A stretch of 64,000 nt of DNA, taken from positions 62,001 to 126,000 of the forward strand of contig CAMZAM010000004.1 in the NCBI GenBank assembly GCA_947304185.1, written 5' to 3'. The notes beneath the pieces are model-generated. The model was not told the origin of the DNA and did not search any database. It was given only the letters and a program-made list of their open reading frames with translations. The translations under genes and the position numbers were made by a program. Numbering within the stretch: position 1 is the first letter of the stretch; every line of letters begins with the position of its first letter. This document shows positions 1 to 64,000 of this stretch, piece by piece. Origin of the DNA: an uncultured Bacteroidales bacterium. Lineage in GTDB: Bacteria; Bacteroidota; Bacteroidia; Bacteroidales; F082.

Positions 1-758
1 GCGCCTACCGGGTCGATGCGGTCGTCGTATGATTCAACGGCGATCTTAGCTCTTTGACCGGGCTCGCGCACGATTTTTCTTATGGTAATAAGTCCGTCGT
101 AAACCTCTGGAACCTCCTGCTCGAACAAACGCTGCAAGAAGATCTCCGATGTTCTTGACAGTGTGATGACAGGTGTGCCGTTCTTGTTCTCCACGCTCTT
201 CACGATGGCACGGATGGTCTCACCTTTCTTATATATGTCGGCAGGAATCTGCTCGATCTTAGGCAAAACAAGCTCAATGCCGTCTTCGTCGACAGCGATG
301 ATTTCCTTACGCCATGCCTGTGAAACCTCGGCGTTAACTATCTCACCAACTTTATCTTTGTATTTCTGATAGAGGTTTTCTTTCTCATATTCCATGATCT
401 TGGTCTGGAGGTTCTGACGGATAGCCAAAATCTCTCTTCTGCCAAAGCTATGAATATCAACGACTTCTGCCACATCGTCTCCGACTTCAAAGTCAGGTTC
501 GATTTTTATTGCGTCGGAATAAGCTATTTCAGCGAGTTCGTCTTCAACGGCGCCGTCCTCAACAACAGTGCGGTTGTGATAGATCTCAAGGTCGCCCTTG
601 TCGATGTTGACGATGATGTCGAAATATTCGTCGCTGCCATATTTCTTGGCAAGCATGGCCTTAAACACGTCGCTCAGGATGTGCATCATGGCCTCACGGT
701 CGATGTTCTTAAACTCCTTAAATTCGGAGAAGGTGTCGATTAAGTTAAGTGTGTCCAT
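1..758 (-). CDS. nusA: Transcription termination/antitermination factor NusA (5' part)
   Basis: NusA binds RNA polymerase and modulates pausing, termination and antitermination. The minus-strand frame is open from an ATG at 758 to the window edge, giving about 252 codons. It begins MDTLNLIDTFSEFKEFKN, the NusA N-terminal polymerase-binding domain. An S1-like stretch follows at about residues 130-200. The visible part ends at DDRIDPVGA, which matches the start of the first KH domain in NusA. The KH domains lie outside the window. The gene starts 2 bp after the rimP stop, the classic rimP-nusA order that is usually followed by infB. Confidence 0.95.
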   Translation of the reverse strand, partial: MDTLNLIDTFSEFKEFKNIDREAMMHILSDVFKAMLAKKYGSDEYFDIIVNIDKGDLEIYHNRTVVEDGAVEDELAEIAYSDAIKIEPDFEVGDDVAEVVDIHSFGRREILAIRQNLQTKIMEYEKENLYQKYKDKVGEIVNAEVSQAWRKEIIAVDEDGIELVLPKIEQIPADIYKKGETIRAIVKSVENKNGTPVITLSRTSEIFLQRLFEQEVPEVYDGLITIRKIVREPGQRAKIAVESYDDRIDPVG

Positions 759-760
759 TT

Positions 761-1222
761 TTAAAATTTAATATATGGTCTGACTTCTTTTAATTTATTG
801 ATTTCCAATGTTGTAGCATCGTGATAGATGATTTTGGTCAACTTGCCGTATTTCTTAGCTTCGGCTTCCTCGACTTCAAGCTGTAAGTCGTTAAACGACA
901 ACAGCTTATACATCTTTTTCACGCCTTCTATATCGGTGATGATAAGATCCTTGCCGATATATTTTTTGTATTGTCTCATCTTCAGAAGAGGCTCGTCGAT
1001 GCCTGCTGACGACACGTTGAGCTCGTAATCCTCAACGTCACGATCGAGTTTCTCGTTGATGTAATCGCTTACCGCAACACAATCGTCGATAGTTACCGAG
1101 CTGTCTGCGTCGAGATAAAGCTCAATGACGTTACTCTTGCTAACTGTTACATTAACCACGTAGCGGTCGCTGCCTTGCATCGCCTCTTCGGCCAAACTGA
1201 TGATCTGTTCTTTAGTTATCAT
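761..1222 (-). CDS. rimP: Ribosome maturation factor RimP
   Basis: RimP assists maturation of the 30S ribosomal subunit. The 153-residue protein has the normal family length. It has the two-domain layout: an N-terminal alpha/beta domain containing DCVAVSDYINEKLD and ELNVSSAGIDEPL (the conserved SSPGxDRPL-type motif), then a C-terminal SH3-like barrel. The ATG at 1222 has a purine-rich AAGGAAA just upstream. It is transcribed with nusA and lies downstream of tRNA-Gln, separated from it by a hairpin terminator. Confidence 0.95.
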   Translation of the reverse strand: MITKEQIISLAEEAMQGSDRYVVNVTVSKSNVIELYLDADSSVTIDDCVAVSDYINEKLDRDVEDYELNVSSAGIDEPLLKMRQYKKYIGKDLIITDIEGVKKMYKLLSFNDLQLEVEEAEAKKYGKLTKIIYHDATTLEINKLKEVRPYIKF

Positions 1223-1234
1223 TTCCTTAACAAT

Positions 1235-1262
1235 AAAAAAACCTGTTACATTCCGTAGCAGG
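1235..1262 (-). terminator. Intrinsic terminator after tRNA-Gln
   Basis: On the minus strand, CCTGCTAC and GTAACAGG (one mismatch) form an 8-bp stem with a 5-nt loop, followed by seven T. It lies between tRNA-Gln and rimP and probably ends the tRNA transcript. Confidence 0.75.
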
Positions 1263-1282
1263 CCTTCAACTCTTTCCTAATG

Positions 1283-1353
1283 TTGTCGAGCAAGGATTCG
1301 AACCTTGACAGGCAGAACCAAAATCTGCAGTGCTGCCATTACACCACTCGACA
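1283..1353 (-). tRNA. tRNA-Gln (TTG)
   Basis: The cloverleaf is visible on the minus strand. The acceptor pair is TGTCGAG/CTCGACA. The anticodon stem GCAGA/TCTGC encloses loop TTTTGGT, giving anticodon TTG (Gln). The T-arm contains GGTTCGAATCC. The 3' CCA is not encoded. Confidence 0.95.
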
Positions 1354-1377
1354 TCATTCCATTTCTGAATGCGGGTG

Positions 1378-1404
1378 CAAAATTACAAAAAATTTCAATA
1401 CCAA
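1378..1404 (-). promoter_or_regulatory. Promoter of tRNA-Gln
   Basis: A minus-strand TAATTTTG -7 box lies at 1378-1385, with TTG at 1402-1404 about 16 nt upstream. The box sits about 25 nt before the mature tRNA 5' end. Confidence 0.55.
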
Positions 1405-1466
1405 CGCATTTTTCTTAAAAAAATATTTAAAAAACGGAAAAATAGCCTTCATAAACAATTTTTGTC

Positions 1467-1474
1467 TATCTTTG
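1467..1474 (+). promoter_or_regulatory. -7 box for the DUF2723 gene
   Basis: TATCTTTG is a consensus Bacteroidota -7 element 30 nt upstream of the ATG at 1505. No clear -33 TTG at the right spacing was found. Confidence 0.6.
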
Positions 1475-1504
1475 CAGTTTAAAATTGCGTGAATTTTAAG
1501 AAAA

Positions 1505-4500
1505 ATGAGCTTTAAAAAATTAAACAACATCGTCGGTTGGTGCGTTTTCGCTATCGCGACCATCGTCTATTTCCTCACCATGGAGCCTACCGTGAGCTGG
1601 TGGGACTGCGGTGAGTATATCTCCACAGCTTATAAACTGCAGGTCGGCCATCCGCCAGGAGCACCTACATTCCAGCTAATTGGCAGATTTTTCACCTTGT
1701 TCGCCTTCGGTGACGTCACCAAAGTGGCGATGATGATTAATATAATGTCGTGTCTGTGTTCCAGCTTCACGATTTTGTTCCTGTTCTGGACAATCTCGAT
1801 GCTCGCGCAGAAGATATGGATGAAAGACGGAGAAGGCTCTCCGAGAAACAACCAGATTGCAGTGCTTGCGGCTTCTGCCATCGGCGCTCTGGCATTCACT
1901 TTCAGCGACTCGTTCTGGTTCAACGCTGTCGAGGGTGAGGTTTACGCAATGTCGTCGCTCATGACTGCCATAACATTCTGGGCAATCCTCAAGTGGGAAA
2001 AGGTTTCCGAAGAACCGAACCATTACCGTTGGATAATTCTCATAGCATACCTCATTGGATTGTCAATAGGCGTGCATCTGCTGAATTTATTGGTGATTCC
2101 TGCGATAGTCTACGTCGTATATTTCAAAAAATACACATTTTCTTGGAAAGGTTTCATCTGGGCAGGCGTGCTATCGGTCTTAATAACAGGTTTGATATAT
2201 GTGATACTTATCCCGGCTATCGTATCACTTGCCGGAAAATTCGAGTTGTTCTTCGTCAATACACTGGGAGCTCCGTTTAACTTCGGAACGATATTCTACT
2301 TTGTATTTGTCATAGCATTGATAGTCATTGGATTATGGCTTACGAAGAAATATGAAAAACCGATTTTCAACGCAGCCATACTGTCGCTGATGTTTATCCT
2401 TATCGGCTATTCTTCGTTCTTCATGTTGGTGATCCGTGCAAATGCAAACACGCCTATCAACGAGAATGAGCCGAAGGAGGCAATTTCGATGCTTTCATAC
2501 TTGCAGCGTGAGCAGTACGGAAGCCGTCCGCTTCTTTATGGTCCATATTATATGGCAAAGCCTTACGATATGACCGTAGGCACTCCTATATATAATAAGG
2601 ATCGCAAGAGAGGAAAATACGTGGAAGTGGCTAAAAACCCTGGTGATTATATCTACGACGACAACGTTCAGACGATATTCCCGCGTATGTGGAATGGCAC
2701 GAAGAATACGTATATTAACGTATACGAACGGTATATCGATAAGACGAAGATGCGTGTCACTACACAGAAAAAGCCTAGTGGCACATCAGAGCGTGTAGCT
2801 ATCCCAACTTTCGGTCAAAACATTCGTTTCTTCATTGATTATCAGTGTGGATGGATGTTCTGGCGCTATTTTATGTGGAACTTCGTGGGCCGTCAGAACG
2901 ACATTGAAGGTCAGGGCGAATTGGAGCACGGCAACTGGGTCAGTGGCATCGGATTTATTGACAATCCGCGCTTAGGTAACCAGAACAACCTGCCTCGTAC
3001 CATGCAGAGTTCAGCTCGCACTGAGTTTTACTTCCTGCCATTGATTCTTGGCCTCGTCGGATTATTCTATCAGTTTAAATATGATTCGAAAAACTGCTGG
3101 GTAGTGTTCCTGCTGTTCTTCATGACTGGTATCGCCATCATCATGTACCTTAACCAGACGCCTTATCAGCCGCGTGAACGCGACTACTCATATGCCGGCG
3201 CTTTCTACGCCTTTGCAATTTGGATGGGCTTCGGAGTCTTGGGTATTATCAATGGCTTACAGAAGCTTATAGCTAATAAGAAAGTCGCGACTTGGATCGC
3301 AACAGCAGCATGTCTGGTAGTACCGCTCCTCATGGCAGGTCAAGGCTGGGAAAGTCACAATCGTTCTGGTAAGACCGCTGCTCTCGACTGGGGTAAGAAT
3401 TATCTCGTGAATCTGCCTGAAAATGCTGTAATCGTCACACGTGGCGACAACGATACCTTCCCACTTTGGTATGTCCAGGAGGTGGAAGGCTACCGTACCG
3501 ATGTTCGTGTGTGTAACTTCATGCTGTCGTCGGGATACTGGTATGTTCATCAGATGGGTAGGAAAACCTATAAATCGGAGCGTCTGCCACTCTCACTCAC
3601 CCCAGCACAATACGACAACGGCATCCACGAACCTGTGTGGATTCATGACGTGTTTGAAGGCCCTGTAGAGCTTAAAGACGCCATCGACTTCGTGAGGAGC
3701 GAAAATCCACGCACCAAAGCCAGCGACGGCTCGGGTAACACTGTCGACTACTTCCCGACAAGAAAACTGAAACTGACAGTGGATAAAGAGAAAGTCGTGG
3801 CTACCGGCATCGTGCCTGAGAGCATGAAAGACCAAATCGTCGACGAGATAGTTTGGAGCATCCCTGAAAAGGTACAGTATCTCTCGAAGAACGAGCTCAT
3901 GCTTCTCGACTTCATGGCTACCAACAACTGGGAAAGATGCGTGTATTTCACAAGTCTGAGCGATATCGCCGACATCCTTGGCATCGACAAATATCTGCAT
4001 CAGGAAGGTCTTGCACATCGTTTTATGCCTGTCCTCGCCACCGACTATTATAAAGGTGCTGGCGGCGTGTTTGTTGAAGGTTCATACGATTTACTTGTGA
4101 ACAAGACGAGATGGGGTAAACTCAACGATCCTGATGTCACAGTTGATCCAGAGAGCTTGCGTAACGTTTCGTTCATCAAGATGGCATATATGCGTGAAGC
4201 TCAAGCACTTGTAAATCGTGAGAGATACGAGGAAGCCATCACGGTACTGGATAAATGTCAGTATTTCTTCCCTGATGAGAAGATCCCTTATGCGTATTAC
4301 TATGAAGGATATTTCCCGGATCTGTATTACCGCTCGGGCGCTCCAGAAAAAGGTGATGAAGTGTTGCTGAAGATTGCCGCTAACGCTACCGATGAGCTGC
4401 GTTATTACAAGACTCTTGAGCCTAAGTTTGCCGAGTATTACAAGGAAGACATCCACGATGCCCTCTCACTCGTGAACACCATGGCCGACTGCGCACGACG

Positions 4501-4579
4501 TAACCATCGCTACGACATTCAGCATAATCTCGACGAAGTAGTCAACGATTATTTGGAAGCTTTCTTACAGTATCTGTAG
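1505..4579 (+). CDS. DUF2723/GT117-family integral membrane glycosyltransferase
   Basis: This 1,024-residue protein belongs to the DUF2723 family, related to polyprenol-dependent protein O-mannosyltransferases (CAZy GT117; human TMEM260). The N-terminal half has about 10-12 membrane segments. The first periplasmic loop carries EPTVSWWDCGEYIS and KLQVGHPPGAP, where the acidic DxGE is the expected catalytic site of the GT-C fold. A middle membrane region contains YLNQTPYQPRERDYSYAG. The C-terminal about 350 residues are soluble and end in a helical, TPR-like part (VNRERYEEAITVLDKCQYF). The likely role is protein O-glycosylation at the inner membrane. The family call is firm, but the acceptor and sugar are inferred. 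Its last 31 bp overlap the 3' end of lgt on the other strand. Confidence 0.85.
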   Translation: MSFKKLNNIVGWCVFAIATIVYFLTMEPTVSWWDCGEYISTAYKLQVGHPPGAPTFQLIGRFFTLFAFGDVTKVAMMINIMSCLCSSFTILFLFWTISMLAQKIWMKDGEGSPRNNQIAVLAASAIGALAFTFSDSFWFNAVEGEVYAMSSLMTAITFWAILKWEKVSEEPNHYRWIILIAYLIGLSIGVHLLNLLVIPAIVYVVYFKKYTFSWKGFIWAGVLSVLITGLIYVILIPAIVSLAGKFELFFVNTLGAPFNFGTIFYFVFVIALIVIGLWLTKKYEKPIFNAAILSLMFILIGYSSFFMLVIRANANTPINENEPKEAISMLSYLQREQYGSRPLLYGPYYMAKPYDMTVGTPIYNKDRKRGKYVEVAKNPGDYIYDDNVQTIFPRMWNGTKNTYINVYERYIDKTKMRVTTQKKPSGTSERVAIPTFGQNIRFFIDYQCGWMFWRYFMWNFVGRQNDIEGQGELEHGNWVSGIGFIDNPRLGNQNNLPRTMQSSARTEFYFLPLILGLVGLFYQFKYDSKNCWVVFLLFFMTGIAIIMYLNQTPYQPRERDYSYAGAFYAFAIWMGFGVLGIINGLQKLIANKKVATWIATAACLVVPLLMAGQGWESHNRSGKTAALDWGKNYLVNLPENAVIVTRGDNDTFPLWYVQEVEGYRTDVRVCNFMLSSGYWYVHQMGRKTYKSERLPLSLTPAQYDNGIHEPVWIHDVFEGPVELKDAIDFVRSENPRTKASDGSGNTVDYFPTRKLKLTVDKEKVVATGIVPESMKDQIVDEIVWSIPEKVQYLSKNELMLLDFMATNNWERCVYFTSLSDIADILGIDKYLHQEGLAHRFMPVLATDYYKGAGGVFVEGSYDLLVNKTRWGKLNDPDVTVDPESLRNVSFIKMAYMREAQALVNRERYEEAITVLDKCQYFFPDEKIPYAYYYEGYFPDLYYRSGAPEKGDEVLLKIAANATDELRYYKTLEPKFAEYYKEDIHDALSLVNTMADCARRNHRYDIQHNLDEVVNDYLEAFLQYL

Positions 4580-5391
4580 AAAAACATGAAATAAATCCCG
4601 ACGATAACAAACGGGATACTCAGCCACTGGCCCATATCGAGAACCATCGAGTTTTCGAATTCGACCTGTGGCTGTTTTATAAATTCTATCAGGATTCTTG
4701 AGCCGAATATCATCGTGCAGAAGAAGCCGAAAAAGAATCCCATGCGCTTGTCAGCCGTGTCTTTCTTGAAATACAGATACATCAGTATCGCGAACACTAT
4801 CACGCAGACGAGCGCTTCGTAAATCTGCGTGGGATGGCATGCAGGGATGGCCTCGATTGGCGTTCCCGGAGCCCAGTCGCGCACAAATTTAAAACCCCAA
4901 GGCAAAGTTGTTTCGTAACCATAAATCTCAGAATTCATGAGGTTTCCTGTACGAATGAGCGCACCGCCGATGGCTACTGCGATGACCACACGGTCCAATA
5001 TCCAGAGGTAAGGTTTCTTAATCTTTTTAGAATAAATCAAAAGCCATATCAAGATGCCTATGGCACCTCCGTGACTTGCCAGCCCGCCTTCCCAAATATA
5101 CAGAAACTTCTCGGGATTTGCGAGATAATAAGCGGGTTCGTAGAAGAGGCAATGTCCTAAACGCGCGCCCACTATGGTGAAAATCAAGGTGCCGAAGACG
5201 AGCTTGTCGAGCATGTCGTCGTTGAGATTCTCTTTCTTGTAGATTTTTTTCATTATGAAATATCCGACAACGAATACCATAGCCCAAAGCAGGCCGTACC
5301 ATGCCACCGGACGTCCTCCTAAAAGCGGAAAACTCTCAGGAAACGTAAAAATATACGGGTTTACATCCCAAACTACGTAATTTAATATCAT
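4549..5391 (-). CDS. lgt: Prolipoprotein diacylglyceryl transferase
   Basis: Lgt transfers diacylglycerol from phosphatidylglycerol to the lipobox cysteine of prolipoproteins in the inner membrane. The 280-residue protein has about seven membrane segments. It shows the expected motifs GGRPVAWYGLLWA, VGARLGHCLFYEP and GGLASHGGAIG, plus the conserved late motif CHPTQIYEAL. The gene follows the minus-strand glycosyltransferase by 1 bp, so the two are probably cotranscribed. Lipoproteins encoded elsewhere in this window (21246, 42969, 45449) are among its likely substrates. Confidence 0.95.
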   Translation of the reverse strand: MILNYVVWDVNPYIFTFPESFPLLGGRPVAWYGLLWAMVFVVGYFIMKKIYKKENLNDDMLDKLVFGTLIFTIVGARLGHCLFYEPAYYLANPEKFLYIWEGGLASHGGAIGILIWLLIYSKKIKKPYLWILDRVVIAVAIGGALIRTGNLMNSEIYGYETTLPWGFKFVRDWAPGTPIEAIPACHPTQIYEALVCVIVFAILMYLYFKKDTADKRMGFFFGFFCTMIFGSRILIEFIKQPQVEFENSMVLDMGQWLSIPFVIVGIYFMFFYRYCKKASK

Positions 5392-5392
5392 T

Positions 5393-6475
5393 TTAACTCA
5401 AATTTTCTATCCATATTTGTATGAAATCATCAATAGCACTGACGTTATCTCTGAACCTATCTCTCATGGATATGTCAGGCGTGACAACCTTATCTAATTG
5501 AAAATCAGACTGTTTGCATCTGTTGAAATAACCTTCTTTGCATAGATGCCGCGCCAAATACTCCTGCTCGGTTTGTCCCGGCGTAGGCACCAGATAAGCG
5601 CTTCGACCCAGCCTGACGAGGTCCATCAGTGATGAATATCCCCCTCGGCAGATGATATTTTCAGAGCTGTTGACGAGTTTAACGAACATCTCATCATCGA
5701 CATGATTAAGCATGCTGACGTTGGCCGGAATGTTCTTCGGAAGGTCTTGGCCGTCGGGTTTTGCCCTGAGTATCAAGACTTTATCTTTGATCTCGTTGGC
5801 TTGTTCCAGTATAATGTCCTCAAAAATACTTCTTTGCGGCTCCGGACCCGAAAGAATCACGAGGTGCTTGTATTCTTTCTCAGTGATTTCTTGATTATTA
5901 ATGTCGAAACGACTCAATATACCTAGATATTCTGTCTTTATGCGTCTGTTGTAAGGGTGCGAAAGCTTGCCGGCCAGCGACGGGTCGTCCTCGTAGTCAG
6001 GAATCCATACTTCATCGTATTTCTTGATGTATCCGTTGTTGAACATATTAATAATAGGAGTTGTCCAACGCCACAGACGAGGCACCTGAATATGCAGCTG
6101 ATGCGTGATGAAAACCGAGTGTACATTGTCGCTCCAGCATCCAAAACGGTTGTCCGAAATCACAACATCGATGTTATGGCTCTCCACGATGTCTTCAACA
6201 GCTTTATGGTCTTTTTTGAAAGCCCTGATGGCTTTGGGATACGACGCCATCATCTTAAAAACCTGGGTATTCGACCTGCTGTAAACGGGTTCGAAACCGG
6301 GCAGCTCGATAAGTTCATGATCTGGGAATGCCTTTTTCAAAAATGCCAACGGCCCTTTGTCAGCTGCAATAATCACTTTGTGACCTTGGCTTGACAAGGC
6401 TCTGATGATTGGTACACAACGCGTTGCATGTCCCAATCCCCAGTTCAGCGGACATATCAGAATATTCTTTCCCAC
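5393..6475 (-). CDS. GT-B glycosyltransferase, family 28-like
   Basis: This 360-residue cytosolic protein resembles MurG/GT28 enzymes. The N-terminal Rossmann domain starts NILICPLNWGLGHATR, a glycine-rich motif. The C-terminal domain has LVILSGPEPQRS and the donor-binding motif ICRGGYSSLMDLVRLG followed by PTPGQTEQEYLA. It is shorter and more divergent than MurG, and the acceptor is unknown. Bacteroidota carry such proteins annotated only as glycosyltransferases. It is the first gene of a two-gene unit with lgt, which suggests an envelope role. Confidence 0.75.
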   Translation of the reverse strand: MGKNILICPLNWGLGHATRCVPIIRALSSQGHKVIIAADKGPLAFLKKAFPDHELIELPGFEPVYSRSNTQVFKMMASYPKAIRAFKKDHKAVEDIVESHNIDVVISDNRFGCWSDNVHSVFITHQLHIQVPRLWRWTTPIINMFNNGYIKKYDEVWIPDYEDDPSLAGKLSHPYNRRIKTEYLGILSRFDINNQEITEKEYKHLVILSGPEPQRSIFEDIILEQANEIKDKVLILRAKPDGQDLPKNIPANVSMLNHVDDEMFVKLVNSSENIICRGGYSSLMDLVRLGRSAYLVPTPGQTEQEYLARHLCKEGYFNRCKQSDFQLDKVVTPDISMRDRFRDNVSAIDDFIQIWIENLS

Positions 6476-6488
6476 GATATATTTTTTG

Positions 6489-6496
6489 CAAAAATA
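6489..6496 (-). promoter_or_regulatory. -7 box for the glycosyltransferase-lgt unit
   Basis: Minus-strand TATTTTTG followed by C lies 13 nt before the start codon at 6475, so any 5' leader would be very short. Confidence 0.55.
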
Positions 6497-6570
6497 ACGA
6501 TTTTATAGATATGTTTTTACAAGAAAATTGTAAAAAATTTTTAACTTAAATTGCATAAATCTGGAATAAA

Positions 6571-6596
6571 ACGTATCATAATAATACGTAATTTTG
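6571..6596 (+). promoter_or_regulatory. dprA promoter with an inverted repeat
   Basis: A -7 box TAATTTTG lies at 6589-6596, only 4 nt before the dprA ATG. An inverted repeat ACGTAT-N7-ATACGT (6571-6576 and 6584-6589) touches the -7 box and could be an operator. The operator role is inferred. Confidence 0.5.
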
Positions 6597-6600
6597 CGCC

Positions 6601-7698
6601 ATGACAGATCAAAAACTTTACGAAATAGCTCTTACGCTAGTCCCGGGAATCGGATATGTAAATGGTAAGAAGTTGGTGGCCTATTGTGGAGGCGCTGAGG
6701 CTGTGTTTTGTGAGAAGAAAAACGCCTTGACAAAGATTGGCGGGGTGACTGATAGCATAGTGCAAAGCCTTGATTCTAAAGAGATTATGCTTCGAGCCGA
6801 AAAAGAAATGAAGTTCATTGAAAAGAATGGTATCAAGCCGCTTTTTTACCTCGATCAGGAGTATCCCAAACGTCTTCAACATTGCGCCGACAGTCCGCTG
6901 GTGCTTTATTACAAAGGTAATGCTGACTTGAATGCCGAAAAGGTGGTTGGCGTGGTCGGGACACGCAATATCACCGACTACGGACGCTATATGACGGAAC
7001 AGATTATTGAAGATTTGTCGGCAAATAACATATTGATAGTCAGCGGTTTGGCGTATGGCATCGATGCGGCGTCACACACGGCCGCTTTAAAATATAATCT
7101 TGCTACCGTTGGTGTGCTGGCACACGGGATGCATACTATTTATCCAGCTGAAAACAAGAATTTATCTTTAAAAATGCTTGAGAAAGGAGGTGTTTTAACA
7201 GAATTCATGAGCGGAACGAAGCCCGAAAAGGTATATTTTCCACAACGTAACAGGATCGTGGCAGGAATGGTCGACTGTCTGGTTGTCGTTGAGAGTGCAT
7301 TGAAAGGAGGCGCTATGATAACGGCCGAACTGGCCAATTCCTACGATCGCGAAGTGTTTGCAGTGCCGGGGAAAGTTGGCGACATATACAGCGAGGGATG
7401 TAACCATCTGATAAGGACCAACAAAGCCAATCTTGTGACCAGCGCTACAGATATCAGATACGTCATGAGGTGGGATGTTGACACCAAGGTGGTTCCTAAA
7501 CAAATGCGATTGTTCCGCGATTTTAGTGATGATGAGAAAAAGGTTATGGATGTTTTTGAAAACAACAATATCGCTCATCTTGATGATATAATTATTGGGA
7601 CTGATTTGTCGCCGTCGAAAATTGCTTCGGTGCTGCTCTCATTGGAGTTTGACGGGGTTCTGACCGCCTTGCCGGGGAAACGTTATCAAAAGTTGTGA
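6601..7698 (+). CDS. dprA: DNA-processing protein DprA
   Basis: DprA loads RecA on incoming single-stranded DNA during natural transformation. The 365-residue protein has the three usual parts. An N-terminal helix-hairpin-helix region begins LTLVPGIGYVNGKKLV. A Rossmann-like DNA-binding domain carries VGVVGTRNITDYGR, IVSGLAYGIDAASHTAAL and FPQRNRIVAGM. A C-terminal winged-helix domain (DLSPSKIASVLLSLEFDG) is the DprA winged-helix (DML1-like) region. The promoter is unusually close to the start codon. No other competence gene is seen nearby. Confidence 0.93.
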   Translation: MTDQKLYEIALTLVPGIGYVNGKKLVAYCGGAEAVFCEKKNALTKIGGVTDSIVQSLDSKEIMLRAEKEMKFIEKNGIKPLFYLDQEYPKRLQHCADSPLVLYYKGNADLNAEKVVGVVGTRNITDYGRYMTEQIIEDLSANNILIVSGLAYGIDAASHTAALKYNLATVGVLAHGMHTIYPAENKNLSLKMLEKGGVLTEFMSGTKPEKVYFPQRNRIVAGMVDCLVVVESALKGGAMITAELANSYDREVFAVPGKVGDIYSEGCNHLIRTNKANLVTSATDIRYVMRWDVDTKVVPKQMRLFRDFSDDEKKVMDVFENNNIAHLDDIIIGTDLSPSKIASVLLSLEFDGVLTALPGKRYQKL

Positions 7699-7701
7699 TG
7701 T

Positions 7702-7725
7702 TTTTTATTTATAATTAAATAAAAA
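7702..7725 (+). terminator. A/T-only hairpin between dprA and rsgA
   Basis: TTTTTATTTA and TAAATAAAAA form a perfect 10-bp palindrome around a 4-nt loop. It contains no G or C, so termination would be weak. It sits just before the rsgA -7 box. Confidence 0.35.
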
Positions 7726-7729
7726 TCTG

Positions 7730-7737
7730 TACCTTTG
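7730..7737 (+). promoter_or_regulatory. -7 box for rsgA
   Basis: TACCTTTG lies 20 nt upstream of the rsgA ATG at 7758, which is preceded by GCAAGG. Confidence 0.55.
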
Positions 7738-7757
7738 CACCGTTTTTAAGCGCAAGG

Positions 7758-8666
7758 ATGCCGATAGGTAGAGTAATCAAGTCAACAGGAAGCTGGTACG
7801 ACGTTCGCAACGACGCCGGAGAGGTGGTGCTATGTCGTTTGAGAGGCAAAATACGCCTCGATGGTCTGCGTACTACAAACCCAGTAGCCGTTGGCGATCT
7901 CGTGAACTATGAGAAGGAACGAGATAAGGAGACTTGCGTGATAGATAGAATCTTGCCGCGTACAAACGTGATAGTCCGTAAATCGGTGAATCTCTCTAAA
8001 GAATCGCATATCATCGCGTCGAACGTCGACCAGGCGATTCTCGTGGCAACCATAGCTCAGCCTAGAACATCGACAGGTTTCATCGACAGATTTACAGTGA
8101 CAGCCGAGGCTTATCATATCCCAATTATAATTGTGTTTAACAAATGCGATATCTATGACGATGAGCAAAACGCCATGGCTGAACAACTGATGCAAGTGTA
8201 TAACGGCATCGGCTACGAATCCTTTGTGATATCAGCTAAGACCGGACAAAACTGTGATAGGCTGAAAGCGATAATGAAGGGTAAGATGAGTATGTTCTCT
8301 GGCCATTCCGGAGTGGGTAAGTCGGCACTGGTAAACAGGCTAGACCCTAACCTCAACATCAGGGTGGGAGAGATATCGGAGGTGCATGAAAAAGGTAAGC
8401 ATACTACTACTTTCGCTCAGATGTATGAACTGGGTTTCGGTGGTTATATCATTGATACTCCTGGTATTAAGGAGTTTGCACTGTATGATATGGAGAAGGA
8501 GACATTGGCTCAACGTTTCCCGGAGATGCGCGCCCTTATGCACGAATGCCATTTCAACAACTGCACTCATCTGCATGAGCCGCACTGCGCGATAAAAAAC
8601 GCCGTAGAACAAGGTATCATCGCCGACTGGCGCTACGATAACTATTGTAACATGATGGATGATTGA
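7758..8666 (+). CDS. rsgA: Ribosome small-subunit-dependent GTPase RsgA
   Basis: RsgA is a circularly permuted GTPase acting late in 30S subunit assembly. The 302-residue protein has an N-terminal OB domain (about 1-75). The GTPase motifs follow in permuted order: NKCD (G4, 128-131), SGHSGVGKS (G1, 181-189) and DTPGIKEF (G3, 233-240). The C-terminal zinc site has C264, C269, H271 and C277. The next gene starts 6 bp downstream, so they are likely cotranscribed. Confidence 0.95.
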   Translation: MPIGRVIKSTGSWYDVRNDAGEVVLCRLRGKIRLDGLRTTNPVAVGDLVNYEKERDKETCVIDRILPRTNVIVRKSVNLSKESHIIASNVDQAILVATIAQPRTSTGFIDRFTVTAEAYHIPIIIVFNKCDIYDDEQNAMAEQLMQVYNGIGYESFVISAKTGQNCDRLKAIMKGKMSMFSGHSGVGKSALVNRLDPNLNIRVGEISEVHEKGKHTTTFAQMYELGFGGYIIDTPGIKEFALYDMEKETLAQRFPEMRALMHECHFNNCTHLHEPHCAIKNAVEQGIIADWRYDNYCNMMDD

Positions 8667-8672
8667 TAGCCA

Positions 8673-10064
8673 GTGAAGAAATTGTTGACCATATTGCTTC
8701 TGATGATTTCTGTTGCGATGTTTGCACAACAGCAGGACGACTGTTTTGTTGTCTCAAAAATAAGTTTCAGCGGTAACAAGATTACGAAACCGTCAACAAT
8801 GTATAGGGAAATGCTTTTCAGAGAAGGCGATACGATATGTTCAGAAGAGATTATTAGAGAAAGTCGCGAAAACCTTTTGAACTGCACCCTGTTCAACTTC
8901 GTCGATTTTGACTGGACCGCTGATCCCGATAATGCAAATGCCAAGAAATTGACAGTCAATGTGGTGGAGCGCTGGTATCTTTGGCCTATCCCATATCTGG
9001 CTTATGCCGACAGAAACCTGCGATCTTGGTATGAAGCCGATAACATCGCGCGAATGAGCTACGGTTTTGACCTTGTGTATAAAAATTTATGGGGACTGAA
9101 ACATGAGCTCGACCTTACGATTATCGGAGGTTACAACCAGAACTTCGGCTTGTCGTATGATATTCCGTATCTTACAAGCAAGCAACGACTGGGAATTAAG
9201 GCATCTGCCGGTTATACCCGTAATAGGGAAGTGGCATATATCACTGAAGACGATAAAGTCAAATATTTTAAAGGCGAAGACAAATATGCGCATGAATCGT
9301 TTTACGCGTCGATTATGCCGTATTACAGATTCGGTTACCGTAACAAATTGTTTTTACAATTAGATTACAACGACAGAACGTTCAACGACAGTCTTCCACT
9401 GTTAAATACCGACTTTGCTAATCCTGAAGGTACTCGTTTTCAATACCTTACACTGTCGGCGATATTCAAAAACGACTACCGTGACGACCACAACTATCCT
9501 CTCGACGGTCACTATTTTGAGGTGGAAATGACAAAGATAGGTCTCGGGTTGTTCGACTATTCGCCTGATCTGTTTTACACAAAGGTCACTGCTGACTGGT
9601 ATACTCCTGTGAGCGGCCGTTTCTATTGGGCGTCAAACGTTACAACGAAGGTATCGGACAGCAAGACGGCTCCTTACTTCTTGTCGCAAGGCTTCGGCTA
9701 TCATAACGACTACGTCAGAGCCTTCGACCTATATGTTGTCGATGCGCTAAATTACGCCATCTGTAAGAATAATTTGAAGTTCGAGATATTAAAACCTGTA
9801 ACGAAACACCTGCCTTTCGTCAAAAATGAAAGATTCGGAAAGATACATCTTGCACTGTATCTGAACCTGTTTTTCGATTTTGCATACACGTGGGATGTGG
9901 TGATTCCACAAGGGTTTGACACAAGAATTGCAAATAAATTTATCTACGGAACAGGTTTTGGCATAGATTTTGTTACGTATTACGATAAAGTATTGCGATT
10001 GGAGTACGGCGTCAACGCTTTGGGTGAGTCGGGATTCTTCGTCCATCTCGTGGCTCCAATTTAA
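8673..10064 (+). CDS. Outer membrane barrel protein with one POTRA-like domain
   Basis: The 463-residue protein has a signal peptide (MKKLLTILLLMISVAMFAQ). A single POTRA-like domain follows (VSKISFSGNKITKPSTMYRE and the following segment to about residue 95). The rest is a beta-barrel rich in alternating aromatic strands, with the late segment FIYGTGFGIDFVTYYDKVLRLEYG typical of the BamA/TamA/ShlB superfamily. The start codon is GTG at 8673. One POTRA domain is fewer than the five of BamA, so this is a paralogue and not the main assembly factor. Its substrate is unknown. It sits between rsgA and nadK. Confidence 0.75.
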   Translation: MKKLLTILLLMISVAMFAQQQDDCFVVSKISFSGNKITKPSTMYREMLFREGDTICSEEIIRESRENLLNCTLFNFVDFDWTADPDNANAKKLTVNVVERWYLWPIPYLAYADRNLRSWYEADNIARMSYGFDLVYKNLWGLKHELDLTIIGGYNQNFGLSYDIPYLTSKQRLGIKASAGYTRNREVAYITEDDKVKYFKGEDKYAHESFYASIMPYYRFGYRNKLFLQLDYNDRTFNDSLPLLNTDFANPEGTRFQYLTLSAIFKNDYRDDHNYPLDGHYFEVEMTKIGLGLFDYSPDLFYTKVTADWYTPVSGRFYWASNVTTKVSDSKTAPYFLSQGFGYHNDYVRAFDLYVVDALNYAICKNNLKFEILKPVTKHLPFVKNERFGKIHLALYLNLFFDFAYTWDVVIPQGFDTRIANKFIYGTGFGIDFVTYYDKVLRLEYGVNALGESGFFVHLVAPI

Positions 10065-10082
10065 TACGAAAACATATTGTAT

Positions 10083-10961
10083 ATGAGAATCGCATTGTAT
10101 GGCAGAGGCTTCGGCCCTGATTATGACGGACTTATGAAAGAAGTCCTGCGCGTTTTGAGAGACGCTCGCACCGAGACGCTGGTGTTCACCGGTCTTTTGG
10201 ATGACGTGAAGAGATGTTCCGATAAAGGCATTGAATATCAGATGTTTAACTCGTACGAACAGCTAAAAGACAAGGCCGATGTGCTGTTTTCGTTTGGTGG
10301 CGACGGCACTATGCTCGACTCCGTCGAATACGTGCGTGATACCGCTATCCCAGTGCTCGGCATCAACATGGGTCGACTGGGATTCCTTTCGAGCGTGTCG
10401 TCTGATGAGACTCTCGATGCAGTGCATAAGATTCTTAACGGTAACTACGAAGTGGAGAAACGCTCGCTGCTCGAACTCGTTGGCGAAAAACAACGTTTCA
10501 ACGGTATCAACTACGCCCTCAACGAGCTCAGCGTCATGCGTAAAGACGGCAGCTCGCTTATCGTTATACAAGTATTTGTCGACGATAAACTGCTCAACAC
10601 CTACTGGGCCGACGGACTGATTCTGGCGACTCCTACCGGTTCGACAGCCTATTCGCTGAGCGCCGGCGGACCTATCGTAGCACCAAATAATGACAGTTTT
10701 TTGATAACTCCTATATCTGCACACAATTTAAGCGTACGTCCCGTCGTTATATCCGATAAAAGCGTAGTGAAAATCAAGGTTGACGGTCGCTGCGACGCCT
10801 ACGACCTGAGTCTTGACTCACGTACTAAATTGGTAGACAAGAGTTTACAACTTGAAGTCAAAAAGGCTGACTTCTCGTTCAATATGGTAAAACTGCCAGG
10901 CAAAGATTTCTTCGAGGCTATCAGAAAGAAACTGCTTTGGGGAAACGATGTTAGAAATTAG
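10083..10961 (+). CDS. nadK: NAD kinase
   Basis: NadK phosphorylates NAD to NADP using ATP. The conserved GGDG lies at residues 72-75, followed by TMLDSVEY. It also has ALNELSVMR, carrying the NE motif, and TPTGSTAYSLSAGGPI, the glycine-rich NAD-binding loop. The length of 292 residues is typical. I chose the ATG at 10083 over the TTG six bases earlier because MRIALYGRGF is the normal Bacteroidota NadK start. Confidence 0.95.
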   Translation: MRIALYGRGFGPDYDGLMKEVLRVLRDARTETLVFTGLLDDVKRCSDKGIEYQMFNSYEQLKDKADVLFSFGGDGTMLDSVEYVRDTAIPVLGINMGRLGFLSSVSSDETLDAVHKILNGNYEVEKRSLLELVGEKQRFNGINYALNELSVMRKDGSSLIVIQVFVDDKLLNTYWADGLILATPTGSTAYSLSAGGPIVAPNNDSFLITPISAHNLSVRPVVISDKSVVKIKVDGRCDAYDLSLDSRTKLVDKSLQLEVKKADFSFNMVKLPGKDFFEAIRKKLLWGNDVRN

Positions 10962-10965
10962 AAAA

Positions 10966-11001
10966 TTTTTGTGGAGGTTATCGCAAAAATTCGTATATTT
11001 G
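10966..11001 (+). promoter_or_regulatory. Promoter of the DUF6089-uppS-bamA unit
   Basis: TTTTTG at 10966-10971 and TATATTTG at 10994-11001 are 22 nt apart and match the Bacteroidota -33/-7 arrangement. The -7 box is preceded by TTCG, as in several other promoters here. Confidence 0.65.
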
Positions 11002-11061
11002 TCAGTTTATTGCGAAAAAGTTTAAACGGCTGTCTATCAATAGGAAAGAAAAATTAAACGA

Positions 11062-11925
11062 ATGAAGAATTGTAAAAAACATCTTATCATTGCGTTGATT
11101 GTCCTGACAATGGGACAATTTCTTGCTCCTATGTCGGCGAACGCCCAGGTTTTGGAAGTGGGCGGCTCTGTCGGACTGTCGTATTATATGGGCGATATCA
11201 ACCCTAATAAACCTTTTGTGCAGAGCGACCTCGGATGGGGCGTGCTGGCACGGTATTATGGAGGAACACGCTGGGCTTTCCGCTTAACGTATTCCAACCT
11301 GAACCTTAAAAACAGCGACAAAGCGTCAGGATATCGTCCCGAACGCGGGCTGTCGTTCAACACCAAGGTGCACGACTTCGCCCTGCTGGCTGAGTTTAAC
11401 TTCTTCGACTACTTCACGGGAAGTAAACGTAACGCCCTATCACCGTACATCTTCGGAGGTATCTCGGTCTTGCGCTTCAACCCGAAAGCCGACGATGGCA
11501 CTGAACTCTACAATATCATGACAGATACTGATTCAGATACGTCGATGCCAACAGATAGTACTTATTACGCAAAATACAGTAGAGTCGCGGCTTCAATACC
11601 TTTCGGAATCGGTGTCAAATACAGTGTAAGCAACAGGCTTGGGCTCGCATTGGAATGGCGTTGGAATCTGGCTCTCACCGACTGGCTCGACGACTGCCAT
11701 GCATATTATCCTAAATATGGGGAAAATGATGCGTATGTAAATTATTCCGACCCGACGGGATTTGCAGTCAATGATAACGGCGCAAACGATAAAGCATATA
11801 TCCAACGCGGAAATAAAGCTGATTTTGACTGGTACGGATATCTTAACATATCAATAACATACAAATTCAACCTCCCGAACGGCGACGGCTGTAACAAGAG
11901 GGAAAGATATAAAAACTACGATTGA
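11062..11925 (+). CDS. DUF6089-family outer membrane beta-barrel protein
   Basis: The 287-residue protein has a signal peptide ending ANAQ. A barrel of OmpA/Omp_b-brl type follows, starting [19 protein letters not shown], the usual beginning of DUF6089 proteins. Repeating strands such as [11 protein letters not shown] and [15 protein letters not shown] fit a small eight-stranded barrel. Its stop overlaps the uppS start by 1 bp (TGATG). This gene order (nadK, DUF6089, uppS, bamA, ompH) recurs in Bacteroidota. Function is unknown; a structural or assembly-linked envelope role is inferred from position. Confidence 0.8.
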
Positions 11926-12671
11926 TGGAAAGTCTGAAAGATAAGATCATTATGGAACGCCTGCCACAGCATATCGCTGTCATCATGGATGGCAACGGAC
12001 GCTGGGCAAAACAACAAGGCAAGATGCGTGTCTTCGGTCATCAGCATGGCGTCGACGCTGTGCGAACTACTACTGAGGCATGCGCTGAGCTTGGCGTGAA
12101 ATATCTTACTCTTTACGCTTTCTCTACAGAAAACTGGAACCGCTCGTCATTAGAGGTCGATGCATTGATGGCTTTGTTGACCAATGCATTGAAAAACGAA
12201 CTTAAGACACTGAACGACAATAATATACGTCTTAATGCGATAGGTGATTTGAAACGTCTCCCGAAATCACAATACGACGCATTGATGTATGCTATCGATA
12301 ACACCAAAAACAACACCCGCATGACCCTGACTCTCTGTCTCAGCTACTCAAGCCGTTGGGAACTGACGAAGATGGTTAAAGATATAGCTAAAGAGGTGAG
12401 AGAAGGTAAAATCGATCCGGAACAAATAGATGAAGCGTTGATTAACAATCATTTAGCTACCGCGGGAATGCCTGATCCCGACTTGCTGATACGCACAAGC
12501 GGCGAAGAGAGGATAAGCAATTATTTGCTTTGGCAGATAGCATATTCGGAACTGTATTTCACGAAGAAATACTGGCCCGACTTCAAAAAAGAGGATTTAT
12601 ACGAGGCGATAATTGATTATCAGGGTAGGGAACGTAGGTTCGGGAAGACGAGTGAACAAATTAAAAAGTGA
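11925..12671 (+). CDS. uppS: Undecaprenyl diphosphate synthase (isoprenyl transferase)
   Basis: UppS extends farnesyl diphosphate with isopentenyl diphosphate to make the C55 lipid carrier for peptidoglycan and O-antigen. The 248-residue protein has [14 protein letters not shown] with the catalytic Asp (residue 22). It also has [13 protein letters not shown] and the C-terminal [16 protein letters not shown] motif. The ATG at 11925 overlaps the previous stop, and a second ATG at 11952 is a less likely start. It is followed by bamA after 4 bp. Confidence 0.95.
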
Positions 12672-12675
12672 GAAA

Positions 12676-15333
12676 ATGACTTTTTTAAAGAGGCTTAAAA
12701 TATTTGCAATTGTCTTGTCATGCTGGGTTTTCTTCATGACAGGCTTTGACGCAACCGCACAGATTCAAGTTGGCAACGATTTGTCGGAGATTGACTATTC
12801 GTTCCCTCGTGAATATGAAATCGGAGGTATCACAGTTACAGGAGTCGAATATGTCGACCCAGCCGTGGTGGTGATGCTGTCAGGCCTTCGTGTGGGAATG
12901 ACCGTCAAGGTGCCAGGCGATAAGATAACGCAAGCCATCAAAAATCTTTGGGAACAAGGCCTCTTTGAAGATATTCAAATAACTCAGACGCAGCGTGTAG
13001 GAGGAAAAATCTTCCTTAACATCGACATGAAAGAGCGCCCAAGAATCAGTAAATTCTCATTTAAAGGCGTGAAAAGGTCTGAAGCTGAAGAACTTAGAAA
13101 GAAAATCAACATCACCCGCGGCGACGTTGCCACAGAGCATACTTACACCAAGACGTCTGGCATTATCAAGGATTATTATGCCAACAAAGGATATCTCAAT
13201 ACCGAGGTGAAGATGACGCCAGTGCCTGACACCACTATGGATAACTACGTATATCTCATCATCGACGTCGACAAGAAACACAAGGTGCGCATCGGTGAGA
13301 TTGTAGTCAACGGTAACGAAGTGTTAAGCGATGGACAGGTGCGCGGAGCCATGAAAGAGACTAAACGTCGTGGAAAGTTCGACCCGCTTACTCCACTCGG
13401 AGCATCATTCGTCAACACGCTGTGGGATCTCGTCACCCTCAGACCTTTGGCGGCTGAAGATGAAGTGGTATGGTACACCACAGAGAATATACGTCCACGA
13501 ATCTTCAAAGCATCACGCTATGATGAAGATAACTACGAAGACGACAAACAACTTATTATCAAGAAATACAACGACAGAGGCTACCGTGACGCAAAAATCG
13601 TAAAAGACTCGGTCTATGTGATGGACGATAAAAACATCGGAATCGCTTTGACGATAAGAGTAGGCAACATGTATTATTTCGTTATCATCAATTGGGTCGG
13701 AAATACCAAATACGACACGGCTACCCTCAACAAGGTGCTCGGCATCCGTAAAGGCGATGTATACAGTCAGGAGCTTCTCGATGAAAACCTGACATACAGC
13801 GAAGGCGGTTACGACGTCTCATCGTTGTATATGGACGACGGTTATCTCTTCTTCCGTGTCGATCCGGTAGAGGTGAGAGTAGAGAATGACACCATCGACC
13901 TCGAGATGAGGATGACAGAAGGCGACCAGGCTACCATCAAACGTGTGACAGTCAAAGGAAACACTAAGACTAACGACAAGATTATCATCCGTGAGATGTA
14001 TACACGTCCCGGACAGCTCTACAGCCGTAGCGACATCATGCGAACCATGCGTGAACTCGCGGCGTTGCAGTATTTCGATGCACAGAAGCTCCTCCCAGAC
14101 ATCCAGCCTGACCCTACCGACGGCACCGTCGACATCAATTATATCGTTGAGGAGACGCCTAACGACCAAATCGAGCTATCGGCAGGATGGGGCTATAACC
14201 GTCTGATGCTCTCTTTAGGCTTGAATCTCAATAATGTTTCGTTGCGTAACTTCTTCAAGAAAGACGCATGGCGTCCTATTCCGGCAGGCGACGGACAGAA
14301 GCTGTCGTTCAGAGTGCAGACTTATGGTACGACATATATCAACTACGGCGTGACGTTCACTGAACCTTGGCTCGGAGGCAAGAAACCTAATGCCTTGTCG
14401 GTGTCGGTATACCATTCGACTTATAAAAACACCTATACAACGACGCCAGGTATCTTCAAACAGACCGGTGTCTCGGTGGGTATCGGCACACGTCTGAAAT
14501 GGCCTGACGACTATTTCACACTTTACAATGGTGTCAACGTGATTCGTTATACCCTCAGCAATTATAAGAATATCTTCAATTTCGGTACAGGTAACGGAAA
14601 GTTCAACCTTATCGGATATAACATCACATTCGGACGTAACTCAACCAGCCACCCGATTTATCCTCGTTACGGCTCTGAATTCGTTCTGTCTCTTGAAGTT
14701 ACGCCACCGTATTCAGTATTCCATCCTGTCGATTACGAGAAGGAATACTCAGATCCTGATGAGCGCGAAGCCGCCAAATTCCACTGGGTCGAGTTTCATA
14801 AGTGGAAGTTCAAGGCCGCTCTTTATACCGAGATTTACGACAAACTCGTCGTCATGACACGCGCCCGTTTCGGATTACTCGGATATTACAACCCGAACAT
14901 CGGCATCACTCCGTTCCAGCGTTTCTGCCTCGGTGGCGATGGCTTAACGGGCGCGTATAACTTCGATGGACGTGAGCTCATAGGTATGCGAGGCTATGCC
15001 AACACATCGTTGACGCCAACTTATACCTTGAACAGTAACGAAGGCGGTAACATCTTCGCAAAATATACCATGGAGCTGCGTTATCCTCTCACTCTTAACC
15101 CGTCAGCGACAATCTACGCTCTTACTTTCGTAGAAGCAGGTAACTGCTGGCTCGGTTTCGATAAGTTTAACCCATTCGACCTCTACCGTTCAGCCGGTCT
15201 CGGCGTGAGAATCTATCTCCCGATGTTCGGAATGCTCGGTCTCGACTGGGGTTACGGCTTCGACGAAGTCCCTGGCGCTCCTGAGGCTTCAGGAAGTCAG
15301 TTCCACTTCTCAATAGGAGGTTCAATAGATTAG
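12676..15333 (+). CDS. bamA: Outer membrane protein assembly factor BamA
   Basis: BamA inserts beta-barrel proteins in the outer membrane. The ATG at 12676 gives an 885-residue precursor with a signal peptide ending DATAQ. Five POTRA domains span about residues 45-460; clear starts include ISKFSFKGVKRSEAEELRKK and IKRVTVKGNTKTNDKIIIRE. The C-terminal barrel has the conserved AFCLGG-like motif FQRFCLGGDGLTGAYNFDGR and ends FHFSIGGSID. An in-frame upstream start lies inside uppS and was rejected because it would remove the signal peptide. It is followed by two Skp genes, which fits the pathway. Confidence 0.95.
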   Translation: MTFLKRLKIFAIVLSCWVFFMTGFDATAQIQVGNDLSEIDYSFPREYEIGGITVTGVEYVDPAVVVMLSGLRVGMTVKVPGDKITQAIKNLWEQGLFEDIQITQTQRVGGKIFLNIDMKERPRISKFSFKGVKRSEAEELRKKINITRGDVATEHTYTKTSGIIKDYYANKGYLNTEVKMTPVPDTTMDNYVYLIIDVDKKHKVRIGEIVVNGNEVLSDGQVRGAMKETKRRGKFDPLTPLGASFVNTLWDLVTLRPLAAEDEVVWYTTENIRPRIFKASRYDEDNYEDDKQLIIKKYNDRGYRDAKIVKDSVYVMDDKNIGIALTIRVGNMYYFVIINWVGNTKYDTATLNKVLGIRKGDVYSQELLDENLTYSEGGYDVSSLYMDDGYLFFRVDPVEVRVENDTIDLEMRMTEGDQATIKRVTVKGNTKTNDKIIIREMYTRPGQLYSRSDIMRTMRELAALQYFDAQKLLPDIQPDPTDGTVDINYIVEETPNDQIELSAGWGYNRLMLSLGLNLNNVSLRNFFKKDAWRPIPAGDGQKLSFRVQTYGTTYINYGVTFTEPWLGGKKPNALSVSVYHSTYKNTYTTTPGIFKQTGVSVGIGTRLKWPDDYFTLYNGVNVIRYTLSNYKNIFNFGTGNGKFNLIGYNITFGRNSTSHPIYPRYGSEFVLSLEVTPPYSVFHPVDYEKEYSDPDEREAAKFHWVEFHKWKFKAALYTEIYDKLVVMTRARFGLLGYYNPNIGITPFQRFCLGGDGLTGAYNFDGRELIGMRGYANTSLTPTYTLNSNEGGNIFAKYTMELRYPLTLNPSATIYALTFVEAGNCWLGFDKFNPFDLYRSAGLGVRIYLPMFGMLGLDWGYGFDEVPGAPEASGSQFHFSIGGSID

Positions 15334-15353
15334 AAATAAACATTTTTATAGAT

Positions 15354-16001
15354 ATGAAGACAACAAAAACAGTATTACTTGCGTTATTAATGATGATGGG
15401 AATCACTGTGGTGAATGCCCAGGGTAATCAGAAATACGCCTATGTCGACACGGATTATATCCTTCAGAATATCCCGGAATTCGGCGATGCTCAGGAAGAG
15501 ATAAACCAGATGTCGGTGGGATGGCAAAAAGAGCTTAAAGCTCTGCGCGACAAACTCGATCAGATGAAACGCGACTATCAGACTGAATCGGTGCTGCTTT
15601 CGGATGACATGAAAAACAAGAAAGAAGCTGCCATCGCCGCCAAGGAACAGGAACTGGCAGCGTTGCAGATGCAGTATTTCGGACCGGAAGGTGAGTTGTT
15701 TACCAAACGTATCGAGCTGATTCAGCCTATTCAGGAGAAGGTATATAATGCCATAAACCAAGTGGCTCAGGTGAAAAACTACTCCTTCGTATTCGATAAA
15801 GCAGCAGGCACTACAATCATTTATTGCAACGACAAGTTCGATATCAGCGATGATGTGCTTGATGAGATTGGAAACGTGATGCAGACGGTGCGCCGTCAAG
15901 ATAGAAAGCGTGGAGGCAACACGGGCTCGACTGGCTCAACGGGTTCCACTGGAAACAAAGGTAATGCCGGAGGCAATAAACCAGGCGGAGAAAAGAAATA
16001 A
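15354..16001 (+). CDS. Skp/OmpH-family periplasmic chaperone 1
   Basis: Skp-like chaperones hold unfolded outer membrane proteins on the way to BamA. The 215-residue protein has a signal peptide ending VNAQ. A short beta segment (YAYVDTDYILQNIPE) starts the Skp trimerisation part, then a long coiled coil spans about residues 45-115. The C-terminal about 25 residues are low-complexity repeats of GST and GNK type, absent from the second copy. It starts 20 bp after bamA. Confidence 0.9.
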   Translation: MKTTKTVLLALLMMMGITVVNAQGNQKYAYVDTDYILQNIPEFGDAQEEINQMSVGWQKELKALRDKLDQMKRDYQTESVLLSDDMKNKKEAAIAAKEQELAALQMQYFGPEGELFTKRIELIQPIQEKVYNAINQVAQVKNYSFVFDKAAGTTIIYCNDKFDISDDVLDEIGNVMQTVRRQDRKRGGNTGSTGSTGSTGNKGNAGGNKPGGEKK

Positions 16002-16037
16002 ACTTCATAAAATTATCTAAAATTAACAAAAAAGTAG

Positions 16038-16045
16038 TATCTTTG
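16038..16045 (+). promoter_or_regulatory. -7 box for the second Skp gene
   Basis: TATCTTTG followed by CA lies 34 nt upstream of the ATG at 16080, so this copy probably has its own promoter in addition to read-through. Confidence 0.55.
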
Positions 16046-16079
16046 CAAAAAATTAGAAAACAGTTAAAATTGAATAGTC

Positions 16080-16589
16080 ATGAAAAGATTAACTAAAGTA
16101 TTGGTATTGATGGTGTTAGCACTTGGACTCGGTTTCGGAGCTAATGCACAGGGACAGAAAATCGGTTACGTTGATTCACAAGTTATCATTGATATGATGC
16201 CGGAAAGCGCTAAAATCCAGCAGGATTTGCAGGCTTACTACGGCGAACTCCAGGCTGAGCTTCAGGCTATGGCCACAGAGTATCAGACAAAGATGAGAGA
16301 CTATGAAGCCAATTCGGCAACAATGTCAAACATCCTTCGTCAGTCAAAGGAAAAAGAGATCATGGACCTTCAGGGCAGAATTCAGGAGTTCCAAGCCAAC
16401 GCTGAGAGCGACTTCGCTGCCAAACAGGAAGAGCTGTCAAAGCCTATGCTCGACAAGATTAAAAAAGCGATCGACGATGTTGTCAAAGCTAAAGGTCTGG
16501 CCTACGCTTTTGAAAAGACAGTCATCCTTTCAATCGGTGACAGCGCTATCGATATCACACCTGATGTTAAAGCAAAACTTGGCTTATAA
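16080..16589 (+). CDS. Skp/OmpH-family periplasmic chaperone 2
   Basis: The 169-residue protein has a signal peptide ending ANAQ and the Skp core GQKIGYVDSQVIIDMMPES. A coiled-coil arm at about 45-115 (EYQTKMRDYEANSATMSN) and the C-terminal IDITPDVKAKLGL are standard. It lacks the low-complexity tail of the neighbouring copy. Tandem OmpH genes after bamA are common in Bacteroidota. It ends at a strong hairpin. Confidence 0.9.
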   Translation: MKRLTKVLVLMVLALGLGFGANAQGQKIGYVDSQVIIDMMPESAKIQQDLQAYYGELQAELQAMATEYQTKMRDYEANSATMSNILRQSKEKEIMDLQGRIQEFQANAESDFAAKQEELSKPMLDKIKKAIDDVVKAKGLAYAFEKTVILSIGDSAIDITPDVKAKLGL

Positions 16590-16616
16590 TCGGTTAAAAG
16601 ATTATAGTTAAAAGTT

Positions 16617-16660
16617 AAAAGAGCGCGAAGCGGACTGCAATCCCTTCACGCTCTTTCTTT
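16617..16660 (+). terminator. Terminator after the Skp pair
   Basis: GAGCG-c-GAAG pairs with CTTC-a-CGCTC (16621-16630 and 16644-16653), preceded by A-rich and followed by T-rich DNA. It lies between convergent genes and may work in both directions. Confidence 0.8.
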
Positions 16661-16684
16661 TATCTTTTATCTTTACTCTTTTAT

Positions 16685-17758
16685 CTAATCAAACTCCACT
16701 TTCATGAAGCGTAGTGCTTTGGTGATGATCTTCGGCAGAGTTTTGTAGTCGTTTCTTTTCCTTAGATTTATTGAAATCCCTAACTTTCTGATTACTGGTA
16801 TCTTAAACGTCTCAACGAATTCGATGAGAGCGCCGTCAGGGTCTTCCACGTAAGTGAAATGACCGTTGGCATCGCCCATATCGAAGTTGTCGCCGCTGTC
16901 GCATACAAACTCGTGACCAAGAGCTTTAGCAGCCTCCTGAACCTTGTTCATGTTACGTACGTCGAAGCAGAGATGTATGAATCCTGGGTCGCCCCACCAA
17001 CGTCCTTCAAGAGTCTTATGTCCCTCAATATCAAGGTTTTGCACCAGTTCGATGTGAGAGCTGCCCATGAGGTCGCTGAGCGGACCGCAGACCGGCTTCG
17101 AACGTTTCAGCTCGACGCGACGCATCTTGCAGTTGCCGCCAGGGAGGTCTTTCATATCCTCGAAAACATCGGTTTTGTCGAATGTCACTACGTCATAATC
17201 AAGTAGTTTGCCATAAAACTCGATGGATTTGTCCATGTTCGATACGCCGATGACCACGCCGTTAGAGCCTCCAGTGATCTCGTCGACATTGATGAAGCAG
17301 TAGTCGTCTTTCTCAATCTCGAAGATGTTTCCCCATGGATCTTGGATGTAGAAATGTTCGATGCCGAGAGGGGAGACAGTGATATCGCTGAGGATGGTTA
17401 TCTCATTGTCGGTGAAGTAGTTATAGGCCTCGGTGATGTTTTTGGCTTTCACCTTGCAGATGTTGATGCCATAGTCGCCGATGCGTAAAGGCTCTTTAGG
17501 GTAAACGACCTTACGGCCTTTAGGCTGCCATATCTCGAAGCCGCCGCCACCACGTTGTGAGATGGCCAAGATGGCATGACGAGGCTGAGGCTTGCCGCCT
17601 GTATAAGGTAGCATACGCTCTGCCACTCCGTCGTCGTCGACGATCGGAATTTTGATGTTGAGATTCTGGTTGTACCATTTCCATGCGGCGTTGAGGTCTT
17701 CAACACCTATGCCTACCTGCTGAATTCCACAGATAACTTTTTCTTTTCCCTTTTTCAT
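16685..17758 (-). CDS. Two-domain VOC (glyoxalase/dioxygenase superfamily) protein
   Basis: The 357-residue protein has two VOC modules. The first is at about residues 8-155 (ICGIQQVGIGVEDLNAAWKW). The second is at about 170-320 (GVVIGVSNMDKSIEFYGKLL, ending GALIEFVET). The layout resembles 4-hydroxyphenylpyruvate dioxygenase-type enzymes, but I cannot assign the substrate. A C-terminal basic tail follows. Its ATG overlaps the stop of the SDR gene by 1 bp (TAATG), so the two are translationally coupled. The pair is divergent from serine palmitoyltransferase, which suggests a lipid-related reaction; that is inference. Confidence 0.75.
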   Translation of the reverse strand: MKKGKEKVICGIQQVGIGVEDLNAAWKWYNQNLNIKIPIVDDDGVAERMLPYTGGKPQPRHAILAISQRGGGGFEIWQPKGRKVVYPKEPLRIGDYGINICKVKAKNITEAYNYFTDNEITILSDITVSPLGIEHFYIQDPWGNIFEIEKDDYCFINVDEITGGSNGVVIGVSNMDKSIEFYGKLLDYDVVTFDKTDVFEDMKDLPGGNCKMRRVELKRSKPVCGPLSDLMGSSHIELVQNLDIEGHKTLEGRWWGDPGFIHLCFDVRNMNKVQEAAKALGHEFVCDSGDNFDMGDANGHFTYVEDPDGALIEFVETFKIPVIRKLGISINLRKRNDYKTLPKIITKALRFMKVEFD

Positions 17759-18549
17759 TATGTTGGTGATATTTTATTTGCAATTTTGTAATACAGACAT
17801 GGTATATACCTATTAATATATGCCATGAGAAGCTCGCCTTTGCCTATTAGCTTGCGGTGACGTTCACGTCGTATCGCTCTCACAGCGCGTTTCGCCGCCT
17901 TGTCGACGTCGAGACCTTTAGCCTGACCGGCATCCATCTTGGCATATTGCTCGCCGTTGCCCTTCAGGGCGCTCTTGCTGATAGGAGTGTTGATACGTCC
18001 TGGAATCAAGAAGGTGACGTGGATGTTGGGATATTCGAGGTCCAATGACTCGAAGAATCCGAACAGAGCGTGTTTTGAAGCGCAGTACGACGTCCTCAAC
18101 GGGAAGCCGAAAAGTCCTGCTAATGAGGTGGTTACCGACATGTTGACATGCTCGGAGGCAAGAATTTCGTCTTTAAACTGCTTCACGAGATATACGCTGC
18201 TCCAGTAGTTTACTTGCATGATCTTCTGGTCGATGGCGAAGTCGGTCTCCAATCCGCGGTCACGTTGTGAGATGCCGGCGTTCAACACATATAAATCGAT
18301 ATGGAAGCCGACATTTTTTATCTCTTTCACCAGCTCGTCAATGGATGCGAACTCGGCGAAGTTACATTCTTTAAAATAAACGTTAACGCCCTCTTTTTCA
18401 CAGATTTCCTTCGTCGCTTGAAGCTGCGCTTCTCCCAGTCCTGTAAGGAAAAGATTACATTTCTCCTTGGCGAGACGACGTGCTATGGCGGCTCCTATTC
18501 CAGAGCTGGCTCCTGTGACCAAAGCGTTCTTGTTTTTAAGATTTAACAT
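17758..18549 (-). CDS. Short-chain dehydrogenase/reductase
   Basis: A 263-residue classical SDR. It has the NAD(P)-binding TGASSGIG near residue 13 and the structural NAG in VLNAGISQRD. The catalytic Ser/Tyr/Lys set is in the SVTTSLAG and YCASKHAL region (YxxxK). A C-terminal hydrophobic/basic tail (LMAYINRYIPCLYYKIANK) suggests membrane association, as in 3-ketosphinganine reductases and other lipid SDRs. It is the first gene of the minus pair with the VOC protein and is divergent from the SPT operon. The substrate is not known. Confidence 0.85.
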   Translation of the reverse strand: MLNLKNKNALVTGASSGIGAAIARRLAKEKCNLFLTGLGEAQLQATKEICEKEGVNVYFKECNFAEFASIDELVKEIKNVGFHIDLYVLNAGISQRDRGLETDFAIDQKIMQVNYWSSVYLVKQFKDEILASEHVNMSVTTSLAGLFGFPLRTSYCASKHALFGFFESLDLEYPNIHVTFLIPGRINTPISKSALKGNGEQYAKMDAGQAKGLDVDKAAKRAVRAIRRERHRKLIGKGELLMAYINRYIPCLYYKIANKISPT

Positions 18550-18573
18550 CTAAATTCCAATCAAAACAATCTA

Positions 18574-18604
18574 CAAAAATACAAAAAATAATACACTTGA
18601 ACAA
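18574..18604 (-). promoter_or_regulatory. Promoter of the SDR-VOC pair
   Basis: Minus-strand TATTTTTG at 18574-18581 with TTG at 18602-18604, 20 nt apart. It is placed back to back with the SPT promoter. Confidence 0.6.
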
Positions 18605-18639
18605 ATTTTTGACTTTTTTTAAATAAAAAATAGAAATCG

Positions 18640-18670
18640 TTGTATACAGTAAATATTTTTACTATCTTTG
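18640..18670 (+). promoter_or_regulatory. SPT operon promoter with two palindromes
   Basis: TTG at 18640-18642 and TATCTTTG at 18663-18670 are 20 nt apart. TGTATACA (18641-18648) overlaps the -33 box. AGTAAATATTTTTACT (18648-18663; 6-bp arms, 4-nt centre) fills the spacer up to the -7 box. These are good candidate operators for the MarR protein encoded in the same operon; that link is inferred. Confidence 0.6.
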
Positions 18671-18698
18671 CAAGATAAAATGTTAACACAAATACAAA

Positions 18699-19958
18699 AT
18701 GGAAATTTTTGAAAGAATAGCTCACGATTCTGGTGGTCCGATCGGACAGTATATGGACCGCATTCATGGATATTTTGCATTCCCTCGTCTTGAGGGTGAA
18801 CTCGGACCGCACATGCGTTTCAACGGTGTCGACGTGTTGTGCTGGAGTTTGAACAACTATCTCGGTTTGGCTAACCATCCTGAGGTTCGTAAAGTTGACG
18901 CGGAAGCCGCCGCCCGTTGGGGTCTCGCATACCCGATGGGAGCTCGTATGATGAGTGGTAACACCCGTCTGCATGAGCGCTTGGAGCGCGAATTGGCCGA
19001 CTTCGAGCATAAGGAAGACGCTTACGAGTTCAACTTCGGCTATCAGGGCATTGTGTCGACTATCGACGCGCTCTGCACCCGTAACGATGTCATCGTCTTC
19101 GACGCAGAGGCACATGCCTGTCTCATCGACGGCAAACGTCTGCATATGGGACAGTCGTTCCACTTCAAACACAACGATATCGTCAGCTGCGAGAAGATGC
19201 TCCAACGCGCTACCGAGGTGGTGAAGAAAACGGGCGGCGGCATCCTGCTCATCACTGAAGGTGTGTTCGGAATGACAGGTGCTCTCGGCATCCTCGACCA
19301 GATAGTGGCTCTTAAGAAGAAATATCAGTTCCGTATCCTCATCGACGACGCTCACGGCTTCGGCTGCATGGGCCCAACAGGGCGCGGCACCTCGGAGCAT
19401 TTCGGCGTGATGGATGACATCGACCTCTACATCGGCGCTTATGCCAAGTCGATGGCTATCATCGGCGGCTTCGTGGCAGGTCCGAAAGTCATTATCGACT
19501 ACCTGCGCTATAACATGCGCTCGCAGATGTATGCTAAGTCTTTGCCAATGCCTATCGTTGAAGGCTGTCTGAAACGTTTGGAGATCATCCGCAGCAAGGA
19601 AGGCGACGAGCTCCGTAAGAAACTCTGGACTGTGACACGTACCCTTCAGAATGGCTTCCGTGACCTCGGATTCGAGATCGGACCAGCTGAAGCATGCGTA
19701 ACACCTATCTTCTTGCCGGGTAACGAGGTGCAGGCTGCTTGGATAGCCCTCGATTTACGTACCAACTACAAGATCTTCTGCTCAATAGTGACGTATCCTG
19801 TCATCCCGAGAGGCATGATCATCTTCAGAATCATTCCTACAGCGGCCCACTCGCTCGAAGATGTCGAATACACATTGAAAGCATTTAAGGAGATTAAGGA
19901 GAAACTCGCAGCGGGTAAGTACGACAACCCTGAAATGCCTCAACTGGCTATCCTATAA
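18699..19958 (+). CDS. spt: Serine palmitoyltransferase (PLP-dependent alpha-oxoamine synthase)
   Basis: This enzyme family condenses an amino acid with an acyl-CoA. In Bacteroidota the member with this layout makes 3-ketosphinganine from serine, the first step of sphingolipid synthesis. The 419-residue protein has WSLNNYLGLANHP, SGNTRLHERLE, the PLP-stacking His139 (AEAHA), LIDDAHGFG (Asp216/217, His219) and the PLP lysine K250 in GAYAKSMAIIGG. Glycine C-acetyltransferase (kbl) is the main alternative. The coupled reductase 1 bp downstream favours SPT. Confidence 0.8.
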   Translation: MEIFERIAHDSGGPIGQYMDRIHGYFAFPRLEGELGPHMRFNGVDVLCWSLNNYLGLANHPEVRKVDAEAAARWGLAYPMGARMMSGNTRLHERLERELADFEHKEDAYEFNFGYQGIVSTIDALCTRNDVIVFDAEAHACLIDGKRLHMGQSFHFKHNDIVSCEKMLQRATEVVKKTGGGILLITEGVFGMTGALGILDQIVALKKKYQFRILIDDAHGFGCMGPTGRGTSEHFGVMDDIDLYIGAYAKSMAIIGGFVAGPKVIIDYLRYNMRSQMYAKSLPMPIVEGCLKRLEIIRSKEGDELRKKLWTVTRTLQNGFRDLGFEIGPAEACVTPIFLPGNEVQAAWIALDLRTNYKIFCSIVTYPVIPRGMIIFRIIPTAAHSLEDVEYTLKAFKEIKEKLAAGKYDNPEMPQLAIL

Positions 19959-19959
19959 A

Positions 19960-20784
19960 ATGAGATATAAGTGTTTTAAGGATAAAGTGATTATTGTGAC
20001 TGGAGCCAGCTCGGGAATCGGGCTGGCTACAGCCAAATTATTTGCCTCTTACGACGCCAAAGTGGTGATGGCGGCACGATCCATCGACAAGCTGGAACAA
20101 CTCAGGAATGAGATGACCGAACCGGCTAACGTGCTCTGCATCAAGACCGACGTGACGGTGGAGGAGGACTGCAAAAACCTGATTGAAGAAACCATTAAGA
20201 CATTCGGACGTATCGACATCCTCATCAATAATGCAGGAATTTCAATGCGCGCTATGTTCATCGACCTCGACCTCGACGTCATCAAAAGACTGATGGACAC
20301 AAACTTCTGGGGAACAATATACTGCACAAAATACGCTCTGCCTTATCTGCTCGAATCGAAAGGCAGTGTAGTGGGAGTAATCTCAACCGCTGGATACCTC
20401 GGATTGCCAGGCAGGACTGGCTATTCAGCCTCGAAATTCGCCATACGTGGCTTCCTGAGCACCTTGCGTGTGGAACATCGTTACGACAAGCTGCACGTGA
20501 TGGCCTTTGCCCCGGGATTTACTGCCTCTAACATAAGAAATATGGCACTTCTCGCCGACGGGACACCTCAAGGCATGACACCTCGTAACGAGGAAAAAAT
20601 GATGTCGGCTGAACGTGTGGCACAAAGACTCGCATATGGATTGAAACACCGTAAAAACGAGATGCTTCTCACTCCAATAGGAAAAATCACGAAATTCTTC
20701 ACCTTCGCATTGCCAAAATTCTCCGAATGGTGTGAATATCATATGATGGCCAGAGAGCCGGAAAGTCCTATAAAAAAGAAATAA
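19960..20784 (+). CDS. SDR, probable 3-ketosphinganine reductase
   Basis: A 274-residue classical SDR with TGASSGIG near residue 15, LINNAGISMR and the catalytic YSASKFA. A C-terminal hydrophobic region (ITKFFTFALPKFSEW) may dock on the membrane. The start codon is 1 bp after the SPT stop, so translation is probably coupled. In sphingolipid synthesis the SPT product 3-ketosphinganine must be reduced by an NADPH-dependent SDR. This position makes the gene the best candidate in the window; the assignment is inferred from context. Confidence 0.75.
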   Translation: MRYKCFKDKVIIVTGASSGIGLATAKLFASYDAKVVMAARSIDKLEQLRNEMTEPANVLCIKTDVTVEEDCKNLIEETIKTFGRIDILINNAGISMRAMFIDLDLDVIKRLMDTNFWGTIYCTKYALPYLLESKGSVVGVISTAGYLGLPGRTGYSASKFAIRGFLSTLRVEHRYDKLHVMAFAPGFTASNIRNMALLADGTPQGMTPRNEEKMMSAERVAQRLAYGLKHRKNEMLLTPIGKITKFFTFALPKFSEWCEYHMMAREPESPIKKK

Positions 20785-20796
20785 AACTTAAGCCCT

Positions 20797-21234
20797 ATGA
20801 TGCTCATTAAGGAAATAGCTGTCTATGTGAATTTCCTCAACTCGAGGATAAAAAAATGTTTCATAGACAGACTTCAGGAAAATGATATAAACATTACGCC
20901 TGAACAATATCTGGTGCTCGACATACTGTGGGAAAAACAGTCGCTGTCGCAGCAGAATATCGCCGATATCATTCAAAAAGACAAGAATTCGGTTACAAAA
21001 ATCATCGATTCACTTGAGAAGAAACATCTGGTGAAACGTGTGACGGATCAGAAAGACCGCCGTATCAACAAGATTGAGTTGACCGAAGATGCCGTCGCTA
21101 TGGAAAAAGTGGCAACCGAAGTGGCAATCAATTTTATGAATGATGCGATAAAAGGCATTGATGATCAGGAACTTGATAGTTTTGTAAACGTCATGCGCCA
21201 GATCAAAAACAATCTTGAAGGAGAAAACAATTAA
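20797..21234 (+). CDS. MarR-family transcriptional regulator
   Basis: The 145-residue protein has the MarR winged-helix fold: YLVLDILWEKQSLSQQNIAD, then the recognition helix region KDKNSVTKIIDSLEKK and the wing RVTDQKDRRINKIELT. It starts 12 bp after the reductase gene and is the third gene of the SPT operon. MarR proteins often bind palindromes overlapping their own promoters and respond to small ligands, including acyl compounds. The two palindromes at 18641-18663 are plausible sites. Ligand unknown. Confidence 0.88.
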   Translation: MMLIKEIAVYVNFLNSRIKKCFIDRLQENDINITPEQYLVLDILWEKQSLSQQNIADIIQKDKNSVTKIIDSLEKKHLVKRVTDQKDRRINKIELTEDAVAMEKVATEVAINFMNDAIKGIDDQELDSFVNVMRQIKNNLEGENN

Positions 21235-21245
21235 AAGATAATAAT

Positions 21246-21959
21246 ATGAGAATCAAACTGATAGGATTATTATGCATAGGCCTGCTGTTTTTCGTTTCGT
21301 GTAAACGGGATGCAGGTGAAGGCGGCACCGGAACGGTCCAAGGATATGTGAAGCTCATCAACCATCCTGATGACAATTATTCTCTGCCGGCTGATACTAT
21401 GAATGCAGCAAAAACTGATGTTTTCATCGTTTATGGCAACTCTGATTTCTATGGCGATGACGTGGAAACTGATGACAAGGGTTTTTATAAATTCAAATAT
21501 CTGACACCAGGAACATACACTGTGTTTTCTTACTCAACACTGCCGAATGGCGATAAAGTCCCTGTGACAGCTTCAGTGTCAATTGGTAAAGGTGAAACAG
21601 GTAACGTGCCTACAATCTATATTCATTCAGGGAAGGCTTATGGAACGTCGATAGCTACAGGTAAGGTATATGCTTTGTACTATCATAACGACACCTATCG
21701 CGGACAAGGATGGGCTTACGAACATCGTGTCTACATCAGAAAAGCCGGCGAGGCATATCAGTTTGACGACGTGCGCGTGGGATTGGATGGAATTTTTGCT
21801 TTTCAGAAGCTGCAACCTGGTGAATATGAAGTGTTTACGTTTACTGAGAATTCTAATGAAATCCCTTCTCCGTTGATTAAAACACTTACTGTTGAAAACC
21901 CGGGCGAGATAATTGAAATGGAACCGGATACCACATTCTTAGTAAGGATTCAAGTCTGA
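21246..21959 (+). CDS. Lipoprotein with two carboxypeptidase-regulatory-like domains
   Basis: The 237-residue protein has a lipoprotein signal peptide with cysteine in FVSC (residues 17-20). Two beta-sandwich modules follow: one ending GFYKFKYLTPGTYTVFSYS, the other GIFAFQKLQPGEYEVFTF. These are signatures of CarboxypepD_reg/SdrD-B-like folds. Function unknown. It lies between MarR and the polyphosphate polymerase module and may be an outer-surface or periplasmic scaffold. Confidence 0.7.
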   Translation: MRIKLIGLLCIGLLFFVSCKRDAGEGGTGTVQGYVKLINHPDDNYSLPADTMNAAKTDVFIVYGNSDFYGDDVETDDKGFYKFKYLTPGTYTVFSYSTLPNGDKVPVTASVSIGKGETGNVPTIYIHSGKAYGTSIATGKVYALYYHNDTYRGQGWAYEHRVYIRKAGEAYQFDDVRVGLDGIFAFQKLQPGEYEVFTFTENSNEIPSPLIKTLTVENPGEIIEMEPDTTFLVRIQV

Positions 21960-21983
21960 TAATCAATGAATTACAAGGAAATT

Positions 21984-22412
21984 ATGAAAAAATTATTGAT
22001 ATTTTCGTTTTTGATGGCATTGGTAATCCCTGCCTTCGCTCAACAGGTCACACCTGAGACTTTAATCAAACGCCAGAAACGTAAAGGCTTGACTGTCAAG
22101 GAGTGGAATACTCAGGTTGGAGCCAAACAGGCTTTTCTTGACCACGTGACAACGTATGACTCACTCGGAAGAAAGGTCGAGGAAATTGAATATGCCTCTT
22201 ATGGTCAGAAATCACGTGTGGTGAGCGAATATGTCGATCCTGTTGATCCGGCCTCAAAAGTTCTTCGTGAGATAGAATATAACGACCGTGACAAAGTGGT
22301 GAGAATCAGGAAGTTCGAATACAACGACGACGGTAGCAAGAAACGGCAACTCAACTATTATCCGAACGGCAAGCTGGAATCGGTAAAAGAATTTGAAATG
22401 ATATTCAAATAA
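21984..22412 (+). CDS. Small secreted protein with YD/MORN-like repeats
   Basis: The ATG at 21984 gives 142 residues with a signal peptide ending PAFAQ. An earlier in-frame ATG at 21966 would put hydrophilic residues before it. The mature part has repeating beta motifs of the form YDSLGRKVEEIEY, EYNDRDKVVRIRKFEYN and YYPNGKLESVKEF, similar to YwqK/MORN-type repeats. No enzyme motif is seen. Its stop overlaps the VTC gene start (TAATG), so it is tied to the polyphosphate module. Function unknown. Confidence 0.7.
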   Translation: MKKLLIFSFLMALVIPAFAQQVTPETLIKRQKRKGLTVKEWNTQVGAKQAFLDHVTTYDSLGRKVEEIEYASYGQKSRVVSEYVDPVDPASKVLREIEYNDRDKVVRIRKFEYNDDGSKKRQLNYYPNGKLESVKEFEMIFK

Positions 22413-23218
22413 TGTTGATTGTCAATGACATATTGAAGGAGATGAGTCCTATCAGCCTCGACGAGATGAGTGCCGTGAAGCTGATGAACCGCGTTGATAC
22501 AAAATATGTCGCGCACGACATAATTGTCGCGAAGCTGTTTTCGCTTATAAAAGATGAGTATTTTGTGCAGGAGATCGATGGTAAGCGCGTCGCCGCATAC
22601 GATAGTGTTTACTACGATACCGAGGATAATCACATGTACATCATTCACCAGGACAAGAAGCTGAAGCGCGACAAGTTGCGCGTCAGAAATTACGTCGACA
22701 CCGGCAACTATTTCTGCGAGGTGAAGCATAAAAACAACCACGGGCGCACAAAGAAAAAACGCATCGAAGTGGGGCAGGATGCCTTCGCTGAGTTGAAGTC
22801 GGCTGCGGCGACGCGAGAGTTCGTCGAGAAAGAACTGCCGACATACGATTTCGATGGTTTCGTTAAAAAACTCTCGACGACATTTGAACGGATTACGGTA
22901 GTAAACAAAGACAAAACAGAGCGCATAACCATCGATTTCAACGTGCGGTTTCATAACTTCGAAAACGGCAACGACGGAGGCATAGCGCCACTGGTGGTGA
23001 TGGAACTGAAACGCAACGGCAGATGCGAGTCGTTCTTCCAAAAAACGCTCTTTGAATTGAGAGTTAAACCATTGAGTATCAGTAAGTATTGTATCGGGAG
23101 GGCACTCACTGACAAGACACTGAAACAGAATCGTTTTAAAAAGAAAATCATCAAACTTGAAAAATTGGAAAAACTGAGAGAATATGATGTTACTTCAGAT
23201 TTTACAACAGACATTTGA
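22412..23218 (+). CDS. VTC-domain polyphosphate polymerase
   Basis: The 268-residue protein is a bacterial VTC (vacuolar transporter chaperone catalytic) domain. In yeast this tunnel-fold domain makes polyphosphate from ATP. Visible family motifs are KLMNRVDTKYV, YYDTEDNHMY with a nearby His, KLKRDKLRVRNY, the metal-binding FCEVKHKNNHGRTKKKR, and the basic tunnel residues. The protein has no SPX domain. It overlaps DUF4956 by 35 bp, the usual bacterial partner, which may anchor it to the membrane. Confidence 0.85.
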   Translation: MLIVNDILKEMSPISLDEMSAVKLMNRVDTKYVAHDIIVAKLFSLIKDEYFVQEIDGKRVAAYDSVYYDTEDNHMYIIHQDKKLKRDKLRVRNYVDTGNYFCEVKHKNNHGRTKKKRIEVGQDAFAELKSAAATREFVEKELPTYDFDGFVKKLSTTFERITVVNKDKTERITIDFNVRFHNFENGNDGGIAPLVVMELKRNGRCESFFQKTLFELRVKPLSISKYCIGRALTDKTLKQNRFKKKIIKLEKLEKLREYDVTSDFTTDI

Positions 23219-23909
23219 TCCGGATATCGCCCGCGAATTCGGTGAAGCCGAGTTCCAGACGGGATTTTTGGGCGTGCCGCTCTACGACATGACGAGCCTC
23301 TGGACGCTTTTAGTGCGTTTCGCATTCCATTTCCTGGTGTGCTGGCTCATCGTGAGATGGTTCTATTACCCGAAGAGTCGTCGCAATGACTATTATTTCA
23401 CCTTCATGCTTTTCGCGGTGACGATCTTTCTGCTCATCACCCAGATGGACAACATGAAGATGGCGATAAGTTTCGCTTTGGGACTCTTCGCAATTTTCGG
23501 CATGATACGATATCGAACGGAGACGCTGAAAGTACGCGAGATGACGTATCTTTTCATCATCATCGGAATATCGATTATCAACGGCTTAGCCCTAACGGTG
23601 AGTTATCTCGAGCTTGGCGTTACTAACTTATTGTTTATCATATCAATATGGCTGTTTGAGAACCATATCATCACCACGAAACGTACCGAGATGAAGATCG
23701 TTCTTTACGACAAGATCGAGAACGTTAAACATGGTCGTGAAGCCGAACTTATCGCTGATTTGAAGGAGAGAACCGGCTTGGATATCATCGAGGTCGAAGT
23801 CGGACATATCGACTTCCTGCGTGATGTAGCTTACGTGAAGGTGACATACAAACCGTTCACAAAGACGCAAAATACCATCAATACGGTTACGAAATTGAAA
23901 GATTTTTAA
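23184..23909 (+). CDS. DUF4956 integral membrane protein
   Basis: The 241-residue protein has about four to five membrane segments between residues 35 and 155 (e.g. FHFLVCWLIVRWFYY and FAIFGMIRYRTETLKVREMT). A cytosolic alpha/beta domain follows at about 170-240 (MKIVLYDKIENVKHGRE). FGMIRYRTE is the DUF4956 hallmark. The family is regularly found beside VTC-domain proteins. It probably holds the polymerase at the membrane or moves polyphosphate; this role is inferred. It overlaps the VTC gene by 35 bp and DUF2490 by 1 bp. Confidence 0.85.
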   Translation: MMLLQILQQTFDPDIAREFGEAEFQTGFLGVPLYDMTSLWTLLVRFAFHFLVCWLIVRWFYYPKSRRNDYYFTFMLFAVTIFLLITQMDNMKMAISFALGLFAIFGMIRYRTETLKVREMTYLFIIIGISIINGLALTVSYLELGVTNLLFIISIWLFENHIITTKRTEMKIVLYDKIENVKHGREAELIADLKERTGLDIIEVEVGHIDFLRDVAYVKVTYKPFTKTQNTINTVTKLKDF

Positions 23910-24601
23910 TGGCTGATTGGAAAAAATATGGCGTTGCTCTGATTCTGTTGTTGGTTTTGACAGCGTATGATACGTTTGCCCAACGCACAACGGATTTCGG
24001 TGCCATATTGCAGGCCGAATATGAGAACAATTTTGTAGGAAACTACGATGTCTGGGTGAAGGAAGACCTTCGTTTCGATCATGATTTCTCCAAATATTCA
24101 CGTTCAAAGACCACTTTAGGCTTTGATTACAAGTTCGTGAGATACGGTTTCAAGATAGGCGCAGGCTTTGATTATATCAATAAATACACGGAAAAGCGCG
24201 TTTATAGAAATCGTTATCGTTTTTTTGTAAATGCATCGTATAAATACACTTATCGAAACTGGGATTTCGGTTATAGTATGCGTTTCATAACGCTGTATCA
24301 TGACGAAAGGACAGGCTATTACAACTATACGCCGGAGTTTAGTTGGCGTAACAAGCTTTCGGTGTCGTATCAACGTCCTTACAGCAGATACAAATACACC
24401 TTGTATGGTGAGCTTTATTCTGATTTTAATAAGGCTAAGCGATTGGAACTCAGTACTTTATTGCTTTCGGGCGAAGTCGATTACCGCTTGACACGCAGGC
24501 AGCATCTGACGTTGTTTGTAAGAGATTACAGAGATTTTTATGTGGAATCAGACCAGTTCAGGACGGTGTTTTTCGGTCTGGGTTGGAAATATAAACATTA
24601 A
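23909..24601 (+). CDS. DUF2490-family outer membrane beta-barrel protein
   Basis: The 230-residue protein has a signal peptide (ending DTFAQ). The rest is alternating-strand barrel sequence such as TTLGFDYKFVRYGFKIGAGF and YRFFVNASYKYTYRNWDFG. The C-terminus FFGLGWKYKH has the terminal aromatic pattern of barrels. DUF2490 has no known function. The overlap TAATG with DUF4956 ties it to the polyphosphate module. Confidence 0.8.
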   Translation: MADWKKYGVALILLLVLTAYDTFAQRTTDFGAILQAEYENNFVGNYDVWVKEDLRFDHDFSKYSRSKTTLGFDYKFVRYGFKIGAGFDYINKYTEKRVYRNRYRFFVNASYKYTYRNWDFGYSMRFITLYHDERTGYYNYTPEFSWRNKLSVSYQRPYSRYKYTLYGELYSDFNKAKRLELSTLLLSGEVDYRLTRRQHLTLFVRDYRDFYVESDQFRTVFFGLGWKYKH

Positions 24602-24604
24602 ACC

Positions 24605-26437
24605 ATGAAAAAACTTATTACCTTTATTTGCTTGTTAATCAGTGGATTAACTGTGATGGGACAATATGCTCCGGCGGGCGACAGTCTTAAGACACGTTGG
24701 GCTGCAAAAGTTACACCTGAAAATGTTTGGCAAGAGTATCCGCGTCCGCAAATGACGCGTCCTGATTGGTTGAACCTGAATGGATTATGGGATTATGCTA
24801 TTCGCTCGAAAGATGTAAATAGTATTGATGAGATTTTTGTTGATCAGTTGGATGGAAAGATTCTGGTTCCTTTCTGTGTCGAATCCGCACTGTCTGGAGT
24901 GCAGAAATACGTTGGGAAAGATAATGTGCTATGGTATCAGCGGGAATTTGAGGTCCCGAAATCATGGAAAGGGAAACATGTTATTCTTCATTTCGGTGCT
25001 GTCGATTGGAAGTGTGATGTGTGGGTCAATGACATAAAAGTAGGTTCGCACACTGGCGGTTACACTCCGTTTAGCATGGACATTACTCAAGTTTTGAAAA
25101 AGAAAGGTAATGTGTTGAAAGTCCGCGTTTGGGATCCGACCGACCAAGGTGAGCAGCCTTGCGGCAAACAACATGTGAAACCTCATGGAATCTGGTACAC
25201 TCCAGTGACTGGAATCTGGCAGACGGTATGGCTTGAGCCTGTCAGTGAGAACCATATTGTTGATTTGAAAATCGTGCCTGATATTGATAATAAAACAGTA
25301 TATGTGACGCCACAAATCGCCAATGCCTCGGCTGATATTATGGTGAGAATTGACATTAAGATGGGTCCGGATCTGGCTGTGGCTAGTGAGCAGTCAATAA
25401 ATGAAGAAACTATAGAAGTACCATTTTATTTAAATAAAATTAATCTTTGGACACCTGACGATCCATTCCTTTATAACATTGATGTGTTTTTGTATAAAGA
25501 TAATAAGATTGTTGACCATGTAACCAGTTACTTCGCGATGCGCAAATTCGGCACTGAGAAAGACGAAAATGGCATCGTGCGCCTGATGCTCAACAACGAG
25601 CCGATTTTCATGTTCGGTCCGCTCGACCAGGGCTGGTGGTGCGACGGTCTCTATACCGCTCCATGCGATGAGGCGTTGAAATACGATATCCAGAAAACGA
25701 AGGACTTCGGCTTCAACATGATTCGTAAGCATGTGAAGGTGGAGCCTGCGCGTTGGTATTATTGGTGCGATCAACTCGGAATCATTGTATGGCAGGACAT
25801 GCCTTCTGGAGGCAAAGGTCCGGGCTGGGTTACCGACAGATATTTCGAGGGCTCGCTGAGTGAACGTACGCCAGAATCGGAGGCTACATACAAAAAAGAA
25901 TGGAAAGAAATCATCGATTACCTGTATTCTGTGCCTTCGATAGGCGTCTGGGTGCCGTTCAACGAGTCGTGGGGGCAGTTCAAAACCCCTGAAATCGTTG
26001 AGTGGACAAAGAATTACGACCCGTCGAGGTTGGTCAATCCGGCATCGGGAGGCAACCACTATCCCGTGGGCGATATTTTGGACATCCACAACTATCCGGA
26101 CCCTGAGATGTATTTCTACGAACCTGAAAGAGTCACTGTTTTGGGCGAATATGGCGGAATTGGTAGAAAAATAGAGGGACACACTTGGGTGAAAGACCAA
26201 GGATGGGGCTATGTGGAATATGACACTGAGGAAAAAGTTACAGATACTTATGTGGAATACGCCAACGAACTGCTGGAACTCATTCCACAAGGCTTCTCGG
26301 CAGCTGTCTACACGCAAACAACAGACTGTGAAGTCGAGCTCAATGGCCTGATGACGTACGATAGGGAAGTGGTGAAGCTTAACGAACAGCGGATTCGCGA
26401 GATAAATCAGAGGATTTCCAATTACTTCAAGAAATAA
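24605..26437 (+). CDS. Glycoside hydrolase family 2 protein
   Basis: A secreted 610-residue enzyme with a signal peptide ending VMGQ. The domains run sugar-binding jelly roll (about 40-220, with LNLNGLWDYAIR and VPFCVESALSG), Ig-like domain (about 225-320) and TIM barrel (325-605). The acid/base Glu is in VWVPFNESWGQF and the nucleophile Glu in VTVLGEYGGIG. The specificity (galactosidase, glucuronidase, mannosidase or other) cannot be told from this. Last gene of the SPT-polyphosphate operon; a sugar hydrolase here is unexpected. Confidence 0.88.
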   Translation: MKKLITFICLLISGLTVMGQYAPAGDSLKTRWAAKVTPENVWQEYPRPQMTRPDWLNLNGLWDYAIRSKDVNSIDEIFVDQLDGKILVPFCVESALSGVQKYVGKDNVLWYQREFEVPKSWKGKHVILHFGAVDWKCDVWVNDIKVGSHTGGYTPFSMDITQVLKKKGNVLKVRVWDPTDQGEQPCGKQHVKPHGIWYTPVTGIWQTVWLEPVSENHIVDLKIVPDIDNKTVYVTPQIANASADIMVRIDIKMGPDLAVASEQSINEETIEVPFYLNKINLWTPDDPFLYNIDVFLYKDNKIVDHVTSYFAMRKFGTEKDENGIVRLMLNNEPIFMFGPLDQGWWCDGLYTAPCDEALKYDIQKTKDFGFNMIRKHVKVEPARWYYWCDQLGIIVWQDMPSGGKGPGWVTDRYFEGSLSERTPESEATYKKEWKEIIDYLYSVPSIGVWVPFNESWGQFKTPEIVEWTKNYDPSRLVNPASGGNHYPVGDILDIHNYPDPEMYFYEPERVTVLGEYGGIGRKIEGHTWVKDQGWGYVEYDTEEKVTDTYVEYANELLELIPQGFSAAVYTQTTDCEVELNGLMTYDREVVKLNEQRIREINQRISNYFKK

Positions 26438-26467
26438 AAAAATGGTCGGCGATTGCCGACCATTTTT
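26438..26467. terminator. Bidirectional terminator, 13-bp perfect stem
   Basis: AAAAATGGTCGGC (26438-26450) and GCCGACCATTTTT (26455-26467) form a perfect 13-bp stem with loop GATT. It lies between the convergent GH2 and ferredoxin genes and can end transcripts from both sides. Confidence 0.92.
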
Positions 26468-26490
26468 AATTAACATCCTGTGTTAATCTA

Positions 26491-26658
26491 TTAGTCCTCA
26501 ACGATTGCTTCGTTCGGGCAAACGCTTGCGCATGTGCCGCATGAAACGCAGTTATCAGCGTTGATTGAATAGATGCTACCTTCTGAAATAGCGCCGACTG
26601 GGCACTCGTCGATGCAAGTACCGCAAGCTACACAGCTGTCCAAAATTTTGTATGCCAT
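26491..26658 (-). CDS. 2[4Fe-4S] ferredoxin
   Basis: The 55-residue protein starts MAYKILDSC and has two clostridial-type cluster motifs: CVACGTCIDECP and CVSCGTCASVCP. ATG 26658 is preferred over the in-frame ATG at 26709, because that one would add a hydrophilic extension and overlap the promoter. It is divergent from korAB, the 2-oxoacid:ferredoxin oxidoreductase, and is the natural electron acceptor candidate for it. Confidence 0.93.
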   Translation of the reverse strand: MAYKILDSCVACGTCIDECPVGAISEGSIYSINADNCVSCGTCASVCPNEAIVED

Positions 26659-26683
26659 AATATTATAGTTTAGAAAATTTTTG

Positions 26684-26714
26684 CAAAGATATGGGTTTTT
26701 CAAATACACAGCAA
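26684..26714 (-). promoter_or_regulatory. Ferredoxin promoter
   Basis: Minus-strand TATCTTTG at 26684-26691 with TTG at 26712-26714, 20 nt apart. The ATG is 25 nt downstream of the -7 box. Confidence 0.7.
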
Positions 26715-26794
26715 CATTTTTCGAAAATATTTTTTTCTGTTAAAAATGATAAAATTTTTTCCATAATTTATTTTTTTATATAAAAATATATCCT

Positions 26795-26802
26795 TAACTT
26801 TG
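26795..26802 (+). promoter_or_regulatory. -7 box for korAB
   Basis: TAACTTTG followed by C lies 81 nt before the korA ATG. The leader contains a short hairpin, TGGGA-gagta-TCCC, near 26811-26825. No known riboswitch was recognised. Confidence 0.6.
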
Positions 26803-26883
26803 CGGAATATTTGGGAGAGTATCCCCATAAATGAGAAATATCATCTAAGTAATTAAAATACAATAAATTAAATTCAATTTCTT

Positions 26884-28725
26884 ATGGCTAACAGATCAAA
26901 AGTTGTAGAACTTGAACACGTTGTCATTCGTTTTGCGGGTGACTCTGGCGACGGTATGCAGCTGACAGGAAACCTGTTTTCCGATTCAACAGCTCTGGCA
27001 GGCAACGATTTTGCCACGTTCCCAGACTATCCGGGTGAGATTCGTCCACCACAAGGCACTGTGTCAGGTGTTTCCGGATTCCAGGTCCACTTCGGACATA
27101 AACCAGTTCACACCACAGGCGACCTCTGCGATGTGCTCGTAGCAATGAACCCGGCATCTATCAAGGCTAACATGCGTTGGCTTAAACCTGGCACCACTAT
27201 CATCTTTGACGTCGACTCGATGAACGACAAGGCTCTCGAGAAAGCCGGTTACGAGTCGGACCCGACACAGGATGACACCCTCAGCCAATATAAAGTTGTC
27301 AAAGCCCCTATCACATCGATGACACTCGAGGCTTTGAAGGACTTCGGTTGGGACCGCAAGGCAATGCTCAAGTCAAAGAATATGTTCGCTCTCGGTATCG
27401 TGATGTACCTCTTCAACCGTGACATCACAATGTTGAACGGATATTTCAATACAAAATTCAAAAACAAACCAGAAGTCATCAAAGCTAACCAGACTGTTGT
27501 TGCAGCAGGTTACAGCTATGCTGACACCATGGAAATCTTTGCCAACACATATCGTATCGAGCCGGCAAACCTCGCTAAAGGCAAATATCGTGACATCACA
27601 GGTAACGTCGCTACAGCATGGGGTTTGATGGCAGCCGCCGAGCGTTCAGGCCGTCAGATTTTCTGCGGTTCATATCCTATCACTCCGGCGACCGATATCC
27701 TTGCAGAGTTGGTGAAATATAAGAACTTAAAAGTCAAGGCTTTCCAGGCTGAAGACGAGATTGCAGGTATCTGCTCGTCACTCGGAGCCTCATTCGCTGG
27801 CTGTCTCGCAGTGACCACAACATCAGGTCCTGGTCTATCACTGAAGTCAGAAGCCCTCGGCCTCGCTGTGATGACAGAGCTTCCACTCGTCGTCGTCGAC
27901 GTACAGCGTGGCGGTCCTTCAACAGGTCTTCCGACCAAGTCAGAGCAGAGCGACCTCATGCAGGCTCTCTACGGACGTAACGGAGATGCTCCTCTTATCG
28001 TTCTTGCAGCACGCAGCTCGGCCGACTGTTTCTATTCAGCATACGAAGCCGCTAAGTTGGCAATGGAGCACATGACACCTGTCATCCTTCTCACTGAAGG
28101 CGCTCTCGGTAACGGCTCTGAGATCCTCCGCATCCCAAGAGTAGCTGACCTTCCGGCTATCGTTCCGCCAATCGCAAAAGCAAATGATCCTGACTATCAG
28201 CCATATAAACGTGACGAGGCTAAACTCAGCCGTCAGTGGGCTCTCCCAGGAACAGAAGGTCTACGTCACCGCATCAGCGGTCTGGAGAAGGCCAACGGCA
28301 GCGGTAACCTCTCACTCGACCCGAAGAACCACCAGCTCATGACAGAGCTTCGTGAAGAAAAAGTGCAGCGCGTCGCTAACTTCATCCCTGAACAGGAAAT
28401 CGTCGGTGATCCGAATGCTGACCTCCTCGTGGTGAGCTGGGGCGGCACATACGGCGTTGTCCTCTCAGTCGTCGAAAAGATGCTTGAAGAAGGTAAGTCA
28501 GTCGCTCACGCACACTTCCGCCATATCATGCCTCTGCCAAAGAACACAGCAAAGGTGTTGAGCGGTCACAAGAAAATCCTCGTCTGCGAGAACAACAACG
28601 GTCAGTTTGTGAACTACCTCAGAGAGAAGATGCCTGACTTCAAGTATGAACAATACAACAAGATTCAGGGTCTCCCATTCCTCACAGCAGAGTTAGAAAA
28701 TAAGTTTAATGACCTTTTAAAATAA
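26884..28725 (+). CDS. korA: 2-oxoacid:ferredoxin oxidoreductase, alpha (gamma-alpha fused) subunit
   Basis: With korB it decarboxylates 2-oxoglutarate or a related 2-oxoacid to the acyl-CoA and reduces ferredoxin. The 613-residue protein is the usual fusion. A gamma domain spans about 1-195 (IRFAGDSGDGMQLTG). The alpha pyrimidine-binding domain starts GNVATAWGLMAAAERSG, with SYPITPATDI, followed by TSGPGLSLKSEALGLA. Codon use (ACA, TCA, CCA) fits high expression. KorB starts 7 bp downstream. Confidence 0.92.
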   Translation: MANRSKVVELEHVVIRFAGDSGDGMQLTGNLFSDSTALAGNDFATFPDYPGEIRPPQGTVSGVSGFQVHFGHKPVHTTGDLCDVLVAMNPASIKANMRWLKPGTTIIFDVDSMNDKALEKAGYESDPTQDDTLSQYKVVKAPITSMTLEALKDFGWDRKAMLKSKNMFALGIVMYLFNRDITMLNGYFNTKFKNKPEVIKANQTVVAAGYSYADTMEIFANTYRIEPANLAKGKYRDITGNVATAWGLMAAAERSGRQIFCGSYPITPATDILAELVKYKNLKVKAFQAEDEIAGICSSLGASFAGCLAVTTTSGPGLSLKSEALGLAVMTELPLVVVDVQRGGPSTGLPTKSEQSDLMQALYGRNGDAPLIVLAARSSADCFYSAYEAAKLAMEHMTPVILLTEGALGNGSEILRIPRVADLPAIVPPIAKANDPDYQPYKRDEAKLSRQWALPGTEGLRHRISGLEKANGSGNLSLDPKNHQLMTELREEKVQRVANFIPEQEIVGDPNADLLVVSWGGTYGVVLSVVEKMLEEGKSVAHAHFRHIMPLPKNTAKVLSGHKKILVCENNNGQFVNYLREKMPDFKYEQYNKIQGLPFLTAELENKFNDLLK

Positions 28726-28732
28726 GATTACC

Positions 28733-29767
28733 ATGGAAAACACAAATATAAATAATCAGGTTGTTAATCTTACTAAAGAAGATTTCGTTTGCGATCAGAT
28801 AGTGAAATGGTGCCCAGGTTGCGGTGACCACGCTATCTTGAAAGTCTTGCAGGACGTGTTTCCACAGCTCGGTAAGAAGAAAGAGGACATCTGCGTCGTC
28901 TCAGGTATCGGCTGCTCATCACGTTTCCCGCACTATATGAATACATACGGATTCCATAGCATTCACGGCCGCGCTTGCGCTATCGCAACAGGTGTGAAGC
29001 TTGCAAATCCTAACCTCTCAGTATGGATCGTCTCTGGTGACGGTGACTGTACAGCTATCGGTGGTAACCACTTCATCCACGCTGTCCGCCGTAATATGGA
29101 CATGAACCTCCTTCTGTTCAACAACCGTATCTACGGTATGACAAAAGGCCAGTTTTCACCATGCACCTTCCGCGGTACAGTCACAAAGACATCACCACAA
29201 GGTACTTACGAGGATCCGTTCAACGTTGGTGAACTCGTCATCGGTGCAGGCGGCAAGTTCTTCGCCCGTGGCGTTGACATCAATACCAAAGAACTCACTG
29301 ATATCTGCTTGAGAGCTAAGAATCACGACGGCATGTCGGTCATCGAGGTGCTCCAGAACTGTATGATTTTCTCGAACGGCGTTCATGAAAACATCACAGG
29401 CAAGGACGTCCGCGATGATATGCAGGTGAAGTGCGAGCATGGCAAACCTCTCATCTTCGGTAAGGAGAGAAACAAAGGTCTGCGTCTCAACGGCAATAAG
29501 CTCGAAGTTGTGACAATCGGCGAAAACGGCATCACTGAAAAGGATATCCTCGTCCACGACGAGAAGGAAGAGAACACAGGTATCCACATGATGCTCGCAC
29601 ACATGATGCCTCCGGCGTTCCCAGTGGCTATCGGCGTTATCCGCAACGTGGATGCTCCGACCTACGACGACTGCCTCACAGAGGTCATCGAGCGCGAATC
29701 AGCGAAGTCGAACATCAAGACTGTCGACGACCTGCTGAACAGCGGCACAACCTGGGATATCAAATAG
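28733..29767 (+). CDS. korB: 2-oxoacid:ferredoxin oxidoreductase, beta subunit
   Basis: The TPP-binding subunit, 344 residues. It contains WCPGCGDHAIL and GIGCSSRFPHYM. The TPP/Mg motif is GDGDCTAIGGNHFIHA and NNRIYGMTKGQFSPC follows. There is no separate 4Fe-4S domain, so electrons pass to free ferredoxin. Specificity for 2-oxoglutarate is inferred from the family. The operon ends at a hairpin 17 bp after the stop. Confidence 0.92.
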   Translation: MENTNINNQVVNLTKEDFVCDQIVKWCPGCGDHAILKVLQDVFPQLGKKKEDICVVSGIGCSSRFPHYMNTYGFHSIHGRACAIATGVKLANPNLSVWIVSGDGDCTAIGGNHFIHAVRRNMDMNLLLFNNRIYGMTKGQFSPCTFRGTVTKTSPQGTYEDPFNVGELVIGAGGKFFARGVDINTKELTDICLRAKNHDGMSVIEVLQNCMIFSNGVHENITGKDVRDDMQVKCEHGKPLIFGKERNKGLRLNGNKLEVVTIGENGITEKDILVHDEKEENTGIHMMLAHMMPPAFPVAIGVIRNVDAPTYDDCLTEVIERESAKSNIKTVDDLLNSGTTWDIK

Positions 29768-29783
29768 TGATATACTAAAAACG

Positions 29784-29814
29784 AAAAATCCCGCCTTAAT
29801 GACGGGATTTTTTT
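29784..29814 (+). terminator. Terminator after korAB
   Basis: AAAAATCCCG (29784-29793) pairs with CGGGATTTTT (29803-29812), 10 bp, followed by T-run. Its T-run merges with the -7 box of the next gene. Confidence 0.88.
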
Positions 29815-29821
29815 ATCTTTG
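29814..29821 (+). promoter_or_regulatory. -7 box for the flavin reductase gene
   Basis: TATCTTTG followed by C begins inside the korB terminator T-run and ends 4 nt before the ATG at 29826. If used, the transcript would be nearly leaderless. Confidence 0.5.
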
Positions 29822-29825
29822 CAAC

Positions 29826-30461
29826 ATGAAGAAATCATTCAAACCCGGAACAATGCTGTATCCGTTGCCAGTGGTGATGGTCTCGTGTGGCGACTGCCCC
29901 GAGAACTACAACATCATAACCGTGGCATGGACAGGAATTTTGTGTTCCGACCCTCCGATGTGTTACATTTCGATCAGAAAGGAGAGACATTCACATCAGA
30001 TTATCTCAAAAAACAAGGAGTTTGTGATAAATCTCACTACAGAAGCTCTCGCTAAAGCCACCGATTGGTGCGGAGTGCGGTCGGGAAGAGACTATGACAA
30101 ATTCAAGGAGATGCATCTCACACCTGAACAGGCAGAGGTGGTGAAAGCCCCGATGATAGCTGAATCGCCACTGAATATCGAGTGTAAGGTAGTGGAAATT
30201 AAGGCATTGGGATCGCACGACATGTTTATTGCGGAAATAGTTGCCGTCCATGGTGATGCAAAATATTTTGATCCAAGCACAGGGCTGTTCCAACTGAATC
30301 AAGCGGAACTGATAACATATTCGCATGGGAAATACTACGCTTTGGGCGAAAAAATCGGCAAATTCGGCTTCTCAGTAGAGAAAATTCAACATAAAAGGAA
30401 AACTTCCTCATCGTCATTTCGACCGGAGCGAAGCGTAGTGGAGAAATCTCCTAAAAAATAA
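29826..30461 (+). CDS. Flavin reductase-like (split-barrel FMN-binding) protein
   Basis: The 211-residue protein belongs to the flavin reductase-like FMN-binding family. It has LYPLPVVMVSCGDCPENYN, the VAWTGILCSDPPMCYISIR beta-barrel segment, and KEFVINLTTEALA. The ATG at 29826 is chosen because the in-frame ATG at 29799 lies inside a terminator. The last ~20 residues (FRPERSVVEKSPKK) come from an intergenic repeat element, not from the domain, so the natural C-terminus is probably extended. Substrate not known. Confidence 0.85.
   Translation: MKKSFKPGTMLYPLPVVMVSCGDCPENYNIITVAWTGILCSDPPMCYISIRKERHSHQIISKNKEFVINLTTEALAKATDWCGVRSGRDYDKFKEMHLTPEQAEVVKAPMIAESPLNIECKVVEIKALGSHDMFIAEIVAVHGDAKYFDPSTGLFQLNQAELITYSHGKYYALGEKIGKFGFSVEKIQHKRKTSSSSFRPERSVVEKSPKK
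30411..30450 (+). repeat. Bacteroidota REP-like palindromic element
   Basis: The stretch begins TCGTCATTTCGACC and ends TAGTGGAGAAATCTC, with GGAGCGAAGCG in the middle. I recognise this form from interspersed repeats in Bacteroidota genomes. It is translated as the C-terminus of the flavin reductase. Only one copy is seen in the window. Confidence 0.55.
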
Positions 30462-30467
30462 ACGAAA

Positions 30468-31085
30468 ATGGATTACATCAAAGTTAAAGGCTTACAAAAA
30501 GACGAAGTCATAGGACTGGTGAAGGAATGGATTAAGTTGTATCCTCATTCATTCAATCCGGAAGTGAATTTTTGGTTTTACCAACTCGCTGATAATCAGG
30601 TTGTTATCGGTCTACACGACGACCTGAGCACCTTGGCGGTGAGTTTGCTGGTAATATATCTGACTTCGGCTGTGAAGGACCTGCAGGATGCTGAGCCGGT
30701 AGTGGCTTATCTTACTGTCGATGACAACGAGATCTTGCTGAAGCAGAACTATGGTCGTCGCGCGAAAATTGTTGCTAAATCAACTGATGAAGACAATACC
30801 GGCGTGATAATCTTGTTGGAAAACAACTATTGTGTCGACTATTATTTCCATGGCAAGGCACATAAAATCAAAGATTCCGAACTGGTCTTTGAAGAGCCGG
30901 CACTCCCTGAATCTATTGAAAATACTGAGAAAGAAGAGATTTTTGTTGGAGATGTGATTCCGAAAAAGATAATAGAGAAATCGCTTGAACCTGACGCATC
31001 ACCTTGGAAGAAACTGATGTGGTACGCCATCTGCACCATAGTAGGACTCGGCATCGGATTTTTGCTTGTTTACTTTTATTTTTAA
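30468..31085 (+). CDS. Unknown protein with a C-terminal membrane anchor
   Basis: The 205-residue protein is not recognised. It has a soluble alpha/beta N-terminal part (about 1-140; e.g. SLLVIYLTSAVKDLQDAEP), an acidic linker and one C-terminal membrane segment (MWYAICTIVGLGIGFLLVYF, about residues 184-203). That layout is of a tail-anchored inner membrane protein facing the cytosol. It starts 6 bp after the flavin reductase stop and ends 3 bp before tilS, so it is probably cotranscribed. No function is proposed. Confidence 0.7.
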   Translation: MDYIKVKGLQKDEVIGLVKEWIKLYPHSFNPEVNFWFYQLADNQVVIGLHDDLSTLAVSLLVIYLTSAVKDLQDAEPVVAYLTVDDNEILLKQNYGRRAKIVAKSTDEDNTGVIILLENNYCVDYYFHGKAHKIKDSELVFEEPALPESIENTEKEEIFVGDVIPKKIIEKSLEPDASPWKKLMWYAICTIVGLGIGFLLVYFYF

Positions 31086-31088
31086 ATA

Positions 31089-32414
31089 ATGATTGAACAA
31101 TTTCGCGCATACATCACCTCAAATCACCTTATTAATAAGGGTGACCGCGTCCTCGTTGCCTTGAGCGGCGGCGTCGACTCAATGGTGCTTGCGGAGTTGT
31201 TAAGGCGTGAGGGCTACAACATCGCCTTCGCACACTGCAATTTTCATCTGCGTGGCAAAGAATCGGACGACGACGAGCAGTTTGTGCGCGAATATGCTGA
31301 CAGGGTGGGAGTGAAGCTTTTTGTTAAGCAGTTCGACACTCTGGATTACGTTGAAAACAACAAGGTTTCCGTTGAGATGGCTGCTCGTGAACTGCGTTAC
31401 GCCTGGTTCAACGATTTGATTAACGCTAATGAACGGTTAAATGGTAAGGATGGACAGCAGCCCTCCGATTGGCATAATCTCCGTTTCGACAAACTGGCTC
31501 TCGCACATCATGCCGACGATCAAATCGAGACTTTCTTCATCAACCTTTTGCGTGGCTCCGGCATCAAAGGTTTGAAGGCCATGCAGCCATGTAACGGTAT
31601 GTATATCAGACCTTTACTGTGGGCTTCGCGTGAAGAAGTCAAGGGGTTTGCAATAGAAAACGGCATCCAATGGCGCGAAGACAGTACCAATAGCGATACG
31701 ATTTATCTGAGAAATAAGATCCGTCATGATTTGATGCCTGTTTTTGACAGCATCAAACCTGAAGCAAGAGAAAAAATTCTTGAATCTGTCAATCATTTGG
31801 CCTCTGAAAATCAATTATATAGAGAACTTATAAAAGAAAAAATAGCTCAAATCGGAACTGTCGACGGCGTTCTGCATTCAATTGAAAAACGTCATCTCGA
31901 CCAACAACTTTTATTTGAGTGGATTCGTGATTTCGGTTTTACATTTTCTCAATGTGAATCGATTTTCACTTCTCTGAATTTAGAACCAGGTAAGGAGTTT
32001 TATTCTGCTGATTATCAATTAGTTATCGAAAAAGATACAGTCGATGTTTTCCCAATTGATTTCATTATCAACGATCCAAAGTTAGCTTTTGAGAAATTTG
32101 AAAAAACTCCAGATTTCAAACTCCAAACTTCAAACCAAAACATCGCTCAGCTTGATTATGACAAGCTTAAACTGCCTTTAACAACTCGTCGTTGGCAGCA
32201 AGGCGACCGTTTCCGCCCTCTTGGGATGCATGGCACGAAACTCGTCTCCGATTTCTTTAATGACAACAATTTCACTACTTTTCAAAAGAAAACCACTCTG
32301 ATTTTAACTGATGCCGATGATCAAATCGTATGGATAGTAGGCCGTCGCATCGACGATAGATTTAAAATCACCGAAAAAACAAAAACCATCTATCAAATTA
32401 ATTTTGGTGAATAA
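31089..32414 (+). CDS. tilS: tRNA(Ile)-lysidine synthetase
   Basis: TilS converts the wobble cytidine of tRNA-Ile(CAU) to lysidine. The 441-residue protein has the PP-loop SGGVDS at residues 26-31, FAHCNFHLRGKESD, LAHHADDQIETFF and the C-terminal domain motif RRWQQGDRFRPLGMHG with VGRRID. Length and order are normal. Confidence 0.95.
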   Translation: MIEQFRAYITSNHLINKGDRVLVALSGGVDSMVLAELLRREGYNIAFAHCNFHLRGKESDDDEQFVREYADRVGVKLFVKQFDTLDYVENNKVSVEMAARELRYAWFNDLINANERLNGKDGQQPSDWHNLRFDKLALAHHADDQIETFFINLLRGSGIKGLKAMQPCNGMYIRPLLWASREEVKGFAIENGIQWREDSTNSDTIYLRNKIRHDLMPVFDSIKPEAREKILESVNHLASENQLYRELIKEKIAQIGTVDGVLHSIEKRHLDQQLLFEWIRDFGFTFSQCESIFTSLNLEPGKEFYSADYQLVIEKDTVDVFPIDFIINDPKLAFEKFEKTPDFKLQTSNQNIAQLDYDKLKLPLTTRRWQQGDRFRPLGMHGTKLVSDFFNDNNFTTFQKKTTLILTDADDQIVWIVGRRIDDRFKITEKTKTIYQINFGE

Positions 32415-32433
32415 AAACTTTTTCGTATATTTG
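32404..32433 (+). promoter_or_regulatory. dsbD promoter
   Basis: TTG at 32404-32406 and TATATTTG at 32426-32433 are 19 nt apart. The -7 box is preceded by TTCG. The -33 element lies within the end of tilS. Confidence 0.65.
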
Positions 32434-32488
32434 TAGCTTGTAGTATACGATAATTAATTATTTTTATTCTATTGAAAATCAACGAGAT

Positions 32489-34540
32489 ATGAAAAAGTTC
32501 ATGTTAGTTTTAGCAGCATTTTTCGCATTGATGATGCCTTTTGTAACTGTCGCTCAGATTTACGACCCTGTGCAATGGAGCTTCTCGACCGAATCGCTTG
32601 GTAACAACGAATACAACGTCATCTTCAAGGCTGACATCGAAGCTGGATGGCATGTCTATTCGCAGAATATTGCCGACGGCGGCCCTATTCCTACAGCTTT
32701 TTATTTTGCTGAAGCCACTGATTATGAGAGAGTTGGCGAACTGGCAGAAAGCGATGCCATCGTGCTTCAAGATCCCGTCTTCGACATGGAACTGCGATTC
32801 TTTGAGAAAGAAGCAATATTCACTCAAAAGGTGAAAGTGCTCGGCAAGGAGCCGGTTTCAGTGAAGGGCGAACTTGAATACATGGTCTGCAACGACGGAC
32901 AGTGTCTGCCTCCGACAGTTGTTGAATTCGATATAAACCTCAACAATGCCGCAGTAGTAGCAACCTCCGAAACCGAGGCTAATTCTGGCGACAGCCTTCT
33001 TGGAATGATTCTTCAGGCTATCCTCTGGGGCTTGGCAGCATTGCTCACCCCATGCGTCTTCCCTATGATCCCGATGACGGTGTCGTTCTTCCTTCATGGA
33101 AGCGAAAATAAGGCGGCAGGACGTTTTAAAGCAATTATGTACTTCATTTTCATAGTGTTGCTTTACACCCTGCCAATCGCAATCATCATCATGGTGACAT
33201 GGATTTTCGGTGGTGACAGCGTCACTGGCGACATATTCAATTGGTTGTCAACACATTGGCTCCCGAATATTATCTTCTTCTTGGTGTTTATGGTTTTCGC
33301 AGCATCGTTCTTTGGAGCGTTCGAGATTGTGCTTCCAAGCAGCCTCGTCAACAAATCAGATGCCAACTCTGATAAGAAAGGTCTCGCCGGTGTGTTCTTC
33401 ATGGCTCTGACTCTTGTGTTGGTGTCATTCGCTTGCACAGGACCTATCGTCGGCACAGTGCTCATCAAATCAACATCAGGTGAGTTTTGGACTCCGATCC
33501 TCACGATGTTCTGCTACGCTTGCACATTCGCATTGCCGTTCGCACTCTTCGCGTTATTCCCGTCGATGCTGAAAAACCTGCCTAAGAGCGGCGGCTGGCT
33601 CAATACTGTGAAAGTCATCCTCGGTTTCATCGAGGTTGCACTCGGATTCAAGTTCTTAAGTGTCGCCGACCAAACATACCACTGGCATTTGCTCGACCGC
33701 GAGGTTTACCTCGGCATTTGGATTGTGTGCTTCGCAATGCTTGGATTCTATCTCCTTGGCAAGATCAGATTTAAAAATGACGACCCTGTCGAATCAATCG
33801 GTGTGGGCCGTTTGATATTGAGTATCATTACCTTTACGTTTGTCGTGTATATGATTCCTGGTATGTGGGGCGCACCTCTGAAGGCTCTCTCAGGCTATCT
33901 GCCACCTCAACAGACCCTCGACTTCGACCTCAAACGTATCAATCAGGAGAATGCTGATAAAGTCATCGAGTTTATACAACAGAATGTGAAGACGGTTCCT
34001 GTCGGTCAGGTGCAGCAAAATGAGGCTCAGCCGACAGCTGAACTCTGCGAGTCACCGCGTTTCAATGATATCTTCCATCTGCCTCACGGATTGAAAGGTT
34101 ATTTTGATTATGAGCAGGCGTTGGCATGTGCGAAAGCACAAAACAAACCGCTTTACGTCGACTTTACTGGTCACGGATGTGTCAACTGCCGTGAGATGGA
34201 AGCCAACGTCTGGAGCGATCCGCGTGTGCTTAAGATGCTTCGTGATGACTTCATCATCGTAGCACTTTACGTCGATGACAAGACCAAACTTCCTGAGGAA
34301 GAATGGGTTATGGGTGGCGATGGCAAGATGAAGAAGACCATCGGCCGTAAATATGCCGACTTCCAAATCACTAAGTTTGGAACCAACGCCCAACCGTATT
34401 ATTGCCTCATGGGTCACAACGGCGAACTGTTACACGAGCCGCGAGCCTACAACCTTGACAAAGACGGCTTCGTTAAGTTCTTACAAGAAGGACTCGACAA
34501 TTTCAAAAACGGAGTCTCTGTTAGAAACATCAACGAATAA
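32489..34540 (+). CDS. dsbD: Thiol:disulfide interchange protein DsbD
   Basis: DsbD carries electrons from cytosolic thioredoxin across the inner membrane to periplasmic partners. The 683-residue protein has a signal peptide ending TVAQ. The N-terminal periplasmic immunoglobulin-like domain carries Cys pair CNDGQC. The transmembrane domain has eight segments with LLTPCVFPMIPMT and SFACTGPIVGT, whose Cys form the internal shuttle. The C-terminal thioredoxin domain carries GHGCVNC (CxxC). A strong terminator follows. Confidence 0.92.
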   Translation: MKKFMLVLAAFFALMMPFVTVAQIYDPVQWSFSTESLGNNEYNVIFKADIEAGWHVYSQNIADGGPIPTAFYFAEATDYERVGELAESDAIVLQDPVFDMELRFFEKEAIFTQKVKVLGKEPVSVKGELEYMVCNDGQCLPPTVVEFDINLNNAAVVATSETEANSGDSLLGMILQAILWGLAALLTPCVFPMIPMTVSFFLHGSENKAAGRFKAIMYFIFIVLLYTLPIAIIIMVTWIFGGDSVTGDIFNWLSTHWLPNIIFFLVFMVFAASFFGAFEIVLPSSLVNKSDANSDKKGLAGVFFMALTLVLVSFACTGPIVGTVLIKSTSGEFWTPILTMFCYACTFALPFALFALFPSMLKNLPKSGGWLNTVKVILGFIEVALGFKFLSVADQTYHWHLLDREVYLGIWIVCFAMLGFYLLGKIRFKNDDPVESIGVGRLILSIITFTFVVYMIPGMWGAPLKALSGYLPPQQTLDFDLKRINQENADKVIEFIQQNVKTVPVGQVQQNEAQPTAELCESPRFNDIFHLPHGLKGYFDYEQALACAKAQNKPLYVDFTGHGCVNCREMEANVWSDPRVLKMLRDDFIIVALYVDDKTKLPEEEWVMGGDGKMKKTIGRKYADFQITKFGTNAQPYYCLMGHNGELLHEPRAYNLDKDGFVKFLQEGLDNFKNGVSVRNINE

Positions 34541-34550
34541 GATGATTAAT

Positions 34551-34588
34551 AAAAGAGGCGGGATTGTTCAATCTCGTCTCTTTTTTTT
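34551..34588 (+). terminator. Terminator after dsbD
   Basis: AAAAGAGGCGGGATT pairs with AATCTCGTCTCTTTT across a GTTC loop with two G-T wobbles, then eight T. It lies before the convergent peptidase gene. Confidence 0.88.
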
Positions 34589-34589
34589 A

Positions 34590-34652
34590 ACATTTAAACT
34601 ATTAAACTGTAAACTTATAAACTACTTTAAACTTTACACTATAAACTTTACA
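34590..34652. repeat. Degenerate A/T-rich short repeats
   Basis: Irregular units of the form TTTAAACT, AAACTGTAAACTT and TAAACTTTACACT are repeated between the dsbD terminator and the 3' end of the peptidase gene. Similar tracts occur near 16590, 41828, 51001, 51981 and 62634. Confidence 0.6.
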
Positions 34653-34654
34653 CT

Positions 34655-36016
34655 TTATTTGGCGTAATGCTGGTAGAATTGGATGATTGTCTCGATTCCC
34701 TTGAAGAAATGATCCAATCTGTAGTTCTCGTTCGGGGAGTGGATGGCGTCTTCTCCTAATCCGAATCCCATCAGGATTGACTTGATTCCCAATACTTTCT
34801 CAAAACGAGCGATAATCGGGATACTTCCGCCACTTCTCATTGGGATAGGCAGCTTGCCGTAGGTGTCGAAATATGCCTGCTCAGCAGCTTTGTATGCCGG
34901 GAGTTCAATCGGGCAGCCGTAAGCCTCGCCACCATGCAGGGTTGTAACCTTAACTGTCACATAATCAGGAGCTATGCTCTCGAAATATTCCTTAAACAGC
35001 TTGCCGATCTTCTCATGGTCTTGGTTAGGCACCAAACGGCATGAAATCTTGGCGTATGCCTTCGATGGAAGCACTGTCTTTGAGCCTTCACCGGTGTAGC
35101 CACCCCAGATTCCACAGAGATCGAAGGTCGGACGGATACCGACGCGCTCGATCTTGGTGTATCCTTTTTCACCACGTAACGCCTTTACACCCAGCGACTT
35201 TTTAAATTCTTCCTCGTTGTATGGCGCCATATTGAGCATCTCGCGTTCTTTTGCTGATGACTCTACGACATCGTCATAGAAATGAGGGATGGTGATGTGG
35301 TTATTCTTATCCATCACGCCAGCTACCATCTCGCACAAGGTGTTCAAAGGGTTTGCGACAGCGCCGCCGAACAATCCAGAATGCAGGTCGGCATTCGGTC
35401 CTGTGACTTCGACTTCCCAATATGCCAAACCACGCAAACCTGTTGTGATTGAAGGCGTGTCGTGCGATATCATGCTTGTATCTGAAACCAAGATGACATC
35501 GGCTTTTACGAGGTCTTTGTATTCCTCTATCCACTTTGAGAGACTGCCGGAGCCGATCTCTTCCTCACCCTCAAGCATAAATTTCACGTTGCAGGGGAGG
35601 GTGCCGGTCTTAACCATTGTCTCAAAAGCCTTGGCGTGCATGAAAGCCTGACCTTTGTCGTCGTCAGCACCGCGAGCCCATATCTTGCCGTCTTTGATAA
35701 CCGGCTCAAACGGGTCGGTATGCCATAATTCTATCGGGTCGACAGGCATCACGTCGTAGTGACCGTAAACCAGCACCGTCGGGAGTTTCTTGTCGATGAT
35801 CTTCTCACCATAAACTATCGGGTTTCCTTCTGTCGGCATTACCTCGGCCTTGTCGGCGCCTGCCTTCAAGATGCTGTCTCTCCAATACTCAGCAGCTTTA
35901 ATCATATCAGGCTTATGCGCTGATTCCGAGCTGATTGAAGGTATTCTAATCAGTCCGAACAACTCATCTAAAAAACGTTGTTCGTTTTGCTTGATGTAAT
36001 CTTTTATTTTGTCCAT
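34655..36016 (-). CDS. M20-family dipeptidase
   Basis: The 453-residue cytosolic metallopeptidase removes amino acids from small peptides. Zinc ligands are in VYGHYDVMPV and a later EGEEEIGSGS (catalytic and metal-binding Glu), with VSDTSM and IHSPNENYRLD near the end. A dimerisation domain is inserted at about residues 205-345. The exact specificity (dipeptidase, carnosinase-like) is not known. It is the last gene of the lpxK-PNP-lpxH unit, 5 bp after lpxH. Confidence 0.9.
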   Translation of the reverse strand: MDKIKDYIKQNEQRFLDELFGLIRIPSISSESAHKPDMIKAAEYWRDSILKAGADKAEVMPTEGNPIVYGEKIIDKKLPTVLVYGHYDVMPVDPIELWHTDPFEPVIKDGKIWARGADDDKGQAFMHAKAFETMVKTGTLPCNVKFMLEGEEEIGSGSLSKWIEEYKDLVKADVILVSDTSMISHDTPSITTGLRGLAYWEVEVTGPNADLHSGLFGGAVANPLNTLCEMVAGVMDKNNHITIPHFYDDVVESSAKEREMLNMAPYNEEEFKKSLGVKALRGEKGYTKIERVGIRPTFDLCGIWGGYTGEGSKTVLPSKAYAKISCRLVPNQDHEKIGKLFKEYFESIAPDYVTVKVTTLHGGEAYGCPIELPAYKAAEQAYFDTYGKLPIPMRSGGSIPIIARFEKVLGIKSILMGFGLGEDAIHSPNENYRLDHFFKGIETIIQFYQHYAK

Positions 36017-36021
36017 ATCTG

Positions 36022-36771
36022 TTATTTTTTGTAATACTTCAAAACCATTTCATTCCCATCGAAGGTTGCGTACGTGTAGTCCCAAATCCAGTTTCCAATC
36101 ACTGTCGTCACTGCATGGTCGCCGGTTTTATACTGCATCGGCTTGTGCTGGTGACCGAACACAAAGAACTCAATAGTCGGGTCTTTCGCCAGTTCTTCCT
36201 GAGCGTATTTATACAGCCGAGTGTCTTCGATAACGTTGTAATAACCGCCTTTTTCTTCCTTGCGAAGCTTCTTAACTCTGTGATTATGAGACCATTTCAG
36301 CGCCACTCTGATGCCGAAGTCGGGATGCACATGACGGAAGCACCACTGCAGGAACCTGCATTCGAACACGCTCTTCAGGAATTTGTATCCTCCGTCGCCT
36401 TTGCCGCGTCCGTCGCCGTGGACCATGAAAAACTTCTTGCCTTTGAGCATCATCACCTCGGGCTCTCTATGTACTTGAATGCCGATCTCTTCCTGCAGAT
36501 ACGAGAATGTCCACAGGTCGTGGTTTCCGGCAAAGAGATGAACAGGTATGCCGCTGTCGATGAAATCTGCTAATTTCCCAAGCAGACGCACATGTCCGCG
36601 TGGCACGACAGTCTTGTATTCGTACCAGAAGTCGAACAGGTCGCCCATCAGGAACAGCTCCTCGCAGTCGGCCTTGATAGAATCGAGAAACTCAAGAAGC
36701 ATCTTCTCGCGCCTCTGACTATCCTCCAAAGTCGGCACTCCGAGATGAAAATCGGTGACGAAATATATCAT
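36022..36771 (-). CDS. lpxH: UDP-2,3-diacylglucosamine diphosphatase LpxH
   Basis: LpxH splits UDP-2,3-diacylglucosamine into lipid X and UMP in lipid A synthesis. The 249-residue metallophosphoesterase shows the metal-binding set in order: TDFHLG (D7, H9), LMGDLFDFW, FAGNHDLW, MVHGDGRG and FGHQHKP. The order and spacing match LpxH; calcineurin-like phosphatases in general are the alternative. It follows the PNP gene by 15 bp. The operon also carries lpxK, the next lipid A enzyme but one. Confidence 0.9.
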   Translation of the reverse strand: MIYFVTDFHLGVPTLEDSQRREKMLLEFLDSIKADCEELFLMGDLFDFWYEYKTVVPRGHVRLLGKLADFIDSGIPVHLFAGNHDLWTFSYLQEEIGIQVHREPEVMMLKGKKFFMVHGDGRGKGDGGYKFLKSVFECRFLQWCFRHVHPDFGIRVALKWSHNHRVKKLRKEEKGGYYNVIEDTRLYKYAQEELAKDPTIEFFVFGHQHKPMQYKTGDHAVTTVIGNWIWDYTYATFDGNEMVLKYYKK

Positions 36772-36786
36772 CTTTTTAATTGATTA

Positions 36787-37614
36787 TCAGAATTTTATCT
36801 CATCCAAGCGTCTGAGCATCTCCTTTAAGATGGCTGTCATCTTAGGCTCTGCCACGTTGGCTGCGTTGATCACTTCTTCGTGAGTTACCTGCACTGCTAT
36901 GTCTTTGCCGCCAAGGTCGGTGATGATTGACATCGCAAACACCGGAAGGCCGCAGTGACGTGCTATGATAACCTCAGGCACTGTTGACATTCCCACGCAG
37001 TCGCCGCCGATTACGCGATAGTAGTTATATTCGGCCGGAGTTTCGTAAGTCGGGCCTGTGTCGCCGACGTAAACGCCGTGTTGCACTTGAATCTTCAGCT
37101 CGTCAGCAATCTTATCGGCGAAAGCCAGTACGTTTTTGTTATATGCCTCGCTCATCTCCGGGAAACGTGTCCCGATGCGGTCGTCGTTCTTGCCAATCAA
37201 CGGGTTAGGCAACAGGTTGATGTGGTCGGTGATAAACATGATGTCGCTCACTCTGAAGTCAGGGTTGATGCCGCCGCTGGCATTTGAAAGCACTAACAGC
37301 TTGATACCCAGATATTTAAGCACGCGAATTGGGAATGTCACTTCCTTTGTGCTGTAACCTTCATAATAATGGAAACGGCCTTGCATGGCCACGACCTTAC
37401 GTCCGCTCAGAGTACCCAAAATGAGTTTCCCCTGATGTCCGGCAACTGTCGAAACAGGGAAGTTGGGAATCTCTGAGTATGAGATAGAGTATTGAGTATC
37501 AATAACATTCACTAATCCGCCCAAGCCTGAACCCAACACAATACCTACTTCAGGTTCAAAGCCATTTGTCTTCGATTTGATAAAATCTACTGTCTCAAGA
37601 ATTTTTTCCAACAT
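36787..37614 (-). CDS. Purine-nucleoside phosphorylase (PNP-I)
   Basis: The 275-residue PNP cleaves purine ribonucleosides to base and ribose 1-phosphate. It has VGIVLGSGLGGL (phosphate loop), AGHQGKL, VLSNASGGINPD, VGDTGPTYETPAEYNY and VGMSTVPEVIIARHCGL. This trimeric-type PNP is often named punA/deoD2. It overlaps lpxK by 20 bp and is in the minus operon. Confidence 0.93.
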   Translation of the reverse strand: MLEKILETVDFIKSKTNGFEPEVGIVLGSGLGGLVNVIDTQYSISYSEIPNFPVSTVAGHQGKLILGTLSGRKVVAMQGRFHYYEGYSTKEVTFPIRVLKYLGIKLLVLSNASGGINPDFRVSDIMFITDHINLLPNPLIGKNDDRIGTRFPEMSEAYNKNVLAFADKIADELKIQVQHGVYVGDTGPTYETPAEYNYYRVIGGDCVGMSTVPEVIIARHCGLPVFAMSIITDLGGKDIAVQVTHEEVINAANVAEPKMTAILKEMLRRLDEIKF

Positions 37615-38644
37615 AGTCTAAAATCAAATTTTTAAATATTTCTTCTTCTTTCTCATCGTTGAAACGCACCTCGATCGGGATGGTAAACAGCGGCACGTTC
37701 TCAAACCTGCTGAGATAAGAATCTTTTGTTATTCGCATTAAGTCTTTTTCTGTCGTCACAATGATTTTACTCTTGCCGATAACGCTGTTGTAGCCGTCGA
37801 TAATCATGTCGATATCGCTGTCGCTAAAGCAGTGGTGGTCGTCGAAATAATTGGTAATCAATGTGTTATACTTTCTCTTAAGGTGATCTTCGAGAGGATA
37901 CGGATTGGCTATGCCGCAGAACAGATATATCGATTTGATGTTCTGTGGCTGTGTCTCCATGGCCGTCTGGTTGACAGGCTTAAGTCCTTGAAAATCAATA
38001 TATGTAAAGAAAACTTTCTGATATGGTCTTGCATTGAGGACGTTGATCATGTCGCGTTTATCGTAAGGCAGCAGCACGCGTGGTGATTTCGTCACTATGA
38101 TGATGTCGGCACGTCTCGCAGCGCATTTTACATCGCGCAGATTACCAGCCGGGACAAGCATATCTTTCTTGTAGATGTTGTAATACTCGGTCAGGAGGAT
38201 GTTCATGCCTGGCTTGATACGTCTGTGTTGGAATGCATCGTCGAGGAGCACTACGTCAGGGGTCTTCTCTTGGTGCATCAGCCTTGAAACGCCGTCCGGA
38301 CGGTCTTCGTCGACAGCCACTGCTATGTTGTTGTATTTGGTGTGATAGAGTAGAGGCTCATCGCCGATTTGCTCGTATGTCGTGTCGTCTTTAGCCAGCA
38401 CAAACCCATTGGTTTTACGGCCATATCCACGACTCAGGACCGCCACGTTGAATTTGTCTTTAAGAAACCTGATGAGATATTCGGTGTGAGGCGTTTTGCC
38501 AGTGCCGCCAAACGAAAGGTTGCCAATGCAGATCGTCGGGACACTGAAACTCTCCGAGCCGACAATCCCGCAGTCATAAAGCCAATGGCGAATGTAAAGT
38601 ACAATCGCGTAAAGCCATGATAACGGTGCTAACAATCTTCTCAT
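37595..38644 (-). CDS. lpxK: Tetraacyldisaccharide 4'-kinase
   Basis: LpxK phosphorylates the 4' position of lipid A disaccharide at the inner membrane. The 349-residue protein has a hydrophobic N-terminus (LAPLSWLYAIVLYIRHWLYD), the Walker A GGTGKTP at 46-52, LSRGYGRKTNGF, and the DEDRPDG and LDDAFQHRRI motifs. First gene of a four-gene minus unit: lpxK, PNP, lpxH, peptidase. Confidence 0.95.
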   Translation of the reverse strand: MRRLLAPLSWLYAIVLYIRHWLYDCGIVGSESFSVPTICIGNLSFGGTGKTPHTEYLIRFLKDKFNVAVLSRGYGRKTNGFVLAKDDTTYEQIGDEPLLYHTKYNNIAVAVDEDRPDGVSRLMHQEKTPDVVLLDDAFQHRRIKPGMNILLTEYYNIYKKDMLVPAGNLRDVKCAARRADIIIVTKSPRVLLPYDKRDMINVLNARPYQKVFFTYIDFQGLKPVNQTAMETQPQNIKSIYLFCGIANPYPLEDHLKRKYNTLITNYFDDHHCFSDSDIDMIIDGYNSVIGKSKIIVTTEKDLMRITKDSYLSRFENVPLFTIPIEVRFNDEKEEEIFKNLILDYVGKNS

Positions 38645-38668
38645 TGGTTACTTTTTGATACAAACGTA

Positions 38669-38676
38669 CAAATATA
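38669..38676 (-). promoter_or_regulatory. -7 box for the lpxK operon
   Basis: Minus-strand TATATTTG is 24 nt upstream of the lpxK start codon and is close to a plus-strand TATTTTTG at 38682-38689 that could serve the Nif3-like gene. Confidence 0.5.
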
Positions 38677-38733
38677 CAAATTATTTTTGATTTGCGAATC
38701 ATTATTTTTATTATTTTAGCGAAAAATTTCGAA

Positions 38734-39528
38734 ATGAATAAAGTTAGTGAGATCGTAGGTTGTATCACCGATATCGCACCTTTGAATTGGCAGGAGTCGT
38801 GGGACAATGCCGGACTTCTTGTCGGTGATGCTAATATGCTGATAGATAAGGCTTTAGTGACTCTAGATGTGACTGAAGCCGTCATCAATGAGGCAATAGA
38901 AAAAGGCTTTCATCTTGTGATAAGCCATCACCCTCTGATTTACCGTCCGCTGAAGCATATTTTGCCCGAAAACACTATCGAACGCACTATCATCAAGGCT
39001 ATAAAACATGATATCGCCATTGCCTGCATGCATACCAACCTCGACAATAGCTATCTGGGCGTGAGCAAATGGCTCGCCGACCGGTTGGGAGTGAAGAACT
39101 TACAGGTACTCGAACCTATGAAGGTGGATGAAGACGTAGTCACCGGCGGTGGCATGGTCGGCGAGCTTGAAAAACCGCTCAATGAAACCGAATTTTTGAC
39201 TTTGGTGAAAAAAAATCTCAACGCAAAAGCACTTCGCCATTCAGAATTTTTAGGAAAGAAAATAAAAAAAGTGGCTGTCTGCGGCGGCTCCGGATTTTTT
39301 ATGCTTGACAATGTAAAGCATTGTGGAGCAGACGCTTACGTTACTGGTGATGTGAAATATCACGACTTTTTCGAGGCCGACGGAAGGCTTCTTCTGGTCG
39401 ACGCAGGCCACTATGAAACAGAACAATTTACAAAAGAATTAATTGCTGATGCAATTATTAAAAAATTTTGTAATTTTGCAGTTTCAATTTCGAGCGTGAA
39501 AACTAACTCGATAAATTATTTTGTATAA
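38734..39528 (+). CDS. Nif3-like dinuclear metal centre protein
   Basis: The 264-residue protein belongs to the Nif3/GTP cyclohydrolase I-type family. The metal ligand motifs are HHPLIYRPLK, IACMHTNLDN and, near the end, LLVDAGHYETEQF. ATG 38734 fits WQESWDNAGLLVGD placement; an upstream in-frame start would add a short hydrophobic tail. It lacks the central PII-like insertion found in longer family members. Its role is uncertain; the family is conserved but not understood. Usually paired with the zinc-ribbon gene that follows. Confidence 0.88.
   Translation: MNKVSEIVGCITDIAPLNWQESWDNAGLLVGDANMLIDKALVTLDVTEAVINEAIEKGFHLVISHHPLIYRPLKHILPENTIERTIIKAIKHDIAIACMHTNLDNSYLGVSKWLADRLGVKNLQVLEPMKVDEDVVTGGGMVGELEKPLNETEFLTLVKKNLNAKALRHSEFLGKKIKKVAVCGGSGFFMLDNVKHCGADAYVTGDVKYHDFFEADGRLLLVDAGHYETEQFTKELIADAIIKKFCNFAVSISSVKTNSINYFV
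39471..39478 (+). promoter_or_regulatory. -7 box within the end of the Nif3-like gene
   Basis: TAATTTTG followed by CAG lies 68 nt upstream of the zinc-ribbon gene, inside the Nif3-like frame. A TTG at 39443-39445 is 25 nt upstream, slightly too far. Confidence 0.4.
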
Positions 39529-39546
39529 ATATTAAATTTAACATAA

Positions 39547-40335
39547 ATGGCTGATACTCAGGAACTTAAACTCAACGAAGAAGAACAGATTGAAGTTACC
39601 GTTGAAAGAAAATTGGTTGCACTTTACACTCTGCAACAGATTGATTCGAAGATCGACAGAATCCGCATCGTGCGTGGCGAGCTGCCTGAAGCAGTGCAAG
39701 ACCTCGAAGATGAAGTGGCCGGTCTCGAGACTCGTATCGAGAACTATAACGCCGACCTGAAGAAATTCAACACCGACGTTACCAACTACAAAATCAAGAT
39801 CAAAGAGACACAGGCTCTCATCAAGAAATATGAAGAGCAGCAGAATCAGGTGCGTAACAGCCGTGAATACGACTCTCTGACAAAAGAGGCTGAGTATCAA
39901 TCACTTGAGATTCAGCTCTGCGAGAAGAGAATCAAAGACGCAACGATTAAGATTGAGGATATCAAGACAAATCTTGAGGCTACCGAACAGAAACTTGCTG
40001 AACGTAAGAACGACCTCGTGGTGAAACAGGGTGAGCTCCAGTCAATCGTTGAAGAGACTGAGAAAGAAGAGGAAGAACTTGTTGCAAAGTCAAAGGAAAG
40101 CGAAGCTTTGATCGAGGAACGTCTGCTCTCAGCTTACAAACGCATCAGAAAAGGTGCACGTAACGGCTTGGCAGTCGTGAAAATCGAGCGTGATGCCTGC
40201 GGCGGATGCTTCAACAAGATCCCACCTCAACACCAGCTCGATATTCGTATCCACAAGAAGATTATCGTGTGTGAGTACTGCGGCCGTATCTTGGTCGACC
40301 AAGACATCATCGACCAGTACAACGCAAAAGGCTGA
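39547..40335 (+). CDS. Coiled-coil protein with a C4 zinc ribbon
   Basis: The 262-residue protein has a long coiled coil (about 25-200) and a C-terminal C4 zinc ribbon: CGGCFNKIPP then CEYCGRI. It is the family found beside Nif3-like proteins in many bacteria. The Helicobacter HP0958 protein (coiled coil plus C4 ribbon) is a distant relative. Role unknown: nucleic-acid or protein binding is inferred. The gene converges with the FadL-type porin, with 5 bp between the stops. Confidence 0.88.
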   Translation: MADTQELKLNEEEQIEVTVERKLVALYTLQQIDSKIDRIRIVRGELPEAVQDLEDEVAGLETRIENYNADLKKFNTDVTNYKIKIKETQALIKKYEEQQNQVRNSREYDSLTKEAEYQSLEIQLCEKRIKDATIKIEDIKTNLEATEQKLAERKNDLVVKQGELQSIVEETEKEEEELVAKSKESEALIEERLLSAYKRIRKGARNGLAVVKIERDACGGCFNKIPPQHQLDIRIHKKIIVCEYCGRILVDQDIIDQYNAKG

Positions 40336-40340
40336 TTCCG

Positions 40341-41825
40341 TTAGTCAAGTCTGAACTTAAGAGAGATGACCACCTGATTGATGTTGGTCGTCTCTTTTAT
40401 TTGTGTCTCGTCGGCAACCAAATCGCCAGTGGCATTCGCGTAATACGCAGGATACGTGGTATATTGCGAATACAAGTCGTAAGTGTTGTTTCGCTGACTC
40501 AACACGTATGCCGCATCGAGGGTGAAGCGGTGATAAGTGTAGCCAAAACCTAACGAATATGACGTGGTCTGCAGATCTTTCTTGCCGAAGCCGAACGGAC
40601 TTCCATAAAGAGCGTAACCTGCTCTGAATGCAAGAGTTTGCCATCTCCACTCGGTACCGATACGGAAGTTGGAAGTGCCTTTGTAGTTATCCTTGATGAA
40701 GTTGTTCAAATTGCTGTAGTTGAAGTCATAACTTGAGGCACGCATCTTGCTGTAGTCGACATATTCATAATCGCCGGTGATCATACCGTAGTTGCCAAAA
40801 ATCAAAGCTGCGCTGGCATTGAAACGGAATGGGGTAGTGACTGTGTAAGAATATGTACCGGTTGGCGACTCGTAGGAATATGTCCCGAAGTTGAATGCTG
40901 CATTTGTCTCGGTATTCCAGCTTTCCGTTACCTTATATAAATAAGGTGTTGAGAATGAAGCGCCTAATCTGACCCATCTCGCAGGATACACAATGGCACC
41001 GACCTTGGCGTTGATACCCCATCCTGAGTTGGAGATGTTTTCTGTCTGACTCCAGTTTTTGAAAGTTTCACCATGGGTGAGGTTGCTCTCTTTGTATTCT
41101 TTCGTCATTTTTCTGTCGAAATAAGGTATTCCGATAGATACGCCCATGAAGAATTTATCGTTGAAGTTGAATCCTGATGCGAATGTGAATTCTTTTGATG
41201 TTCCTCTCTTGCTGATGCCGTATTCCTGATTGATGCCGCCTGCAGGGACGAATGTGGTGCAACCGTCACCAGTTATCGTGTCGATGACGTATGTCTGATA
41301 TAATGGATATATCAGGTTAGGAGAGAAACTCTCCAAAGCATTTGGCGAGTTGATTCCGTTCTCTGACAGCTCGGTGGAGTAGGCATCAACAAGCGATGTG
41401 TTGACGTTATTGCCGCTGGCATATGAATTCAGCGCGTAATTGTTTAACTTATTGATACCCAAGGCGAAACTTACGGTCTTAAGCGAGCCGTCGTTGATAT
41501 CCTGAGTCCACGTCAGACCGATGTTATTAGTATGTAACTTAAAGTCACGGTCGGAGTTACGGCTGCCTTGGTAGTTTGTCTCGTTAGAGATGGCGTAAAA
41601 CGACGGCGTGTAGACGAACGAAGCTTTACGGAATAGTCCCAATCCTGCTGGGTTGATAGCTATCGCCGAGAAGTCTGACCCGACGGCGCCCATGGCGTTG
41701 CCCATGGCTGCACTCTTTGCTGTTCCCTGATAATAGATGGAGGAGAAGTCGAGAAGGTCGCTGTCATCCTGTGCCATCGCTAAGAACGGAACTAATATCG
41801 TGATGATTAAAAAGAACTTTTTCAT
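40341..41825 (-). CDS. OmpP1/FadL-family outer membrane transporter
   Basis: The 494-residue barrel has a signal peptide ending AMAQ. The FadL-family N-terminal motif is QGTAKSAAMGNAMGAVGSDF with AINPAGLGLFR (the hatch region). Strand-rich repeats follow to the C-terminal VVISLKFRLD. The family takes up long-chain fatty acids or other hydrophobic compounds across the outer membrane. Substrate not known. Confidence 0.88.
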   Translation of the reverse strand: MKKFFLIITILVPFLAMAQDDSDLLDFSSIYYQGTAKSAAMGNAMGAVGSDFSAIAINPAGLGLFRKASFVYTPSFYAISNETNYQGSRNSDRDFKLHTNNIGLTWTQDINDGSLKTVSFALGINKLNNYALNSYASGNNVNTSLVDAYSTELSENGINSPNALESFSPNLIYPLYQTYVIDTITGDGCTTFVPAGGINQEYGISKRGTSKEFTFASGFNFNDKFFMGVSIGIPYFDRKMTKEYKESNLTHGETFKNWSQTENISNSGWGINAKVGAIVYPARWVRLGASFSTPYLYKVTESWNTETNAAFNFGTYSYESPTGTYSYTVTTPFRFNASAALIFGNYGMITGDYEYVDYSKMRASSYDFNYSNLNNFIKDNYKGTSNFRIGTEWRWQTLAFRAGYALYGSPFGFGKKDLQTTSYSLGFGYTYHRFTLDAAYVLSQRNNTYDLYSQYTTYPAYYANATGDLVADETQIKETTNINQVVISLKFRLD

Positions 41826-41858
41826 ATCTTATAACTTTAATCTTTTAACTTTTAACTA

Positions 41859-41878
41859 GGGACGGACGGGTCCGTCCC
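41859..41878. terminator. GC-rich hairpin between two minus genes
   Basis: GGGACGGA and TCCGTCCC form a perfect 8-bp stem around loop CGGG. It follows the stop of the low-complexity lipoprotein gene on the minus strand. There is no T-run, so termination is uncertain. Confidence 0.45.
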
Positions 41879-41883
41879 TTTGT

Positions 41884-42969
41884 TTATCTGCGACCTCCGC
41901 TGCTTCTGCTGCCGCCACCAGAGCTTCCGCTTCTGCTGCCTCCGCCGTAACTTCCTCCGCTTGAGCTACTGCTACTTCTTGGTGAGGAGTAGGAGCTGCT
42001 GCTTCTTGGAGCTGAGTTGCTGCTACTGCGTGTACTGCTTGGTCTTGCGGTGCTGTTATTGCTCGGACGTGAAGAGTTGCTGCTCGGTCTTGCAGTACTG
42101 CTACTGCTTGGTCTTGTAGTGGTGCTACTTGGTCTTGCAGTAGTTCCGCTGCTTGGACGAGTAGTGGTGTTACTTGGTCGGGCTGTTGTGCCGTTGCTAG
42201 GCCTTGAAGTAGTGCTTGCAGGTCTTGCCGTGCTGCTTGCAGGTCTTGCCGTAGCGCTGCTCTTTGGACGTTCGGTAGTGGTGCTCGGTCTTGCCGATGC
42301 ATTAGTCGGTCTTGCAGTGCCGTTCGGTCTTACATATTCTGAGCTTGAGCGTGTTTGACGGCTTGAACTTGCAGGAGCGTAGCTCTTGCTGTTCGCTGCG
42401 TCTCTTCCGCCGCCGTTGCTGACGTTACCGTTACCACGATTTATCGCACCGCGATGGCTGTTGTTGAAGATACCACTATGATAAGCATGATGGTTGTGAT
42501 GCGGGTGATAATGGTGGTGATGATAATAGTGATGATGGTAGTAACCGCCCCAGGCCCAATATGGGTCGTATCCCCAGTGATATCCTGCATATGACCAGTA
42601 GTAAGGGTCGTATCTGTAGTAAGGATACCAGTAGGGATCCCAGCCATAGTAGTAATATGGCCAACCGAAACCTGCTCCGATCTCGACGGTGACGCGAGTC
42701 TCAGGTTCGACCTCCTGGACGATGTAAACGGTGTCTACAATGCGTTCGATGCTGTCCGTGACGGTGTATTCTTCGTAATTTTTACGCGTTTCACTCTTCA
42801 CGGAGTTGGAATCGAAATATCCGTAATTTGATGTGACGAGCACTTTTTCGTACTGCGAATCCTTGTCGTAAGGTGAGTAATAAGCGTCGTCATTAATGAC
42901 GTTATTGCTTGACGCACAGGCAGTTAACAACATTGTTGTCGCTGCGATGATAATGATGCTCCTTTTCAT
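41884..42969 (-). CDS. Low-complexity lipoprotein (Tyr/His-rich, then Arg-Pro-Ser repeats)
   Basis: The 361-residue protein has a lipoprotein signal with Cys in LTACASSN (residue 18). A region rich in Tyr, Trp and Gly (about 100-150) is followed by a His-rich run (about 145-165). About 14 Arg-Pro-containing repeats, mostly ARPS or TRPS every 6-9 residues, follow to about residue 320. A Ser/Gly-rich tail ends with SSGGRR. No enzymatic motif is seen. A surface or outer-membrane structural protein is inferred. The repeats are in-frame and could expand or contract. Confidence 0.75.
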   Translation of the reverse strand: MKRSIIIIAATTMLLTACASSNNVINDDAYYSPYDKDSQYEKVLVTSNYGYFDSNSVKSETRKNYEEYTVTDSIERIVDTVYIVQEVEPETRVTVEIGAGFGWPYYYYGWDPYWYPYYRYDPYYWSYAGYHWGYDPYWAWGGYYHHHYYHHHHYHPHHNHHAYHSGIFNNSHRGAINRGNGNVSNGGGRDAANSKSYAPASSSRQTRSSSEYVRPNGTARPTNASARPSTTTERPKSSATARPASSTARPASTTSRPSNGTTARPSNTTTRPSSGTTARPSSTTTRPSSSSTARPSSNSSRPSNNSTARPSSTRSSSNSAPRSSSSYSSPRSSSSSSGGSYGGGSRSGSSGGGSRSSGGRR

Positions 42970-43008
42970 AATAATTCAATTTTTATTTATACTTTGCAAA
43001 AATTTTTG

Positions 43009-43016
43009 TAATTTTG
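43009..43016 (+). promoter_or_regulatory. -7 box for proS
   Basis: TAATTTTG followed by CAC is 41 nt upstream of the ATG at 43058. Confidence 0.5.
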
Positions 43017-43057
43017 CACACTGAAATACTAACAAAAATCGTACCAAACTTTTAAAA

Positions 43058-44530
43058 ATGGCAAAAGAAATTACAACACGTCAAGAAAATTATTCACAAT
43101 GGTATAATGATATCGTGAATAAAGCCGAGTTGGCGGAGAGTTCCGCAGTGAGAGGTTGTATGGTGATAAAGCCTTACGGATATGCTATTTGGGAGTTCAT
43201 GCATGACGCTCTCGACAAGATGTTTAAGGACACCGGTCACGTCAACGCGTATTTCCCGCTTTTTATTCCAAAAAGTTTTTTCAGCAAGGAAGCAAGTCAC
43301 GTTGAAGGCTTCGCAAAGGAGTGCGCCGTCGTTACGCATTACCGCCTGATGAAAAACCCCGATGGACCTGGTATCGTGGTCGACCCGGAGGCAAAATTGG
43401 AAGAAGAGTTGATAGTACGTCCAACTTCAGAGACAATCATTTGGGATACATATCGTAACTGGATCAAGAGCTACCGCGACCTCCCGATTCTGTGCAACCA
43501 GTGGGCTAACGTGGTGCGCTGGGAGATGCGTACTCGCTTGTTCCTCCGTACAGCCGAGTTCCTGTGGCAAGAAGGTCATACCGCTCACGCCACACGTGAA
43601 GAGGCTATGGCTGAAGCCGAGAAAATGCTCACTGTTTATGCTGATTTCGCCGAGAAATACATGGCTGTTCCGGTCATCCGCGGTATTAAGTCGGCCAACG
43701 AGCGTTTCGCAGGCGCTGTCGAGACATTCTGCATCGAGGCTATGATGCAGGACGGCAAGGCATTGCAGGCTGGTACGTCACACTTCCTCGGACAGAACTT
43801 CGCTAAGGCTTTCGACGTGAAATATCTTAATAAGGAGAATAAACTCGAATATGTTTGGGCTACATCATGGGGCGTTTCAACACGTCTGATGGGCGCTCTC
43901 ATCATGGCTCACTCAGATGATAACGGTCTGGTGTTACCTCCAAAGGTTGCTCCAATCGAGGTTGTCATCGTTCCTATCTACAAGACCGACGATCAGCAGC
44001 AGGCAGTTCTCGATTACTGCGCTAAGATGAAACAACGTCTTGAGGCTAAAGGACTTAGAGTGAAATTCGATGACCGCGACACTCAGAAACCAGGATTCAA
44101 ATTCGCTGAATGGGAGATGAAAGGCGTGCCGGTACGTCTCGCAGCAGGTCCACGCGACGTTGAGAACCAGACCGTTGAGATCGCTCGCCGTGACACCTTG
44201 ACAAAACAGTCGATTTCAGAAGTCGAGATGGAAGACCACATCCTCGGACTGCTCGATGAGATTCAGGATAGCTTGTTCAATAGAGCTCTCGAATATCGCA
44301 AGGCTAACACACATCGCGTCGACACTTGGGATGAGTTTAAACAGGTGATCGAAAACGGCGGATTCGCTTACGCACACTGGGATGGTACGACAGAGACAGA
44401 GTTGGCTATCAAGGAGGAGACAAAGGCTACATTGCGTTGCATACCGCTTGACGACGACTACGAAGACGGCGTCGACGTCTACTCTGGAAAGCCTTCGAAG
44501 AGAAGAGTGATATTCGCCAAGGCATACTAA
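43058..44530 (+). CDS. proS: Prolyl-tRNA synthetase (archaeal/eukaryal-type)
   Basis: ProRS charges tRNA-Pro. The 490-residue protein lacks the large editing insertion of most bacterial ProRS. It has class II motifs, including motif 2 [20 protein letters not shown], plus [11 protein letters not shown] and [13 protein letters not shown]. It has a C-terminal domain and ends [10 protein letters not shown], with the terminal Tyr typical of this type. Common in Bacteroidota. Confidence 0.95.
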
Positions 44531-44547
44531 ACCTTGCTATTTATAAA

Positions 44548-44618
44548 TTTTTAATGCCATTTGCAGAAATGCGACCTACCACAGGGTACTGTGAGCATTT
44601 CGAAAATGGCATTAAAAA
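44548..44618. repeat. Palindromic element, copy 1 (full)
   Basis: A 15-bp perfect outer inverted repeat, TTTTTAATGCCATTT (44548-44562) and its complement (44604-44618), encloses GAAATGC/GCATTTC (44566-44572 / 44595-44601). An apical CACAG/CTGTG stem (44580-44584/44589-44593) has loop GGTA. It lies between the convergent proS and DUF2807 genes. Confidence 0.85.
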
Positions 44619-44635
44619 TTCAATCATAAACACCG

Positions 44636-44691
44636 GCAGAAATGCGACCTACCATAGGGTACTGTTGAGCATTTCGAAAATGGCATTAAAA
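44636..44691. repeat. Palindromic element, copy 2 (5'-truncated)
   Basis: Matches copy 1 from GCAGAAATGC to GGCATTAAAA with one substitution and one inserted T, but lacks the left outer arm. The two copies lie in direct orientation, separated by 17 nt. Such repeats may be terminators, dispersed REP-like elements or both. Confidence 0.85.
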
Positions 44692-44693
44692 TA

Positions 44694-45449
44694 TTAATTA
44701 AGTGGAAGAAGTTGCCCTCTGGCAAAATCCCCATAGGTGACCTGGATTGTTTCTGGGTCACCTTTATAATATATATCTCCAAGATTGTTGATGGTGGCCT
44801 CGATGTCTTTGCTGGCGCTGATATAGCAATCGCTGGGTGAATCGGTTGTTATGTGAACTGTTTCAGCGTCGTAATTTCGTGCGTCGATAACACCATAACT
44901 CCTTTTATATACTACAAAAGTTTTGTTGTTCTCACCATGTATGTTAAGATGGCTTGTACCATAATGATAAACAACACGTAAGTCATTGCAGTTGTTGACG
45001 TTTAGGTCGACGTTACCTGATCCGCCATGTATCTCAAAACGGTAAAAATCGTTGGGAGGCAGCTGTCCAGTGTAATTGTTTCGCGTATCCAAGGTGCCTG
45101 ATGAGTTGAAAATGAAGTTTACGATGTCCTTATAATATAAGGTGGCGTGTAATTCGTAATTGTATGGACGAGTCCAGTTTACAGTAGTTGTGTTGCAGAT
45201 GGACAAAACGCGGTTGCTGACGTCTGTTGTAATGTTACCGATGATGTTTTCGCCTGTTGTTATTTCGATGTAGCAGGTATCGGAGCGTACCAACGTAATG
45301 TTGATGTTGTCGTTGACGTTTACTTCCTTGAAATCAGGTAGCTCGCGTGTCTCAGTGACTATCTTACCGATAGTTAGCGGCGCTTTCTTACATGACATAA
45401 ACGATGCGAGAAATCCTAATGTCAATATAATCAATAACTTACTTTTCAT
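44694..45449 (-). CDS. DUF2807 (GIN domain) lipoprotein
   Basis: The 251-residue protein has a lipoprotein signal with Cys in SFMSC (residue 20). A right-handed beta-helix-like GIN domain follows: FKEVNVNDNINITLVRSD, GGSGNVDLNVNNCNDL and YGTSHLNIHGENN. Family function is unknown; these are usually found at the Bacteroidota cell surface. It lies 1 bp downstream of the PagL-like gene. Confidence 0.85.
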   Translation of the reverse strand: MKSKLLIILTLGFLASFMSCKKAPLTIGKIVTETRELPDFKEVNVNDNINITLVRSDTCYIEITTGENIIGNITTDVSNRVLSICNTTTVNWTRPYNYELHATLYYKDIVNFIFNSSGTLDTRNNYTGQLPPNDFYRFEIHGGSGNVDLNVNNCNDLRVVYHYGTSHLNIHGENNKTFVVYKRSYGVIDARNYDAETVHITTDSPSDCYISASKDIEATINNLGDIYYKGDPETIQVTYGDFARGQLLPLN

Positions 45450-45450
45450 C

Positions 45451-46581
45451 TTAATTTATTCTATACCCTAATCCGAAACCAATATAATCGGCCCAGCCAT
45501 AGTGTGTGGTGAGCGCAATGGTTGCAAAAATACCTTTGTAGATATTCTGTGTCATGTTTAATTTCTGGTAAACGCGGCCTTCACAGAGGTCTTTGCCTGC
45601 GATATGGTAGCCGAAGTTGAAGATAAACGAGGTGTTGCCGAATGATAACTCATAGGCAGCGTTGATGCCAGGTTTAAGGATCTCGATATCGTCGAAAGCT
45701 ATGCCTTTCTGACGCAGGACTTCCTTGTCGGTGCAGTCGTAAACGAGATCGAAGCCGATGCCGAGTTTACTCATCTCGGTGAGTCGTTTCATCGCGTTGA
45801 TTTCAAGGTTGTAGGCCGACCATGACATGCCGTAGCCAAGATATTCGTCGATGTCTTTTTTTGAATATGTGAACCCAAACAGCAACGAAATATTCTTCTT
45901 TTCCCAAGTCTTAAACTGTTTATTATCAGTCGGTTGCTTCGCAATGCGCTGTTTAGGCTCGTTGATGAAGTATTTTGCTACCAAACCTGTATGAGCTATA
46001 TTCATACCGTTGTTCGGGGTCCGGCTTGAGCCATTGGAGAAATGTGTGAATCCTACGAAAGCCGACATGCCGAACCGGTTGGTAATCATGCGACTGTATT
46101 CCGCTGATATGTTGATTGCGGCGTTGATATGCGAGCCGATGAAGGTGTTTTTAGGGTTGGTCTTTGAGTTATAAATCTGTGTAAGGTAACCTACGCCTAT
46201 ACCTAAATTAAAATTAATCTGGTTTTTCGGACTTTTCAAACAGTTGAAAGTCATGTGCGGTATCAACGCGAAGGCACGTCCAATCTCGGGCTGCTCGCCT
46301 ATGCCTGTATAAAGGAAACTCAGACCCACACTGGGATAGTTCGACTTCGACTGCCATGATTTACGGCCGAAAGTGACCTGTTTTATGTTGATTTCATAAA
46401 CAGGATAATGGGCTTGGAAAACCTTCATCTCAGGGTGATGGCAAATAGTGAAGCCGTAGCTGGCCCGAAATTCAATTTGAAGGTTTTTTACAAAAATAGT
46501 ATCGTTGCTCTGTGCTGATAAAGTGTTGATTATCAGTAAGAAAAACATTATAATGATACTATTTCTGAAAAAATTTTTCAT
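45451..46581 (-). CDS. PagL-like acyloxyacyl hydrolase (lipid A 3-O-deacylase family)
   Basis: The 376-residue protein has a signal peptide ending TLSAQ. The barrel contains the PagL-type active site THFSNGSSRTPNNG (H180, S182), matching the HxSN catalytic motif of lipid A deacylases. Such enzymes trim acyl chains from lipid A in the outer membrane. It is longer than the PagL core, and the C-terminal half is also strand-rich. The function is inferred from the motif. It is the first gene of a two-gene unit with the DUF2807 lipoprotein. Confidence 0.75.
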   Translation of the reverse strand: MKNFFRNSIIIMFFLLIINTLSAQSNDTIFVKNLQIEFRASYGFTICHHPEMKVFQAHYPVYEINIKQVTFGRKSWQSKSNYPSVGLSFLYTGIGEQPEIGRAFALIPHMTFNCLKSPKNQINFNLGIGVGYLTQIYNSKTNPKNTFIGSHINAAINISAEYSRMITNRFGMSAFVGFTHFSNGSSRTPNNGMNIAHTGLVAKYFINEPKQRIAKQPTDNKQFKTWEKKNISLLFGFTYSKKDIDEYLGYGMSWSAYNLEINAMKRLTEMSKLGIGFDLVYDCTDKEVLRQKGIAFDDIEILKPGINAAYELSFGNTSFIFNFGYHIAGKDLCEGRVYQKLNMTQNIYKGIFATIALTTHYGWADYIGFGLGYRIN

Positions 46582-46585
46582 GATG

Positions 46586-46615
46586 CAAAGTTATAAAAAA
46601 TTTGTAATTTTGCAA
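46586..46615 (-). promoter_or_regulatory. Promoter of the PagL-like gene
   Basis: Minus-strand TAACTTTG (46586-46593) and TTG (46613-46615) are 19 nt apart. The -7 box is only 4 nt before the ATG at 46581, so the mRNA would be leaderless. Confidence 0.6.
46605..46612 (+). promoter_or_regulatory. -7 box for mazG
   Basis: Plus-strand TAATTTTG followed by CA is 14 nt upstream of the mazG ATG (46627). It directly abuts the -33 box of the divergent promoter. Confidence 0.5.
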
Positions 46616-46626
46616 AAATTATTGAT

Positions 46627-47397
46627 ATGGATAAGAGATTAGAGGCTTTTAAGAGACTTTTGGACATAATGGACGACCTGCGAAAAGGCTGTCCATGGGA
46701 CAAGAAACAGACCATTGAGAGCTTGCGTCATCTGACTATAGAGGAGACATATGAGCTGAGTGAGGCAATCATTGCGTCTGATTATCAAGATGTTAAGAAA
46801 GAACTCGGCGATTTGATAATGCACATCGTTTTTTATGCGAGAATAGCAAATGAGAAGGGTCTGTTCGATATCGCCGACGTGATTAACAGCATTTGCGACA
46901 AGCTCATAGTGCGGCATCCGCATATCTATGGTGACGTGAAGGTTGATACGGCAGAGCAGGTTTTGGAAAATTGGGAGAAGATTAAGATAAAAAAAGAAGG
47001 TAACCGCAGTGTTTTGGGTGGCGTCCCGGCAGGTCTGCCGCCGCTTTTGAAGGCCTATCGTATGACCGACAAGGCATCGGGAGTGGGCTTCGACTGGCCG
47101 AATAAGGAGGAATGCTGGGCTAAAGTGCTTGAAGAGATGGACGAACTGCAGGAAGAAGTGAAGAATGACGGAAGTAAGGAACGCAAGGACGAGGAGTTTG
47201 GCGATTTGTTGTTCGCTCTCGTGAACTATTCGAGATTTATAAAAGTCAATGCAGACGATGCTTTGGAACATGCTAATGCCAAGTTTAAGAAGAGATTTAC
47301 GTATATCGAAGAAAAGGCGCGTGAGATGGGGAAAAGCGTAGCGGATATGACACTTGCGGAGATGGATGCTCTTTGGAATGAAGCGAAAAAAGTATAA
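46627..47397 (+). CDS. mazG: Nucleoside triphosphate pyrophosphohydrolase MazG
   Basis: MazG hydrolyses nucleoside triphosphates to monophosphates and pyrophosphate. The 256-residue protein has two MazG halves. The first starts CPWDKKQTIESLRHLTIEE with the EExxE-type motif in EETYELSEAI and a downstream ELGDLIMHIVFYARIA. The second has EEMDELQEEV and EFGDLLFALVNYSRF. The layout matches typical bacterial MazG. Confidence 0.93.
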   Translation: MDKRLEAFKRLLDIMDDLRKGCPWDKKQTIESLRHLTIEETYELSEAIIASDYQDVKKELGDLIMHIVFYARIANEKGLFDIADVINSICDKLIVRHPHIYGDVKVDTAEQVLENWEKIKIKKEGNRSVLGGVPAGLPPLLKAYRMTDKASGVGFDWPNKEECWAKVLEEMDELQEEVKNDGSKERKDEEFGDLLFALVNYSRFIKVNADDALEHANAKFKKRFTYIEEKAREMGKSVADMTLAEMDALWNEAKKV

Positions 47398-47402
47398 TAA
47401 TT

Positions 47403-47432
47403 TTGTTGAACGAATAAAAATTCGTATATTTG
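47403..47432 (+). promoter_or_regulatory. cdsA promoter
   Basis: TTG at 47403-47405 and TATATTTG at 47425-47432 are 19 nt apart. The -7 is preceded by TTCG. Confidence 0.65.
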
Positions 47433-47452
47433 CAAGTTAAAATGATGTAAAA

Positions 47453-48283
47453 ATGAGTGAACTGGCGAAAAGAACGATATTCGGGAGTTTGTTTGTAATC
47501 GTTGTGATTGGAAGCATACTCCTGGATTATTGGGCGTTTTTTGCAGTGATGCTGATAACGGTGATCATTGGTTCTAAAGAGGTTGCCAAGCTGATGTTGA
47601 AAGACGACAAGGGCAGCTTGACGCCATGGATAATGATTCTGCCGACCTTGTTTTATGCGATGAGCGTCATTTTATTCCCGATAGATTTCATAATAAGATT
47701 TCTGTTTGTACTTACACCTTTATTAGTGGCATTATTCTCAAAGAATTATCCGTTTGAGAAAGTCGTTGTCAGTCTTTGGACTGCGATGTTGTTTGTGGCG
47801 TTGCCATGCGAACTGATGATGTCTCTTTATAGGGAACCTATGGTTTTTATGGATGGTAAGTATTTGTTAATCATATTGTTCTGCTTGATATGGATAAACG
47901 ATATTTTCGCGTATCTGACGGGAATGGCCATTGGAAAACACAAGTTGTTTGAGCGTATATCGCCGAAAAAGACGATAGAAGGCAGCTTGGGCGGCTTGGT
48001 GATGACGATTGTGACGGCGTTATTGGTTAATCATTTCTGGTTTAATATGATGAGCGACTGGAAAATGATGGGAATGGCACTGATTGTTGTTGTTTTCGGC
48101 AGTTTGGGTGACCTATGCGAGTCGATGATGAAACGTCAGGCGGGCGTGAAGGACTCGGGCAATGTGATTCCGGGTCACGGTGGCATTTTAGACAGGTTTG
48201 ACGCTACGTTTTTAGCTGTACCGTTTGTCTATTGCTATCTGATGTTGTGTTATTTTGGTAATATGATGTTAATGTTCAAGTAA
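47453..48283 (+). CDS. cdsA: Phosphatidate cytidylyltransferase
   Basis: CdsA makes CDP-diacylglycerol from phosphatidic acid and CTP for phospholipid synthesis. The 276-residue protein has about seven membrane segments. The signature near the C-terminus is KDSGNVIPGHGGILDRFDA, and ISPKKTIEGSLGG precedes it. It precedes psd by 11 bp. Phosphatidylserine synthase is not in the window. Confidence 0.95.
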   Translation: MSELAKRTIFGSLFVIVVIGSILLDYWAFFAVMLITVIIGSKEVAKLMLKDDKGSLTPWIMILPTLFYAMSVILFPIDFIIRFLFVLTPLLVALFSKNYPFEKVVVSLWTAMLFVALPCELMMSLYREPMVFMDGKYLLIILFCLIWINDIFAYLTGMAIGKHKLFERISPKKTIEGSLGGLVMTIVTALLVNHFWFNMMSDWKMMGMALIVVVFGSLGDLCESMMKRQAGVKDSGNVIPGHGGILDRFDATFLAVPFVYCYLMLCYFGNMMLMFK

Positions 48284-48294
48284 ACTGATAGTTT

Positions 48295-48972
48295 ATGTAT
48301 ATTCATAAAAAAGGATATGGCGTTATTGCGACGGTGTTTACCGTGATGGCTTTGATAGTCATCGTGACGATAATGCTACTCAATGCTTTTTTGGAAAACA
48401 CGCATTGGACCATACTCGCCGGACTTATAATAATAGGTGTGATAGTGGTAGTGTGGTCGATATCGTTTTTCCGAGTCCCGACGAAGAGAAAAATAACTCA
48501 CGAGGAGAATGCTGTCGTCTCTTCCGCCGATGGCGAGATTGTAGCCATTGAGGAGGTGGAGGAAAAAGAGTATTTTCACGACAAGAGGATACAGGTTTCG
48601 GTGTTTATGTCGGCCTACGACGTACATGTCAACTGGTTCCCGATGAATGGTGTCGTGAGTTATGTGAAATATCATCCGGGCAAGAAATTGTTTGCGATAA
48701 ACCCTAAGTCGTCGGAGCTGAACGAACGTAACTCTGTGGTAGTCAAGGATGAAAAGGGCAGGGAAGTGCTGTTCAGGCAGGTCGCGGGTGTTATGGCAAG
48801 GAGGATTGTGTGCAATATAAAGGAAGGGGATAAGGCCGAGGTAGGTAAGGAATTCGGTATGATAAAATTCGGTTCGCGAGTCGACTTTTTCCTTCCGTGT
48901 GATGCTGATATTCAAGTGGAACTCGGCGATGACATCACAGGACAGGTGTCGGTATTGGCTTATTTAAAGTAA
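48295..48972 (+). CDS. psd: Phosphatidylserine decarboxylase
   Basis: Psd forms phosphatidylethanolamine. The 225-residue short form has two N-terminal membrane segments (about 10-55), MSAYDVHVNWFP and the self-cleavage site KFGSRVD at 191-197, where Ser194 would become the pyruvoyl group. Short-form Psd uses GS in place of the LGST of the long form. It is coupled to cdsA. Confidence 0.93.
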   Translation: MYIHKKGYGVIATVFTVMALIVIVTIMLLNAFLENTHWTILAGLIIIGVIVVVWSISFFRVPTKRKITHEENAVVSSADGEIVAIEEVEEKEYFHDKRIQVSVFMSAYDVHVNWFPMNGVVSYVKYHPGKKLFAINPKSSELNERNSVVVKDEKGREVLFRQVAGVMARRIVCNIKEGDKAEVGKEFGMIKFGSRVDFFLPCDADIQVELGDDITGQVSVLAYLK

Positions 48973-49012
48973 AAAAAATCGAAAAAAAGTAGCGCAATTA
49001 AAAAAATATTGT

Positions 49013-49020
49013 TATATTTG
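49013..49020 (+). promoter_or_regulatory. -7 box for the T9SS cargo gene
   Basis: TATATTTG followed by CAAG is 67 nt upstream of the ATG at 49088. The long leader has no clear secondary structure. Confidence 0.55.
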
Positions 49021-49087
49021 CAAGTTCAAAGACGAACAAATTAGGAATTTTAAATAGAAAATTATTGTTTAACTAAAATTAAATCAC

Positions 49088-50941
49088 ATGAAGAAATTAT
49101 CTTTACTTTTCGCGATGATTGCCTTCTTAGCAGGCAACGTATTTGCACAGACAGTGCTCATCAATGATGACTTTGAGGCTTATCCTCTTGGCGGTAAGAT
49201 CGCTCAGAGCGCACAGGCTCTTGGAATCGATTGGTGGACAACATGGACAAACCACCCAGGTGGCAATGAAGACGGTGTTGTCGCTGAGGCTGGCGGCACA
49301 CAGTGCGGCTACATCTCAGGCGCTAACGACAACGTTCTTCTCCTCGGTGGTCAGGAATCAGGTACATACGATCTTGAATTCGCTCTTTACTGCGATGAAG
49401 GCAAGTATGGTTATTTCAACATCCTTCACGAGTTTAACGGTGGCGGTTCAACATGGGCTATGCAGGCTTACCTGAACGCAACAAACAACGGCCAGAGCAC
49501 AACAACATACGCTCCAGGTCATGGTACAGTTCACGCTGGTGCTAACAGCAACGCTGATATCCCAGGTGTTGTGAACGAGTGGATGTTCATCAGAATCCGT
49601 GTCAACTGCGACTTGGACGTTGCACAGTTGTTCTATCGTACAGCTACAACTTATCCGGAAGAGCAGATGATTGTTGAATGGCAGTGGAGCTTGGATAGCT
49701 TCGGTGAGCACACCGTTGGACCTAAGATGGATGCTATGGACTTCTATGCACCACACTCAACACTCGGTTGCTATTATCTCGACAACTTCGTTTACACCAG
49801 AATCGGTGAAGAGACAGCAGCACACATCACATTCGATACAAATGAAATCAACGAGTTTGTTGCAGAAGATGACGCTACATCAGTTGATATCAACATCAGC
49901 AATGCAGAAGGTACCTCAATCGGCCGTTGGACAGGTTGGGTTGACTTTGGTGCATCAACAGTGACAACTGGTAACCACCAGATTAACTATGATGGTGAGC
50001 CAGGCACAAACTCATCACTCGTCGGTCTTAACGTTGACGCCCCAACACTCGTTGAGGTTGGTGCAATGTTCCCAGGCTCAGCATACGCTGGCGCAGCAAT
50101 GGGTACAAAGATTGTGAGCGCACAGTATGTTGTCTTCACAGAATCATCAGGTTCAATGGGTATCGAGCCTAACACTCCTCTCACATTCCGTATCTACGGT
50201 CAGGGTTTGTATGGCCAACCAGGTGAAGTCCTCGCAGAGAAGGTTGTTCCTTATGGCTCAATTGTTGCAGACGACTGGACAATTGCCACATTCGACACAC
50301 CAGTTGACCTCACAGGTTACAATGTTTGGGTAACATGCGAATATACACAGGCAGTCGAAGGCTACGCCATGTCATTCGACGGTGGTACACCATCAGGCAA
50401 TGGTGACTATTATCGTACAAACGGTGGTGGTGCATTCGGAAAGTGCTCAGAAGTGTTCTCAGAAGTTTATGGTAACTTCCACATCCGTATGAACACTGTT
50501 GGTTCACCAGTTGCAGCAACATGGGCAAGCTTGAGCAAACCAGAAGGTCAGATGGCTATCGGTGGTTTAGACCAAGTTACTGTTAACGTCAACACAATTG
50601 GTTTGTCAGCAGGTGACACATACAATGCAAACATCATGTTTGTCACTAACGATCCAGAGAATCCGGAAGTTATCATCCCATTGACACTCACAGTTACTGG
50701 TGAGTCAATCGATGAGACAGCAGTTAGCGCATTCAACGTCTATCCTAACCCAACAACAGGTATGGTGACAGTTGAAGGCGAGAACATCAGCGCCATCGCT
50801 ATCTATAGCGCAGCTGGCCAGCTCATCAACGTTGTCCGCGACAACAGAGTTGACATGAGCAGCTTCGAGTCAGGCGTGTACTTCTTCAACATCATCGACA
50901 ACGCTAACAACACAACAGTACAGCGCGTTGTTGTGAAGTAA
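49088..50941 (+). CDS. T9SS type A-sorted surface or secreted protein
   Basis: The 617-residue protein has a signal peptide ending NVFAQ. A jelly-roll-like N-terminal domain (about 25-235; INDDFEAYPLGGKI) is followed by a beta-sandwich region (about 285-460). The C-terminal type A sorting domain starts VYPNPTTGMVTVEGENI and ends GVYFFNI to VQRVVVK. T9SS moves such proteins over the outer membrane. The codons strongly favour ACA, TCA and CCA, as in korAB, which suggests strong expression. No enzyme motif is seen. Function unknown. Confidence 0.85.
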   Translation: MKKLSLLFAMIAFLAGNVFAQTVLINDDFEAYPLGGKIAQSAQALGIDWWTTWTNHPGGNEDGVVAEAGGTQCGYISGANDNVLLLGGQESGTYDLEFALYCDEGKYGYFNILHEFNGGGSTWAMQAYLNATNNGQSTTTYAPGHGTVHAGANSNADIPGVVNEWMFIRIRVNCDLDVAQLFYRTATTYPEEQMIVEWQWSLDSFGEHTVGPKMDAMDFYAPHSTLGCYYLDNFVYTRIGEETAAHITFDTNEINEFVAEDDATSVDINISNAEGTSIGRWTGWVDFGASTVTTGNHQINYDGEPGTNSSLVGLNVDAPTLVEVGAMFPGSAYAGAAMGTKIVSAQYVVFTESSGSMGIEPNTPLTFRIYGQGLYGQPGEVLAEKVVPYGSIVADDWTIATFDTPVDLTGYNVWVTCEYTQAVEGYAMSFDGGTPSGNGDYYRTNGGGAFGKCSEVFSEVYGNFHIRMNTVGSPVAATWASLSKPEGQMAIGGLDQVTVNVNTIGLSAGDTYNANIMFVTNDPENPEVIIPLTLTVTGESIDETAVSAFNVYPNPTTGMVTVEGENISAIAIYSAAGQLINVVRDNRVDMSSFESGVYFFNIIDNANNTTVQRVVVK

Positions 50942-50961
50942 GAGAATTAACAAACGAGCAG

Positions 50962-50999
50962 AAAAAGAAAGGACTCCTGACGGGGTCCTTTCTTTTTTT
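50962..50999 (+). terminator. Strong terminator after the T9SS gene
   Basis: AAAGAAAGGAC (50964-50974) pairs with GTCCTTTCTTT (50985-50995). The inner TCC/GGG extends the stem around loop TGAC, and T-run follows. Confidence 0.92.
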
Positions 51000-51000
51000 G

Positions 51001-51037
51001 TTTACAGTTTATGGTTTACAGTTTATAGTGTTTACCT
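51001..51037. repeat. Degenerate GTTTACAGTTTAT repeats
   Basis: GTTTACAGTTTATGGTTTAC is followed by a similar unit. The tract overlaps the last codons and stop of the radical SAM gene. Confidence 0.55.
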
Positions 51038-51951
51038 TGGTAGGTGTCGCGGTCGGCGAGGTGCCTTTCAATAAGAGCAAGGACCTGGTCGTAGCGGAGA
51101 TTTAGCCAAGGCTTCGAGACAAGGTAACGTGGCGGCACCTCGCCGGCGAAACGCTCTATCACAATATTAGGGTTAAGCCGCTCGATGAAGTCGATAACGA
51201 ATTCGATGTAGTCGTCAAGGGTAAACAAATGAAAATCAGCGGGATTAGCGAGATATTCATCGGCTATCTTAGTGTCTTTGAAGATCTGCAGCTGATGGAA
51301 TTTCACTGTTGTCAGAGGCAGATCCGAGATGATATCAGCGGCATGCAACATCATGTCGCGAGTCTCACCAGGCAAGCCGAAGATGAAATGCCCACCGCAG
51401 TGAAATCCGTATCTGTGAGTGAGCTCTATAGCTTTTTTCGCTGTAGCGAAGTCATGACCGCGGTTGACACGTTTCAAAGTGCTGTCATAAACCGATTCCA
51501 CACCGTATTCGAGGATAACGGTAGTGTTTAAACCTTTCAGCATATCAAGTATTTCCTCGCTGATGCAGTCGGGACGGGTGCCGATGACGAGTCCGATGAC
51601 GTTGTCAACGGAGAGAGCCTCACGATATAGCTTTTTAAGCTCATCTACAGGCTTGTATGTGTTGCTAAACGCTTGAAAATAAGCGAGATACGATTTGGCT
51701 CTACGATAACGGCGCTGGTGGAACTCGATGCCTTCTTCAATCTGTTGGCGCACGCTTTTCTCGGGCTCACAATATGATGGGTTGAAGGCGTCGTTACGAC
51801 AGAAAGTACAGCCTCCGGTGCTTATCTTACCATCACGGTTAGGGCATGAAAACCCAGCATCGATGCTGATTTTCTGAACACGACTGCCAAACTCACGTGT
51901 GAAATACGCGTTGTAGCTGTTGAAACGCCGGTTGTCACCCCAGATAAACAT
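51016..51951 (-). CDS. TIGR01212/YhcC-type radical SAM protein
   Basis: The 311-residue protein has the family start RFNSYNAYFTREFGSRVQK. The iron-sulfur motif lies in CPNRDGKISTGGCTFCRND, with a longer spacing than the canonical CxxxCxxC, as is normal for this family. It also has GTRPDCISEEI and GLPGETRDMML. The chemical role is unknown. A -7 box TATCTTTG lies at 51966-51973 on the minus strand. Confidence 0.9.
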   Translation of the reverse strand: MFIWGDNRRFNSYNAYFTREFGSRVQKISIDAGFSCPNRDGKISTGGCTFCRNDAFNPSYCEPEKSVRQQIEEGIEFHQRRYRRAKSYLAYFQAFSNTYKPVDELKKLYREALSVDNVIGLVIGTRPDCISEEILDMLKGLNTTVILEYGVESVYDSTLKRVNRGHDFATAKKAIELTHRYGFHCGGHFIFGLPGETRDMMLHAADIISDLPLTTVKFHQLQIFKDTKIADEYLANPADFHLFTLDDYIEFVIDFIERLNPNIVIERFAGEVPPRYLVSKPWLNLRYDQVLALIERHLADRDTYQGKHYKL

Positions 51952-51965
51952 TGTGTTATTTTTTG

Positions 51966-51973
51966 CAAAGATA
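51966..51973 (-). promoter_or_regulatory. -7 box for the radical SAM gene
   Basis: Minus-strand TATCTTTG followed by CA, 14 nt before the start codon at 51951. Confidence 0.5.
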
Positions 51974-51980
51974 CAAAATA

Positions 51981-52037
51981 AAGTTTAGAGTTGAGAGTGT
52001 AGAGTTTAGAGTAGTTGAAAAGTTTAAAGTTTAAAGG
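51981..52037. repeat. Degenerate GTTTAGAG repeats
   Basis: AAGTTTAGAGTTGAGAGTG, TAGAGTTTAGAGTAG and AAAGTTTAAAGTTTAAAGG form irregular tandem A/T-rich units between the divergent radical SAM and Smr genes. Confidence 0.6.
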
Positions 52038-52045
52038 ATTTTTCT

Positions 52046-52053
52046 TATTTTTG
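52046..52053 (+). promoter_or_regulatory. -7 box for the Smr gene
   Basis: TATTTTTG followed by CA is 16 nt upstream of the ATG at 52070. Confidence 0.5.
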
Positions 52054-52069
52054 CAAAAATTTCAGAAAC

Positions 52070-53152
52070 ATGGAAAGTTTTAAAGTTGGTGATAGAGTTA
52101 ACTTCTTGAACGACAAGGGTGGAGGAGTGATAAAAAAGATTATCGACACTCGCATGGTGGAGGTTGAAATTGAAGACGGCTTTAACGTGCCGGTTTTGAT
52201 GAGCGACTTGGTTTTGGATTTCCGCGCGCAGCCAACGAGGCAGCAGCAGATGGTCGACAATGTGCGGAAAGAGATTAAGAATCAACAGATTATAGCAGAG
52301 GAGACTAAAAACGAAGCCCGCAGAAGTGAGTTGCGTCGTTTTGCGAGAAGCTCGGAAGAAGAAGGCATATATCTGGCGTTCATTCCGCACGATCAGCAGT
52401 GGTTGCTTACCGGTCCGATAGATGTGGCTGTCGTTAACAACACTCCGGCCGACGCTTTATACAGTTTTAATCTCAAAGATAGTGAAAAATACGCGAATAT
52501 CGACTACGGAAGCATAGCTCCGTTCTCGAAAGTGGTAGTGGAAGCTATATCTCGCGACGACATCGAGCATTGGTGTGATGGTGTGATCCAGGTGGTGCTT
52601 TGCCAGGACGACATCGACTCGGTGTATCATCCGCTGCATGCACCATTTTCGTTGAGAACCAGCAGGTTCTTCAAGGATGGAAGTTTCGTGGAATCAGGAT
52701 TGCTGGGTGAGAAGGCGTTGATGATTTGTTTGTCGACATTAATGGCATTAAAAGGAAAGGAGACTGATTACACCAAGCTGATGAAAGACGGCGTGATGCA
52801 GCCGAAAGCTAACAAAGACATAGTGAAGAAGACTGCTGCCATCGACAAGCATCAGACCGAGCCAGGAGAGGCGATAGTTGACCTGCATATCGGCGAACTT
52901 GTCGACAACATCCTTGGGATGTCGAGCACGGACATCTTCAGAATGCAGATTAACTATTTCAAGAAAATGCTTGACAGCGCTATAGAAAACGACTATTCAA
53001 AGGTGACGTTCATCCATGGTGTTGGCAACGGAGTCTTGAAAAATGCCATCATAGAAGAACTGAAAAACTACGAGAATACATCCAACAGAATGGCCTCGAT
53101 TTCAAGGTTTGGAGTGGGCGCCATAGACGTAATGATTAAAGATAAAAAGTAG
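52070..53152 (+). CDS. DUF2027/Smr-domain protein
   Basis: The 360-residue protein has an N-terminal SH3-like/KOW-type motif (MESFKVGDRVNFLNDKGGG), a central DUF2027 domain (about 90-220) and a C-terminal Smr domain (about 265-355; VDLHIGEL, FIHGVGNGVLKNAIIEEL). Smr domains cut or bind nucleic acids; here HGxGxG is present. Role inferred as RNA/DNA processing. Confidence 0.88.
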   Translation: MESFKVGDRVNFLNDKGGGVIKKIIDTRMVEVEIEDGFNVPVLMSDLVLDFRAQPTRQQQMVDNVRKEIKNQQIIAEETKNEARRSELRRFARSSEEEGIYLAFIPHDQQWLLTGPIDVAVVNNTPADALYSFNLKDSEKYANIDYGSIAPFSKVVVEAISRDDIEHWCDGVIQVVLCQDDIDSVYHPLHAPFSLRTSRFFKDGSFVESGLLGEKALMICLSTLMALKGKETDYTKLMKDGVMQPKANKDIVKKTAAIDKHQTEPGEAIVDLHIGELVDNILGMSSTDIFRMQINYFKKMLDSAIENDYSKVTFIHGVGNGVLKNAIIEELKNYENTSNRMASISRFGVGAIDVMIKDKK

Positions 53153-53187
53153 AGCGAAAACTTTTTACATTTTATTTATTAAATAAG

Positions 53188-53217
53188 TTGTTTGTTTGTA
53201 AAAAGTTAGTATTTTTG
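53188..53217 (+). promoter_or_regulatory. Promoter of the TIR-SUMF1 cluster
   Basis: TTG at 53188-53190 (in TTGTTTGTTTG) and TATTTTTG at 53210-53217 are 19 nt apart. It is the only clear promoter seen upstream of the four genes. Confidence 0.65.
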
Positions 53218-53238
53218 CAAATTGAATAATTGTGCATT

Positions 53239-54780
53239 ATGAAAAAACTAATTCTATTATTAATCGCCGCATTGTTTGTCGTGAATGGCTATTGCAGTAA
53301 CGATGAGGATAAGGAACAGCAGATTTACTATTATTATCTTCAGGGACATAAGTCCGATAATGAGGAAAAGGAAAACTCATCGATAGGTGATGCATTGAGG
53401 TATTATTATTGGAGTCTGGTGCTCTGCTCGACACATCCTCAGGGTTCGACTTTGATGTTCCAGGATCTGGATACCGGTGAAGATATAGTCATCAAGGAAT
53501 GGCTCGGCAACAGGATTGACGATCTTTTGCAGAGGATTAAGTTCATCCCGAAGAAAAAGCCGGTCATGAAAAGCAAAAACAGTGTCGCATACGAGATGAT
53601 TGTCACAGACGGAGCCGACAGGATACCGTGGCTTAAATTTGAATACAACAACGGCAACGGTTATGTTGAGAGTTCGGTGGAAAGCGGTTTGGCTTCGATC
53701 GAGCTGATGGATAAGGACATCACCGATGTCGAAATCGTGGTGTGCATTGAGAATAAGGTTGACGCAGAGGCACGAGCCAAAGAGGTTTATGATGCTATGC
53801 AACAGCTCGGCGCACCTATCACTTTCACATCAGCAGTAAAGAAAGTCGATGTAAAGAAAGTGCAAGACGAAGCGAGCGTTGGTGAGTATCACGACGACGC
53901 TATTCTTAACAAGAAAGCAGAAACCGACCGTCTTATTGAAGAGAGTCTGGCAAACAATATGGATGATTATCTTAAAGCTATGAAAGCTGTTGAAAAAGCT
54001 TTAAGAAACAAGGATGTGAGCGAGGCGAAGAACTATTTCACCCCTGATGGCTATGAGATGTTCGAGTCATTACTCAAAAACGGAAAATATTACATCTTGG
54101 GAACGCCGGAGTATAAGTTTGTCGAGATTAAGGATATGGTGATTTGCAGAAGTATCCCGATGCAGTTTAACTTTAAAAACAATGTCGGGTTTATCAGACA
54201 CGTTGTATTCCGTTTCGACAAAGAATCGAGGAAGGTCAACTCGATAGCGTTCAAGCTCACTGATATGGCAGAGATTGATATTCTCGGTAAAGACCAATGG
54301 AATCCTGGTTCGAGAATGATTCTGATAAATTTCTTGGAGGATTATCAGACAGCTTATGCCTTGAAACGTCTTGATTATCTTGATAAAATCTTCTCCGATG
54401 ATGCTTTGATCATTGTGGGAACGGTGCTCAAACAGAAACAGAAGGGCGATGTGATGCATCTGGCTACGGAGACCAAAGTGAAATATGATACTTTGAGCAA
54501 GGGTAAGTATATCGACAAACTGCACAATGTATTTACGAAAAACGAGTTCGTGAACATAAGATTTCTCGATACCGATTTCACTCAGCATAAATCGGGACTT
54601 GAACTTTATGGCATACAGGTCAAGCAGGAGTATCTGTCGAGTACATACGGCGATGTCGGCTATCTCTTCCTGATGGTTGATCTTCGTGAAGAGCTCCCTG
54701 TGATTCATGTAAGGACATGGGAACCTGAGAAAACAGAGAATCCAATTGGATTTGATGATATAATTGTTGAAATAATTTAG
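53239..54780 (+). CDS. Secreted protein of unknown function, possible NTF2-like fold
   Basis: The ATG at 53239 gives 513 residues with a signal peptide ending GYCSN. After an acidic, Tyr-rich segment (QIYYYYLQGHK), there is a beta-rich first half (about 65-180). The second half includes FLEDYQTAYALKRLDYLDK with FSDDALIIVG, which resembles an NTF2-like fold. No catalytic motif is recognised. First gene of a four-gene unit; the next gene is 3 bp away. Confidence 0.75.
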   Translation: MKKLILLLIAALFVVNGYCSNDEDKEQQIYYYYLQGHKSDNEEKENSSIGDALRYYYWSLVLCSTHPQGSTLMFQDLDTGEDIVIKEWLGNRIDDLLQRIKFIPKKKPVMKSKNSVAYEMIVTDGADRIPWLKFEYNNGNGYVESSVESGLASIELMDKDITDVEIVVCIENKVDAEARAKEVYDAMQQLGAPITFTSAVKKVDVKKVQDEASVGEYHDDAILNKKAETDRLIEESLANNMDDYLKAMKAVEKALRNKDVSEAKNYFTPDGYEMFESLLKNGKYYILGTPEYKFVEIKDMVICRSIPMQFNFKNNVGFIRHVVFRFDKESRKVNSIAFKLTDMAEIDILGKDQWNPGSRMILINFLEDYQTAYALKRLDYLDKIFSDDALIIVGTVLKQKQKGDVMHLATETKVKYDTLSKGKYIDKLHNVFTKNEFVNIRFLDTDFTQHKSGLELYGIQVKQEYLSSTYGDVGYLFLMVDLREELPVIHVRTWEPEKTENPIGFDDIIVEII

Positions 54781-54783
54781 CGA

Positions 54784-57510
54784 ATGAAAAGATTTTTACT
54801 GTTATTTCTGATATGCGTTTCAATATTGGTGAAAGCTCAGAATAACGATTCGTTCTTGTGTGTTGACGAATTTCATATTCTTGGACCAGAGCATACCTTT
54901 ATTCTTCCTGATGGTATGCGTAAGACCGACAATAATGGCAAGCCTTGGGCTATGGTCAAAATTGTGGCGAGCGGTTTCGACAGCAAGACACTCAACGACA
55001 TCAGTTTTTACTCACCGAGTTCGACGCTGACGGTGGGAAATGCCAGTATGGATATCAACGACGGCAGCTATAAGATTATAATGTCGTCGGGAGTCAAAGG
55101 AAAGCTGGTGTTTAAATACCAGGGCACTACATTGGAGTATCAGATACCAATGCAGCTGGTTAAAAACCGTGTTTATGAACTCGTTCTTGCCATGCGTTCG
55201 GCCAACCTCACGATTGTGGCGACTCCGTCTGATGCGAAGATTTTCATCGATGGAACGGAAGTGAGTGCTTCGGGCTACGCAAGCGTCAACCTGCCTTTGG
55301 GCGAACACACATATTCGGTTGAGTGTGAAAACCATCTCAACGAGAAAAACAAGACTGTAAGATTAGAGAAAAACGAAAGGCTTGAAGTCAATTTGAGGCC
55401 TTTATTCGGTTATATATCAATCACTTCACAGCCTGCTGGAGCTGATGTTTATATCAATGGCACACGTGAGGGTACAACCCCATATCTCAACAAGAAAATC
55501 AATAGAGGTAAAAACAACGTGGTCCTTAAGAAAAACGGTTATTACGATTATCCGGAGCTTGTTGATGTAGGCATGGGTGAGGAGAAGACGCTGGATGCGG
55601 TATTGGTGAGATACGGCGACTTGTCGTATAATATCGAAAATGCTATCACAGCTGAGCTTACGTTATATCTGAGCCGCGACTCGTTGTATTTTGCTCCGAC
55701 ACAGACGACCGACTCAATATTAGTGACAACCAACAATATTGAATGGAATTTTAAAGACGTTCCACGTTGGGTGAGTCTGTACAAACGTAGTAATGTCCTG
55801 TATATCACATGTTTGGAAAACAGGATGCATGAAGGCAGACAGGCAGATATTACAGTGTTTACGGGCGATATAAGCACTACGCTTCATATTGTTCAGGAAG
55901 AGGGTAAGACCGTGCTGAAATCGGATTTCAACAGCATAGTGTTCGAAGCCGACAGAGACAGTGTGACAAGAAAAATCGAGACTAACGTGTCGGATTGGGA
56001 GATTACAACAAACATCGACTGGATTAATGCTTATGAGATGGGTAATTCACTCGTGGTTGTCTGCGAAGAAAACACCATGCCGGTCTCACGACACGGAAAC
56101 ATCACCGTGCGGGCTTACGATCAGGAAAAGAGCTTTGCGGTGTCGCAGAAGTCACGTGTGACAAGATTTGTGATTCCGAAAGAAGATTATGTCATTGAGA
56201 AAGAAGGTGGCTCGATGGCGATTCCGGTAGGGCAGATCAAAGGCCCTTGGACATGTAGTTCCGACGAGGAATGGATGAAGGTGTCGCGCTCGGGCGATGT
56301 CGTCATTTTGGATTGTGAGAAAAATAATTCAAAAGATCGTCGCGGAAGTTTCATTGTGAATACCGAGACAAAATCTTTGAAACTCAACGTGTCGCAAAAA
56401 GGAGAATATTCTGAGAGTCAGGATGTGATTATCGACAGTAAGCCAACATGGAGCCGATTGTATGTCGATGGCAAGGATGCGGGTCGCACTCCGTTGAGAG
56501 TAACTGCTGATGACTCGTTGCATATGGTAAGCCTTGGCCGTGAGACGAGAGGCATAGTGTACAACAAGGCTAGCGACAACTTGGTGTTTAACACAGGCTT
56601 ACGTTATATTCAACTTACAGCATCGAGTAAGACCTTCGGTTTGAGAAGCGGTTTCATCGGTTCAAAACGCTGGGGCGGATATAATCATTTCCAGCTGAAG
56701 CTTAACAACTGGGATATTAAACCTTCTAATACTAATGGCCCGTTGTATATCATGAGTGCTGGTCCTACGTTTGAAGTGTTGCCATGGATGTCGGTATATG
56801 CCGGTATCGGTGTTGGCGTCTCAAACGATACGTTGAGAGCAATACAGCAGGACTATCCTCAAGAATACAAACATTCTCCTAAAGAGATTAGCGTGGGATA
56901 TGAGTTGGAGGCCGGTTTGATGTTCTATTACAAGAGCATCTTCGCGACAGGCGGTGTACAGGTGAACCACGTGGGAATACACGATAACGTTGACTTTTCG
57001 TTAGGTTTGGGAATGTACTTCAACAGATATTATGATCCGAAATTCGGCTACTGCGCTACCAGAAGCCGTGAGTGGTGGTCGGTTAACTATCTATACAATC
57101 CGGGCCGAAACGGACACGGTTTGATGTTTAACGATGTCGGAAAACATGTAGTCCGCTGGTACATAAAAGCGATGGCAGAGTTTAACAAAGTCTACGATCC
57201 GGATCCTGATCCTGCAGCCACGGTGATAGAAAGAGTCGATGAGGTTGCTCCACTGCTGACTACAGGTGTCACGTTTAACCTGATGCCTGGATTTATCGAC
57301 ATGATGGTCGGAGCTGGCTATCAGGGAAGCGTGGTGTCAAAATCATATATCGATAAAGGCTTGCAGGCTGAAGTCGGAGTTGTCATGAATATCTGGCGTA
57401 TCCCGCTTACGATAATGATGCGTTGCAGCGAACTTGATAAAAAAACGCGTTATCTGACGGTTGATTTCGGCGTCGGCTTCAGCTTTGGTGATTTGTTTGC
57501 TAATAAATAA
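54784..57510 (+). CDS. PEGA/BACON-repeat outer membrane protein
   Basis: The 908-residue protein has a signal peptide (ending LVKAQ). Two PEGA domains follow (about 140-205 and 207-275; LTIVATPSDAKIFIDGTEV and ISITSQPAGADVYINGT). Three BACON-like beta-sandwiches are next (about 295-375, 380-465 and 468-545; e.g. WNFKDVPRWVSL and WEITTNIDWINAY). A third PEGA is at about 548-595. The last ~300 residues are strand-rich and end FGVGFSFGDLFANK, like an outer-membrane barrel. Such domains bind carbohydrates or peptidoglycan-linked ligands in other proteins. Function unknown. Confidence 0.8.
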   Translation: MKRFLLLFLICVSILVKAQNNDSFLCVDEFHILGPEHTFILPDGMRKTDNNGKPWAMVKIVASGFDSKTLNDISFYSPSSTLTVGNASMDINDGSYKIIMSSGVKGKLVFKYQGTTLEYQIPMQLVKNRVYELVLAMRSANLTIVATPSDAKIFIDGTEVSASGYASVNLPLGEHTYSVECENHLNEKNKTVRLEKNERLEVNLRPLFGYISITSQPAGADVYINGTREGTTPYLNKKINRGKNNVVLKKNGYYDYPELVDVGMGEEKTLDAVLVRYGDLSYNIENAITAELTLYLSRDSLYFAPTQTTDSILVTTNNIEWNFKDVPRWVSLYKRSNVLYITCLENRMHEGRQADITVFTGDISTTLHIVQEEGKTVLKSDFNSIVFEADRDSVTRKIETNVSDWEITTNIDWINAYEMGNSLVVVCEENTMPVSRHGNITVRAYDQEKSFAVSQKSRVTRFVIPKEDYVIEKEGGSMAIPVGQIKGPWTCSSDEEWMKVSRSGDVVILDCEKNNSKDRRGSFIVNTETKSLKLNVSQKGEYSESQDVIIDSKPTWSRLYVDGKDAGRTPLRVTADDSLHMVSLGRETRGIVYNKASDNLVFNTGLRYIQLTASSKTFGLRSGFIGSKRWGGYNHFQLKLNNWDIKPSNTNGPLYIMSAGPTFEVLPWMSVYAGIGVGVSNDTLRAIQQDYPQEYKHSPKEISVGYELEAGLMFYYKSIFATGGVQVNHVGIHDNVDFSLGLGMYFNRYYDPKFGYCATRSREWWSVNYLYNPGRNGHGLMFNDVGKHVVRWYIKAMAEFNKVYDPDPDPAATVIERVDEVAPLLTTGVTFNLMPGFIDMMVGAGYQGSVVSKSYIDKGLQAEVGVVMNIWRIPLTIMMRCSELDKKTRYLTVDFGVGFSFGDLFANK

Positions 57511-57518
57511 GACAGGTT

Positions 57519-58823
57519 ATGAAGTTTTTTAGATACATATTATGTTTGCTGATCATTATGCCATTGGCGATGACGGCGCAAAACAAGAAAAATCTCTCCA
57601 AACAATATGTTGGCAAGATTGATGTGGTTGATAGAACAGGTATTCAGAATTTTTACGTTAAGCATGGCGAATTCAGACTTGATTTCGACACAAAGGTGAC
57701 TGACGCGTATAACTATATGTATACCAAGAACTACAAGTATTTTGTCATCGTGAGAGATTCGAAAGACAATGTTATCAGTGCGAAGATGAATAATTACGAG
57801 CTGCCTTTTAAGAATATGAGCGGTGTGAAAATCTTAAAGGCCGGATATTCAGTTCCAGATTATATTTATGTTGAGAAACGTAACATAACCTACAAAGGAG
57901 AAGCGCAGTTTAAGTACTATCTACACGCTTTAGGCAGGTTGCTGGGGCCTTACGATGAGGTGCTCGACTTGTTCCCTGATGGGTTTATTTTCAGGTCTGG
58001 CAGTGTATACGGATATAGCACATATGATATTGACGATGTGAGCGATATCACTTATCCTATTCCTACGGAGTCGCTATATGTTGAAAAGACTATCAAATGC
58101 AATTTGAGGAATTCGGTGCTTGAGTTCAAGCCTTCCGATGATGTGCGTTATTACAGCACTTCCGATGGCCATTATTATTTGCTGTATTACGATAATTACA
58201 TGGATAACACCCTTATGGTTGTCGATGGCACAGGATACGAGCTCGACGGTGCGATGGAGACCGTAGATTTCAAATACTCGCAGAATGGACAACATTGGAT
58301 TGCGGCTTATTCAAACAATGTGATGGTCGACGGTGTCAGTATGATGCCGCTATCAGACAAAATCAAGCATATAGCGATAAAAAACAACGGCGATTATGCT
58401 TTTGTCGTTGAAGGTAAGGATAAAAACGACAAATTGTATTTCGGTGAGGATATGATAATGCAAGGCGCAGATGTGAAATGGCTCGCTGTTGACTTCAATG
58501 AGCGCTTTAATTATATATGCCGGAACAAAAGAGGCTATTTCTATGGCATCGATAATCAGCTTAGTGCGAAAAATGAGGATATGAAGAATTATTATTATCC
58601 GGCACTTTTCGACAGTGATGAGAAGTTCGTTGTGATGTCGAACGATGGCAAACATGTCATGGAATACAGCTACGACACACCATACATCGTTATTGACAAC
58701 ACGCGTATTGACGGGCCGTCGATTCCGCATTATGCCAAGTGGAATGAAACCGAGAAAAGCTTCGTTTGGAATGCTGTTGAAGGTGTGAATCTTTATTTAT
58801 ACGAATACAAAGTGAAAGAATAA
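57519..58823 (+). CDS. Secreted beta-propeller-like protein
   Basis: The 434-residue protein has a signal peptide ending AMTAQ. The second half contains repeated blades of the form SxDGxxxxxYYxN...VVDG (STSDGHYYLLYYDN, SQNGQHWIAAYSNNV and KNNGDYAFVVEG), as in TolB/WD-like propellers. No catalytic motif is seen. It starts 8 bp after the PEGA gene. Its stop overlaps the start of the TIR-SUMF1 gene (TAATG), so it is tightly linked. The ligand is unknown. Confidence 0.75.
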   Translation: MKFFRYILCLLIIMPLAMTAQNKKNLSKQYVGKIDVVDRTGIQNFYVKHGEFRLDFDTKVTDAYNYMYTKNYKYFVIVRDSKDNVISAKMNNYELPFKNMSGVKILKAGYSVPDYIYVEKRNITYKGEAQFKYYLHALGRLLGPYDEVLDLFPDGFIFRSGSVYGYSTYDIDDVSDITYPIPTESLYVEKTIKCNLRNSVLEFKPSDDVRYYSTSDGHYYLLYYDNYMDNTLMVVDGTGYELDGAMETVDFKYSQNGQHWIAAYSNNVMVDGVSMMPLSDKIKHIAIKNNGDYAFVVEGKDKNDKLYFGEDMIMQGADVKWLAVDFNERFNYICRNKRGYFYGIDNQLSAKNEDMKNYYYPALFDSDEKFVVMSNDGKHVMEYSYDTPYIVIDNTRIDGPSIPHYAKWNETEKSFVWNAVEGVNLYLYEYKVKE

Positions 58824-60208
58824 TGCAATACGACGTATTTATAAGCTATTCCCGTAGGGATTATCTGGATGAGAACGGAGATGTTATCCCTGGTAACATT
58901 GTTTCCAAAATCAAGGATGTGCTGAAGAAAAACGGCATCAGCTATTGGTTCGACGAAGATGGTATCAATTCTGGAGACGAGTTTGCACGGCTTATCATAA
59001 GAAGCATCAAAGATTCGAAGGTGTTACTGTTTGTGTCGACAGAGAACTCGAACAATTCGTCATGGACGCGCAAGGAGATAGCTTCGGCAATATCTTACAA
59101 AAAGAAGATTATACCGTTTAAATACGACGACACTCCGTTTAACGATTCGTTATTGCTTTATCTTGCCGATTTGGATTTCATTTCCTATAAACAACAAGGA
59201 AGCAGGGCACTTAATAGACTCGTTACGAGTATTTCCAATTATCTTGACTCTATTAAACCTGTTGAGCCTGCGGAGATAGCCGAAGTTGAGACAAAACCGG
59301 AACCAAAACCTAACCCTAAGAAACAAGAACCTGTCGCGAAAGCTCCGAAGGGTAAGTCGAAGACAGGGAAGGTGTTGCTGATAACGCTGTTATCGATAGC
59401 GTTGATTGGAGCTGCGGTTATTGCCTTTAAGGGCATTAACTCAAAACAGCAGGGCGGCGAGGGCGTCGCTGAAGATATAGTCGCCACTGAAGTAAAGACA
59501 GAGCAAAAGATTGAACCTGCTGTGCCCCAAAAAACAGAGGTTAAGTCGGAAGGAAAGACCACAACATCTGTTCAGCAAGAAGCCAAGCCTGTTGAGAAAA
59601 AGGAGTTGAAAGACGCCACCATCAGTGTCAATGGTGTGAAGTTTGATATGATTGCAGTGAAAGGCAATGGTAAGATCGGCGATTTCTGTATCGGAAAATT
59701 TGAGGTAACACAGAAGCTTTGGAAGGCTGTGATGGGAATGTCGGTCAAACAACAGCGCGACCTCCTGGATTCGTCGTTCAAGCTGAGAGGAGAAGACGAC
59801 GATATGCCTATATATTTCGTCAGTTGGGATGATTGCCAGAAGTTTATCAAGAAACTTAACGCAATGACAGGCAAGAAGTTCCGTCTGCCCACTGAGGCTG
59901 AATGGGAATATGCCGCTAAGGGTGGTCAGAAGTCGAAAGGCAAGCTTTACGGTGACAGTGATGACGCTTCGAGTTACGGATGGTATGAAGATAACAGTGG
60001 CGGAACAACACATGTCGCAGGTACTAAGAATCCAAATGTCTTGGGATTGTACGACATGGTTGGAAATGTCAGTGAGTGGTGCCAGAATTGTGTGGTGAAA
60101 GGTGGCAGTTGGGCTAACACTGCCGACCACTGCAAGGTCACAAGCCGTAATGCGGTTGACTCTTTCATTCGCACTGATGACACTGGGTTCAGACTTGTGA
60201 TGGATTAA
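58823..60208 (+). CDS. TIR domain - transmembrane - SUMF1 (FGE-sulfatase-like) protein
   Basis: The 461-residue protein starts with a TIR domain (about 3-140): YDVFISYSRRD, GISYWFDEDGINSGDEF and SSWTRKEIASAI, with Glu85 in the position of the NADase catalytic glutamate. A basic/Pro-rich linker leads to one membrane segment (about 184-203). The C-terminal SUMF1/FGE-like fold (about 270-461) has KFEVTQKLWKAVMGM, FRLPTEAEWEYAA, GNVSEWC, GGSW and DTGFRLV. TIR would be cytosolic and SUMF1 periplasmic. This suggests a signal receptor. NAD-cleaving activity and ligand are inference. It ends 7 nt from tRNA-Arg. Confidence 0.88.
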   Translation: MQYDVFISYSRRDYLDENGDVIPGNIVSKIKDVLKKNGISYWFDEDGINSGDEFARLIIRSIKDSKVLLFVSTENSNNSSWTRKEIASAISYKKKIIPFKYDDTPFNDSLLLYLADLDFISYKQQGSRALNRLVTSISNYLDSIKPVEPAEIAEVETKPEPKPNPKKQEPVAKAPKGKSKTGKVLLITLLSIALIGAAVIAFKGINSKQQGGEGVAEDIVATEVKTEQKIEPAVPQKTEVKSEGKTTTSVQQEAKPVEKKELKDATISVNGVKFDMIAVKGNGKIGDFCIGKFEVTQKLWKAVMGMSVKQQRDLLDSSFKLRGEDDDMPIYFVSWDDCQKFIKKLNAMTGKKFRLPTEAEWEYAAKGGQKSKGKLYGDSDDASSYGWYEDNSGGTTHVAGTKNPNVLGLYDMVGNVSEWCQNCVVKGGSWANTADHCKVTSRNAVDSFIRTDDTGFRLVMD

Positions 60209-60215
60209 ATAAAAG

Positions 60216-60287
60216 TGACCCCGCCGGGATTCGAACCCGGACCGAAGGAACCGGAATCCTTAATTCTATCCATTAGACTACGGGGCC
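60216..60287 (-). tRNA. tRNA-Arg (CCG)
   Basis: Minus-strand cloverleaf with acceptor GGCCCCG/CGGGGTC (one G-T pair), anticodon stem AAGGA/TCCTT and loop TTCCGGT, giving CCG (Arg). The T-arm is CCGGGTTCGAATCCCGG. It lies 5 nt downstream of tmRNA and is probably cotranscribed. The CCA is not encoded. Confidence 0.95.
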
Positions 60288-60292
60288 ATCTG

Positions 60293-60690
60293 TGGAGCTG
60301 GAGGGAGTCGAACCCTCGTCCAAACAAGGAACAATTATGCTTTCTACATACTTATTCTGTTGTTGGTTTTCGAGCTGTGCAAGGAAACAGACATCCTAAT
60401 CGCAACCTTATCTCCTTGAGTTTCACGACGTTGCCGGAGCTTCCGCGTCGCTATCCCGAAATTGCTGAGCACCTCGTTGCCGGACCGGAATCGGGAGTCT
60501 CCATCCGCGAGATGTCTCGTCCTCTCACCTTGTGAAAGGATGAAGCTTTAATCTACTATACTTCGATTAAGCAGCGAGAGCGTAAGTATTTTCGCCAATT
60601 AATTTTTTGCAGTCAAGATTTACGAGCGTCACTGCGAGGCTCGGTATGCTTACATAACCCTTCTACAAGCTGTCAAAACCGGTCAGCCCC
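60293..60690 (-). ncRNA. ssrA: tmRNA (transfer-messenger RNA)
   Basis: The 398-nt gene reads GGGGCTGACCGG at its 5' end and ends with GGTTCGACTCCC followed by TCCAGCTCCA. The two ends pair as the tRNA-like acceptor and CCA is encoded. The tag reading frame at 60567-60596 gives GENTYALAA and a stop (resume codon GGC). This fits the GENxYALAA tag of Bacteroidota. It rescues stalled ribosomes with SmpB, which is not in the window. Confidence 0.95.
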
Positions 60691-60724
60691 AGATTATGCT
60701 GATTTTGATTCATCAAAAATCGTG

Positions 60725-60732
60725 CAAAAGTA
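60725..60732 (-). promoter_or_regulatory. -7 box for tmRNA
   Basis: Minus-strand TACTTTTG followed by C lies 34 nt before the tmRNA 5' end; the tRNA-Arg would be on the same transcript. Confidence 0.5.
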
Positions 60733-60748
60733 CAAATATTTTCCGAAT

Positions 60749-61897
60749 TTAGAGATATTTTTTTATGTCTTCATCGGAAATCGTTGAGCCACAGAGAATT
60801 ACCAGTCGCCCGACGACATTCTGCAGTTCGCGAATGTTACCGCTCCAATGTTGTTTTTTCAGTTCTTCGATGGCAGAGTCGGTGAAGGTAGGGGTGGGCT
60901 TACCCATCTCGAGGGCTGATTTCACCACGAAACGGTTAATTAATAGAGGTATATCGTCGAGGCGTTCGCGCAGTGGCGGCACCTTCATTATTATCATGCT
61001 TATGCGGTGATAGAGGTCTTCGCGGAAGTTGCCTTTTGTTATCTCGTCCTGAAGGTTTTTGTTGGTGGCAGCGATTACTCTGACATCCACTTTTATCTCT
61101 TCTTCGCCACCTACGCGAGTTATTTTGTTTTCCTGGAGGGCGCGGAGCACCTTAGCCTGCGCCGCCAGACTCATGTCACCGATTTCGTCGAGGAATAGCG
61201 TGCCGTTGTTGGCGAGTTCGAAATCGCCTTTCTTTTGCTTTATGGCCGATGTGAAAGCTCCTTTTTCATGTCCAAATAGCTGACTCTCAATGAGTTCTGA
61301 TGGTATGGCGGCGCAGTTCACCTCGATGAAGGCGTTATCTTTACGTGGACTCAGCTCATGCAGTTGGCGTGCCACGAGTTCTTTTCCTGTGCCGTTCTCG
61401 CCGAGGATGAGGACGCGTGCGTTGGTAGGTGCGACGCGCTCGATCATGTTGTGCAGTTCCTGCATCGCGTCAGAAGTCCCCACCATCTCGTGTTGTTTGC
61501 TGACAACGGTCCTGAGAATCTTCGTCTCATTGACCAGACGGGATTTGTCGAGGGCGTTGCGTAGCGTGATGAGCATGCGGTTGAGGTTCATCGGCTTCTC
61601 GATGAAGTCGTAGGCTCCTTTTTTTATCGCGTCGACGGCGATGTCGATGGTGCCGTGGCCTGAGATGATGATTATCGGTGCATCTGTCAGTGTCTTAGCC
61701 TTTTCAAGGAATTCTATGCCATCCATCTGAGGCATCTTGATGTCGCAAAAGATGGCGTCGAAGGTATCGCCGTTAAGCATAGGCAAAGCCTCGATAGCCG
61801 AGGCAGCCTCGGTTATTGTATAGCCTTCGTTCTCAAGTATCCCGTGCATAGCACGACGGATAGCAGGCTCGTCGTCGATGATAAGTACTTTCGCCAT
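60749..61897 (-). CDS. Sigma-54-dependent response regulator without a DNA-binding domain
   Basis: The 382-residue NtrC-family protein has a receiver domain (about 3-115; phosphorylatable Asp52 in FCDIKMPQMDG) and a sigma-54 AAA+ domain (about 138-365). The Walker A is GENGTGKE at 166-173 and Walker B TLFLDEIGD with Asp237. The sigma-54 loop reads GAFTSA instead of GAFTGA (213-218). The protein stops at DEDIKKYL with no Fis-type helix-turn-helix, which most NtrC proteins have. It overlaps the LOG-family gene by 1 bp. No histidine kinase is in the window. Confidence 0.9.
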   Translation of the reverse strand: MAKVLIIDDEPAIRRAMHGILENEGYTITEAASAIEALPMLNGDTFDAIFCDIKMPQMDGIEFLEKAKTLTDAPIIIISGHGTIDIAVDAIKKGAYDFIEKPMNLNRMLITLRNALDKSRLVNETKILRTVVSKQHEMVGTSDAMQELHNMIERVAPTNARVLILGENGTGKELVARQLHELSPRKDNAFIEVNCAAIPSELIESQLFGHEKGAFTSAIKQKKGDFELANNGTLFLDEIGDMSLAAQAKVLRALQENKITRVGGEEEIKVDVRVIAATNKNLQDEITKGNFREDLYHRISMIIMKVPPLRERLDDIPLLINRFVVKSALEMGKPTPTFTDSAIEELKKQHWSGNIRELQNVVGRLVILCGSTISDEDIKKYL

Positions 61898-62601
61898 TAG
61901 AAGTTAGGTTTAAGATCAGATTTCTTATAGAATTCGTCGATGATTCTCACGGCTTCGCCGACGTCGTCGACAAGATGGAAAAGACCCAACTCGCTTTCAT
62001 CTATCACCTTGTTCTCGATGAGAGTGGTCTTAAACCAGTCAACGAGACCTCCCCAGAATTCGGAGCCCATCATTATGATGGGGAAGTGTGCTATTTTGCT
62101 GGTCTGGATGAGCGTCAGGGCTTCTGACAGCTCGTCGAGAGTGCCGAAACCACCTGGAAATGCTATGAATCCTTGGGCGTAACGGGTGAACATCGTCTTA
62201 CGGATATAGAAATAGTCGAAGTTGATGCATTTGTCGTTGTCGATATATGGATTTGAGTGTTGTTCATGAGGCAGGACGATATTAAGTCCGACGCTCTTTC
62301 CGCCCGCTTCGTGTGCACCTTTGTTTCCCGCTTCCATGATGCCTGGGCCGCCGCCAGTGATGACGCCGAAGCCTTTCTGGACAAGTTTTGTTGCCGTTTC
62401 GGTGGCCATCTGGTAGTATTTGTTGGATTCTTTCAGACGTGCGGAACCAAAGATGGCAACGCATGGTCCGATTCGCGATAATGTCTCGTAACCATTAACA
62501 AATTCTGACATTATCTTAAACACCGACCAGGAGTCGTTAGCCTTGACAGAGCTCCATTTTCTGTCGTCGATGGCTTGTTTTATTTTATCTGCAAAATTCA
62601 T
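61897..62601 (-). CDS. LOG-family (TIGR00730 Rossmann fold) protein
   Basis: The 234-residue protein belongs to the LOG family, known from plant cytokinin-activating ribohydrolases. It has VAIFGSARL, GVITGGGPGIMEAGNKGA and the catalytic motif PGGFGTLDELSEALTLIQ. It probably hydrolyses nucleotide 5'-monophosphates. It is 1 bp overlapped with the sigma-54 activator, so the two are coupled. Confidence 0.9.
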   Translation of the reverse strand: MNFADKIKQAIDDRKWSSVKANDSWSVFKIMSEFVNGYETLSRIGPCVAIFGSARLKESNKYYQMATETATKLVQKGFGVITGGGPGIMEAGNKGAHEAGGKSVGLNIVLPHEQHSNPYIDNDKCINFDYFYIRKTMFTRYAQGFIAFPGGFGTLDELSEALTLIQTSKIAHFPIIMMGSEFWGGLVDWFKTTLIENKVIDESELGLFHLVDDVGEAVRIIDEFYKKSDLKPNF

Positions 62602-62620
62602 GATGACATAGTTTATTTTG

Positions 62621-62628
62621 CAAAGATA
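62621..62628 (-). promoter_or_regulatory. -7 box for the LOG-sigma-54 activator unit
   Basis: Minus-strand TATCTTTG, preceded by TTCG and followed by CA, is 19 nt before the ATG at 62601. Confidence 0.55.
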
Positions 62629-62633
62629 CGAAA

Positions 62634-62666
62634 TTAGTTTAGAGTTTAGAGTTTAATGTGTAAAGA
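62634..62666. repeat. Degenerate TTTAGAG repeats
   Basis: AGTTTAGAGTTTAGAGTTTA then AATGTGTAAAG. The same short unit occurs in other intergenic tracts of this window. Confidence 0.55.
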
Positions 62667-62682
62667 ATTTTTATAAAAAATG

Positions 62683-62712
62683 TTTGTGGATACAAAATAT
62701 TTTGTATTTTTG
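62683..62712 (+). promoter_or_regulatory. Promoter of the tRNA-Gly/tRNA-Val pair
   Basis: TTTG at 62683-62686 and TATTTTTG at 62705-62712 are 18 nt apart. The tRNA begins 19 nt downstream. Confidence 0.6.
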
Positions 62713-62730
62713 CAGCCCGTAAACGGTATT

Positions 62731-62803
62731 GCGGATTTAGCTCAGCTGGCAGAGCGGAAGCTTCCCAAGCTTCAGGTCGCGGGTTCGAGCCCCGTAATCC
62801 GCT
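62731..62803 (+). tRNA. tRNA-Gly (CCC)
   Basis: Acceptor GCGGATT/AATCCGC, anticodon stem GAAGC/GCTTC with loop TTCCCAA, giving CCC (Gly). The T-arm contains GGGTTCGAGCCCC. CCA is not encoded. Confidence 0.95.
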
Positions 62804-62812
62804 CACGCAACT

Positions 62813-62887
62813 GGAAGCTTAGCTCAGTTGGTTCAGAGCGCCTGCCTTACAAGCAGGAGGTCGCTGGTTCGAACCCAGCAGTTTCCA
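62813..62887 (+). tRNA. tRNA-Val (TAC)
   Basis: Acceptor GGAAGCT/AGTTTCC (one G-T), anticodon stem CCTGC/GCAGG, loop CTTACAA, giving TAC (Val). It lies 9 nt after tRNA-Gly and is probably on the same transcript. Confidence 0.95.
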
Positions 62888-62888
62888 C

Positions 62889-62922
62889 AAAAAAAAGACC
62901 GGTCGAATGACTGGTCTTTTTT
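62889..62922 (+). terminator. Terminator after the tRNA pair
   Basis: AAAAGACCGGTC pairs with GACTGGTCTTTT with one G-T wobble, loop GAAT (62905-62908), followed by T. It faces the convergent T9SS gene. Confidence 0.88.
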
Positions 62923-62946
62923 ATTTATAGGATTTATAATATTTTC

Positions 62947-64000
62947 CTATCTGATAATCTTTCGAATCACGGTCTTGCCGCTTTGCGTCATGCCTTTAAC
63001 AATGAATATTCCTTGATTTAACTCATTGATGTTGCTGGTATTGACGCGTTGTCCATTGATGTTATAGACCTCAATTACATCGACAATTTCCTCATATTCG
63101 TTTTCCGGAATTGACAATGTCACTTCGATAAGGAGATAGTTATCTCCGCTTGCGGTGAGGGCGAAGTCCGACTCGCAGTCCTCGTACCAGGCAGTGAGTT
63201 TGAAGATATAATCGCCTGGCTCAAGTTCATAATAATATGAGGTGTATTCGGGCTCGACTTCGATCACTCCTTTTAGGCCTTCGTAATAAAGATTATAGTG
63301 TAACGGCGTTGTCTCTGGTGCTGTCCATGAAAGCACTGCTGCTGTAGCTCCTGTGGCGGGGTTGTAATATGATTCGCCTTGGAAGTCAGTAGGAGGGTAG
63401 CATGGCGTCGGTGGCGTCGGCGGAGTCACTTCGCCCATCTCGCCGTGTTGTCCGATATTTTGTCCGTAAAGGCCGCCATTATTGCTGTTTACCCATGTAA
63501 AGATATTTTGTCCGCTATGGAATCCGGTTGTGTTGTCGCAGCCTGTCTTGCCGTATGTGTTTGAGCATATCTGGGTGTTCCACAGGACGTTTCCGTTCAT
63601 GTCAAATCCGTGAGCTTCAACTGTCGACGCGTCACTTGTTTGGATTTGGCCTTTGATATAAATCACGGAGAAGCCGTCGCCGTATTCGAAGGCGTCGACA
63701 CGTATTTTAGCGAATGGGGCAGTGCCGTTGTCGAGCACAAGGATACCTTCACCCCAGACTCTTTCACCCCATGGTGTGATGCGGTTTACATACAACTGAT
63801 GATACGCTTCGTATTCGGAGTCTGTTTGACGGTAACCGATGATGATGTCATGGCTTACAGGGTCGACTGTAGCGTATGCATCGAGGTAGTAGAATGCTGG
63901 ATCGCCGGTGTGTACTGGTGTTCCGGTGGCACCGATGGTAGATGTTCCGTACTGGTCGAAGTGGAAAACATAGGTATTGAAGGCTTCACCGATGCCAGGG
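62947..64000 (-). CDS. T9SS type A-sorted protein (3' part)
   Basis: The minus-strand frame is open from the window edge to the stop at 62947, so about 350 C-terminal residues are visible and the start is outside. The upstream part is strand-rich (HDIIIGYRQTDSEYEAYHQL and TPWGERVWGEGILVLDNG). A Pro-rich linker (TPPTPPTPCYPP) leads to a fibronectin type III-like domain (AAVLSWTAPETTPLHYNLYY). The C-terminus has the type A sorting signal: VIEVYNINGQRVNTS, GIFIVKG and IRKIIR. Probably an outer-membrane-anchored or secreted protein. No enzyme motif is visible. Confidence 0.85.
   Translation of the reverse strand, partial: PGIGEAFNTYVFHFDQYGTSTIGATGTPVHTGDPAFYYLDAYATVDPVSHDIIIGYRQTDSEYEAYHQLYVNRITPWGERVWGEGILVLDNGTAPFAKIRVDAFEYGDGFSVIYIKGQIQTSDASTVEAHGFDMNGNVLWNTQICSNTYGKTGCDNTTGFHSGQNIFTWVNSNNGGLYGQNIGQHGEMGEVTPPTPPTPCYPPTDFQGESYYNPATGATAAVLSWTAPETTPLHYNLYYEGLKGVIEVEPEYTSYYYELEPGDYIFKLTAWYEDCESDFALTASGDNYLLIEVTLSIPENEYEEIVDVIEVYNINGQRVNTSNINELNQGIFIVKGMTQSGKTVIRKIIR

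What the first reader, a model, noticed from the sequence alone, without database searches (positions are those of the whole stretch)
53188..60208. Four-gene secreted/PEGA-BACON/propeller/TIR-SUMF1 cluster: candidate transmembrane sensing system
The sequence shows one promoter and four same-strand genes with gaps of 3, 8 and -1 bp. Three encode signal peptides: a possible NTF2-like protein, a PEGA-BACON outer membrane protein and a propeller. The fourth has cytosolic TIR (Glu85), one membrane segment and a periplasmic SUMF1-like domain. TIR domains in bacteria often cleave NAD or make signal nucleotides in defence. The domain order suggests detection outside and a TIR response inside. This combination is not one I know as a described system.
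Basis: partly seen in the sequence, partly recalled or inferred. Interest (0 to 1): 0.75.

Follow-up and report, generated by a model that had tools for sequence, protein, structure and literature searches.

The report
Envelope sensor cassette with TIR output
A Bacteroidales genome carries a small removable gene block that seems to link an outer-membrane protein and a secreted partner to a membrane-anchored TIR enzyme, a layout like an animal surface immune receptor; what it does is inferred, not shown.

Summary
Observation confirmed: four same-strand genes (gaps 3, 8, -1 bp), three with signal-peptide-like starts, the fourth TIR (Glu85) - one membrane helix - FGE/SUMF1-like domain. Interpretation partly supported: the conserved core is three genes, not four. 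P2 (PEGA/BACON, probable barrel) and P3 (propeller-like) occur together in the same 18 of 99 genomes of the genus; a TIR-membrane protein lies with them in 17 of 18. P1 is linked in 3 of 18, the FGE ectodomain in 2 of 18. Two different TIR lineages fill the slot (one-clade AU p=1.2e-8), so the TIR was exchanged or added twice while the envelope pair stayed. The blocks behave as cassettes: 7 of 7 evaluable non-carrier loci lack the TIR-first form cleanly; for the window form 1 of 4 shows a clean empty site matching 53153-60205. The WxRxE Glu is present in 17 of 17. TIR-first TIRs are closest to SARM1 among solved structures; the window TIR is closest to short-Argonaute and CRISPR-associated TIRs, more weakly. 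TIR domains stay 76% identical while their ectodomains keep 32%. Best reading: an envelope-spanning sensor with TIR output (0.6). Defence is plausible, unproven; activity, ligand and complex are untested.

The parts
53153..60205 (+). whole presence/absence block (cassette); absent from genome G087, where the Smr gene abuts tRNA-Arg
   Evidence: window 51901-53152 aligns to L233 5809-7065, window 60206-60289 to L233 7056-7139, window 60291-62628 to L233 7216-9549; 1 of 4 non-carrier loci compared shows it so cleanly
53210..53217 (+). -7-like element TATTTTTG of a plausible Bacteroidota promoter
   Evidence: sequence; strict two-element pattern not matched here; consensus recalled
53239..54780 (+). 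P1, secreted protein of a large unnamed family, fold unknown; lineage-specific accessory
   Evidence: next to P2-P3 in 3 of 18 carriers
54784..57510 (+). P2, signal peptide - PEGA - BACON - probable outer-membrane beta-barrel
55408..55608 (+). best PEGA stretch in P2 (residues 209-275)
55993..56151 (+). best BACON stretch in P2 (residues 404-456)
56599..57486 (+). P2 C-terminal run of long beta strands, probable barrel (residues 606-901)
   Evidence: mean pLDDT of the whole model 67.4; Pfam OMP_b-brl only E=0.07
57519..58823 (+). P3, signal peptide + all-beta, propeller-like protein; family found only in this genus here
58823..60208 (+). P4, TIR - one transmembrane helix - FGE/SUMF1-like ectodomain
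58835..59221 (+). TIR domain of P4 (residues 5-133)
   Evidence: nearest solved relatives
59075..59077 (+). codon of the predicted catalytic Glu85
59372..59428 (+). predicted transmembrane helix of P4 (about residues 184-202)
59675..60199 (+). FGE-sulfatase (C-type-lectin fold) domain of P4 (residues 285-459)

Best explanation
The block is a discrete cassette for an envelope-spanning sensor with TIR output. Working model: P2 sits in the outer membrane with BACON and PEGA domains as binding and contact modules; P3 is a secreted, probably periplasmic, propeller-like partner; the TIR protein crosses the inner membrane once and its ectodomain (FGE here, a helical-looking region in relatives) reads the state of P2/P3 or of a ligand they bind. 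Engagement would cluster the cytosolic TIR domains and switch on NAD cleavage or an NAD-derived signal. P1 is a lineage-specific accessory. Shown: gene linkage, two TIR lineages in one slot, clean presence/absence, conserved active-site Glu, rate contrast. Inferred: locations of P2 and P3, the complex, the switch, NADase activity and the purpose. Within the 0.6 I hold defence against phage or an envelope-attacking competitor somewhat likelier than general envelope-stress signalling.
For: P3 profile in 18 of 99 genus genomes; P2 profile over (nearly) its full length in the same 18 (27 of 99 at 1e-20, the 9 others match only within positions 1-359 of 685; G008 is in two pieces on two contigs). 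TIR-first protein full-length in 15 of 99, all 15 among the 18; order up389-TIR-P2-P3, then ilvE in 13 of 15, G008 in two pieces. With the window and G011: TIR in 17 of 18. Two TIR lineages: AU p 1.23e-8 (36 rows; 7 long rows and 14 of 20 database rows left out; the 57-row tree, seen first, has the same split with weaker support; groups were set by gene context). Nearest solved relatives differ too: TIR-first SARM1 1.6e-36, window kind short-Argonaute TIR 1.8e-8 and Cat1 6.4e-8. Empty sites: 7 of 7 evaluable of 8 fetched for the TIR-first form, gap 78-96 bp; 1 of 4 clean for the window form. WxRxE in 17 of 17 cassette TIRs. Mean identity over 13 of the 15 TIR-first loci: TIR 0.76, ectodomain 0.32, P2 0.51, P3 0.48; neighbours ilvE 0.91, pyrF 0.88, prfA 0.96 over 10-11 loci. 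FGE part closest in the PDB to Treponema variable protein TvpA, 1.2e-27.
Against: G035 (76% complete) has P1-P2-P3 and no TIR; its tmRNA, recognised by alignment, starts 16 bp after P3. No P3 in 100 other-genus genomes, so all carriers are related species. P2 barrel not confirmed (fold search led by Ig-like repeats). P3 propeller matches cover part of the model with query TM 0.14-0.26. The TIR-first form keeps one chromosomal site in 13 of 15 carriers and P3 was not found in viral contigs, unlike a typical mobile defence island. PADLOC gives only weak generic TIR matches. The window TIR by itself has no PDB match under 1e-3. Low identity of P2, P3 and ectodomain may also be relaxed constraint; dN/dS rested on 1-4 unsaturated pairs for the cassette genes and is not used.
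Confidence: 0.6

Rival explanations
1. P2-P3 do a non-immune job (surface binding, polysaccharide capture, envelope upkeep) and the TIR is a scaffold or regulator of it, not an effector.
For: One chromosomal site in 13 of 15 TIR-first carriers; no phage or mobile genes recognised by eye around the cassettes (not searched); BACON and PEGA are binding or envelope modules; G035 keeps P1-P2-P3 without a TIR.
Against: Clean presence/absence between close relatives: IlvE of carrier G021 differs at 1 of 341 residues from non-carriers G070 and G071; WxRxE in 17 of 17; the slot holds two TIR lineages.
Confidence: 0.25
2. Loose neighbourhood: P4 is an independent TIR-FGE gene that landed beside an unrelated secreted operon.
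For: TIR-FGE proteins are common: the best 29 of 29 database matches (P0032-P0060) have both domains; in the genus they occur in genomes without P3 (L129 of G069, L132 of G067, L133 of G031).
Against: Another TIR lineage keeps the same association in 15 genomes; same four-gene order in G011; P1, P3 and P4 homologues share longest-contig lengths 9261 and 11236, P3 and P4 also 10328 (co-location inferred from equal lengths and source).
Confidence: 0.1
3. The FGE domain is an active formylglycine-generating or related oxidase acting on a periplasmic partner, and the TIR is regulatory.
For: Strong FGE-sulfatase match.
Against: Against the human motif as I recall it, the first active-site Cys is Asn here and Ser in G011 (sequences, compared by eye); best PDB match is TvpA, a binding protein by PMC10907252 passages, not an enzyme; 15 of 17 cassette TIR proteins are 314-328 aa and lack this domain (lengths; alignment of 14; Pfam on 2).
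Confidence: 0.05

Closest known systems
SARM1 NAD hydrolase TIR
   Same: TIR-first cassette TIRs match it over residues 4-137, 1.6e-36; active-site Glu aligned (mixed profile)
   Different: Window TIR kind matches it only at 3.3e-5; here one membrane helix and an ectodomain; activity untested
TIR of short prokaryotic Argonaute systems (TIR-APAZ) and Cat1
   Same: Nearest solved relatives of the window TIR kind, 1.8e-8 and 6.4e-8; both NAD-degrading by my recollection
   Different: Those sense nucleic acid or CRISPR signals inside the cell (recalled); no APAZ or Argonaute here
FGS (FGE-sulfatase) conflict-system sensors (PMC7159879, PMC8195603; passages read)
   Same: C-type-lectin-fold FGE domain proposed as invader sensor, found with TIR effectors
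   Different: Described as NTPase-centred and intracellular, often with a retroelement; here no NTPase domain in the four proteins, no reverse transcriptase found, FGE predicted outside the inner membrane
Retroelement-diversified C-type-lectin sensors (PMC10907252; passages read) and TvpA
   Same: FGE-type C-type-lectin domain; a few predicted periplasmic
   Different: No reverse transcriptase match in this genome
Thoeris
   Same: Weak ThsB-like TIR matches
   Different: No ThsA-like gene in the cassette; partners are envelope proteins
Animal Toll-like receptors
   Same: Ectodomain - one membrane helix - cytosolic TIR (layout only; recalled)
   Different: No related ectodomain; an added outer-membrane partner; TIR with the Glu of NAD-cleaving kinds

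Membership tests
NAD-cleaving TIR | TIR fold | tested here: met
   Pfam TIR_2 3.5e-17, 63.4 bits against cut-off 28
NAD-cleaving TIR | active-site Glu in the aligned position | tested here: met
   invariant in 16 of 16 aligned rows, WxRxE in 17 of 17; aligned with the WVHKE Glu of SARM1 in a profile holding both TIR kinds
NAD-cleaving TIR | NAD cleavage or NAD-derived signal | not testable with these tools
   needs biochemistry
Thoeris | ThsA next to the TIR gene | tested here: not met
   P1 and P3 match no PADLOC model, P2 only PDC-M52B at 0.03; no SIR2 or Macro domain; the rest of the genome was not searched for ThsA
Formylglycine-generating enzyme | two active-site Cys | tested here: inconclusive
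   first Cys position Asn or Ser, second kept (sequences), judged by eye against a recalled motif; the PDB matches to FGE stop at residue 422
Diversity-generating retroelement target | reverse transcriptase in the genome | tested here: not met
   PF00078 no match in G000 (98.8% complete, 36 contigs); rings in 3 of 14 control genomes
FGS/NTPase conflict system | NTPase domain in the protein or cassette | tested here: not met
   none in the four proteins
T9SS GldK/PorK | NCBIfam equivalog score | tested here: not met
   59.5 bits against a cut-off of 350
Beta-propeller (P3) | propeller fold | tested here: inconclusive
Outer-membrane beta-barrel (P2) | barrel fold of the C-terminus | tested here: inconclusive
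   run of long strands, mean pLDDT 67; OMP_b-brl E=0.07; fold search led by Ig-like repeats

The most novel reading that the evidence does not exclude
A prokaryotic surface immune receptor laid out like a Toll-like receptor: an outer-membrane BACON barrel and a propeller-like partner detect phage or competitor attack at the cell surface and relay it through an exchangeable ectodomain to a cytosolic NAD-consuming TIR, so the cell responds before anything reaches the cytoplasm.
Probability: 0.3. Interest if true: 0.85.

Novelty: new variant of a known kind. Interest (0 to 1): 0.62.

Why it matters
The bacterial TIR systems I know (recalled) mostly sense inside the cell. A TIR output tied by conserved linkage to an outer-membrane protein and a secreted partner would be surface immunity built like a Toll-like receptor. 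Two natural versions, with different TIR lineages and ectodomains, make the wiring testable: PEGA in P2 goes with FGE on the TIR, while a short helical-looking P2 start goes with a helical-looking ectodomain.

Tried and rejected
P3 beyond the genus: none in 100 other-genus genomes. Viral contigs: 38 pattern matches, no relative. P2 profile in 295 genomes of the order: 32 match at 1e-15; apart from G000 the listed matches lie within positions 1-356 of 685, none reaching the barrel. Two of these neighbourhoods (G229, G303) were read; BLAST found no TIR or P3 relative; the others were not read. P1 fold: no Pfam or PDB match. My first reading that the TIR match to SARM1 applies to the window TIR was corrected on checking: it is the TIR-first kind that resembles SARM1. 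A vertical-core-gene view was dropped after the empty sites appeared. The hypergeometric value (3.8e-15) treats related genomes as independent and is not used. Co-divergence of TIR, P2 and P3 trees was considered, not run. Integrases were not searched for. The RyR/CASTOR paper search gave 0. The genus name was not resolved.

Full report
What is there. P4 has Glu85, one hydrophobic helix from about residue 184 preceded by basic residues, and an FGE-sulfatase domain. The window lies on contig C4 of G000, a 2.08-Mb genome, 98.8% complete. After the block, on the other strand, come tRNA-Arg 60215-60287 and tmRNA 60292-60690.

What is conserved. P3 was sought in 199 relatives: 18 genomes, all of the same genus. 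Its profile gives 18 of 99 genus genomes. The P2 profile covers (nearly) its full length in exactly those 18, and P2 and P3 are adjacent in each of the 18 (in G008 the first part of P2 is on another contig). In 15 carriers a TIR-membrane protein of 314-328 aa precedes P2. Its profile is found full-length in those 15 of 99 genomes only; the further listed matches cover at most the first 201 of 325 positions. In the window and in G011 the TIR comes last and carries FGE. In G035 no TIR follows P1-P2-P3: the tmRNA begins 16 bp after P3 by alignment (ARAGORN did not call it in L070, as the contig ends about there). So TIR accompanies P2-P3 in 17 of 18. P1 accompanies them in 3 of 18; it belongs to a large family (2356 matches at 0.001, candidates capped) and has a 39%-identical paralogue in another cluster of this genome without TIR.

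The TIR slot. In a 36-row tree the 14 TIR-first TIRs used and the two FGE-type TIRs fall in different well-supported groups, each with TIRs of other contexts between; holding the 16 together is rejected, AU p 1.23e-8. Seven long rows and 14 database rows of unknown context had been left out; the fuller 57-row tree, made first, has the same split with support 87/94 and 94/89. Groups were set by gene context, but the second test was run after the first tree was seen, and long branches remain. The nearest solved relatives differ as well: SARM1 at 1.6e-36 for the TIR-first kind; TIR-APAZ of short Argonautes at 1.8e-8, Cat1 at 6.4e-8 and SARM1 only at 3.3e-5 for the window kind (profile of 5 rows, 3 of them from other contexts). 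Exchange of the TIR, or two separate additions of a TIR to P2-P3, both imply that a TIR output matters to this pair; the TIR-less G035 shows that it is not indispensable everywhere.

The blocks are cassettes. For the TIR-first form, 7 of 7 evaluable non-carrier loci (8 fetched, one begins at ilvE) have the flanking genes 78-96 bp apart with nothing between. Among them are G070 and G071, whose IlvE differs at 1 of 341 residues from that of carrier G021. Of 15 carriers, 13 have the cassette between these genes, G008 in two pieces; G018 and G047 keep only the upstream neighbour. For the window form G087 shows a clean empty site: the Smr gene runs straight into tRNA-Arg, so window 53153-60205 is the difference. 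The other three non-carriers compared (G015, G051, G039) are rearranged there and do not show it. G000, G035 and G011 hold the block at three points of one tRNA-Arg/tmRNA neighbourhood, as if inserted or shuffled repeatedly; integrases were not searched for.

Active site and rates. WxRxE is present in 17 of 17 cassette TIRs. Over 13 TIR-first loci the TIR domain keeps 76% mean identity, its ectodomain 32%, P2 51% and P3 48%; ilvE, pyrF and prfA beside them keep 91, 88 and 96% (10-11 loci). Fast outside parts on a steady inside enzyme fit a sensor facing a changing target, and also fit relaxed constraint on surface proteins.

A testable contact. In the P2 alignment all 14 TIR-first rows have no residue in columns 73-268, where the window, G035 and G011 rows have 194-196; this stretch holds PEGA in the window. 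Pfam finds PEGA in P2 of the window and of G035, not in the two TIR-first P2 scanned. So PEGA in P2 goes with FGE on the TIR, and a short helical-looking start with a helical-looking ectodomain (my reading of sequence). In the P1-paralogue cluster of this genome PEGA and FGE are fused in one protein (L019). This suggests, without showing, that the P2 N-terminus touches the TIR ectodomain.

Structure. P3: pLDDT 83.6, all beta; the best matches are proteins I know to hold propellers, TolB among them, but partial and with low TM. P2: pLDDT 67, beta modules and then a run of long strands; the barrel is likely, not confirmed. The FGE part is nearest to TvpA.

Known systems. FGE/FGS domains as invader sensors with TIR effectors are described for NTPase-centred systems (passages of PMC7159879 and PMC8195603) and for retroelement-diversified sensors, a few predicted periplasmic (passages of PMC10907252). 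Their defining partners tested here are absent from the four proteins (NTPase) or the genome (reverse transcriptase), and no ThsA is in the cassette. Searches of the held library: TIR with BACON 0 papers; with PEGA 1, on sponge archaea by its title; with formylglycine-generating and Bacteroidetes 3; outer-membrane or membrane TIR combinations 6, 1 and 4; TIR with SUMF1 or Prevotella 81, 10 listed. Apart from the three papers named, only listings were seen. None of these showed this cassette.

Verdict. Real, conserved within a genus and discrete; a sensor with TIR output is the best reading (0.6). Whether it is defence is open.

Noticed in passing
L019 (G000:C2:98001-112000) 2086-9468: Second cluster in this genome with a PEGA-FGE fusion, a PEGA protein with a weak Lcl_C match, another PEGA-like protein and a P1 paralogue, but no TIR.
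   Followed up: partly
L007 8213-13227 (G000:C1): Another TIR protein (376 aa) directly next to two paralogous secreted proteins; a similar-looking TIR is at L086 1356-2486. Possibly a further TIR-plus-secreted-protein theme.
   Followed up: no
L131 8134-9738 (G038): Protein with a kinase-like N-terminus (by eye), one membrane helix and an FGE part 51% like that of P4: a kinase where P4 has its TIR.
   Followed up: no
L129 7133-11216, L130 666-5203, L132 7751-12464: TIR or TIR-FGE proteins near a long protein with N-terminal membrane helices and a small RyR-like protein (by eye); a similar-looking 676-aa protein adjoins P1 in G011, L071 14967-16997.
   Followed up: no
L006 8747-17103 (G000:C1): Three further TIR matches of this genome within about 8 kb of small unusual genes; may be a separate defence island.
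   Followed up: no
window 60215-60690 against L070 and L071: The block lies at three different positions around tRNA-Arg and tmRNA in three genomes.
   Followed up: partly
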